Shown here one piece after another: positions 1 to 40,994 of a stretch of DNA of 40,994 nt (its first letter is position 1; each line of letters starts with the position of its first letter). This DNA is from a virus. Below the pieces are notes generated by a model, which did not search any database, had not been told where the DNA came from, and saw only the letters and a program-made list of their open reading frames with translations. Where the stretch lies: IMG/VR virus record IMGVR_UViG_3300004457_000067, positions 1 to 40,994 of that record. One strand, 5' to 3'. A program made the position numbers and the translations under genes.

Positions 1-547
1 TAGTTGCTTCTTCAACAACTTCTTCTTCTGAGTCTTCGTCGACTTCTTCAGCTTCATCTAGATCGTATTCAACACTCTCTAAATCAAGTTCTTCTTCACC
101 GTCCATATCAAGTTCTGCTTCTTCTTCGTCACCTAACTCAGCTTCTGGTTCATCACCAGCTGCCATTAGTGCATCAAATTCTGCTTTTAATGATTCTAGT
201 TCGTCAGCGATATCTTCGACTTTGTCTTCTAGGTCTTCTTCACCTTCTGACTCGTCTTCGGATTCTTCTTCTGCATCTGCAAAAGGATTTTCGCTTTCGC
301 CTTCGTCGTCCTCTTCGCCGATTTCATCAGCGCGGACTTCGTCTTCGTCTGCTGTAACATCATCAACAAAGTCGTTACTTTGATCGATAACTTCTGTTAC
401 TTCTTCTTCGTCCTCTACTTCATCATCAAGAAGGCTTTCATATTGCTCACGTGCTTTGTCTACGACATACTCGTGTAACAACTCTTCAGCTTTCTCATTT
501 TCTTCAGCAAGGAGAAGTTCTAATATTGATTCTAACTTCTTAGACAT
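1..547 (-). CDS. Acidic prohead core (scaffold) protein, gp67-like, 3' end outside window
   Basis: About 182 codons are visible and the frame stays open to the window edge, so the C terminus is missing. The first ~45 residues are helical and mixed in charge (starts MSKKLESILELLLAEENEKA). The rest is almost entirely Glu/Asp with Ser, Val and Ala. T4 gp67, encoded just after the portal gene, has the same plan of a short helical head and an acidic tail and forms part of the internal scaffold of the prohead. The location two genes after the portal on the same strand supports this. The start is fixed by a perfect Shine-Dalgarno TAAGGAGG a few bases before the ATG. It is much longer than T4 gp67 (80 aa). 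Acidic low-complexity proteins are easily mis-assigned; gp68 or another core protein is possible. Opposite-strand Leu-rich frames here are antisense artefacts. Confidence 0.6.
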   Translation of the reverse strand, partial: MSKKLESILELLLAEENEKAEELLHEYVVDKAREQYESLLDDEVEDEEEVTEVIDQSNDFVDDVTADEDEVRADEIGEEDDEGESENPFADAEEESEDESEGEEDLEDKVEDIADELESLKAEFDALMAAGDEPEAELGDEEEAELDMDGEEELDLESVEYDLDEAEEVDEDSEEEVVEEAT

Positions 548-610
548 TGTGGCCTCCTTAATTGTTTTTAAATACAAATGTGCGCCAACACGATTTGCAT
601 GAATACCATT

Positions 611-618
611 TACTTATA
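611..618 (-). promoter_or_regulatory. Possible late promoter (TATAAGTA) for the prohead core gene
   Basis: TATAAGTA on the minus strand is one base from the T4 late consensus TATAAATA. It lies about 64 bases upstream of the prohead core ATG. It differs at two positions from the GATAAATA form used elsewhere in this window, so the call is weak. Confidence 0.3.
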
Positions 619-651
619 GCATTCCACTGATTATGTGTTATAATGGTGTTT

Positions 652-681
652 TTTTGGTACCAAAACAGTCATATAATGACT
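652..681. repeat. Two adjacent dyad symmetries between the 66-aa gene and the prohead gene
   Basis: A perfect 14-bp palindrome TTTTGGTACCAAAA occupies 652-665. An inverted repeat AGTCAT-ATA-ATGACT follows at 667-681. Read on the minus strand, the second forms a 6-bp hairpin followed by GTTTT, which could act as a weak terminator or attenuator between the 66-aa gene and the prohead gene. The first could be a site for a dimeric DNA-binding protein. Neither role is proven. Confidence 0.4.
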
Positions 682-702
682 TTCTTGGAATCTGTGGGTG
701 TT

Positions 703-903
703 TTAGAGAGCTGGCTCTTCGCCGCCTGCTTTATACATAACTTTTACAAATTTTGTATGTTCTATTTCTTCTGCTCTACTAATTTCTCTAACTTTTCTTA
801 ACTTGTTCAATTCTTTAAGTGTTAATTTAGACTTTCTAGTATCTTCCTCAGAACGCATTGCTTCTTGATCTCTGCTAGGTTCGTAAAATTCATTTATTTT
901 CAT
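703..903 (-). CDS. Small conserved-position protein after the portal gene (66 aa), function unknown
   Basis: A 66-aa, highly charged, probably helical protein rich in Lys, Arg and Glu, with no signal peptide or membrane segment. Its ATG overlaps the portal stop by one base (TAATG), so translation is probably coupled to the portal gene. Its place between portal and prohead core matches the short gp67/gp68 genes of T4, which act in prohead scaffolding. It lacks the acidic tail of gp67, so I do not assign a symbol. The tight overlap with the portal, the charged helical composition and the conserved place in the head cluster support it as a real gene. Confidence 0.65.
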   Translation of the reverse strand: MKINEFYEPSRDQEAMRSEEDTRKSKLTLKELNKLRKVREISRAEEIEHTKFVKVMYKAGGEEPAL

Positions 904-2624
904 TATACTAAACCCTCGCCTTCTGCTGGTGGTACTGTATTATCTATACTAGTATTTATGTCTTCTCCGCCTAATGTAGGATCTTCAAGTCCAGAAAGGT
1001 CCGGTTCTGCATCTAAATCAACTGCTGCATTGGGTTCTGGTCTAATACCGATGTTTTTAAGTGCGGCTGCTTTCTCATTATCTTGATACTTCTGATAATC
1101 ATTCTCTTCACGCCACAGCTCTTCGTTTTGCTTCATTTCGTTGTCGCTTAAACCCATATACTTTTGTAATGCAAAACGCTTACTCATGAATGGTAAGTTA
1201 CCAACTTGATTAAACATCTGAGCACGTTCTGTATTAAGTTGTAATTCTCTGTAACTACTAAAGTTCATTGGCTTGTTAAACAACATTCTAAATGTGCTGT
1301 TATCAATATCTATGCCTTTGTATTTTAGGAACAGTTTAAATTCTCTATCTAAATCTTCTTGTACTTGCTTTTGTAGTCTTTCAACATACTTTGCAAATCT
1401 ATATTCTTGAATGTATGCAACACCTACTTTACCATCGTTGTAAGTAGCACTGCCATCGTCTGGTCCTGTTGGCAAGTAACTAGCAGGAATACGCAAACCA
1501 CGTAATAGTTTGTTATTAAAGTATCTAAGGTCGTCTATTTGTCCTAAGTTTTCACCACCCGGTAGTGTATCAACTTTAGAACCACGTCCGTCTGCTGTTT
1601 GTGCAAAGAAGTAATCTTCTAACATGCTCATTGGATTGTATGCACTGTCTGTTACACTGCTACCGTCGCCCTTGCTGTTAGGTACACGTTTTTGCTGTAC
1701 TTCGTATTTTACACGTTCTAAGTACTGCTGTGCTTTGTGAGCAGGCATATTACCTACGTCAATAAAGAACACACGTCTTTCAGGTGCTCTGTGTACACGA
1801 TAAATGATAATACTGTCTTCTAGCAATTCTTTTTGCTTGAACACTTTGAAAATTGGTTCTAGTATGCTTACACCGAAGGGCCACGAATGGTCCATTCCTT
1901 CTGTTAAACTAACATGCACAACATGTTTAGCATCAACTGGTACGCCTTCGCCTGCACCATCTATTGATCCTGTTAAGTAATTGTTGCTTACTGTATTAGT
2001 AGGACTCATTATGCCTGTTAGGCCTTGTCCACTACCATACGGTCTTGCATGTAGTCCACTTGCGTTTGTGGCTACTTGCTCTGCAAAGTTTGCTTCTAGG
2101 TTTTTGATAAAGTATTGCTCTATCTTTTTGCCTTCACTTTCGTTAACAACAACCTTTTCAATGTTTGCAGGATCAACCCAGTACAATTCGTATGTTTCTG
2201 GATCTCTAATAAAAAACTGATCGCCATACTTACAAACACTACGGAACATTCTAAATGCACGTTTGTGTAACTTGTTAAGTCTAACCCAACTATGTAATGT
2301 TTTATCTATGATTTTTGCTTCTGTATCACTCGGTGACGATAAGAAGTCAATAGTAAACGGTAACCCTGAGTAATCGTTTTCTTGTGTACCAAATTCTGCA
2401 ATAGTATCTAATGCGGCATTTACTTCTAAGTCGCTGTCCATTTGATCGTACTGAACATAACGCATAAGTCTATTAGGACTTCCTGCATATACTTCTGGTA
2501 ACCAACTATTAAATCTGCTTGTTGCGGCTGCACCGAACGAGCCGTCGCCTTTATCAGCACCCGGCTGGATGTTTAAAGGTAATCCTGAATTATCAAAGGG
2601 TGTAAAATGCTTTCGCCAACTCAT
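903..2624 (-). CDS. 20: Portal vertex protein of the head (gp20)
   Basis: A 573-aa protein of the T4 gp20 portal family (T4 gp20 is 524 aa). The dodecameric portal sits at one capsid vertex, nucleates prohead assembly, conducts DNA during packaging and later joins the neck. The sequence has the expected plan: an N-terminal wing (MRYVQYDQMDSDLEVNAALD near residues 54-73), the long central stem and clip region with VDPANIE and VHVSLTEG, then the conserved block GLRIPASYLPTG (about residues 380-391), with an acidic disordered C terminus. A GATAAATA late promoter lies upstream at 2655-2662 and the predicted leader is about 25 bases. The Shine-Dalgarno is weak (GGAC). Downstream genes are overlapping (66-aa protein) or close by (prohead core), as in the T4 head cluster. 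Confidence 0.93.
   Translation of the reverse strand: MSWRKHFTPFDNSGLPLNIQPGADKGDGSFGAAATSRFNSWLPEVYAGSPNRLMRYVQYDQMDSDLEVNAALDTIAEFGTQENDYSGLPFTIDFLSSPSDTEAKIIDKTLHSWVRLNKLHKRAFRMFRSVCKYGDQFFIRDPETYELYWVDPANIEKVVVNESEGKKIEQYFIKNLEANFAEQVATNASGLHARPYGSGQGLTGIMSPTNTVSNNYLTGSIDGAGEGVPVDAKHVVHVSLTEGMDHSWPFGVSILEPIFKVFKQKELLEDSIIIYRVHRAPERRVFFIDVGNMPAHKAQQYLERVKYEVQQKRVPNSKGDGSSVTDSAYNPMSMLEDYFFAQTADGRGSKVDTLPGGENLGQIDDLRYFNNKLLRGLRIPASYLPTGPDDGSATYNDGKVGVAYIQEYRFAKYVERLQKQVQEDLDREFKLFLKYKGIDIDNSTFRMLFNKPMNFSSYRELQLNTERAQMFNQVGNLPFMSKRFALQKYMGLSDNEMKQNEELWREENDYQKYQDNEKAAALKNIGIRPEPNAAVDLDAEPDLSGLEDPTLGGEDINTSIDNTVPPAEGEGLV
953..960 (-). promoter_or_regulatory. Possible internal late promoter (CATAAATA) inside the 3' end of the portal gene
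   Basis: CATAAATAC on the minus strand lies about 50 bases upstream of the 66-aa gene. It differs from the GATAAATA promoters by one base and could supply extra transcription of the prohead genes. It lies in coding sequence, so chance is a real alternative. Confidence 0.3.
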
Positions 2625-2654
2625 ATCTGGTCCATTATTAATCTATTGTAGCAG

Positions 2655-2662
2655 TATTTATC
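2655..2662 (-). promoter_or_regulatory. Late promoter of the portal gene (GATAAATA)
   Basis: GATAAATAC on the minus strand matches the -10 type element recognised by the T4 late sigma gp55. By T4 geometry, transcription would start near 2649, leaving a leader of about 25 bases before the portal ATG. The region 25 bases upstream reads ATTGCATTTT and only weakly resembles the element seen at other promoters here. Confidence 0.7.
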
Positions 2663-2702
2663 AATGATGTCAACGAAAAAATGCAATACAGGCAGTAGCG
2701 TG

Positions 2703-5700
2703 TTAGAAGCTATCTTTGAGATCTGCTGTACTTTGATTGCCTTTTCTGAGTAATCTATTTGTTAGTTCTTGGTTTCTAACCATTTGCTCAAATAGCTCTT
2801 TGTTGTTGTCGTCTTGCGGTAGAGCGTTACCGTTATCATCTGTGTAGCGAGTTTTATCGCTAGGTGTAGTTGGAGTAATAGCATCTATAGCTGGTGCTTT
2901 TGTAGGAGTATTAGCAGGTTGAGACGCTACTGGTTTTATTAATTTTCCACCAACAAATGTGCCACTAGCAGAACCAGATGACATATCCATTTGATCTCGT
3001 TTTGCAACTAGTTCGGCTCGTCTTCTTTCTGCCTTGGCTTTTGGTGACCTGCCTACCTTACTTGTTACTGCCTCTTTGTCTACCTTAGCTGGAGATGCTT
3101 CAAACTCGTCGTCTGAATAATCCATACTAGAGTAGCTAGTTGTTGTTCCTGCTGTTGGTGCTGTTGCTGTTGTTGGTGCTGTTGTTTCTACTTCTGCTTC
3201 TGCGGGATCTTGTTGTATAGGACCAAATGACTTCATTGCAGCCATTTTCATTAAACTAACTAAACTAATCTCTGCCATTGATGCATTTAATGTGTCAATG
3301 CCTTCTGCCATTTTATCAAATTCGCCTGAGATAGCTGCACCATCTAATTGTGTCATTGCATCATTAAATGTTTCTACAGTAGTACCAAACGAATTCATAT
3401 TTGATGTCATTTCGTTTATTGCTGGAGCCGCGGCTCCTATTTTAGCAAGTTTATCAAATGGTGACTCTGATCCAAACAAACTACCTAACCCGTCTAGTAC
3501 TCCGCTAATTAATCCACCTGCACTAAATGCAGCCATACCGGCTGCTAGTGATACCAATGCTGGACCTAGCAGTAATACATTTTTAGGATCAACTTCGTTG
3601 AGCAGTTTAAAGCTGCCCATTAGCTCAACCATTGCTGGTGCCGCTAAACTTACAGCATAAGCAAACGGAACAAGTGCTAAGCCTAATGCACCAATTGCTA
3701 CTGCACCTGTGATTAATAATGGTGATATAGGTGCTATTAACGCTGCCGCTACACCTAATACACCTAATGCTAATGCTCCTGCGCCAACACCTGCCCAATT
3801 AATATCTGCAAATTGCTGGAATGCTTTACCCGCAACAAACATTGCGCCACCTAATGCCGCTAGTACAACTGTACCTAATAATGCTTTAGGGTTACCTAAT
3901 GCTGATAGTCCTTTACCTAAACCTTTTAATGCACCCCCAACCATATCGCCTAAGCCTTTGCCTAGTGATGCACCTGCTTTACCAACTGACTTAGCAAGGT
4001 TAGAAATTACACTGCCGATGCCCTTTGATAAGTTGTTTAACATATCCCCAATTCCTTTGGAAATATTTTTCATGCCTTGACCGATACTTTTTGTGAGGTT
4101 TCCTGCTTTCTTGCCAACTTTATCCATGGCGCCAACATCTGGAGCATCTTTCTTGCCCATTATTTTGTCTTTGAGCCCACCTGCAATTTTTTTAGCGCCG
4201 CCTGTAATTTTGTCTGCTAATCCACTTAACATTTTAGGCATACCAACACCTAGTGCTTTCATAGATACTAATAGAACACCTGCGGCTCCTGCAACTTTAC
4301 CTATTGTGCTTAAAAGTCCACCACCTGTGAATACTTCAGCAAATTCTTTAATTTTGTCACCCAAGTAAGAAAAAGGTGCTACTATTTTATCAAATGTAGG
4401 AGACAATGTTTTGCCTAACCAATCAAATGGCATTCTAACAGCATCGAATAGAGGACTTAGCATATTGCCAAAGAATGAAAACACACCTGAGATTTTATCA
4501 AAGATTCCCCTCATAAAGTTACCAAACGATGTAAACGGTTTTGTTACCATTTCACCGGCTGTGGCTATTCCATCGCCAACTGCTCTGAACGGTGACATAA
4601 CTAAGTCTACTAGTGCTCCGCCAACAGCACCTACCATTTTGAAAACGCCTACTAACAAGTCCCATCCAAACTTTAATGTGGCTGTAACACCTTCTATTAC
4701 ACCACCTATAAATTTAAGAGGCAACATTGCAATTGATACTGCTGTACTTAATATACCAAATACTGTGCTAACACCGGACACAAAACTCTTAATGCCGTCT
4801 ATGAAGTCAGGGATTTTTGAAATCATCCCTGCAATAAACTCTGCCGCTTTGCCTATCATAGGTATTAAGTTTTCACCTAACTTAGCGCCTAATCCTTTGG
4901 CACCTGCTGTTAATCCTTTAACACCGTCACTTGCGTCTGCAAAAGAAGGAAATATCTTTGCAATTGCTGGGAACAGTGCTTCGCTAATTATGTTTTGAGC
5001 GTTTTTAAATGCTAGAGTTAATTCGCCTGTTTTGCCACCAAGTTTACCTAAGTCGCCTACAGCATCACCTAACCCACCCAAGAAGCCAGTCTTTATGCTT
5101 TCAAATGCACCTGTGATTTCCTTCATTATTCTGGCTAATGTGTTAGTACCTGTTTGTACACCTTCCATGCTAAGGCCGTTGCCCATATCTTTTATCTTTT
5201 TAGCAGCTGCTTCAAACTGTATGATAGCCTTTGCCATACTGCCGGCCTGTGCATCACCTGCTCTGTCAAGTAAGAATACTCTTTGTTTTTCTGCTTTACT
5301 GAGATTACCTAATTGAGAAGTCATGTCTAGAGCCATTTGCTCTGCTTCTTCTTGGCTCAGTGTGCCGTTCTTAATTTGTGTTATATAATCATTCATCGGG
5401 CCTGCTAAACTAGGCAATGCTCTAACATATCCTGTCATCTGATCGCTGAAGCCCATAGCACCACTTGCTGCAGCTTCTGTCATTGCTTGAGCAATCTGGC
5501 CGCCTTCTTCGCCGCCCATGGCTCTCATTGTGCTACCGAAGTCTGTTATACCTGCTATAACTTTGCCTCTTAATTCTTTGTCAAACTTTAACAAACTAGA
5601 AGTAAGTACCGGTGTTTGAGTTATTAATTGGTCTGTAAACGCAACTAAGCTATCAACACTCTCGCCTAATACACTTGCATATTTTTGCTGTGTTTTAATA

Positions 5701-6530
5701 CTGCGAGTAATTTGTTTTTGCATTCTTGCTTGGTTCATGCCGTCAAGCACACCCATTTGTTGTCTTTTTGCTAACTCTGCACCCATACGCTCAACACTGT
5801 CGTCTAAGCTCATGCCTAGTTCTACACCGCTATCGGTTGCGTCCATGAATGATTGGGTTAATCCTACAAACGCTTTCTTATTCATTGTTTGCATGATGCC
5901 ACTCATGTTCTTCATGGTGTTAGCTGCATCGATACCCATGCTACTTAATTCTGCCATAGCACCAGAGGCACTCATGCCACCTTGAGCTAAACTATCTCTG
6001 AATCCGCCTCCAACTTTTGTTAGTTCATTTAACTCGCTGCCTAATCCTACAAAAGAATCAACTAATATACCGCCATACAATACAATTGCGGCTGTTGCAC
6101 CTGTGATTAATGATGTAACTGAATTATACATACCAACAAAGACTTTTTCGCCCATTGCGGCGCCTTTGTTAAATCCATCTAATGAACCTGCAGCTTTATT
6201 TGCTGCATCTGAAATTTTTCCTGCAGATGCAGGAGCATTGTTAGCACCTGGTGCGTTACCAGCTGCTGGTTTAGCTTTTTCTTTTTTAAATTCTTTGCCT
6301 AGATCTTCTGTTGCTTTGTGTAGTTCTTTTTGTTGGTCTAATGTTTTTTGTTGGAATTTCTCAGCATCTTTGGCTGCTTCTTTTGCATAGTCAACTAATT
6401 TTTGCAAACTACCAGACCCAATTCCTTTATTTAAGGCCACAAGTTGTGTAAGCATTGCTTGAGCAGTGCTATCGAGTGCGAAATCCGCTATAATTGCTTC
6501 TTCGTTGTTAGGTAATTGTACCCTTGACAT
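2703..6530 (-). CDS. Tail tape measure protein (gp29 functional equivalent)
   Basis: A 1275-aa protein with the hallmarks of a tail-length tape measure. Residues ~60-100 are a Lys/Glu/Gln-rich coiled coil. A long helical body carries many hydrophobic segments, for example around residues 130-165, 560-600, 750-780 and 870-990, rich in Gly, Ala, Leu and Ile. The last ~180 residues are a Pro/Thr/Ser-rich disordered tail. Repeated motifs of the type FDKI-PF-LG occur at residues ~690-750. Tape measures set tail tube length, fill the tube and exit with the DNA. T4 gp29 is 590 aa, so this one is over twice as long. The start has a good Shine-Dalgarno (GAGAGGA) and a GATAAATA late promoter at 6554-6561. 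The gene is divergent from the gp26-like gene; in many phages the tail-assembly chaperones instead sit directly upstream on the same strand. Confidence 0.82.
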   Translation of the reverse strand: MSRVQLPNNEEAIIADFALDSTAQAMLTQLVALNKGIGSGSLQKLVDYAKEAAKDAEKFQQKTLDQQKELHKATEDLGKEFKKEKAKPAAGNAPGANNAPASAGKISDAANKAAGSLDGFNKGAAMGEKVFVGMYNSVTSLITGATAAIVLYGGILVDSFVGLGSELNELTKVGGGFRDSLAQGGMSASGAMAELSSMGIDAANTMKNMSGIMQTMNKKAFVGLTQSFMDATDSGVELGMSLDDSVERMGAELAKRQQMGVLDGMNQARMQKQITRSIKTQQKYASVLGESVDSLVAFTDQLITQTPVLTSSLLKFDKELRGKVIAGITDFGSTMRAMGGEEGGQIAQAMTEAAASGAMGFSDQMTGYVRALPSLAGPMNDYITQIKNGTLSQEEAEQMALDMTSQLGNLSKAEKQRVFLLDRAGDAQAGSMAKAIIQFEAAAKKIKDMGNGLSMEGVQTGTNTLARIMKEITGAFESIKTGFLGGLGDAVGDLGKLGGKTGELTLAFKNAQNIISEALFPAIAKIFPSFADASDGVKGLTAGAKGLGAKLGENLIPMIGKAAEFIAGMISKIPDFIDGIKSFVSGVSTVFGILSTAVSIAMLPLKFIGGVIEGVTATLKFGWDLLVGVFKMVGAVGGALVDLVMSPFRAVGDGIATAGEMVTKPFTSFGNFMRGIFDKISGVFSFFGNMLSPLFDAVRMPFDWLGKTLSPTFDKIVAPFSYLGDKIKEFAEVFTGGGLLSTIGKVAGAAGVLLVSMKALGVGMPKMLSGLADKITGGAKKIAGGLKDKIMGKKDAPDVGAMDKVGKKAGNLTKSIGQGMKNISKGIGDMLNNLSKGIGSVISNLAKSVGKAGASLGKGLGDMVGGALKGLGKGLSALGNPKALLGTVVLAALGGAMFVAGKAFQQFADINWAGVGAGALALGVLGVAAALIAPISPLLITGAVAIGALGLALVPFAYAVSLAAPAMVELMGSFKLLNEVDPKNVLLLGPALVSLAAGMAAFSAGGLISGVLDGLGSLFGSESPFDKLAKIGAAAPAINEMTSNMNSFGTTVETFNDAMTQLDGAAISGEFDKMAEGIDTLNASMAEISLVSLMKMAAMKSFGPIQQDPAEAEVETTAPTTATAPTAGTTTSYSSMDYSDDEFEASPAKVDKEAVTSKVGRSPKAKAERRRAELVAKRDQMDMSSGSASGTFVGGKLIKPVASQPANTPTKAPAIDAITPTTPSDKTRYTDDNGNALPQDDNNKELFEQMVRNQELTNRLLRKGNQSTADLKDSF

Positions 6531-6553
6531 TAAGTATCCTCTCTTACTACATG

Positions 6554-6561
6554 TATTTATC
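6554..6561 (-). promoter_or_regulatory. Late promoter of the tape measure gene, with upstream element
   Basis: GATAAATAC on the minus strand; predicted transcription start near 6548, giving a leader of about 18 bases with a GAGAGGA ribosome site. Exactly 25 bases upstream of the octamer starts TATTAAACCT (6577-6586 on the minus strand), nearly identical to the CATTAAAACT found at the same distance from the promoters at 13612 and 20259. Confidence 0.75.
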
Positions 6562-6625
6562 TGAAAAATTAAAACTAGGTTTAATACCGAATTACCAACA
6601 TTTTATAACCCTACTTAATAATACC

Positions 6626-6633
6626 GATAAATA
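6626..6633 (+). promoter_or_regulatory. Late promoter of the gp26-like gene (GATAAATA)
   Basis: GATAAATATG on the plus strand, divergent from the tape measure promoter 65 bases away. Predicted start is near 6639, leaving a leader of about 50 bases. That leader holds the inverted repeat ATGTAT-TC-ATACAT and an AGGA sequence ahead of the ATG at 6691. Confidence 0.7.
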
Positions 6634-6690
6634 TGTAGTTAAAGAAGTAAGAGTACACAATGTATTCATACATATTTAGGATGATAACAT

Positions 6691-7560
6691 ATGACAAACA
6701 AACACAATCCATTAAGTTCGCATTTTAGAGCACCTAAAATTTTTGTACCTATTCCAAGTGCTGGACAGTTTTATACAGACGAAGTATTAGAGATGCCTGA
6801 AACGCAAGAACTTCCAATTTTTGCTATGACAGCAAAAGACGAAATGATTATGAAAAATCCTGATGCACTACTAAACGGCGAAGCAGTGACCCAGGTAATA
6901 CAAAGTTGCGTACCTAACGTTAAAGATCCAAGATCAATGTTAAGTAGCGATGTTGACGTATTGTTAGTTGCTATTCAAGGTGCAACGTATGGCGATGATG
7001 TAGAAGTAACTGCTGAATGCCCTAACTGTAAAGAAGAACAGCAAGGTGTTGCAAGTGTTGAAACAGCAATAGGAACTATGGGTTCTATTGAGGAAAGATA
7101 TAGTGTCGAGCATAACGGCTTAGAAATTGAGATTCGTCCGTTCACTTATGCAAGTACAATACAAGCAGGTATTACAAATTTTCAAAGTACTAGGAGTTTA
7201 CAAGCATTAGCAGATGTTCCAGATGAAATGGAAAGACTAAGTTTGTTTAATAACAACTTTAAACAGATTGCTGATCTAAACTTTAGTTTAATTGTAGACA
7301 GTATTGCTAGTATTTCTTATACCGACGAAGAAGGTGAAAAACAATCAGTTACAGATAGAAATCATATCAAAGAGTTTTTGGACAATGCAGAACAATCAAT
7401 TGGTAAAAAGATTGAACAAAAAATTACCGAACTAAACAGTATTGGTATTAACCATGAAATGAAACTACAGTGTGAGAAGTGCCTAGACGATGCAGGTGAG
7501 CCATTAGTGTTCGACAGCAAAGTTAACTTTGATCCTGTAAATTTTTTCACAGCTTCCTAG
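6691..7560 (+). CDS. 26: gp26-family baseplate hub / tail assembly protein (T4_baseplate family), zero-frame product
   Basis: A 289-aa protein that reads as the T4 gp26 baseplate-hub family, with the N-terminal FVPIPSAGQFY block and the central LVAIQGATYGD block. Two CxxC pairs, Cys110/Cys113 (ECPNC) and Cys261/Cys264 (CEKC), could form one zinc site. T4 gp26 (208 aa) is needed for hub assembly. From memory it was not placed in the solved T4 baseplate structure, so a chaperone-like role is possible. The zero-frame stop lies just after a run AAATTTTTTC, and the -1 frame is open across it into the next ORF, so two products are likely: this short form and a longer fusion. The gene is divergent from the tape measure gene. 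The start was chosen by homology-like N terminus and an AGGA upstream. Confidence 0.8.
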   Translation: MTNKHNPLSSHFRAPKIFVPIPSAGQFYTDEVLEMPETQELPIFAMTAKDEMIMKNPDALLNGEAVTQVIQSCVPNVKDPRSMLSSDVDVLLVAIQGATYGDDVEVTAECPNCKEEQQGVASVETAIGTMGSIEERYSVEHNGLEIEIRPFTYASTIQAGITNFQSTRSLQALADVPDEMERLSLFNNNFKQIADLNFSLIVDSIASISYTDEEGEKQSVTDRNHIKEFLDNAEQSIGKKIEQKITELNSIGINHEMKLQCEKCLDDAGEPLVFDSKVNFDPVNFFTAS

Positions 7561-7603
7561 CACAGTCTGAACCCGAAGACATAGTGGCGTACCTAGGTAA
7601 GCT
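7539..7603 (+). promoter_or_regulatory. Probable programmed -1 ribosomal frameshift signal
   Basis: Zero-frame codons read AAT TTT TTC, so the heptamer A-AAT-TTT (7539-7545) fits X-XXY-YYZ; the overlapping T-TTT-TTC (7542-7548) also fits. Five bases after the first heptamer begins a 10-bp stem, AGCTTCCTAG (7551-7560) pairing with CTAGG-T-AAGCT (7593-7603) with one bulged T; its loop contains a smaller GTCT/AGAC stem. The zero-frame stop TAG is inside the 5' arm. All three parts of a classical signal are present at standard spacing. Efficiency cannot be told from sequence. Confidence 0.72.
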
Positions 7604-7784
7604 CAAGAATGATCAAATTGCCCTAAACAAAAATATTGCTGAATTAGTAATATACAGTGAAGGTGCAATTTCATGGTCAGAGGCGTGGTTTGTACCCCCA
7701 ATGGATCGCGACCTATTAGTAACAACTCTTAACAAGTATAATCAAGCCAAATCTGGCCAGGCCGGTAACAACGAACTTCTTTAG
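7545..7784 (+). CDS. Frameshift extension of the gp26-like protein
   Basis: The -1 frame contributes 79 residues after slippage, giving a fusion of about 364 aa. The segment begins FHSFLAQSEPEDIVAYLG and continues into a helical region with ISWSEAWF and a short polar tail. No ATG exists in its 5' part. The only candidate independent start is the GTG at 7584, which has no convincing ribosome site. The frame is already open from 7533, inside the gp26 gene, and the sequence around the junction is protein-like on both sides. This is the arrangement of lambda G/GT, in which -1 frameshifting makes the tail-assembly chaperone carrying the tape-measure-binding T domain. By analogy the extension may bind the tape measure or hub. 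The analogy is inference. Confidence 0.7.
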   Translation, partial: FHSFLAQSEPEDIVAYLGKLKNDQIALNKNIAELVIYSEGAISWSEAWFVPPMDRDLLVTTLNKYNQAKSGQAGNNELL

Positions 7785-7801
7785 GTCCGTCCGCGCCTAA
7801 A
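7780..7801. terminator. Weak hairpin between convergent gp26 and lipoprotein genes
   Basis: TTTAGG (7780-7785) pairs with CCTAAA (7796-7801) around a GC-rich loop; on the plus strand AATTTATAT follows. It lies in the 20-base gap between two convergent genes and includes the gp26-extension stop. It could end both transcripts, but the stem is short. Confidence 0.3.
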
Positions 7802-7803
7802 AT

Positions 7804-7983
7804 TTATATCCCATGTCTATTAAATAGATCAGCTGCATTACATGCTGACTGACTCCTGCAATTCCTGATATTATTCTGCCAAGTTACTTCGTCAGGCATC
7901 CAATTGAATTCAGGGCTAGGTGTTGTGTAAGTAGTTGAGTTACATCCTGTTAGAATTAACCCTAATAGTATTAGTCGTTTCAT
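7804..7983 (-). CDS. Small phage lipoprotein (59 aa)
   Basis: The protein starts MKRLILLGLILTGCNSTTYT. A two-residue basic head, a hydrophobic core and the lipobox LTGC (residues 11-14) make a clear class II signal peptide. The predicted mature protein is ~46 residues, starting at a lipidated Cys14 and containing two more cysteines (Cys42 and Cys48). No Lys/Arg stretch or membrane helix follows. A Shine-Dalgarno AGAGGA precedes the ATG at 7983 and a TTGATC-N16-TATAGT promoter lies upstream. Short phage lipoproteins include Rz1-type outer spanins and receptor-masking proteins such as T5 Llp; nothing seen here decides between these. It lacks the Pro richness typical of Rz1. The gene is apparently transcribed on its own, after a terminator for the gp55 operon. 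Confidence 0.75.
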   Translation of the reverse strand: MKRLILLGLILTGCNSTTYTTPSPEFNWMPDEVTWQNNIRNCRSQSACNAADLFNRHGI

Positions 7984-7999
7984 TTTTTATTCCTCTTAG

Positions 8000-8027
8000 A
8001 CTATACTATATTTACGCTCTAGATCAA
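8000..8027 (-). promoter_or_regulatory. Sigma70-type promoter of the lipoprotein gene
   Basis: On the minus strand TTGATC (8022-8027), a 16-base spacer and TATAGT (8000-8005). The 16-base spacing equals that of the two perfect promoters elsewhere in the window. The predicted start falls close to the ribosome site, so the leader would be only about 10 bases. Confidence 0.45.
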
Positions 8028-8073
8028 GCATTAGTTTTGTGTGTTACAATTAATAACATCTATAACAGTATAT

Positions 8074-8204
8074 AGACACTTCGTGTCTTATCTTACTACA
8101 TTCAATCGTTTCATTTCATGAAACTCATTCACTTGTAAGAAAGTTTTTTTAATTAAGAAGTTATCAAGAAAGTGGAGTCATAATTCACCTGTTGCCAGGT
8201 GAAT
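8074..8204. repeat. Cluster of three short-loop hairpins in the intergenic region
   Basis: Three perfect stems lie within 131 bases: AGACAC-ttc-GTGTCT (8074-8088), GTTTCAT-ttc-ATGAAAC (8108-8124) and ATTCACCTG-ttgc-CAGGTGAAT (8183-8204). Read on the minus strand the loops are GAA, GAA and GCAA; the last is a GNRA tetraloop and C-GAA-G loops are exceptionally stable in DNA. The cluster lies between the operon terminator (8205-8233) and the lipoprotein promoter. No gene is seen here. Possible roles are RNA processing or stability, or a single-strand DNA structure. Confidence 0.55.
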
Positions 8205-8233
8205 AAAAAAAAGATGTCATCAAGATGAGCATC
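8205..8233 (-). terminator. Intrinsic terminator of the gp55-gp47-gp46 operon
   Basis: On the minus strand GATG-C-TCAT-CTTG-ATGA-CATC forms an 8-bp stem with one bulged C (8213-8233), followed directly by eight T residues (8212-8205). This is the expected form of a Rho-independent terminator and lies past the last recognisable reading frame of the long minus-strand operon. Confidence 0.7.
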
Positions 8234-8238
8234 GCCAT

Positions 8239-8582
8239 TTATATCTCGGGTGCTATTAGGAACCGGTGAGCCTTCTGTCCCCATACACTACCGTCACTGT
8301 CTTTCGACCTCACGGAAATTTGTAAAACCTAGAATAATTTAGTTAAACAAATTTGCAGGTTGCTTTTTCTCATTGCCTGCATCATTTTAAAGCCATAACG
8401 TTGTTTTGCTTCTTTACGACTACAGTCCAGTATCTCGCACCGGGTGTTTCCATTGCCGGATTGTCAAAGACGACAGTTTTATAGGCCCTGTCGGGGCGGT
8501 GTAGTTCCTTATGTAAGGGTTCTGTAATTTGCCTGAATTCTGTTTTGACTTGGTGTCTGTGTGTGCCGTGTTCGATATATAG
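8239..8582 (-). pseudogene. Decayed or unconventional ORF downstream of the GIY-YIG gene
   Basis: No intact gene with a normal start is present, but the minus strand reads as protein in pieces. Directly after the GIY-YIG stop, in the same frame, 66 sense codons follow (8385-8582) up to a TGA at 8382-8384, including YKTVVFDNPAMETPGARYW. An overlapping frame then reads DCSRKEAKQRYGFKMMQAMR to a TAG near 8331, and the same frame continues with SDGSVWGQKAHRFLIAPEI to a TAA at 8239-8241. The pieces look like one gene of about 110 codons broken by a frameshift and stop codons. The base composition is richer in G+C than the neighbours, which suggests transfer. Alternatives are stop readthrough, a non-ATG start or sequencing error. 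Function not recognised. Confidence 0.4.
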
Positions 8583-9008
8583 TTATATCTTTTTAAGAGC
8601 TTCCCGGAGGATTTGTGAACCTCCTACTCTAACGTTTATTATACCATTATAATATTCGTCTGTCAAGAGAACTTTGCGATTAAATTGTTCTTCCGCTTCT
8701 AAGTAACTTGCAACGCCTCTACTTGGGCATATGTGCAATATCTCTCTTGTAAATTTATCTTCCCCAAGCTCTAAAACATCTGCTTGAAGATTATCTGAAC
8801 TGCCCCAATAAGTTTTCCAATCGCTTTCTTTAGTTCCTCGGCGTTTGTTCTTTTTACCTTTTAGTGGTGGCTTAGTTGTTTTAAATTTTGCTAACTTTTT
8901 GCCTATGTACTTTTTGTTGTTAGTTGTGTTTGTGATTAGGTATACGAATGCTTCGCAACCCTCAGGTAGCACATCTATTTTTTTGTTTTGGAAAGTCCAT
9001 TGCGACAT
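8583..9008 (-). CDS. GIY-YIG family endonuclease
   Basis: A 141-aa protein with the GIY-YIG nuclease core: AFVYLITNTTNNKKYIGKK (about residues 20-38) gives the two tyrosine motifs, followed by a basic insertion, KTYWGSS (about residues 66-72), a helix with Glu-Asp-Lys-Phe-Thr-Arg-Glu, the likely catalytic glutamate in YLEAEEQF (residues ~102-109) and a C-terminal YYNGIINVRVG. Free-standing GIY-YIG proteins in T4-like phages include the Seg homing endonucleases, but non-homing nucleases with the same fold exist. No DNA-binding NUMOD or zinc-finger module is visible, so homing is not shown. It starts 9 bases after the upstream gene and is co-transcribed with gp46/gp47. Its stop TAA is followed in frame by 66 more sense codons. 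Confidence 0.75.
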   Translation of the reverse strand: MSQWTFQNKKIDVLPEGCEAFVYLITNTTNNKKYIGKKLAKFKTTKPPLKGKKNKRRGTKESDWKTYWGSSDNLQADVLELGEDKFTREILHICPSRGVASYLEAEEQFNRKVLLTDEYYNGIINVRVGGSQILREALKKI

Positions 9009-9017
9009 AGTACATAG

Positions 9018-9803
9018 TTATCTACTGCTGATGCTATGTACGAACTTATATCGGCTAATCTTTTCTAAGTCAGGTTTTTGTGTAAGTTTACCTAACGCAA
9101 TATGTCCTATTGCTAACTTTGGGTCGTCAATTGCGTGTGGCAGTTTGTGTGCAACTTGCATACACCAACGCTTTACATGTTTTGTAACTGCTTTTGCATC
9201 AACACACTGGTCCGGTGCAAACCATGCAAGTAAATCGCTTTTAACTATGCTGGTGGGAATTATATGTTCTTGTGGAACATCTACATCATTGTCGTAGCAT
9301 ATTTCCATTATGTGTTTACCTACATGTGGGTAGTTCATGTACAAATGATTATCTAGTCTAGTAGGTGAGAACAATTCGTAATCACTGTCCTCTAGTGGCT
9401 GGGGTGCAGGTTCGCCAGTTGCTGTACTAATTAAGAAGCGTCTATTTTTATTGCCTGTTATATCTTCTAAATGATGTAAGTGATAGTTAAACATACTGAG
9501 CCACTCTCGCAACTCACCTGTCTCGGCGTGTACATGATCTGGAAAGTTTTCGTGTAGTCTATTTAGATCATCACTGCCTGTGAATATTTCAGGCTTGATG
9601 CGTTGGATGTTGTCTATGCTGTGATTTAAGTTTGCTTGTACTTCTGCTATTGTTTCGCCCCAGTTATAAAACTGAGTACGACTTACAAACTCGTAATTGT
9701 TATCTTTGTAGTTGTTCCAAATTACTTCAGCAACACGGTTGTTAAATAGTTCGTATGTGAGTGTGTACTCTGCATCACGGCCTAGGTGTATGTCAATCCA
9801 CAT
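9018..9803 (-). CDS. Conserved-looking hypothetical protein after gp46 (261 aa)
   Basis: A 261-aa soluble protein with no signal peptide or membrane segment; I do not recognise the family. It is rich in His, Trp, Tyr and Asn. A His-rich stretch around residues 88-115 (HVHAETGELREW and NYHLHHLED) could bind metal, but no known active-site pattern is apparent. The start ATG lies inside the last codons of gp46, an 11-base overlap, so translation is coupled. The position in the operon with the gp46/gp47 nuclease suggests a role in recombination or replication, but that is only context. The GIY-YIG gene follows after 9 bases. Confidence 0.75.
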   Translation of the reverse strand: MWIDIHLGRDAEYTLTYELFNNRVAEVIWNNYKDNNYEFVSRTQFYNWGETIAEVQANLNHSIDNIQRIKPEIFTGSDDLNRLHENFPDHVHAETGELREWLSMFNYHLHHLEDITGNKNRRFLISTATGEPAPQPLEDSDYELFSPTRLDNHLYMNYPHVGKHIMEICYDNDVDVPQEHIIPTSIVKSDLLAWFAPDQCVDAKAVTKHVKRWCMQVAHKLPHAIDDPKLAIGHIALGKLTQKPDLEKISRYKFVHSISSR

Positions 9804-11556
9804 ATTCGGTGTCAGTGTTGTACATAGTGAATCCGCCTTCCTTGACCACTGTTAGTACATTATTCACTCTACCTACTAGTTCTTCTTTGTGTGAGATAAG
9901 GAAAATGTTCTTACCTTGTTCCCTATTCATCTTCTTAAGGATGGCTAAGGCGTTCTCTACACCCATTGTATCCATGCCTGAGTCTATTAATTCATCGATA
10001 CACATTAGGTTCATAGGTGCATTTAAACTCTCATACATGTCTCTAAATGCCCAAGATAAGCCCAAAATAAGTCGATTACGTTCGCCTCTACTTAGATTAT
10101 CAAAGTCTAAGTCGCGTCCGTACTCTGTTATTTCGACGTTTAAATCGTTCGCAAATTTTACATCATGCGGCAAACCTAACTTATCTAAGTACCATGCTAA
10201 CCTATGATTTAAGTACGCAATGTTCTGATCAATAATCTTTTTACGGATAAAACTATCTTTGCTTGTTAGCAATTTGTACAAGAACTCTTGGTGCTCTTTT
10301 AAGAATGTAAGTTCGTTGATTAAGTCAAAACTAACTTCCTGTAAGCCTGTTTCTCTAAGTAAGTCTATTTGATCAATGTACGGATTTGGTTCATCTAATT
10401 TAGTTTCGTATTGTGATGCTAACGACTCTAAATTATGTTTGTGTTCGTATGCCTCTTCGGCAGTTTTATAAAATGTAGTTAGTGTTGAAGGAACAACAAT
10501 GTCTTCGAGTGCTTCTGTTAGCTCAGTTAGTTTACCTTCAGTAGTGGAAGTGTATTCTTTCTCTTCTACTATTTTGCTCTCTAACTCTTTAGTATACGAT
10601 TCGTGTGTGCTTAAATGTGCTGTGCCTTGTTCACATGTAGGGCATACACCTTCTTGTGCTTTTACTAAATTAGCTTCTAACTCTATAAGCCTATCGTTAC
10701 TACGATTATAACTTGTTGTTAAACTTTTTAATTCTTTTGTGATAGTGTTAACTAGATCTTGTTCCTCTTTGGCTTTAACATTTTGTTTGAAAGATGCAAT
10801 TTCAGTCTCAACATCAAGTTCACCTAGTGTAGTAATTGCTGTTTCTAAGTCTTTTACTTTAGTGTTGTGTGTGGCGTCCCATGCTTTTTTACGACTTTCA
10901 ATCTCAGAAATGTTTTTCTCTATACGCTCGTTGCTGTCTTTAACTGCATTAATTCTTAATTCTTCTTCCTTAATACTATCGCGAGTAAACTTAGTTTTCT
11001 CTTTGAGCTGTTCTGCCTTAGCACTTAGATCAGTAATACCTAATAACTGCTCGATCATGTCTCGCTGATCGTTTGTTTTCATACTGAGGAAAGGTTCGCT
11101 GTATGTGTTTAGTGCAACTAAATGCTTAAACATATTATGCGGAAAGCCGATAATCTTTTCAATCTCTTTTTGTGTCTCTCTACTATCGCCTTGTTGTTCT
11201 TCTTTTACAGTATCTTCGCCGTTAACTAAAAACTTTAACACATTAGGCCTGCGGCCACGTTCGATACGATACTCAACACCCTTAGATTCAAACTCTACAG
11301 TTGTCATCATGCCTTTAGCATTTGTTTTATTGATTAAGTTATCACGTCGAATGTTAGTAAGTGCTTCACCATACAATGCATAACTTAATGCATTAATAAT
11401 AGTAGTCTTACCTGTGCCGTTTCTGCTACCATCACCGCCCATGTCTAAGTTATGACCTAGAACAAGAGTAAGTTGACAGTTATCAAAATTAACGGCCTGT
11501 GTGTTGTTACCCACACTCATAAAGTTACGGGCTGATACATTTTTAATCTTTAGCAT
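9793..11556 (-). CDS. 46: Recombination nuclease ATPase subunit gp46 (Rad50/SbcC family)
   Basis: A 587-aa SMC-like ATPase. The Walker A motif is SRNGTGKTT (Lys50). Residues ~180-440 are coiled coil interrupted by a zinc hook CPTC (305-308). The ABC signature LSRGE is at 488-492, Walker B LMCIDE at 517-522 and the H-loop histidine at 556. With gp47 it forms the Mre11-Rad50-like complex that resects DNA ends for recombination-dependent replication and breaks down host DNA in T4-like phages. T4 gp46 is 560 aa, so the length is normal. The ATG lies just past the gp47 stop, with no room for an intergenic signal, and the 3' end overlaps the next gene by 11 bases. All ATPase motifs are intact, so the protein should be active. 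Confidence 0.96.
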   Translation of the reverse strand: MLKIKNVSARNFMSVGNNTQAVNFDNCQLTLVLGHNLDMGGDGSRNGTGKTTIINALSYALYGEALTNIRRDNLINKTNAKGMMTTVEFESKGVEYRIERGRRPNVLKFLVNGEDTVKEEQQGDSRETQKEIEKIIGFPHNMFKHLVALNTYSEPFLSMKTNDQRDMIEQLLGITDLSAKAEQLKEKTKFTRDSIKEEELRINAVKDSNERIEKNISEIESRKKAWDATHNTKVKDLETAITTLGELDVETEIASFKQNVKAKEEQDLVNTITKELKSLTTSYNRSNDRLIELEANLVKAQEGVCPTCEQGTAHLSTHESYTKELESKIVEEKEYTSTTEGKLTELTEALEDIVVPSTLTTFYKTAEEAYEHKHNLESLASQYETKLDEPNPYIDQIDLLRETGLQEVSFDLINELTFLKEHQEFLYKLLTSKDSFIRKKIIDQNIAYLNHRLAWYLDKLGLPHDVKFANDLNVEITEYGRDLDFDNLSRGERNRLILGLSWAFRDMYESLNAPMNLMCIDELIDSGMDTMGVENALAILKKMNREQGKNIFLISHKEELVGRVNNVLTVVKEGGFTMYNTDTEYVD

Positions 11557-11557
11557 A

Positions 11558-12574
11558 CTAAATTTCTAACTCGTTATAAATGTCAATTAATTTTTGTCTT
11601 TCGATTGTGCTTGATTCAATTGTGTCTAATTGCTGTAGTACTATTTGATCTACGCTTTCAAACTTTATTTCACTACCTTCAAATTCCTGTTCCTCTTCTT
11701 TGATAGGAATAAGTTGTAGTTCTCTTACACCATATTGTTCAGCAAACTTTTCTTTAATAAAAGTTGCTTCTTCGTATGATATACCAATATCTAATTTTAC
11801 ACGAGCATAGGTGTACTTGTCAAGTAAATTTTCGTGATTGTCTAATAGTTGTTTAAGAGTAAACACTCTGTACTTAGGGCACTCAGTCCAGTTTACATAT
11901 ATAGGCTCTTCTCCCCAAGTAAGGAACATAGCACCACGCTCATCGTCTTGTGCATCTGCATAGTTATGTGGGAAAGCATTACCTAAGTAATGTATGTTAT
12001 TTTTAAATTGTCTTTTGTGAAAGTGACCACTAAACACTAGTTCTGGTCCACTAAGCATTTTATCATTGATACCACCATGGTCCGGCATCTCTACCATTGC
12101 GTTCATTTTAAAGTAAGGTAATTCAAAATGCCCAAACATGTACTTACACTTCATCTTAGAAACAGTTTTGTAATCGTCGCCTACTAACCATGGAACAATA
12201 GCAACATCATCTTTTTCAAACATGTCGTCTACCATAACAAAGTTAGATAAGTCACGAGCAAACTCGATACTGTTCATATCTCTTTTGTCTCTATAGTAGA
12301 GGTCGTGATTACCTGTTATAAAATATACTGTTTCAAAGTTGTCATTTAACTTTTTAAGATCTTGTACAGTTGCATTCATTGTTGCAACATTAATACTTGA
12401 TCTATGATGCATCCAGTCGCCTAAGAAAATACATGTTTCTGCATTCCTTGCTTTTGCTTCTGCAATAAACCAATCTATATATCGGTGGCAGTCATCTAAG
12501 TGTAGACGACTATTTTGTTTTAGCCCGTAATGTATATCCGTAAAACAGGCCGCTGTTTTAAACAACTGACTCAT
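11558..12574 (-). CDS. 47: Recombination nuclease gp47 (Mre11/SbcD family)
   Basis: A 338-aa calcineurin-like phosphoesterase. The metal-binding motifs are all present in order: Asp13-x-His15 (FTDIHYG), GD-x-x-H (LGDWMHH, Asp53), GNHD (88-91), GHF (148-150) and GHFH (183-186). The C-terminal ~120 residues form the capping and gp46-binding region. T4 gp47 is 339 aa, nearly the same length. It is the nuclease partner of the downstream gp46 ATPase. Its ATG lies 6 bases after the gp55 stop, and its own stop is one base from the gp46 start, so gp55, gp47 and gp46 are made from one message and probably coupled. Confidence 0.96.
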   Translation of the reverse strand: MSQLFKTAACFTDIHYGLKQNSRLHLDDCHRYIDWFIAEAKARNAETCIFLGDWMHHRSSINVATMNATVQDLKKLNDNFETVYFITGNHDLYYRDKRDMNSIEFARDLSNFVMVDDMFEKDDVAIVPWLVGDDYKTVSKMKCKYMFGHFELPYFKMNAMVEMPDHGGINDKMLSGPELVFSGHFHKRQFKNNIHYLGNAFPHNYADAQDDERGAMFLTWGEEPIYVNWTECPKYRVFTLKQLLDNHENLLDKYTYARVKLDIGISYEEATFIKEKFAEQYGVRELQLIPIKEEEQEFEGSEIKFESVDQIVLQQLDTIESSTIERQKLIDIYNELEI

Positions 12575-12580
12575 AAAAAA

Positions 12581-13456
12581 TTACTCTGGTGTATTTTCTT
12601 GTTCTGCTGCCGTTTCGGCTGCATCTCTTAAATTACGAATTTCTTCTTCATGTTTAATTTGTCTACTGAAACTAGGCATGTGTCCTTGGTCAATTAATAT
12701 GTCATCTCTAATGTTTTGGTTACGCTTCTCAATGTTTAACACTCTTGTGAAACTGTTATTAACAACCGCAGTGTAATATGCAAATGGATTGTCTGACTTA
12801 GATTCGTTAAACTGTAAACCAATTTGCGATAACTGTACTAATGCTTGTCCACGCATTTCGTCTACATATGTATAACCACGCCAGTTTGCTCTATGTGAAT
12901 AACGCTCTACTAGTTTTAAGAACATAGTTCCTAGTTTGTTTGTAATTCTTCCGTGATCAACACAAAACTGTCCGTTGCTTAAACTCCCTTCCCAATGACT
13001 ACGAACAACTTCTTTTAACTCTGTGCCTTGATAAGCATAATGCTTGAATGCTGGAAAGTTTACTTTTGCTCTCTCGTCTGCAGGTGTTTTAGGATTTTTC
13101 TTCCTGCCTGGTTCTAATGGAATATGGTCCATATTCATAACACGGAAAACTAATTCGTCTAGATCAAACGAATCAGGATCTACTGCAAACTCTTTTTGCT
13201 TTGGCTTATTTTTATAATCAGCTCTGTCATGGGTGGACATTGCTACAGCATATGCTTCACTTTGTATTTTGTTTGCTTTGTTTAATCTTGCTTGGTTAAT
13301 TACAGTATCGTTGATCTCGTTGAGGTCTCCCACTATAACATCATAATTATTATACTTTTCATCGGATACTTGACAGTAAGTGAGTTTACTACTGTTAATC
13401 TCCTTAAGAATATCCTTGTTATTTAAATAATTTACTGGTGCTGGTTTTTTAATCAT
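12581..13456 (-). CDS. 55: Late-transcription sigma factor gp55
   Basis: A 291-aa protein whose C-terminal half carries the gp55 hallmark of a minimal sigma70 region 2: RGQALVQLSQIGLQFNESKS followed by DNPFAYYTAVVNNSFTRVLN (together ~residues 203-245). In T4, gp55 binds host RNA polymerase core and recognises the late -10-like element TATAAATA, with gp33 and the sliding clamp gp45. T4 gp55 is 185 aa; the extra ~100 residues here are N-terminal and of unknown role. The gene has two promoters in tandem: a perfect TTGACA/TATAAT close to the gene and a GATAAATA further upstream, so it may be expressed early and then amplify itself. It leads the operon with gp47 and gp46. Confidence 0.88.
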   Translation of the reverse strand: MIKKPAPVNYLNNKDILKEINSSKLTYCQVSDEKYNNYDVIVGDLNEINDTVINQARLNKANKIQSEAYAVAMSTHDRADYKNKPKQKEFAVDPDSFDLDELVFRVMNMDHIPLEPGRKKNPKTPADERAKVNFPAFKHYAYQGTELKEVVRSHWEGSLSNGQFCVDHGRITNKLGTMFLKLVERYSHRANWRGYTYVDEMRGQALVQLSQIGLQFNESKSDNPFAYYTAVVNNSFTRVLNIEKRNQNIRDDILIDQGHMPSFSRQIKHEEEIRNLRDAAETAAEQENTPE

Positions 13457-13485
13457 ATGCTGGTGTGTCCTGTAGTTTTGTATGT

Positions 13486-13513
13486 ATTATACACTTCTAA
13501 TTAACTTTGTCAA
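13486..13513 (-). promoter_or_regulatory. Consensus sigma70 promoter of the gp55 operon
   Basis: TTGACA (13508-13513) and TATAAT (13486-13491) on the minus strand, with a 16-base spacer. Both hexamers match the bacterial consensus perfectly. It should be recognised by the unmodified host polymerase and serve as an early promoter for gp55, gp47 and gp46. Confidence 0.85.
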
Positions 13514-13568
13514 TCAAATATGCCTGTATACTGGAAATTCTGGCATATTTTAAACTTTAACTATGTAG

Positions 13569-13576
13569 TATTTATC
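13569..13576 (-). promoter_or_regulatory. Second, late-type promoter upstream of gp55
   Basis: GATAAATAC on the minus strand, with a predicted start near 13563 and a leader of about 107 bases that contains the early promoter. It is back-to-back with the plus-strand late promoter at 13612; both lie against the same AT-rich segment. Confidence 0.65.
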
Positions 13577-13611
13577 TGTGCCCAATCATTAAAACTATAT
13601 TTTATGATTCC

Positions 13612-13619
13612 GATAAATA
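13612..13619 (+). promoter_or_regulatory. Late promoter of the gp48-gp53-hub-gp5 operon, with upstream element
   Basis: GATAAATAG on the plus strand. CATTAAAACT begins at 13587, exactly 25 bases upstream. By T4 geometry the transcript starts at 13625, leaving a 13-base leader that still holds the ribosome site AGGAG. Confidence 0.8.
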
Positions 13620-13637
13620 GTAACATAGGAGATTATT

Positions 13638-14432
13638 ATGAGCAATAGTTATTTAGGAAGCGGATCACTTGGAGGCCTATCAAAAGGTATAAGTTCTGCT
13701 GGTTACTTAAAGAATTTAGCAGAAGACTTAAACAATATTGCAGGCTTTGAATCAGACCTAGGTTCGCAACAAGGTATTACTACTAATCTTGATTGGAGAG
13801 CTAGACTTCGACCTAAGAATGGTGGACAAGATTTATTTTGGCGTGGCGCCGATCCTGAGGCTGGACCAGGCACAGATTACTTATTAAAGCCTTTGTTTGA
13901 AGCAGGCGGCATGGTTTGGCAGTACACACCGGATATTTTAGTTAGTGCTCAGGTAAATTATAACCAAACAGATTTCCATGGACAAAACTATCCTGTAATG
14001 ACTTACAAGAATACAATACCACCTGCAATTCCGATAACGTCAGACTTTAGTGCTAACACAGTGCCCGAAGCAAGGTATTTGTTAGCAGTTATGCATTTTT
14101 GTAAAGTTGCAACAAAATCATTCGGTGGAGATGCAGCAGTAGCAAGTGGTTTCTATGGCACACCACCTCCTGTGTTATTGTTTGAATATTTAGGCTCCCA
14201 TGGCTTTAACAAGGTACCGGTTGTGGTAACATCATACAGTATGAACTTACCTGCAGATGTAGACTATGTGCCAGTAGCAACGGCTGTTAACGGCGGCGAA
14301 ACAACTTATGTGCCTACAATGTGTAACTTCCAGATTAACTTACAACCAACATATACTCCTCACAAATTGCGTAAGAGATTTGATTTACAACGATTTACTA
14401 CAGGTAAAAATTATAAAGATGGATTTGTATAA
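13638..14432 (+). CDS. Baseplate tail-tube cap / junction protein, gp48-like
   Basis: A 264-aa protein, no signal peptide, with a Gly/Ser-rich N terminus and a beta-rich body (WRARLRPKNGGQDLFWRG near residues 53-70, then VWQYTPDILVSAQVNYNQTD at 93-112). The pattern of a tube-like domain that starts with an external description of a substrate-like surface and ends in a basic tail fits gp48/gp54, the proteins that join the T4 baseplate to the tail tube. Order with gp53 and the hub genes supports this. T4 gp48 is 364 aa, so this is shorter, and gp54 cannot be excluded. AGGAG lies 7 bases before the ATG. The stop overlaps the next start (TAATG). Confidence 0.55.
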   Translation: MSNSYLGSGSLGGLSKGISSAGYLKNLAEDLNNIAGFESDLGSQQGITTNLDWRARLRPKNGGQDLFWRGADPEAGPGTDYLLKPLFEAGGMVWQYTPDILVSAQVNYNQTDFHGQNYPVMTYKNTIPPAIPITSDFSANTVPEARYLLAVMHFCKVATKSFGGDAAVASGFYGTPPPVLLFEYLGSHGFNKVPVVVTSYSMNLPADVDYVPVATAVNGGETTYVPTMCNFQINLQPTYTPHKLRKRFDLQRFTTGKNYKDGFV

Positions 14433-14731
14433 TGGCTAAATTTCATAGAAGCGATAGTTTTTTAAAGTCAACCGGTGTGTATGACATATTTTTAGATGTA
14501 AGTAAATTACCTTCGGTACCTAAACTACCATCTGATGATACATACATTGTTGAAGCAAAATATGTTAATAGGTTAGACTTGTTAGCATATGACAAATATG
14601 GTTCTTCGAGGTTATGGTGGATAATTGCTTTAAGAAACATAGATACAATTAAAGATCCAAGCAGAGATGTAACAGCAGGATTAGAAATTTACTTACCTAG
14701 TAAAAACACAGCAGAAACACTAGCAGGCTAA
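14432..14731 (+). CDS. 53: Baseplate wedge protein gp53
   Basis: A 99-aa protein. The conserved gp53 core reads YVNRLDLLAYDKYGSSRLWW (residues ~43-62), followed by ALRN, the DP, and the closing AG-x-x-IYLP (residues ~82-90). It is a LysM-like fold in which the phrases for polymer disk contacts are kept. T4 gp53 is 196 aa and clamps adjacent wedges together and to the hub; here only the core domain is present. The start overlaps the gp48-like stop by one base, and the next gene begins two bases after its stop, so translation is coupled through the operon. Confidence 0.85.
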   Translation: MAKFHRSDSFLKSTGVYDIFLDVSKLPSVPKLPSDDTYIVEAKYVNRLDLLAYDKYGSSRLWWIIALRNIDTIKDPSRDVTAGLEIYLPSKNTAETLAG

Positions 14732-14732
14732 T

Positions 14733-17195
14733 ATGGCACTTGAATCAGCAGAACAGTACGATCCGTTTTTAAAGAAAAATGTTTACGGAAATATTTTAGA
14801 CCAAGTAGAAAACTATCAGTACAACTTAAAATTATATATGATACCACCGGTTGCAGCTCCTGTAGGAACACAGCCGTCTGCAAACGCTCAAGGTGGTTCA
14901 GAAGATGCTAGAGCAGATAAGCCAGTCAATGCTAGTAATAGCAGTGGCCAGGGCGGCTATTTGCAGAACTCATATGTTGCAAGTCCTGCAGAAACTATTG
15001 TACTTGCACAAACAGGTGTAACAGGAACACAGATTGACAACTTAGAAATACAAACAGTTGTTGGCCCCGGTGGCGGAATGGAAAATTCAAAAGTAAGTTT
15101 TGATATAATTCAACCAGGCGCCGCAGACTTCCTGGATCAAATAGTGGCTGCTAAAGCATATTTAAGAGATCAAATCACAGCACAGGATGTTCCTATCTTT
15201 TTGGAAATAAATTTTAAAGGATATGACACAGATATAGAAGATGAAGACCGTGGTGGAACTCCTATACTTGCAGCAGGCCCTTATAGATACATGTTAAAAA
15301 TTGCTAATGTACAATTAGAAATTGACGATGCTGGCAGCACTTATCAATTTGATTGTGTACCAGTAGATCAAATGGCGTACATTGATACTAGTTACAGGAT
15401 GCCAAAAAAAATCGAGTCAATTGGAACAACTATCGAAGAACATGTTACAGACATGGTAGCAAAAATTAGAGAGCATAACGAAACAAATAATAACATGTAT
15501 GCTATACAAGACGAAATTAAAATAGACTTATCTGGGTTAACAGAAGGCAAATACGCATTAAAGGATACCAAACTGACTAAGCCAGACGATACCCAAGCAG
15601 AAGAAATAAATAGGATAATGAACCCTGAGCTAGAAGGGCTAACCGAAGACGAATATGCAGATGTATTAGAAAATAATACAAAAGATGAAGGCACACTAGA
15701 CATAGTTGTAGCCGAAAATAAAGTAACAGTTAGAGAAGGTGTGTCTATTGAGAGATACATAGCAACATTACTATCTATGAATGATGAATTTTTTAATAGA
15801 TGTACTAGATCAGTTTACCCAGCAGACCCTGAGAAAAACGAAACAAGAAAAGATCAAGCACTTATACAATGGTTTAAATTAAATGCTTTTGTTCAATACA
15901 CTGCCTTTGATTACAAAAGAAATGCGTATGCATTAAAAACAGTTTTCAAACCAACAATTTATTCAACAGCAAAAAATACTGTACAAGCAGATGTAGCAGA
16001 AAATTCGGGTCTTACTGCTGATGATGTGAGAGCAAGAATTGATGGACTTCCTATATTTAAAGCATATCATTATCTATACACTGGGCTAAATGATCAAATT
16101 AAAAATTGTAGAATTGAATATAAATCGGGTATCGCAATTTTAACAGCACCGGCTGGTGGATTCTCAGGTGACTTTAGTACAGTGTTAGCAAAGACTCTTA
16201 GTACTACAGCAACTCCAACAGAAGATTTAACAGGCAATGACTTAGCAACGGCAGCTGTAAAAGCATCTAATCAAGAAGATGCATCTAAAGCATTAGATAA
16301 TTTGTTTAAAGATAAAAGTCCTGAAAGAGAAAATGACATTGCAAGTGTAGGCGGATTATTAGGATTATCAAACGCAGAGATTAGAGATGCTATTGAAAAT
16401 AGAAACGGTGCTAATGCTTCTAGAATAAAAGAGACCTTAGCAAACAAAGGTGCAGCAGAGTCAATTAGGAAAGCACAGATTGCATCAACAAACGGCACTG
16501 CTAATCCAAAAAATTTAAACGGAACAAATTATACTCCGTCGCTTAGTGGCTATATTTATTCTGCAGATATTATAGGAAGTGTAAGCGAACGATTAGATCA
16601 AGCCGCGGCGCTGACAGCATCACAACAACTAGCAGAATCCTTAAAGCCCAAAGAAGAAGAAGATGCTAATGCTGATGCCAGTGGACCACAGGAAGCAGTT
16701 AAAGTAGATTCAGTACCTAACCCTGCAGAAGACGCAACTTATAACGGTACTCCAAGAAACACAGTGTTTGGATATTTAATGCAACAACATGCAATTGATG
16801 ATTTCCTTGTAACACTAGATATGGAAATTAAAGGCGACCCTTGGTGGCTAGGTCCTCCAAAAGGGGATAATCAGCCAGAAGTAAAAGGAAGTGAATTTGT
16901 TAAAGATAAAACAGATGAAAAATCAATAAAAATACAAGGCGACGAAAACTATGTGTTGTTTGATTTACAAACACCTAGGTTGTTTGATTTTGATGTTGAA
17001 GATGAAGACAGCCCTAGTAACAGTGGTTACTGGAGTAAAATGGGTACATCATATTTCTTAACAGGCGTGTACATGGTCAGAGGAGTTAACCATATGTTCT
17101 CAGGTGGAGAATTTTCGCAAGAGCTTAACTTAATAAGACAAACCGCAATAGATTTAAAGAAAGTAGAAAAAGATGCAACTGGAGGTAATCCGTAA
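14733..17195 (+). CDS. Large baseplate hub protein, gp27-like
   Basis: An 820-aa protein located directly upstream of the gp5 spike gene. Residues ~85-230 are beta-rich with QTVVGPGGGMENSKVSFDI and VPIFLEINFKGYDTDIED. Residues ~460-620 are Ala/Asp/Asn-rich and probably helical or flexible. The C-terminal ~150 residues end TGVYMVRGVNHMFSGGEF followed by QELNLIRQ, the closing strand pattern typical of gp27 / gpD hub proteins, which bind the spike. T4 gp27 is 391 aa, so this is about twice as long. The hub role is inferred from the C-terminal pattern and from position; the central insert has no recognised function. Start and stop overlap or abut the neighbours. Confidence 0.6.
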   Translation: MALESAEQYDPFLKKNVYGNILDQVENYQYNLKLYMIPPVAAPVGTQPSANAQGGSEDARADKPVNASNSSGQGGYLQNSYVASPAETIVLAQTGVTGTQIDNLEIQTVVGPGGGMENSKVSFDIIQPGAADFLDQIVAAKAYLRDQITAQDVPIFLEINFKGYDTDIEDEDRGGTPILAAGPYRYMLKIANVQLEIDDAGSTYQFDCVPVDQMAYIDTSYRMPKKIESIGTTIEEHVTDMVAKIREHNETNNNMYAIQDEIKIDLSGLTEGKYALKDTKLTKPDDTQAEEINRIMNPELEGLTEDEYADVLENNTKDEGTLDIVVAENKVTVREGVSIERYIATLLSMNDEFFNRCTRSVYPADPEKNETRKDQALIQWFKLNAFVQYTAFDYKRNAYALKTVFKPTIYSTAKNTVQADVAENSGLTADDVRARIDGLPIFKAYHYLYTGLNDQIKNCRIEYKSGIAILTAPAGGFSGDFSTVLAKTLSTTATPTEDLTGNDLATAAVKASNQEDASKALDNLFKDKSPERENDIASVGGLLGLSNAEIRDAIENRNGANASRIKETLANKGAAESIRKAQIASTNGTANPKNLNGTNYTPSLSGYIYSADIIGSVSERLDQAAALTASQQLAESLKPKEEEDANADASGPQEAVKVDSVPNPAEDATYNGTPRNTVFGYLMQQHAIDDFLVTLDMEIKGDPWWLGPPKGDNQPEVKGSEFVKDKTDEKSIKIQGDENYVLFDLQTPRLFDFDVEDEDSPSNSGYWSKMGTSYFLTGVYMVRGVNHMFSGGEFSQELNLIRQTAIDLKKVEKDATGGNP

Positions 17196-19624
17196 TGGGT
17201 ATTAGTTCTAACAGAGATACAGCAAGTAAAAAGAATCCTGTAATTAAAAAGAATATCAGTAAAGATGCTGTATTTGGTATATACCTTGCAGAAATAGTTT
17301 CAACAAAGGATATTAGTAGAACTGGTAGAGTGCGTGTGTTTATTCCAGCAATAAGCAAAGACAAAAATTCGCCAGCAGGGTATTTTGATGCAGTATGGAC
17401 AAGTCCATTTGCAGGCAGTACAGATCCTCGAACAGTAGGGCAAGATGTAGAATCACCACAAGACACTCAGAGCAGTTACGGTTTATGGACAACGGTACCA
17501 GACAACGGTAATTTAGTCCTTATAGCATTCGGTGACGGCAATACAAAATATCCTATGGTACTGAGTTGCTTGTTTCCAGATAGATTAAATTATATGCTTC
17601 CAAGTAATGCAGGTGGAAAAACATACCAAGCCGGCAAGTTGAATTTGCCTACGTTAGAAAAAAATAAAAGAACAGCAGACATTAATCATAATGATACATT
17701 TAGGCCTATACAGCATACGTTAGCATCGGCAATAGTTAAGCAAGGATTAGCCCATGACCCAATAAGAGGTGCAGGCTCATCGAGTGCTAGGAGAGAATCT
17801 CCTAGTGAAGTATTTGGTTTATTAACACCGGGACCTAGAGACCCAAAAAACTTTAACTATAGACTCGGCGGCCACAGTATTACACTAGATGATAATTTAA
17901 ATTCTAGGCAAATAAGAATTCGTTCAGCACAAGGTAGTCAACTATTATTAGATGATACAAGTGGAATGGTATACTTAATTAATAAAGAAGGTAATGTGTG
18001 GATGGAGTTTGCATCATCAGGCCAAGTGTTTATGTATGCAGAAAACGACATTTCCATGCGTACAAAAAGAAACTTTAATCTACGAGCAGACATCGATGTT
18101 AACATTGAAGCAGGACAAAATGTAAATATTAAAGCTGCAATGGACAACGAAGGTGCAGAATACCTAGGCGAAGGCGAAGGCGCCGGCGGACTAGTTAATA
18201 TAGAATCAAGATCGAATATGAATCTTTTAGCAGAAGCAAATATGTTTGCAACTGCAAACACAGGCGAGCTACACATTAATGCTGCAGGCTCTATTAAAAA
18301 TACAACTGGCGATAGTTTACATAATAGCGTAGCAAATGATGTAGCCACTACAGCAGGTGGTAAAGTCACAACTGGTTCCGGCGGAGTACAAGTACTAGAA
18401 GCAGGCGGCAATATTGTAGAAAAAGCACCTAAAGTATTAATGAACAGTGGCGGCCCGGGAGCAGATGATGCAGAAACATCAGACACTGCAACCCCAATCA
18501 ATACTGATACGCTCGAAGACAATCCTATTGGAGAAATTAATTACAGCGATACCTCTACTCGCGATGCAACAACTGGTCGACGAACAGGCGACGCGGCACA
18601 AATTACAACTATTGTTACTACACTAGTTACATCAGAGCCATTCATAGGTCACGGTCTTCCTAACCCAGCAAAAGACGACCAAGACAATATGGTTCCAGAC
18701 GATCGACTAGCAGACTCACTTAGTCCTGGCAGTAACGGCGTTGGAGGCAACGATCCTGCAGATGTTAATACTCCGGGTGGATTACAATCAGGATATTCCG
18801 GCAATGACGGTTCACCTAAGTACACTAGTCCAGCTCAAGTACAAAATAATTTTGCCATAGCACAATCAAAGAAATTTGATGCAAATATTGCTGGAGACTT
18901 ACAGGCTTCCCTAAGTTCTAGTATACCTGCTATTAGGCAACCAACAACTACACCAAATGGTACAATTGTTGCAGGTATAGGCGGCAAAGTTACCGCTGCT
19001 CAAAATAAGTCTAAGATGTTAGCATATGATGTTAAAGGAATGCCAGCAGATCTGCAGTCCGGTAAGGCTAAATCTATGCAAGGTATCATCGCTACTGTTA
19101 AGTCTGGAGAACAAGGAACAAACATCGAAGGCGCATTATTAAGCCAAGGTATTCAAATGATTAAAGATGGGCCGTCTACTATCTATTACTCCGGCGGTGT
19201 AAAAATAATTGATTTCCAAGAAGGACTAGGCCCAACAAGTACTGCTATCCATGCTACATGTGATATACAACAAACTGGGCAAATAGTAAAATCTCTATGC
19301 GGCACTACACAGTTAAGCGATAACCAATTGTGTTCTCTTACAAGTTTTGCAAATCATTGTGGGACTAAGACTTTTGCAAAAAGTAAAGTGCTTAATGCAG
19401 TTAATAATAACCAGTTTGAGAAGGTGCCTAACTTACTAATGGCTCATAGTACATTAAACGTAGCCGGTGTACCAACTATACAAGAAGATTATTATCAAAG
19501 ACGACAATTTGAAGGTGAGCTGTTTCAGTCACCGGACAGTATAAAACCAAAAGTTTATCCAAATTTGGTACCGTTTGCCAAACAGGCTAGTGATTTAAAA
19601 CAACTTAGAAAGGGTTTAGTCTAA
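17195..19624 (+). CDS. 5: Baseplate hub spike gp5 with C-terminal lysozyme-like domain
   Basis: An 809-aa tail spike. Residues ~25-130 are the gp5/VgrG OB-fold (IYLAEIVSTKDISRTGRVRV, then VPDNGNLVLIAFGDGN). Residues ~225-420 give the strand repeats of a trimeric beta-helix (FNLRADIDVNIEAGQNVNIK and similar). A Ser/Asp/Pro-rich linker covers ~420-620. Residues ~640-778 resemble phage lysozyme: LSDNQLCSLTSFANHCGTKTF (708-728 minus its last residue), SKVLNAVNNNQFEKVPNLL and QRRQFEGELF (768-777). In T4 gp5 the lysozyme sits between OB-fold and helix. Here it is C-terminal, and the usual Glu...Asp...Thr catalytic block is not seen; the aligned stretch is IKDGPSTIYY (656-665), so activity is doubtful. 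It pierces the outer membrane and peptidoglycan at infection. Confidence 0.85.
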   Translation: MGISSNRDTASKKNPVIKKNISKDAVFGIYLAEIVSTKDISRTGRVRVFIPAISKDKNSPAGYFDAVWTSPFAGSTDPRTVGQDVESPQDTQSSYGLWTTVPDNGNLVLIAFGDGNTKYPMVLSCLFPDRLNYMLPSNAGGKTYQAGKLNLPTLEKNKRTADINHNDTFRPIQHTLASAIVKQGLAHDPIRGAGSSSARRESPSEVFGLLTPGPRDPKNFNYRLGGHSITLDDNLNSRQIRIRSAQGSQLLLDDTSGMVYLINKEGNVWMEFASSGQVFMYAENDISMRTKRNFNLRADIDVNIEAGQNVNIKAAMDNEGAEYLGEGEGAGGLVNIESRSNMNLLAEANMFATANTGELHINAAGSIKNTTGDSLHNSVANDVATTAGGKVTTGSGGVQVLEAGGNIVEKAPKVLMNSGGPGADDAETSDTATPINTDTLEDNPIGEINYSDTSTRDATTGRRTGDAAQITTIVTTLVTSEPFIGHGLPNPAKDDQDNMVPDDRLADSLSPGSNGVGGNDPADVNTPGGLQSGYSGNDGSPKYTSPAQVQNNFAIAQSKKFDANIAGDLQASLSSSIPAIRQPTTTPNGTIVAGIGGKVTAAQNKSKMLAYDVKGMPADLQSGKAKSMQGIIATVKSGEQGTNIEGALLSQGIQMIKDGPSTIYYSGGVKIIDFQEGLGPTSTAIHATCDIQQTGQIVKSLCGTTQLSDNQLCSLTSFANHCGTKTFAKSKVLNAVNNNQFEKVPNLLMAHSTLNVAGVPTIQEDYYQRRQFEGELFQSPDSIKPKVYPNLVPFAKQASDLKQLRKGLV

Positions 19625-19789
19625 ATCATTAAGTTTTTTTACTTCTGCTAATCTTTTCCAAGCCTTATATTTTGCTTCAGATTCCTCTCTCACCATTTTT
19701 TCTAATAGTGAAATTGTACCTGCTTGATTTTTAATAGTTTGGTTTTGATCATGAATGATCTGATTTACAGAAGAGAGCTTTGTGTTCAA
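19616..19789 (-). CDS. Small coiled-coil protein (57 aa), function unknown
   Basis: A 57-aa, mostly helical protein rich in Lys, Glu, Gln and Asn with heptad-like hydrophobics; no signal or membrane segment. I choose the TTG at 19787-19789 as start because GGAG lies 6 bases before it. The upstream ATG at 19834 is inside a perfect hairpin terminator and has no ribosome site, so the extra 15 residues of that longer frame are unlikely. The 3' end overlaps the convergent gp5 gene by 9 bases. It lies just after the terminator of the 84-aa gene, so it would be made by readthrough or not at all from that promoter. Function unknown. Confidence 0.5.
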   Translation of the reverse strand: MNTKLSSVNQIIHDQNQTIKNQAGTISLLEKMVREESEAKYKAWKRLAEVKKLNDLD

Positions 19790-19803
19790 TTCGTTCTCCG
19801 GAT

Positions 19804-19840
19804 AAAAAAAATATGTGTGTAGTTTCCTACACACATATTT
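19804..19840 (-). terminator. Strong intrinsic terminator after the 84-aa gene
   Basis: A perfect 14-bp stem, AAATATGTGTGTAG (19809-19822) with CTACACACATATTT (19827-19840). On the minus strand the loop is GAAA, a GNRA tetraloop, and the stem runs into eight T residues (19804-19811). This is a clear terminator for the 84-aa gene. On the plus strand only three T residues follow, so it would act weakly on gp5 transcripts. Confidence 0.85.
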
Positions 19841-19855
19841 AGTACTACCTTGCTG

Positions 19856-20110
19856 TTAACTGGCTTTTTGAACCATTTTTTCCATCACTGCAAATTCATC
19901 TGGTTTGATGTTTTTGTCGTAACGAAAATTTCCAGCAAAGTTTATCGTATCAAACAGTGCATACTGTTTGGTCACTGAGTCATATAGTCCAACTGTGACA
20001 AAGCGTTTAGACTGCTGAAAAATACGATGGAACCGATGCCCATTGCTCCTTTCATTAATCTTTACTGCTTTAGACCATAGTTGGTCAAACTCGCGATTCA
20101 GTTTAAACAT
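19856..20110 (-). CDS. Small hypothetical protein (84 aa) under a consensus promoter
   Basis: An 84-aa protein, basic in its N-terminal half (NERSNGHRFHRIFQQSKRF) with a beta-like centre (VTVGLYDSVTKQYALFD); no signal peptide or membrane helix. I do not recognise it. AAGG precedes the ATG. The gene has its own perfect sigma70 promoter 80-110 bases upstream and its own terminator, an isolated unit between two late plus-strand operons. That layout suggests an early, host-takeover type product rather than a virion part, but this is inference from context. Confidence 0.7.
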   Translation of the reverse strand: MFKLNREFDQLWSKAVKINERSNGHRFHRIFQQSKRFVTVGLYDSVTKQYALFDTINFAGNFRYDKNIKPDEFAVMEKMVQKAS

Positions 20111-20139
20111 TTCTGTCTACCTTGTTCGCTGCGTGGATG

Positions 20140-20154
20140 TTATGCTCTAAATTA
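20140..20154. repeat. Inverted repeat in the leader of the 84-aa gene
   Basis: GCTCTAA-A-TTAGAGC is a perfect 7-bp dyad in the transcribed leader, between promoter and gene. It could be an operator for a dimeric repressor or a small RNA hairpin. No further support. Confidence 0.4.
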
Positions 20155-20191
20155 GAGCTGTTTCTGTAACAAAAATTGCTACATTGCATAC

Positions 20192-20219
20192 ATTATAGCA
20201 CCTTTTTGTGAAGTGTCAA
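20192..20219 (-). promoter_or_regulatory. Consensus sigma70 promoter of the 84-aa gene
   Basis: TTGACA (20214-20219), 16-base spacer, TATAAT (20192-20197), perfect at both hexamers on the minus strand and identical in layout to the gp55 promoter. It is expected to be active early with host polymerase. Confidence 0.85.
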
Positions 20220-20258
20220 CCTTTTTGTTCATTCATTAAAACTCTAGTTTAAGAAGTA

Positions 20259-20266
20259 GATAAATA
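20259..20266 (+). promoter_or_regulatory. Late promoter placed directly on the gp25 start, with upstream element
   Basis: GATAAATAA on the plus strand. CATTAAAACT starts at 20234, exactly 25 bases upstream, as at the 13612 promoter. With the T4 spacing the first transcribed base would be 20272, the A of the gp25 ATG, so the transcript would have no leader. Confidence 0.8.
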
Positions 20267-20271
20267 AGAGT

Positions 20272-20640
20272 ATGGCTACAATATTCAGAGGATTCAGTAC
20301 AGTAGATAAGGTTAAGGCACCATTTTCACTTTCGGACATGGACTTAGTAAAACGAGATCTGCTGAACGAGTTTAATACTCGAAAAGGTGAAAGAGTTATG
20401 CGTCCTAACTTTGGTTGCATAGTATGGGATTTATTAATGAATCCAGAAGACTCTTTTACTGAGTCTGATATTAAAGACGATATTACAAGAATTATTGACA
20501 AAGATTCTAGGGTTGATTTAGTTAACATTACACTGTTTACAAGCAATCATACAGTAAGAGCTGAAGTTGAATTAAGGTATGTTATACTAAACAGCGAAGA
20601 TACTCTATACTTAGAATTTAAAAACGAACAGCAGGTATAA
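20272..20640 (+). CDS. 25: Baseplate wedge protein gp25
   Basis: A 122-aa protein of the gp25 family (T4 gp25 is 132 aa), a lysozyme-unrelated wedge subunit that nucleates sheath assembly together with gp6 and gp53. Conserved pattern: a TRKGERVMRPNFGCIVWDLL block (residues ~38-57) and the C-terminal beta hairpin ending LYLEFKNEQ. The same family is found in contractile injection systems (TssE). No other ATG lies near the 5' end, so the start is constrained, and only AAGAGT separates it from the late promoter octamer. The stop is three bases before the gp6 start. Translation without a leader would be unusual for a phage structural gene. Confidence 0.92.
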   Translation: MATIFRGFSTVDKVKAPFSLSDMDLVKRDLLNEFNTRKGERVMRPNFGCIVWDLLMNPEDSFTESDIKDDITRIIDKDSRVDLVNITLFTSNHTVRAEVELRYVILNSEDTLYLEFKNEQQV

Positions 20641-20643
20641 TAC

Positions 20644-23600
20644 ATGGCATTGGTAAACAGACAAAATAACTTATTCGCCGCAGAAGATTGGAAAGTAGCG
20701 TATAAAGCATATAGTGAAGTAAATTTTCAAGCATATGATTTTGATACTATTCGATCAGCTCTAGTAGAGTATGTGCGTGTAAACTACCCAGAAACATTTA
20801 ACGACTATATTGAAAGTTCAGAATTTATTGCTATCATAGAACTGTTAGCATATCTTTCTCAGTCCTTAACATTTAGAATGGACTTAAACAGCAGAGAAAA
20901 CTTTTTAGAAACTGCTGAAAGAAGAGATTCGGTATTTAAACTTGCTAGACAGTTAGGATACAATCCACGAAGAAATATCCCAGCAAATGGCTTAATGAAA
21001 ATTGTTGCAATTAGAACTAACGAGCCTATTAGAGATAGTTTAGGTAACGAGTTAAACAACACTAACATTTTTTGGGATGATGCAAACAACGCAGATAGTT
21101 ACGAACAGTTTATTACTATTCTTAACTCTGCAATGAATTCAGCAAACAGATTTAGTACGCCAACTAAAAGCGGAACAATTAATGGAATAGCAACTGACCT
21201 ATACGAATTAAATACACCTCTAACTGCTCCAGTAGCATTTGATTTTGATTTAACAGTAAGTGGTGTTCCTAGAACATTCCAGGTAGTAAATCCTACATTC
21301 AAAGAAGGTGCATTCGAAGAACTACACCCTGACAAATTAAATAACTTTAACTTAGTTTACAGAAACGATGGCACTGGTATTAGCAGTATAAATTCTGGCT
21401 TCTTTGTTATGTTCAAGCAGGGCAGGTTACAGTCCATTGATTATAACTACAGCGACCCAGTGCAAAGTAGAACACAAGAAGTTAACATAGCAGACATCAA
21501 CGAAACAGATGTGTTTGTACAAGAAATTAACAGCACAGGTGCAACACTTGCAAAATGGACACAGATTCCTAACACTGTTGGTCAGACACTTAACTACAAC
21601 GACTTAGCATTTGGTGTTAGGACATTGTACTCAGTTGAAAACTTAAACAACGCAGGTATTAAATTACGCTTCCCAGATGGCAACTTTGGCGATATTCCTT
21701 TTGGAACATTTAGAACTTACTATAGAACAAGCGACCCAGAGGCGTTTGCACTTGCACCTGAAGATGCAAGAAACATTAAAGTAAATTTGCCTTATCAAAA
21801 TGAAGCAGGTGTTAATTTTAATTTAACTGTAACATTTAGTTTACAAGAAACAGTAAACAATAGTTTAGCACCAGAAACACTTACTGCTATTAAGCAAAGA
21901 GCACCGCAGGTTTATTATACTCAAAACAGAATGGTAAGTGCTCAAGACTACAATGTATTTCCTTTTAGTCAAACAACTAATATTTTAAAACTAAAAGCAG
22001 TAAACAAAACACATGCTGGGCACAGTCGTTACATTGATATCAATGATCCAACTGGAACATTCCAAAATTTAGAAACTTTTGCTAACGATGGTTCATTGTA
22101 CATTGAAGATGCTCCTGGAAGCACAGGCATTACAATTAGTGATGATAACACAGTAGCAGCAGTAGTAAACTTTACAATACCACAAATTTTAAAAGATAGA
22201 AATCTTAACAACTTTGTTTACGAGCAATTTAGAGATTCATCAGAACTGTTTGACGTAAATCGTTTTTCTCTTGCAACAAAGAATGCTATATGGAAATCTT
22301 TACCAGTTGTACTCGGAACAAGTAGTACAGGATACTTCCATGAAACTATTACATCAGGTGATAGTACAGTTGATGTATTAGACAACTCATTTGTATACAC
22401 GTCAGGGGCATTAACAGGCGTTCGTCCTTTTAGAATGTTTACAGAAAACAACTTTATTAAATTCGTAGACCCAGATGATGCAACAAAGTATGCATGGGCA
22501 CGAGTAACAAGTGTTGCTAATTTTGGTAGACTGTCCAGTGGACTTACTACAGCAACAGGACCATTTAGTTTAAGTGCTCCAATACAGGATGGATGGAAAG
22601 CAGAAGAATATATTGCTACTATGCGTAAAACACTTGAAACTACTGAGTTGAATGCTGTATCAAGTGAAATGACAAACAAACGATCATTTGGACTGGGCTA
22701 CGATGCAGACATTGATCAGTGGTACGTTATATCGTATCAAAATTTAAACAGAACAGGTAAATGGTCATTGTCTAATGCAAAATCTAATTCAGGAACACAA
22801 TTAGATTCTAGTTGGTTATTATTATTTGACTACAGTGCAATTGATGCACGAACTTACAAGTATATTGTTTCTCTAAGAGGACAGCAATATGTTGTACAAA
22901 GTAAAAACGATTTAAAATTTTATAATATTAATAATGTTAAAGTTGCAGACAGCAACAACCAGTCTAGCAGAGACGTAATACAATTTACAACATTAAACTT
23001 TAAGCCAGGTAATGCAGAAACATTTAAATGGACACCAGAGTCAGGAACTGGCATAGCAGACAGATGGATAAGTGATGAAACAGGAGAAAAATATAATCCT
23101 AGTAGTTACGATCCAGGTATTCCGTTAAGAACAAGATCTGCTAAATGGCACGACATAGAAGTAGATTACTCGACAAGCGGCGGCATATACCGAGAAGGAA
23201 ATGACACAGCAAATATTTTTGTTAACAATGCTATTGTTTCTGTAAACACATATTTCGATGACGGCACATTAGGATCAACAACAACACCTAACGTTACTAT
23301 TGCTAATAACAGTGGTAAAATAAATTCATTGCCTTCGAACATAACTATACCGTTTGATAATACTACATTTGGATATAATATTCTAAATGGTTCGGGTGAT
23401 GTTGTTTATAGAGATTATAACACAGGTACTAGCCAGTTTGAAACTTATAGAGCAGGAGTAACTGGAACTTATAGTTTTGGTCCTGTTAATAATGCTAATA
23501 CTGCGGTTGCTGGAAGAATACTACTAGCAAATGCAAACGTATCTGCACAAACAGGTAACTTAATTATTTCTAATATGTTTGCTAACAATTACACTTATGT

Positions 23601-24846
23601 ACCAGATGCGTCTGGACAAATAAGTCAAGACATGATAATTGTTAACTATAAGCAATCTAAAGAAAAGTTAGATAAAAGTGTTGACTGGACTGTAGTAGAG
23701 CCAGTTAAGTACAATGACGGTTACACTGATAATAGAAAAGTTGTAGTATCACCAGTTGACACAGACAGTGATTTAGTGCCTAACAGACCTTTGCAGTTTA
23801 GGGAGTTTGTAGGCCCAAGAGATTTAGTATTTTTTGAATACTACACTGACTATGATGGATATAGTTATACAAGACCAGTATCAGGAAATATTGTAGATTA
23901 CCGCACAGAAGAAACTATTACAACAAACTTTTCTGCATCAAATGGCGGCACACTCACAAACGGCGATCAGCAAAAAATAGAATCATTACTGACAACAGAT
24001 ATTTTAATAGTAAAAGATATTAATAAGTTACCTCAAAGTATTGTTGGTAACTTAGGCGAAGACGCAATAACAAATGCAACAGGATTAGTTGTATATGATA
24101 ATACGTCAGAGAAAATTTATCAATACATAATGAATAGTAACGGTAGTGCTGTTACGCCAGTTGAAACAACTGACTACTATGCAAGAAATGGTAGAGCCGC
24201 AGGACAGAATACAGCACTAATCGAAAATGATGAAATTATACTTAAATGGAAACACGTTGCACCTAAAGATGTTCGTATAGATCCAAGCATTAGTAACATT
24301 GTAGAAATGTTAGTATTAACAAATAACTACAACGATGAAATACAGAAATATAAAAATGTGCCAGGAACAACATTTCCATTAGCACCGACACCAGCACAAC
24401 TATCAGTAGAATTTGCAAAACTTGATGAATTTAAGAGTGCAAGTGATGCACTAGTTTATAAGAGTGCAGAATTTAAATTATTGTTTGGAGCAGATGCAGA
24501 ATCAACTAATCAGGCTAAGTTTAGAATTGTTAAGTTAGCAGGATCTACTATGAGCGACAATGAAATTAAAAGTAAAGTAATTTCAGCCTTCAATGCATTC
24601 TTTGCAATTGGAAATTGGGAGTTTGGCGAAACATTTTATTTTACAGAGTTAAGCAGTTATGTACATCAACGTTTAGGCAGTAACATTGGTAGTATTGTTA
24701 TTGTTCCTAAAAACACTAGCGGATCATTTGGAGACTTATTCCAAATTAAAGCAGACTCACATGAAATGTTCTTGAACACTGCTAAGGTTAGTGATATTGA
24801 GATCGTTGAGAAAATAAACTCTCAAACATTAAGAGCTGATAGGTAA
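20644..24846 (+). CDS. 6: Baseplate wedge protein gp6, enlarged
   Basis: A 1400-aa protein whose first ~430 residues are gp6-like: FDTIRSALVEYVRVNYPETF, then ESSEFIAIIELLAYLSQSLT and a beta-rich arm domain with LRFPDGNFGDIPFGTFRTYY, then QRAPQVYYTQNRMVSAQDYN. Residues ~500-1050 are a beta- and Ser/Thr/Asn-rich insertion that I cannot assign. The C terminus contains DNEIKSKVISAFNAFFAIGN and a gp6-type end (FYFTELSSYVHQRLGSNIGS). T4 gp6 is 660 aa; the wedge inner ring of gp6 dimers holds the baseplate together. It is more than double T4 length. The start is 3 bases after the gp25 stop with CAGG upstream; the giant gene follows after 8 bases. Confidence 0.88.
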   Translation: MALVNRQNNLFAAEDWKVAYKAYSEVNFQAYDFDTIRSALVEYVRVNYPETFNDYIESSEFIAIIELLAYLSQSLTFRMDLNSRENFLETAERRDSVFKLARQLGYNPRRNIPANGLMKIVAIRTNEPIRDSLGNELNNTNIFWDDANNADSYEQFITILNSAMNSANRFSTPTKSGTINGIATDLYELNTPLTAPVAFDFDLTVSGVPRTFQVVNPTFKEGAFEELHPDKLNNFNLVYRNDGTGISSINSGFFVMFKQGRLQSIDYNYSDPVQSRTQEVNIADINETDVFVQEINSTGATLAKWTQIPNTVGQTLNYNDLAFGVRTLYSVENLNNAGIKLRFPDGNFGDIPFGTFRTYYRTSDPEAFALAPEDARNIKVNLPYQNEAGVNFNLTVTFSLQETVNNSLAPETLTAIKQRAPQVYYTQNRMVSAQDYNVFPFSQTTNILKLKAVNKTHAGHSRYIDINDPTGTFQNLETFANDGSLYIEDAPGSTGITISDDNTVAAVVNFTIPQILKDRNLNNFVYEQFRDSSELFDVNRFSLATKNAIWKSLPVVLGTSSTGYFHETITSGDSTVDVLDNSFVYTSGALTGVRPFRMFTENNFIKFVDPDDATKYAWARVTSVANFGRLSSGLTTATGPFSLSAPIQDGWKAEEYIATMRKTLETTELNAVSSEMTNKRSFGLGYDADIDQWYVISYQNLNRTGKWSLSNAKSNSGTQLDSSWLLLFDYSAIDARTYKYIVSLRGQQYVVQSKNDLKFYNINNVKVADSNNQSSRDVIQFTTLNFKPGNAETFKWTPESGTGIADRWISDETGEKYNPSSYDPGIPLRTRSAKWHDIEVDYSTSGGIYREGNDTANIFVNNAIVSVNTYFDDGTLGSTTTPNVTIANNSGKINSLPSNITIPFDNTTFGYNILNGSGDVVYRDYNTGTSQFETYRAGVTGTYSFGPVNNANTAVAGRILLANANVSAQTGNLIISNMFANNYTYVPDASGQISQDMIIVNYKQSKEKLDKSVDWTVVEPVKYNDGYTDNRKVVVSPVDTDSDLVPNRPLQFREFVGPRDLVFFEYYTDYDGYSYTRPVSGNIVDYRTEETITTNFSASNGGTLTNGDQQKIESLLTTDILIVKDINKLPQSIVGNLGEDAITNATGLVVYDNTSEKIYQYIMNSNGSAVTPVETTDYYARNGRAAGQNTALIENDEIILKWKHVAPKDVRIDPSISNIVEMLVLTNNYNDEIQKYKNVPGTTFPLAPTPAQLSVEFAKLDEFKSASDALVYKSAEFKLLFGADAESTNQAKFRIVKLAGSTMSDNEIKSKVISAFNAFFAIGNWEFGETFYFTELSSYVHQRLGSNIGSIVIVPKNTSGSFGDLFQIKADSHEMFLNTAKVSDIEIVEKINSQTLRADR

Positions 24847-24854
24847 AGGAAAGT

Positions 24855-27800
24855 ATGTCAGATAAAATCGTAAAACAGTTACCAGTAGTACTGCAAACGT
24901 CAGCAATAAGAAATTTCTTTGAGGCTACGGTTGAACAACTATACAGTGAGGCTAACACAGTTCCGTTAGCAGGCTTTATTGGTAAAAAAACAGGTGATGA
25001 TACTAAGTTGGAAGGAGCATTTATTAAAGAAAATAATGCTGACAGACGCCAATATAATTTATCTCCTGCTGTAAATAATATTAACCCTGTCACAGGCGAT
25101 AGTGAAAACTTAATTTTCTATGATGAGTTCATTGATACATTAAATGTTTACGGTGTAAATACTAGCAATCATAATAAACTTTTTGGTAGCAGATACAGAT
25201 CTTTTGTACCACCGATTGATATTGATAAGTTTGTAAACTATCAAGAATACTTTTGGTACCCAGCAGGCATTAGCACAACTTTTATTACCTCAACAGAATC
25301 TGCTCCTATTAATTTAGATGAAGATGTATTAGGCAAAAAATTATTTACTGTAGGCAATACAACATTGCGTAATGGCATGACAGTAAACTTTACAGACAAC
25401 TCTTATACTATCCCAGCTAATACTTCTACACAGCGAGTAAAAGCAGGTGTTGAGTACCTAGTACAAGGTGTAGGCGAAAGCATCAGGCTAGTTGAAAAGA
25501 GTATTACAGATAGCACAGAGTATGGTGGAGCCCAATTATCGGCTAAAGATTATATTGTACAAGAGCGTGGTGCTGTAAATAAAAACGCATGGTCAAGGGT
25601 AAACCATTGGTATCACAGAGATAACTTTATTGAGGCTGGTGATGAATTGCCAAGTAAAGAGTATCGTGCAAAAAGACCAATATTAGAATTTAGTAACAAC
25701 TTAGAGTTATTTAATCAAGGTACTACCAGTTACGGCGAAGCAACTGTAAATGTTACTGGTATTTTTAAAACTGATGTCGAAGCACTAACAAGTAAAACAA
25801 TTGATACTAGAGAATTAATTGATGGAGACATTTTATTATTCTTAAACGAATCAAAAGAAAATAAAAAGTACTTGTACACGGTTAGCGGAATAGGCACTGG
25901 TATTATGCTAACACCTACTAGCAGTACACCTATTGCAGTTGATCAAACAGTAACAATAGCACAAGGTAATGTTTTTAAAGGTATTGACTATCTGTACAAC
26001 GGAACAGACTATGTTAATGCTCAGAGGAAAATAAAAACTAACCAAGCACCACTGTTTGAATTATACGATGATGCTGGAAACAAACTAAGCCATTCGGGTC
26101 TTTATAACAACAGTGATTTTACTGGTAGTCCAATTTTTGGATATAAAGAAAACACAGGCGCCAAAGATATCGAGTTAGGATTTTCTTTAACTTATACTCC
26201 GTACAAATCTGCTAGTGAAATAACATTTGAAAACTTTATTCATACTAATAGAACAACATATATTCCTTTTGGTACTAGTACTGCTAAGACAATATTAGGT
26301 ACTTACTATTACAAACTATTAAAAGATACCCCAGAGTATCATTCTGCATGGAAACAAAGTCCAGCAAGAAACGAACAAAAAATTATTACCACTCATTATA
26401 TCACGCAACTTGTGGTAGACGATAAAACACTAGTATACAATATTGGTGCAACACCGGATGTGTTATCATCTACTCCAAGTGGATATGATATACTAGTAAA
26501 AGTTAATGGTGCTATTGTATCAGACTATGCTTACACTGCACCAGCAGATATTAAATTTAATACGTTTACATTTAACCCTGGTGATATAATTGATATAGAA
26601 GTAGGAAGTGATTCAGGTATATCTAAAATTACAGATAGCAGATATGAAATACCGTTGAGCTGGAAAGCAAATCCATTTAACAATGAAATTGAAATTATTG
26701 CTGAACCCGATTACATGTCTCATTTCAAAAGATATATTGAAAGACAAGATGGGTTAACAGGTAATGCATTAGGTTCGAACAACTTTTCTAACACAGCAAA
26801 AGACACTGTACATGCTAAAGACATTGTACAAACAGATCAGGATTTGATTGTTGCAGCTTTTGCATTAGATGATCAACCTCATAATTTAGTTGACGGATTA
26901 CGATTTGCTGGAAGAGAGTACGAAAAGTACAGAGCAAGATTAGTAAAAGAAATTCAAGGGTATTACGACAAATTTGACACAGCTAATCTTAGTAAAGAAT
27001 ATATACTAGAACAAGTACTACGCAACCTAATTTCTTTTAGTATAGGTAAAAATGTTTTTGGCACAACTTATATTTTGCCGTTTGGAGACAACTATTTAAA
27101 GCAAGAATTTGATGTAGCAGATATTAATTCAACAGTTTATACACTTAATGATTATTCAGACTTAGATGAAATTACTAATAGTTTATTAGTTTATCATATA
27201 GATAGCTCAACTGGCGTCCAGTCATTATTAACGGTTGGAAAAGATTATACTATTTCAACTACAAATCCTATTACTGTAAACGTTACTAAATCATTATCAT
27301 TGGCTGATACTATTGTATCTAAGTTATATGATAAAGATAGAGACAGTGCTGAATGTCCACCTACTCCAAGTACAATGGGGATATATCCTTTATACACACC
27401 GTGTGTAGAAACAGATAATAGTTTTGAAACTCCAATGCAATTAATAGTAGGACATGACGGCAGTAAAACATTACTTAAAGGTGATGTTAGGGATGACGTA
27501 CTATTAGAATTTGAAACAAGATTATATAACTCAACAGCACAGCAGTTTAGATCAACTGATAGTTTACCTAAGTTAAGTGTAGGAGATGTTAGATCAGGAG
27601 CATTTAGAACAACTAATCAATCAGCAAGAGAATACGCTGACTTATTAAGAAACAGTTTTACAAATTGGGCTAAAGTATCTGATGTTGATCATTCAACAAA
27701 TGAATTTTACGATGCTGCTAAAACAACAACATGGAACTACAGAGGCAGTAATGATTTACCAGGACACTGGAAAGGCTGGTTTGAATATTATTACGATACA

Positions 27801-30800
27801 GTAAGACCTCATACACACCCGTGGGAAATGTTAGGTTTTAAATATAAGCCATCATATTGGGATTCACAATACGGTACAAACTTTACTAAGTCAAACGAAG
27901 CAATGTGGAAAGACTTACAGGAAGGTATTATACGTTCGGGCGATAGAGAAAACTTTACTTCTGGACAATATTTAAATGATAATCCATGGAGAAGAGTTGG
28001 CTTATTAGATTTATTACCAGTTGATTTTACTAACGTATTATTAACACCAGGACAAATTACTAGTACTGGTAGCACATCAAGAGTTGAAACATTTACAAAC
28101 GCTCGTCCTAGTAATACTTTAGTAAGTGATGTATTTGTAGATGTAACAGGTACAGGCGGACAGCCTAACGGCATTAATGTAAGTTATGGTTCAGTAGAAG
28201 CATTGAGAGTTTTATTTGATGCATTTGATTTAGGTAATGTTGCCACTAAGGCTCAAGCAGGAACATTTTGGGATTACGATGGTACAGTTGGCGGAGCAAG
28301 TTCTAGCACTCAGTTTGCGACAGGGTTTGCAGAAGGCTTTGACGGCCTTGAGACACCTTACATTTTTGTTAACAATATAACAACAAGAAAAAATTATCAA
28401 CTATATAACTACGATATTGTTAATTTATCTGATGCTGGTGTACTTTTACAAGAAACAAATACAGCGGTAACAAGTTATACTATTGCAATTACTGCAAACG
28501 GAACACCTCTAAATAATCCTACTAGCACTAAATCATGGAACACTGAAAACGAATGGTACTATACTAGAACATACAGAAACGAAATTGCCGAAGGTGCAGT
28601 TTATACTATTACTCCTGCAAGTGCTGGTCTTACAGCATGGGACACAGCATCTCACTCACCAATAGTAGGGTGGTCTTTTGATGGACTACCTATTTACGGA
28701 CCATATGGGTATGCTCATTATAATAATAATGGCCAAGTGTCAGACAGCACTATTACAAATATCAAGAGTGCATTTGAACTAAAAACAGGTCAGAGAACAA
28801 CAGGACCAATGGGGTCTCACACTGGTGAGTTTGTACAAGACTATACTTGGAATACGGCGTTAGGCGGAATATCAGGATATGTAGGACATAGTAGTAAAGG
28901 TAACATAGCAAAATATAACATGCGTTGGGGAGTTACACCAGAGAGTCCAACTACACCAATTTACTTTTATGTTGCAACACAAGACGACACAGGCGCTCCT
29001 ATGTTCCCTTATGCAATAGGCGGAACTGAAGATAGTACTAATACTTACCAACCACATTACTATTCTACTCCTGTATCAGCAAATACAAACAATACAGGAA
29101 CTACAGTAGGATCTGGTGGTATTATAGCATTATCAAGTTCTTTAGTTGTTACTCCTAGCAGTAATGCAGATAAGATTCAAGCACCATGGAGATTTGGTGA
29201 CGGTGCTCCTGTAGAGAATGCATGGAAGTACAGTGTAGGATATCCTTTTGCAGTTGCAGAAGCAAAACTATTATCACAACCAGGAAGGTTTATAACACTG
29301 TTCTCAGATCCATTGCGTAACACATCACCTGTACTTGATGCAACTAAAATTATTAATAAAGTAGATAGAACACCATTTGACTTTAGATCAGAAGATCATT
29401 TCTGTGTACACGGTGCTGTAAACAAAGCAGGCAATATTATTACTAATGTTGGCTATTCACAATTTATACACAGTTGGTTAGCATATCAAAATTTAAATAC
29501 AACTACAGATTATGCTGACAAACTTAATAACGTTAATATAAAACTTGCACACAGAGTTGCAGGATTTACAGATAAAGATACATTAATAGTTAAAGCAGAT
29601 CAACAAGGACTAACGTCTACAAGTAACAGTTTAATTATACCAGAGGAGAATGTAGACGTTGTTGTACATGCTTCGCCATATAAAAATAGAAATTTCTATT
29701 CAGGTCTTAGCATACAAAAAACTGCTAATGGATATAAAATTAAAGGCTTTGATAAAAATGCTGGATACTTTAATGTTTTAAGAAGGGACTTTAACGGTAA
29801 CACAACCTCAGTTGAGGTAGGTGGAGAAGCAGTTTCCTTTATTAACTGGGAACCAGCAACATCATATCAAAAGAATACAATTGTTGCATACAATAATGCT
29901 TACTACCAGGCACCAACACTAGTTACAGGCACTCCAGTATTTACTTCATCTTTTTGGAAAAGGCTTCCTGGGTTACCTCAAACCGGTGCAATTAAGGGTG
30001 TACTTTATTTAGATAGTTTACCATTTATTGACAGAGTTGATTATAGCACAGAATATACAACGTTCCAGAAAGTTGTGGATGTTATTGTAGGCCTAGGTGC
30101 ATACCAAGAATCAATTGGCTTTACGTTTGGCGAGTTTGATACAGAGATAGCAGATGTTAGAAACTGGAACTATGTTGTTAAGCAATTCTTATTCTGGGTA
30201 GCAGGCGGCTGGGAAACTAATAATACACTTGAACTAAGTCCATTGGCAACAACAGTTAGATTTACTAGTAAAACTGGAATGGTTGCTGAAATGAAGCGAG
30301 TAGACAAAAACCAGTTTACACTTATTGATCAAGATGGTAGAGCAATACAACCGTCTGAGTGCGAAATAGTTAGACTAGGAAACAGTATAGAAATAACACC
30401 ACCAGCAGGAATACAAATTTATGGTGCGTTGTTGTTTACTAAAGAAATTGAACATGCATTAGTTTTTGATAATATAACAGCGTTCAACGACATATTGTTT
30501 GACCCAGTTTACAGTCAGGGGCAAAGAAGATTTAAAATTAAAGGTAAGCGAACAGCAAACTGGAGCGGCTTATTTAGTTCAGAAGGTTTTATAATTCAAG
30601 ATAATGAGCTAAGACCTAACTTAGATAACATGGCACAAAGTTTAGGCCGTTATCACGAACTAGGATTTATTCCAGTTGAGAAACAAATTTATGAACAAGC
30701 TCGTGGTTTGTTCGGATACCAAGAAAGAGAATATCTAAACAACTTAGAATTAGAAGATGATGATCAGTTTGAATTCTATAAAGGTATGCTACAAAGTAAA

Positions 30801-33800
30801 GGCACACTACCTAGTTTAGGTAAACTTTCTAAAAGTAAAAACATTATACAAGGTGAAACAACTGTATATGACGAGTGGGCAATTAAAGTTGGCGACTTCG
30901 GTGATTTAGAAAACGATCAAAGCATTGAACTTAAATTAGACAGAAGTGATGTTAAACATGATCCTCAGTTAATTACTTTAGCCTTCCCTGAAGATACTAC
31001 TGGTACTATCGAAAACATTGAAATAATCTCAACAGAACATTTATACCACGATGTACCAACTATTGAAATTGCTATGCCGGCTACTGCTGATAAGAATAGA
31101 ACACAGGCAACAGCAAAAGCATACTTAGGCTCAGACGGCACGTTATCATCTATTGACGTTATATATAGCGGCACAGGATATACAACAGCATCCGCACGTT
31201 TAAATGTAGTTGCAGGTAATATATCTATTGCTAATGTTAACACACAGTTTAGTACAAGTTCTACAACAAGTACAGCACCTGTAGCAGACTCAGACATTGC
31301 AGGATTGACATTAACTAATTTAAGAATCACAGCAGTTGGCGCTGGTGCAGGTAATGCAAACATTGGCCCTGTTGATTTAAATGTAAGCAGTATTACTAGT
31401 TTAGCAAACATTGCTACACTTGTCAACGAAAACGCAACTATTAATTCTCATATTACTGCAAATGTAGTTGAAAGTGAGATCCAAGATCCAAACTGGGAAG
31501 GAATAGGAACAGACCCTACTGCCGCTAATGCTATTATTAGACAAAGTATTTTAACATTACATGGCACAGACTTTATATTAACAGAACAAGGTAGTACACT
31601 ATCTGGTCTTAACTTAACAGCAGGAAGATATCAACCTACACAGCGATATGCAATTGCTTCAGTTGGCAACCATCCTACAAAAGGCACAGGTGCAACTACT
31701 GCAAGTGATATCACTGTTAAAGTAAACAACGAAGAAGTTGATTCGTCTTACTGGACATATGATGAAGGTGACAGACAAATCATACCTTTTAAAGTTACTG
31801 GTTCAGGGGCTACTGCTGGTAATCAAAATGCAGACAGAAATACAGTTATAAGAGGAAAGGTTGATGTTCCTTTAAACGGTACTATCAGTAGCGACAACAT
31901 AACACAGATTGATAATATTTCATATCCTTATGTAAATGTTTTTGTTGACGGTTTTGAATTAACTAACTCTCCAATAGAACAAAAATTTGATATTACATCA
32001 TCTACCTTAACAATATATAATGTACAAGATCTACCTACAGGCGGTATTACAAATGACGCAAATGTTTATGTAATAGAACAACCTACAATTAATTTTGAGC
32101 CATCGTACTTTGATGACAAGCCAGATTCTACACTTAATATTAAGGTAGCAACACGTGATAATATTGCTATTACAACAGGTATAAAAAGACTACACGAAAT
32201 TACACCAGATATTAAAACTGATGATACAATATTAATTGACATAGACGACACTTCGAGATTCCTTAAAAAGCCAATTGGCGAGAGGCAAGAAAATTTATGG
32301 CCTACAACTAAGTTTGTAGATTACACTGGTATAACTGATGCAAAGTATACAAGCATACCAAATGCTGGGTACGTTAATAGTTCAACTGTAGACTATAGCA
32401 GTTTTGATATTCCTAGTATTGGCGATATGTTTAGAGGAGAAATTTTAATACATCCTCAAAAAGATGATCTAGTCCATGTTGCTATTTCTGAAAACGAAGA
32501 CTGGAATGTTTATAAGTTTAAAGAATTTGTTAGTGCTGTGCAGTTTGTTGAACAAGAAGAAAATGATTTAACAGCACATTTATACACAACAGATTCATTG
32601 TTTAATAAAACAACAGATCAAAACCAAATTGCAAGTGGTATTGACTCAACAAGATTCTTAGATTATCACATAGCAATTAAAGATGCAATAATAGATAATA
32701 AATTTGTTGTATGGGTTAACGAGCAAGTAGTAGACCAAAAGCAAGTACGTTTAAGTAATATTACACCAGTTGCAATGATGGAATCAACGGTTAGTAGTAT
32801 TGGACCAAATTTTGTAAAACCGATATCTAATATTACACCTGGCATAAGCAGTTTTGCAATGGCAGAAGCAACTGCCGCTGATGCGTCAGGGACAGTAACA
32901 ATTACTACAGATTTACAGATGCTGGATAGTGATGTTGGCGGCACAGTAGGGTTTGCTGGTGCTAACACTACAGCACTATTTGGAAATAATTATAATGTTT
33001 CTAATGTCAATCTTACAAATGGAACATTTACAATTAATGAACCAGCACAAGGATCATCAATCGACGGTGCTAACCTTATTGCTAGATTCTTTAATAGAAC
33101 AACAATCACAGCAACCGATCACGGATTAGTAGCAGGCGAGATGGTAAAGATTGTTGCTGGTATGTACAGTGGACAATGGATAGTTGAAGGTGCATCATCT
33201 AATACATTTATAATTGATACTCCATATGTAACAACAGGTCCTACAACAGGTAATGTATTAACTTCAGAATTTAAAATTACCACAGACGGTGATCATACAC
33301 TGAGTAATGATTACGCAGGTAAAAATATTGCTATACATAATGCAACGCAAAGATTTTATAACGGTGTATACAGTGTTAAAAATGTACCTAGTGCAAATAC
33401 TATATTAGTATGGAACAGTTTTCCTTTTGCAGATGTAGCAAACGTTAATGTAAATGATGGCACTGCTAATTGTATTGTAACAACACTAGACCACGACAAA
33501 ATTAGTCTAAATAATTCTAATATTAAAATTGACAACATAAACAGTTTAGATGGAATGATTGATTCATTGAATGATGCAATTCAAGCTCGTGCAGCATATG
33601 TATCGTATCAAGGAAGTTTCTCAATGAGTATTCCGATGTTAAGATATCCAATGAAAGGACCTGGTGGACTCACAACAAATCAAATTGGTGGTTCGTTGCC
33701 TCGAGTAACAAACTTAGGAAATCTCAGTAAGAAAAACTTAACAGTTACGGGTATAAGTACAGTAAATCCACAACGTACTGCTAAGATTGGTTTTAATAAA

Positions 33801-36800
33801 AATAGACGCGGCGTACCAATAAAAAGAAGATCTAGACCAAGAACAATCGCTAGTGGTGGTGCAGTATCTAATAGAACGAAAACATTAAATACAACACCAT
33901 TTAGCCCAGTTATTCCATCCGCGACCATGCAAAATATTATTGGTAGTGGAATTGGAACTGCCGTTTTCCCACAAGGCGGCGCTGGAATGGGCGGCTCAGG
34001 CAAACCAAATTCGAGTATAGGTGCTAGAAATTCTCTTACTTCATTTTTAGGATTTGGACATGGACCAATTAAAGCACCTAGTGCAAGTCCACAGCCTTTG
34101 CCATCAGGACCCGGAGCAATGTTTAATAGGTTACTAACAGCAACCAACATTGTAAGAAACGGCGGCAACCCAAAAAGTTCTAATCATATTAAGCCTAACA
34201 ATAATACTGGTGCCCCGATACTTACTGGAACAGCAGTAAGCATTGCACCTTCTCCGTGCGGCGAGCTAATTATAGTACAACCTCCACGTCCAGACCAGGT
34301 ACCTAATCAACCTGGTAACGGATTAGACGATAATTTTAGTACAGCGTATGAAACAGTGGTAAATGGTAACGTATTGACAAATGACTCTGCAGGACTTATC
34401 ACTGAAGGTGCATTTATAGTAGGAAATGAATACACTATTGTGACTACAGGTGATACTGACTTTACAACAATTGGTGCAGCAGATAATAATCCTGGTACTG
34501 TATTTACATCAACAGGCACTGGACTACAAGGTGGAACAGGCGAAGCTAGATTCCCGTTAACAGCAACTAATGCGTCAACACCAGCATACGGCACAGTGTC
34601 TTTATCAAGTAATGGAGATTTTACATACACTCCTAATAGCGGATATAGCGGAACTGATGTATGGTATTACGACTCAAATGATGGACACGGCGGAATCAAC
34701 AAACAAAAAGTATCTATCATTGTTGGTAAAAAAGCGCCACCAACACCACCAACACCTATGGTTTTTGAAAAGTGCGAATTCCAGGAACAGTCTACTACAG
34801 CATCAAATACAGGGCACACTGGCAAAAATGATTTTTGGCACTATAGTATTCCAGTTGCAGGTAAAGTAAAAATTATAATGGACATGGATGGTGCCGCTGA
34901 TAGATTAGAAGCAATACAGACACATACTTCTCGAGGACAAAGTGGTAGAACAGTAGCATCAACTAACCAAGGTCAAACTAGAAAAGCAACCCAGGCAGAA
35001 AAAGATAAAATAACTTCTTCAAGAGGCTTAACTACTACTAATACTGGTTATCAAGGACCTTACGGTAACTATCAATATCAATTAAGTGATTTCACTCAGG
35101 TAGGTGACAAGATCAGTCACTGTGGTGTATTGGAGTTTGATTTTGATCCAAGTGCTGCTGGTTCGTATTTAACTATTAAAATAGGTAAAGACAGTAGTGT
35201 TTACAGGTATCTAATATGTTATCCAACAACAACAAATACAGGTACTCCTGTTGGACCTAGTACTCCTGCAGGAAATTATCAAGGAGGCAGCCAGGCTGCT
35301 CCAAACTATCGGTATCCACAGACGCCTATATATCAGCCTAGTATACAACCTACTACAAAGCCAAAAACTCAAGCAGGCTTTGTTAATATTAATATCGGAG
35401 GCGGATACGGTAGCGGATTTAGTGGAGGCGGCTGGAACAAGACAACTACTTATGGTTCCGGTATTGGATATGTACACAACTACGGTGGATTTAGTGCTGC
35501 TCCAATGGCAGGCTACACTCATGTTCCTAGTGTGTTTAAGAAAACAGTAAAAACTGTAAACCCACAAAACATAGGAAGGTCTGCAGACTTAACTAGTAAT
35601 AGATATGTAAACAATACTTTACAACGTGTTTCCGGCGGCAGAGTAATTCCTTTAAGTGCTCCTCCTGGAAAACCTATTCCAATTCCTAATAGAGGAATTA
35701 ATGGACTTAATTTAAGTCAGTACCCGGGTTCGAGTCATTTGGCAAACTCCGGTACAATGAAAAATATTTCTGTAATACATCAACTATTACAAATAGCAAG
35801 TAGTAATTATGACTTACAAAATCTTAGTAGCCCAAGCTCGTCGAGTGAATTTAGTGCAGATGGCTTCGGCGGTAGTTCAACAGATGGCTTCGGCGGTAGT
35901 TCAACACTGGGAGCCACCGAAGATATCTTTAATCCAGGAAGTTCAACAGACGGTAGTTCAAGTTTTACCCCAGGTGGAAAAACAAAGGTATTTACATCTA
36001 CACCTGCAGGCCCACCAACTATTATACCAGGCGGCGTTGTTTTTGACTCTTCAACATTTAATAGAGGATTAGACCCAGATTCGTTCTCAAGAAGATTAAC
36101 ACCACCAGAGACACTTCTCGATGATGACAGCCCAATTGCAATTGAATGTGATTGGACAGTAAACCCCTGTATAGTTTTAACACCTAAAATCAAAGTTGTT
36201 AACCCAGATGGAACATATGATTATATTCCTGCTGGTCCAGACGTCCGGGCATATATTACTAGACCTACTCCTAAAATACTTTTCACGGAAGCAGATGCAG
36301 AAGGTTTAACACCAGGCGACCAATTTATTATTAATAATAAGTCTATTACAATTCCTGGAAAGCCTAGTGCATTTTTAAAAGAAATTGAATGCTCCGGCGG
36401 CTTTGGCTATACAACATCAGTAACTTCCTCTAACGGTCAAGCAGCAGTAGCAGTAAGTAGTTGTTCAGTCGCGCCAATTACCCTTAGGGACGGATGTAGA
36501 GGCGGAGTATATAAAGAAGTATTAGATTTCCACATTGTGAGAAGTTTCCAACAACTAGGATTAGAAGCAAACGCATATATTTCAGAATCTGATGCATCCG
36601 GCGTTACAACTACAACAACAGGTTCACATCCTGTAGGGCTTACTGCCACTGTTAGCTCTGGAGCAGTAAGTACAACTACTACTTCAACTGGTAATGTAAT
36701 CACAGAAACACCTACTACAACAAGCACTACTACCTTTACAGGCGGAAGTGGATATGTAGTAGGCGATAGATTAAGAGTGATTGGCGGTACCCCAGTAGCA

Positions 36801-39800
36801 TCACCGTTTGGAAAAATACACGAACTTTGTGTAGAAATACCCGGCGCACATTATTCGTCAGAAGCTAATGTTAAAGTATTTGTTGGTGATGGTACAACGC
36901 CAGGATCACAAGCAGAAATTGGCTCAGTACAATTTGATAGGCAAAACGGCATTAAATCAATTAGAATAATCAACGGAGGATCCGGATACGATCCAGCAAG
37001 ACCTCCAGTTATTAGGATTGTTGATACTGGTAAAGGCACAACAAGTGAGCCAAACATGCCTGCTAAAATTAGACCTATCATTAAAATGGAAGTACAAGAT
37101 GCTGCAGGTAATTGGCGAGAAATTTCCGGTGAACCAGATCGTGTTGCTAAGTTTGTAGTTGCAGCAGTTGATCCTGATACAGGAGCAATTTTAGGATTAC
37201 GAGTAATTGACAGAGGTGTGTACAAAGAATTCCCATCAGATTTAAGTCAAGGTATACCATTAGAATACGACTATGTTAACATAGGTGACGCTTCAGGACT
37301 AGGCAAAATAGATCCTCTTACTGGATTAGAGCTTCCGGCGCCAGGAAACTATGATCCTTCAGCAGGGAAATATGGCCCACAATATGGAACCGGACAAAGT
37401 GGTGCCGGAGCAAGAATTTTCTTAACATCGAGAGAGATTCCTGACTGTTCTGAGAAAGCAGATGTATTGAGTAAACTAGGAGTAGACCCAACAACATTCA
37501 GTTACCCTGTAACAGAACATCTTGCAGACATATTGAACGGAGCTCTATTAGATGCAGGGTATGATCCTGACAAAATTAAATTTAACGTATCTCCTATTAA
37601 CCCTGATATAGATGAACTAATCCTTGATGCTCCAGAATACGATGGTGTTGAGTTTGATGAAATAACTCCAGGATTCCTAGAAAAGTTAGGTCTTCCAATT
37701 GGTGATTACAATCCAGATATAACAGATCTTACTGTAGTTGATGGCACACCACAAGACGACGTAAACCTCACAGAATTTGATGATATAAATTCTCTAACTG
37801 ATGGTGGCCTTAATCCAGGCAATGGCGGCGGCTCAAATTTACCTGGTTCAAGCAGACCAGGCGGCCCAGATACAAACGGCCCAGGCGGTCCAGGTAGCGA
37901 TGGGTCAACAGGAAATCCTGGTGATAATGATAATTTTGGTTCTGGAAGAGACCTACCGGAAGAGACAATGGTTATTTACGGTGTAGATAACGGTGGTTTC
38001 AACAGTGATGGTAGTAGTATGTTGGGTAATGCAAACGTTACTTACATTGGCGATCTGTACCAATATGAATTAAGAAATTTAGACGGAACAACTGTAAGTT
38101 CTACAAACGATTCTAGAAATGCAAAAGTACTATACTTAGAAAGTCAGCGATACAAAGACGAAGCACTTGTTGCACAGAATAATGTTGCTAATATACCAAA
38201 CACAGTAAGTAATTTTGCTAATGTATGGATTGATAATTACAACAATAACGGTTGGGCATATTTAGAGAACGGCACAGTAATAAGAGAGCAAGAGTCGTTA
38301 GTAGATTCTAAATATATTAAAAATACAATCGTATACGATAGCACAACAGGTAATAAAGATTTTGATTACGACATGTGGGATCCGTTCAAAGGCGTATTGC
38401 CTGCATTCGTTGATGCTGAAATAACATACACTGGCAAACAAGACCCAGTAGTATATACTAACAGTCGTGCTGTATTTGGCAAGCCAAATGTTGGACAAAC
38501 ATGGTGGAACACTAGCACAGTTAGATATAATTGGTATGAACAAGGTACTAACAGAGAGCGTTGGTTAAATTGGGGTAGTACATTCCCAGGTAGTTCTATA
38601 ACATTATATGAATGGGTAGAAAGTAAAGTTACTCCTTTAGAGTATGCAGCCAACGGCGGCACAGGTACACCTAAGAACGGTAGTGAGTTTATTGTTGAAA
38701 GAAGAATGGATCCAGTTACAAATCTTTATGTAAATTATTTCTATTTCTGGGTACAAAATGTAAGTAGTATTTCTACATTAGCAGCAACACTTGCTGGTAG
38801 AAAAACAACTACATTTGATCTTGCAAGATTTATAGCAGATCCAATTGGCCAAGGCTTAAACACTATAAGTTTTATTAGTGCAGGTAAGCATGATCCTACT
38901 GCTTTAAGTATTGCTGATACTAACGTTGCAAGTTTTGTAATGGGTAACCTCGGTAAGACATTACGCGAAGATGAACAAAACATACAAATTAATTTAAGTA
39001 GAAATATTAATCCAGTAGGATTAAAACATACTTCATGGAAACTGTTAAGAGAAAATGATAACAACAGTGCAGTACCTGAGGATATAGCTCTAAAATTAAT
39101 TGATAGTTTATGTGAAATTGATTCAATAGGAAATAAAGTACCAGCAAATAATCTCAGTGAGATTGAAAGATACGGTGTTGCATTTAGACCACGTCAGACA
39201 ATGTTTAAAAAGCCAAGCGAAGCAAGAAGAGCATTGCAGTATGTATTAAATGAAATACTAGCTGATACAAAATTAAACACATTGCACCCAGGCTGGGACA
39301 GTAGCATATTGTCTAATACATATGTTGAAAAAGTTAATTGGTACGATACTGTTTACGTTGACGATATTACAAATAAAACAATTAGGTTCGATGAAACATA
39401 TAAAGCATCATTTACAGTTGAAAGTGTAAAAGCACTAGGCAAGTTAAACAGTAATAATATTGTTGACGGCACAATAGTAATGATCAAAGCAAATAGGTCA
39501 GATAGGTTCCAGTTGTGGAGATGGAATGCAACGTCATCTAAATTCTATCAAATTGCTATCGAAAAAGAAACAGTTAGATTAAAGAATACAATTTATACAG
39601 ATACTGTAAATGCAACTATGCAATCTGAATTAAGAGCATTGTTATTAGCGTTAAAGGATAATGTATTCCTTAATACTGCTAAATTTAACGAAGTATTCTT
39701 TGAACTATTAAAATATGCAATAGGCGAACAAGCAGAACTAGATTGGGCATTCAAAACCTCATATATTTATATTGAAAAGGAAGAGGAAGATCTTGTACAG

Positions 39801-40994
39801 CGTGTAGGATTTAAGCCTGATAACTTTGCAAGTGTAATAGAATACATGAATGAAGTTAAGCCTTACAGTGCAAAAATTAGAGAGTATAAAGACGGCAAAC
39901 GTGCGCCATTAGAATATATTAATAATCAAATGGTAAGTGACTATGACGTACCAGCATATCCAGATTCTGTTTTAGGTGAAGTTAGAGCATTAGACTTTAA
40001 TGTTGGAGACGATAGAACTATTATGTCCAACAACAGCGATTATACTAAAGCATACGGAGGCTACAGTAATAATCAAGCACAATGGGCATCAACTACACCA
40101 GTTCGTACTAATAAGGTTAGTATGATATTTGATAGAGTAGACTGGCGTTTACTTGAAGCAGATCATAATGCCGCTTCTAAGAGTTATACTCTTAGCATAG
40201 CAGAAAACATTGCAGATATTAATGCAAACAGCATAGCAAACGTAAGTAACACTACTTCAAATGGTTACACAGCAAGTGGAAGAATATTTAAGTTTGATCC
40301 AGCAGTTAGAACACAATTGTATACTGATCTAAATACTAAATTTGGTATTACAGATGCTGAAACAAATGTAAACATTATTTCTAACTACAGTAATATTAAT
40401 GTTGCTGTACAAGATGGAAGTTTAAGTTCTACATTAGCATTAATTAAAACTAAAGTAGGCGGAGGATTTAACGGAACTCTTGTAGACGGTAATGTATTCA
40501 GTAAAGTAGTTAGTGGATCAGATGGCACAATGACATATCAAAATGCATTTGGATTTGATAGCATGACGTATGCATCAGCAGGTTTTGACCCAAGCATTAT
40601 TGTTAAAAATTACATTGGATCATTTACAGCATTGCCAACATTAGTAGTTGATGATCAAATTACAGAAGGCTTTGACGGAATAACATTCCTAAGAGTATTG
40701 TACGGCGAAGAAAGACCAGAAGAAATGGTTATGCTTGATCCTAAAGAGAACTTAATTATACGAGTAACATCAAATGTTTACGGTAATGCAAATGTAAGCA
40801 GTTCTCCTGCAAGTAGTAATGCAAGTACAGTTAAATATCAAATTACTAATAATGTATATGGTGAAACAGAGTTTTTAAGAATTAAACAAGACGGTACTAC
40901 CACAACAACATTAAGTGCTAACATATGTACTTACAGCGATAGCATTAGTGTAGCAAATGCAAGTGTTCTTGTCAAGCCACTTAGCCGAATACCT
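24855..40994 (+). CDS. Giant mosaic tail/baseplate structural protein, at least 5,380 codons, 3' end outside window
   Basis: One frame is open from ATG 24855 to the window end. AAAGGAA precedes the ATG. The N terminus is MSDKIVKQLPVVLQTSAIRN. Domains I can name or suspect: a YHYH-type domain at residues ~1193-1403 (SPIVGWSFDGLPIYGPYGYA); a CBM5/12-like module ~1661-1708 (INWEPATSYQKNTIVAYNNA); a GxGY beta module ~2098-2115 and another ~4033-4055 (SIRIINGGSGYD); a Big_9/cadherin-like domain ~3156-3292 with a nested module; Gly/Ser/Asn/Pro-rich linkers ~2912-4370; then a structured C-terminal part. Its location after gp6 is that of T4 gp7, but no gp7 similarity is seen. It is probably a wedge-to-fibre or host-contact protein. 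Composition agrees with the neighbours throughout, so I see no sign of recent transfer. Confidence 0.85.
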   Translation, partial: MSDKIVKQLPVVLQTSAIRNFFEATVEQLYSEANTVPLAGFIGKKTGDDTKLEGAFIKENNADRRQYNLSPAVNNINPVTGDSENLIFYDEFIDTLNVYGVNTSNHNKLFGSRYRSFVPPIDIDKFVNYQEYFWYPAGISTTFITSTESAPINLDEDVLGKKLFTVGNTTLRNGMTVNFTDNSYTIPANTSTQRVKAGVEYLVQGVGESIRLVEKSITDSTEYGGAQLSAKDYIVQERGAVNKNAWSRVNHWYHRDNFIEAGDELPSKEYRAKRPILEFSNNLELFNQGTTSYGEATVNVTGIFKTDVEALTSKTIDTRELIDGDILLFLNESKENKKYLYTVSGIGTGIMLTPTSSTPIAVDQTVTIAQGNVFKGIDYLYNGTDYVNAQRKIKTNQAPLFELYDDAGNKLSHSGLYNNSDFTGSPIFGYKENTGAKDIELGFSLTYTPYKSASEITFENFIHTNRTTYIPFGTSTAKTILGTYYYKLLKDTPEYHSAWKQSPARNEQKIITTHYITQLVVDDKTLVYNIGATPDVLSSTPSGYDILVKVNGAIVSDYAYTAPADIKFNTFTFNPGDIIDIEVGSDSGISKITDSRYEIPLSWKANPFNNEIEIIAEPDYMSHFKRYIERQDGLTGNALGSNNFSNTAKDTVHAKDIVQTDQDLIVAAFALDDQPHNLVDGLRFAGREYEKYRARLVKEIQGYYDKFDTANLSKEYILEQVLRNLISFSIGKNVFGTTYILPFGDNYLKQEFDVADINSTVYTLNDYSDLDEITNSLLVYHIDSSTGVQSLLTVGKDYTISTTNPITVNVTKSLSLADTIVSKLYDKDRDSAECPPTPSTMGIYPLYTPCVETDNSFETPMQLIVGHDGSKTLLKGDVRDDVLLEFETRLYNSTAQQFRSTDSLPKLSVGDVRSGAFRTTNQSAREYADLLRNSFTNWAKVSDVDHSTNEFYDAAKTTTWNYRGSNDLPGHWKGWFEYYYDTVRPHTHPWEMLGFKYKPSYWDSQYGTNFTKSNEAMWKDLQEGIIRSGDRENFTSGQYLNDNPWRRVGLLDLLPVDFTNVLLTPGQITSTGSTSRVETFTNARPSNTLVSDVFVDVTGTGGQPNGINVSYGSVEALRVLFDAFDLGNVATKAQAGTFWDYDGTVGGASSSTQFATGFAEGFDGLETPYIFVNNITTRKNYQLYNYDIVNLSDAGVLLQETNTAVTSYTIAITANGTPLNNPTSTKSWNTENEWYYTRTYRNEIAEGAVYTITPASAGLTAWDTASHSPIVGWSFDGLPIYGPYGYAHYNNNGQVSDSTITNIKSAFELKTGQRTTGPMGSHTGEFVQDYTWNTALGGISGYVGHSSKGNIAKYNMRWGVTPESPTTPIYFYVATQDDTGAPMFPYAIGGTEDSTNTYQPHYYSTPVSANTNNTGTTVGSGGIIALSSSLVVTPSSNADKIQAPWRFGDGAPVENAWKYSVGYPFAVAEAKLLSQPGRFITLFSDPLRNTSPVLDATKIINKVDRTPFDFRSEDHFCVHGAVNKAGNIITNVGYSQFIHSWLAYQNLNTTTDYADKLNNVNIKLAHRVAGFTDKDTLIVKADQQGLTSTSNSLIIPEENVDVVVHASPYKNRNFYSGLSIQKTANGYKIKGFDKNAGYFNVLRRDFNGNTTSVEVGGEAVSFINWEPATSYQKNTIVAYNNAYYQAPTLVTGTPVFTSSFWKRLPGLPQTGAIKGVLYLDSLPFIDRVDYSTEYTTFQKVVDVIVGLGAYQESIGFTFGEFDTEIADVRNWNYVVKQFLFWVAGGWETNNTLELSPLATTVRFTSKTGMVAEMKRVDKNQFTLIDQDGRAIQPSECEIVRLGNSIEITPPAGIQIYGALLFTKEIEHALVFDNITAFNDILFDPVYSQGQRRFKIKGKRTANWSGLFSSEGFIIQDNELRPNLDNMAQSLGRYHELGFIPVEKQIYEQARGLFGYQEREYLNNLELEDDDQFEFYKGMLQSKGTLPSLGKLSKSKNIIQGETTVYDEWAIKVGDFGDLENDQSIELKLDRSDVKHDPQLITLAFPEDTTGTIENIEIISTEHLYHDVPTIEIAMPATADKNRTQATAKAYLGSDGTLSSIDVIYSGTGYTTASARLNVVAGNISIANVNTQFSTSSTTSTAPVADSDIAGLTLTNLRITAVGAGAGNANIGPVDLNVSSITSLANIATLVNENATINSHITANVVESEIQDPNWEGIGTDPTAANAIIRQSILTLHGTDFILTEQGSTLSGLNLTAGRYQPTQRYAIASVGNHPTKGTGATTASDITVKVNNEEVDSSYWTYDEGDRQIIPFKVTGSGATAGNQNADRNTVIRGKVDVPLNGTISSDNITQIDNISYPYVNVFVDGFELTNSPIEQKFDITSSTLTIYNVQDLPTGGITNDANVYVIEQPTINFEPSYFDDKPDSTLNIKVATRDNIAITTGIKRLHEITPDIKTDDTILIDIDDTSRFLKKPIGERQENLWPTTKFVDYTGITDAKYTSIPNAGYVNSSTVDYSSFDIPSIGDMFRGEILIHPQKDDLVHVAISENEDWNVYKFKEFVSAVQFVEQEENDLTAHLYTTDSLFNKTTDQNQIASGIDSTRFLDYHIAIKDAIIDNKFVVWVNEQVVDQKQVRLSNITPVAMMESTVSSIGPNFVKPISNITPGISSFAMAEATAADASGTVTITTDLQMLDSDVGGTVGFAGANTTALFGNNYNVSNVNLTNGTFTINEPAQGSSIDGANLIARFFNRTTITATDHGLVAGEMVKIVAGMYSGQWIVEGASSNTFIIDTPYVTTGPTTGNVLTSEFKITTDGDHTLSNDYAGKNIAIHNATQRFYNGVYSVKNVPSANTILVWNSFPFADVANVNVNDGTANCIVTTLDHDKISLNNSNIKIDNINSLDGMIDSLNDAIQARAAYVSYQGSFSMSIPMLRYPMKGPGGLTTNQIGGSLPRVTNLGNLSKKNLTVTGISTVNPQRTAKIGFNKNRRGVPIKRRSRPRTIASGGAVSNRTKTLNTTPFSPVIPSATMQNIIGSGIGTAVFPQGGAGMGGSGKPNSSIGARNSLTSFLGFGHGPIKAPSASPQPLPSGPGAMFNRLLTATNIVRNGGNPKSSNHIKPNNNTGAPILTGTAVSIAPSPCGELIIVQPPRPDQVPNQPGNGLDDNFSTAYETVVNGNVLTNDSAGLITEGAFIVGNEYTIVTTGDTDFTTIGAADNNPGTVFTSTGTGLQGGTGEARFPLTATNASTPAYGTVSLSSNGDFTYTPNSGYSGTDVWYYDSNDGHGGINKQKVSIIVGKKAPPTPPTPMVFEKCEFQEQSTTASNTGHTGKNDFWHYSIPVAGKVKIIMDMDGAADRLEAIQTHTSRGQSGRTVASTNQGQTRKATQAEKDKITSSRGLTTTNTGYQGPYGNYQYQLSDFTQVGDKISHCGVLEFDFDPSAAGSYLTIKIGKDSSVYRYLICYPTTTNTGTPVGPSTPAGNYQGGSQAAPNYRYPQTPIYQPSIQPTTKPKTQAGFVNINIGGGYGSGFSGGGWNKTTTYGSGIGYVHNYGGFSAAPMAGYTHVPSVFKKTVKTVNPQNIGRSADLTSNRYVNNTLQRVSGGRVIPLSAPPGKPIPIPNRGINGLNLSQYPGSSHLANSGTMKNISVIHQLLQIASSNYDLQNLSSPSSSSEFSADGFGGSSTDGFGGSSTLGATEDIFNPGSSTDGSSSFTPGGKTKVFTSTPAGPPTIIPGGVVFDSSTFNRGLDPDSFSRRLTPPETLLDDDSPIAIECDWTVNPCIVLTPKIKVVNPDGTYDYIPAGPDVRAYITRPTPKILFTEADAEGLTPGDQFIINNKSITIPGKPSAFLKEIECSGGFGYTTSVTSSNGQAAVAVSSCSVAPITLRDGCRGGVYKEVLDFHIVRSFQQLGLEANAYISESDASGVTTTTTGSHPVGLTATVSSGAVSTTTTSTGNVITETPTTTSTTTFTGGSGYVVGDRLRVIGGTPVASPFGKIHELCVEIPGAHYSSEANVKVFVGDGTTPGSQAEIGSVQFDRQNGIKSIRIINGGSGYDPARPPVIRIVDTGKGTTSEPNMPAKIRPIIKMEVQDAAGNWREISGEPDRVAKFVVAAVDPDTGAILGLRVIDRGVYKEFPSDLSQGIPLEYDYVNIGDASGLGKIDPLTGLELPAPGNYDPSAGKYGPQYGTGQSGAGARIFLTSREIPDCSEKADVLSKLGVDPTTFSYPVTEHLADILNGALLDAGYDPDKIKFNVSPINPDIDELILDAPEYDGVEFDEITPGFLEKLGLPIGDYNPDITDLTVVDGTPQDDVNLTEFDDINSLTDGGLNPGNGGGSNLPGSSRPGGPDTNGPGGPGSDGSTGNPGDNDNFGSGRDLPEETMVIYGVDNGGFNSDGSSMLGNANVTYIGDLYQYELRNLDGTTVSSTNDSRNAKVLYLESQRYKDEALVAQNNVANIPNTVSNFANVWIDNYNNNGWAYLENGTVIREQESLVDSKYIKNTIVYDSTTGNKDFDYDMWDPFKGVLPAFVDAEITYTGKQDPVVYTNSRAVFGKPNVGQTWWNTSTVRYNWYEQGTNRERWLNWGSTFPGSSITLYEWVESKVTPLEYAANGGTGTPKNGSEFIVERRMDPVTNLYVNYFYFWVQNVSSISTLAATLAGRKTTTFDLARFIADPIGQGLNTISFISAGKHDPTALSIADTNVASFVMGNLGKTLREDEQNIQINLSRNINPVGLKHTSWKLLRENDNNSAVPEDIALKLIDSLCEIDSIGNKVPANNLSEIERYGVAFRPRQTMFKKPSEARRALQYVLNEILADTKLNTLHPGWDSSILSNTYVEKVNWYDTVYVDDITNKTIRFDETYKASFTVESVKALGKLNSNNIVDGTIVMIKANRSDRFQLWRWNATSSKFYQIAIEKETVRLKNTIYTDTVNATMQSELRALLLALKDNVFLNTAKFNEVFFELLKYAIGEQAELDWAFKTSYIYIEKEEEDLVQRVGFKPDNFASVIEYMNEVKPYSAKIREYKDGKRAPLEYINNQMVSDYDVPAYPDSVLGEVRALDFNVGDDRTIMSNNSDYTKAYGGYSNNQAQWASTTPVRTNKVSMIFDRVDWRLLEADHNAASKSYTLSIAENIADINANSIANVSNTTSNGYTASGRIFKFDPAVRTQLYTDLNTKFGITDAETNVNIISNYSNINVAVQDGSLSSTLALIKTKVGGGFNGTLVDGNVFSKVVSGSDGTMTYQNAFGFDSMTYASAGFDPSIIVKNYIGSFTALPTLVVDDQITEGFDGITFLRVLYGEERPEEMVMLDPKENLIIRVTSNVYGNANVSSSPASSNASTVKYQITNNVYGETEFLRIKQDGTTTTTLSANICTYSDSISVANASVLVKPLSRIP
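35857..35904 (+). repeat. Perfect 24-bp tandem duplication in the giant gene
   Basis: Two exact adjacent copies of a 24-base unit beginning cagatggcttcggcggtagt (35857-35880 and 35881-35904), encoding ADGFGGSS / TDGFGGSS-type repeats in a Ser/Gly linker. A third, degenerate copy (GSSTDGSSSF) follows near 35940. Being a multiple of three, changes in copy number keep the frame. Confidence 0.8.

Follow-up and report, generated by a model that had tools for sequence, protein, structure and literature searches.

Probable -1 frameshift at the end of a gp26-like gene of an uncultured marine phage, predicted to yield a short and a long tail-assembly chaperone

Organization of the gp26-like locus

We analyzed a stretch of 40,994 bases from a metagenomic virus record, further called the window. 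The gp26-like gene occupies positions 6691-7560 of the plus strand and encodes a short product of 289 aa (TAC-N), which matched the T4_baseplate family (PF12322, E 6e-18) and phrog_150, baseplate hub (E 4e-19). The isolates nearest to this product were Phosso, PA5oct, Atu_ph07, GAP32, 121Q and RaK2-type jumbo phages, with 25-38% identity. The gene adjoins a divergent neighbour on the minus strand (2703-6530), which encodes a tape measure protein of 1275 aa (phrog_1535, tail length tape measure, E 2.7e-8).

By direct reading, the 3' end of the gp26-like gene (7537-7560) is GTA AAT TTT TTC ACA GCT TCC TAG, where the zero-frame stop TAG (7558-7560) ends the short product. Two overlapping slippery heptamers are present there, A_AAT_TTT at 7539-7545 and T_TTT_TTC at 7542-7548. 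The -1 frame has a TGA at 7530-7532, is open from 7533 and stops at 7782-7784. Its extension beyond the slip (TAC-C, 7545-7784) comprises 79 aa and a stop and would be accessible via frameshift only, so that the fusion product would have 285 + 79 = 364 aa. The sole start codon of the -1 frame ahead of an ATG at -1 codon 54 is GTG 7584, and we found no Shine-Dalgarno-like element upstream of it. A possible stimulatory stem-loop spans 7551-7603; its 10-bp stem begins 5 nt past A_AAT_TTT, pairs 7551-7560 with 7593-7603, leaves 7598 as a bulge and carries the zero-frame stop within the 5' arm. A preliminary description of this DNA had reported both heptamers, the bulged stem, the open -1 frame with a GTG devoid of a ribosome site, the lengths of 364 against 289 aa and the position beside the tape measure gene, and we recovered all of these features.

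Several other parts of the window were recorded. Just downstream of the gp26-like gene, on the minus strand (7804-7983), there is an ORF of 59 aa which begins with MKRLILLGLILTGCNS and has the look of a small lipoprotein. Two adjoining minus-strand ORFs of 587 and 338 aa (9793-12574) are a candidate recombination endonuclease pair gp46/gp47, judging by sequence appearance and jumbo-phage synteny. A single open frame on the plus strand (24855-40994) encodes at least 5380 aa and runs past the end of the window; a YHYH domain (PF14240, E 6.5e-13) was identified in it, along with an Ig domain of the Big_9/cadherin-like type, and its product is a putative virion protein of giant size. The whole window gave no hits in Rfam and tRNA scans.

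Conservation of the slippery site

In six of its larger genes, the window has in-frame heptamers of the XXXYYYZ type at 10 of 3050 codons (0.33%); the tape measure gene, with 1276 codons, has a single one. Since they are rare, an overlapping pair inside the last eight codons of a gene is unusual. It is conservation, rather than the rarity of heptamers, that decides the case for the slip site. The preliminary description had proposed that relatives be aligned and inspected for both the slippery site and the stem. We collected 40 relatives from IMG/VR, and the 39 which include the junction were scored.

The sequence GTAAATTTTT(T/C)CA(C/T)nGCTTC(C/T)TA(G/A) was kept in all 39 relatives, and so was the -1 extension, with 79-81 codons counted from the heptamer. 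The zero-frame stop was TAG in 37 and TAA in two. A_AAT_TTT was present throughout, so the slippery site is conserved; T_TTT_TTC was destroyed in 10 of these 39 relatives, where TTT is followed by the codon TCC, and therefore only A_AAT_TTT is usable there. Both heptamers belong to H_HHU_UUY, a class that ranks with the most efficient ones in E. coli (PMC4066793).

The codons GTA, AAT and TTT were identical in 28/28 distinct loci, while the same-codon probabilities expected from the entire gp26-like gene were 0.42, 0.64 and 0.70, respectively. Codons 282-288, at the slip, form the most synonymously conserved 7-codon window in this gene. In frame 0, positions 7539 and 7542 are synonymous, and they also lie outside the reading of the extension; that they are nevertheless invariant finds its natural explanation in slippage.

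Selection on the extension and search for a start codon

Only in the -1 frame does the extension evolve as protein, and it does so already ahead of the first start codon. Over 65 codons past the zero-frame stop, pN/pS was 0.45 in the -1 frame and 0.96 and 1.11 in the other frames; for the first 8 codons past the stop, upstream of GTG 7584, the values were 0.48 as compared with 0.96 and 1.47. In 33 distinct loci of the window's family, the -1 ORF has no ATG among its initial 33 codons, nor did we find a start codon common to the family. GTG at the start position occurred only in some members of the window's clade and was not conserved in the sister clade.

The structure of the extension was predicted to be helical (pLDDT 79 with alignment; the model without alignment was poor, pLDDT 65). 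With the extension as query, Foldseek found no match in BFVD or PDB at E <= 0.001.

Putative stimulatory elements

The 65-nt fold at the junction had an energy of -16.3 kcal/mol (z -2.0), and 5 of 200 shuffles were as good. In the window's clade the stem described above (stem I) was paired in 96.7% of cells with no covariation, and it is unproven for this reason. RNAalifold did not find it in the sister clade, and we rejected a family-wide stem. Stem I is thus clade-specific: the conservation of the stem, which the preliminary description had proposed to test, held within the window's own clade and failed in the sister clade.

Another stem (stem II) was spotted by eye in the sister clade, where the conserved 5' arm GCTTC can pair with GAAGC approximately 52 nt downstream. 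It was defined in loci L012-L036 (alignment A3, columns 19-25 with 78-84) and has two covarying pairs. Changes on both sides occurred in 10 cells, and none of 500 shuffles matched on three measures, a comparison in which kinship alone may exceed shuffles.

We also recorded Shine-Dalgarno-like motifs located 6-15 nt before the T run. They were present in 73 of 81 cyanophage-type loci, in 1 of 28 loci of the window's family and in none of 13 jumbo isolates. In the cyanophage-type homologues (L060-L139) the motif is GAGG, approximately 10 nt upstream of the T run. Since it coincides with conserved Glu-Gly codons, which it overlaps, this GAGG may, but need not, play a stimulatory role.

Homologous sites in jumbo phages and cyanophages

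In 13/13 jumbo-phage isolates the gp26 homologue ends with T_TTT_TTC, or with T_TTT_TTT in RAS14 and XacN1. The -1 ORF of these phages opens at or before the heptamer and extends approximately 72-81 aa beyond it; some records present it as a separate hypothetical gene, and in others it is unannotated. T_TTT_TTC was found in 79/79 cyanophage-type loci that include the stop, 10-13 nt ahead of it. The cyanophage-type extension carries the annotation gp51 and matched phrog_634, 'baseplate hub assembly catalyst' (E 1.7e-27). Two distant isolates deviate at the site, Cygsa01 (AGC ATT TTC) and RL2RES (GAT TTT TTG), so distant relatives do not all have the exact heptamer.

We compared the extensions with HHalign. 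The probability was 98.8% between window and jumbo extensions, a weak 51% between jumbo and cyanophage extensions, and 95.5% between cyanophage extensions and the C-terminus of T4 gp51; the direct comparison of the window extension with the gp51 C-terminus was also weak (15%). The chain from window to jumbo phages, cyanophages and T4, together with the common position, supports a possible homology of the window extension to the gp51 C-terminus. Each of 11 complete slip-bearing isolate genomes contained one PF12322 gene, while T4 and 44RR contained two each. The window and its close relatives, which are fragments only, had one copy each.

Proposed explanation and alternatives

These sequence comparisons make it very probable that a -1 frameshift in the gp26-like gene yields a short and a long tail-assembly chaperone, similarly to lambda G/GT. 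We base this on the conservation of the slip site, the selection in the -1 frame and the single PF12322 copy as opposed to two in T4 and 44RR. The majority of ribosomes would terminate at TAG 7558-7560 and release the 289-aa gp26-like TAC-N. A minority would slip by -1 on A_AAT_TTT (tRNA-Asn and tRNA-Phe) or on T_TTT_TTC (two tRNA-Phe) and continue to 7784. The resulting 364-aa TAC-NC would carry an additional helical domain of approximately 79 aa that probably corresponds to the C-terminal region of T4 gp51, and the mixture of both forms may aid assembly of the neighbouring tape measure protein, as do lambda gpG and gpGT. We infer that the frameshift occurs, how often it does so, that a stem stimulates it and that the products act on the tape measure protein. 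The preliminary description had suggested both a fusion of the gp26-like gene with the next ORF and a chaperone pair like lambda G/GT; the former is supported by the 39/39 conservation, the frozen synonymous sites and the selection in the -1 frame, the latter by the gp26/gp51 family membership and the one PF12322 copy per complete slip-bearing genome.

The downstream ORF could instead be a separate gene with its own start at GTG 7584; its translation would then begin, by re-initiation or coupling, once the gp26 stop has been reached. Databases frequently annotate the extension as a hypothetical gene of its own, many cyanophage homologues have an ATG a few codons inside it, and within the window's clade a GTG is repeatedly seen at -1 codon 15, occasionally preceded by GAGG or AGGAG. 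However, the family of the window offers neither an early ATG nor a GTG conserved in the sister clade, protein selection acts on the -1 frame already upstream of the GTG, and the heptamer bases, unneeded for initiation, are invariant at synonymous zero-frame positions. The start-codon and selection tests thus disfavour an own start, and we consider this reading improbable.

RNA polymerase can slip on long homopolymers, and the run AAATTTTTT is A/T rich, so a fraction of the mRNAs might carry an indel produced during transcription. The run has only 6 T, however, and just 5 T in the ten relatives with TTT TCC, where the -1 ORF is still kept; such slippage is therefore unlikely. Moreover, the preserved bases, A as the third base of GTA and T as the third base of AAT, are those of a heptamer for tandem tRNA slip, and we regard transcript slippage as very improbable. 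It is harder still to believe that the -1 ORF is a sequencing error, a pseudogene remnant or a chance open frame, with the 289-aa protein alone being made. The source is a metagenomic record, and short open frames arise by chance, but 39/39 relatives share the junction, as do phages that were isolated and sequenced, and the selection on the -1 frame is of protein type. A sequencing error at the junction is rejected by this conservation.

Beyond the programmed frameshift itself, we propose, tentatively and at somewhat less than even chances, that all these loci have one homologous recoding site with swapped signal parts. The heptamer would have moved between T_TTT_TTC and A_AAT_TTT via the overlapping double site, and the stimulator would depend on the lineage, being GAGG approximately 10 nt upstream in cyanophages, one stem in the window's clade and another in the sister clade, while T4 uses two genes. 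If true, this exchange could show how a recoding signal is rebuilt with its output kept. The family also forms a natural series in which the slip site and the stimulator vary and the function is constant.

The results also concern annotation. They indicate that the small 'hypothetical' ORFs beside jumbo-phage gp26, and the cyanophage 'gp51', are C-terminal halves of a frameshifted protein. Annotation pipelines are misleading when they present the extension as a separate gene, or gp26 as a part of the baseplate hub. An uncultured marine phage lineage gains a firm annotation of its tail-assembly chaperone.

Comparison with known systems

Phage lambda produces a short chaperone, G, and a -1 frameshifted long one, GT, beside the tape measure gene, and its slip heptamer is G_GGA_AAG. 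The locus in the window differs from it in the heptamer and in the tape measure gene, which is divergent here and downstream in lambda; the likeness proposed here is a functional one.

In T4 both gp26 and gp51 are PF12322 proteins; gp26 corresponds to the short form and gp51, with its longer C-terminus, the long one. T4 differs in that they are encoded by two separate genes with no slip site, and 44RR likewise has two PF12322 genes without the site. Both T4 proteins are classed as hub-assembly chaperones in a review of T4 (PMC3004832). According to PMC10274946, some T4-like phages do without frameshifting and have a short gene plus a long fusion gene instead.

In the TAC locus of Pseudomonas phage Adele and of other Vandenendeviridae/Andersonviridae, the -1 frameshift takes place on the poly-T motif with which TAC-N ends, and the downstream ORF is mostly annotated as a separate gene (PMC12846349). 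That locus belongs to other phage families and has an invariant GTTTTT (PMC12846349).

The closest parallel is the TAC-N/TAC-NC pair of T4-like phages. PMC12846349 describes poly-T sequences as established signals for a -1 shift in the TAC-N genes of T4-like phages, and -1 frameshifting at the T4-like tail-assembly chaperone, together with the two-gene arrangement of T4, is credited, as cited there and in PMC10274946, to Vladimirov, Gautam and Davidson (2022, Virology 566:9-15). As far as these sources describe it, the T4-like pair shares with the window the PF12322 gp26/gp51 family, a poly-T slip near the end of TAC-N and a TAC-C in the -1 frame; the lineage of the window differs by the overlapping A_AAT_TTT, which is the sole usable heptamer in some members. 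In a limited literature search we found no earlier description of a double site A_AAT_TTT/T_TTT_TTC in which T_TTT_TTC can be lost, or of lineage-specific stimulators at the slip site. Since the T4-like case was published by Vladimirov et al., to judge from these citations, the frameshift proposed for the window is of a known kind, to which the window adds a new member from an uncultured marine lineage, nearest to the jumbo phages.
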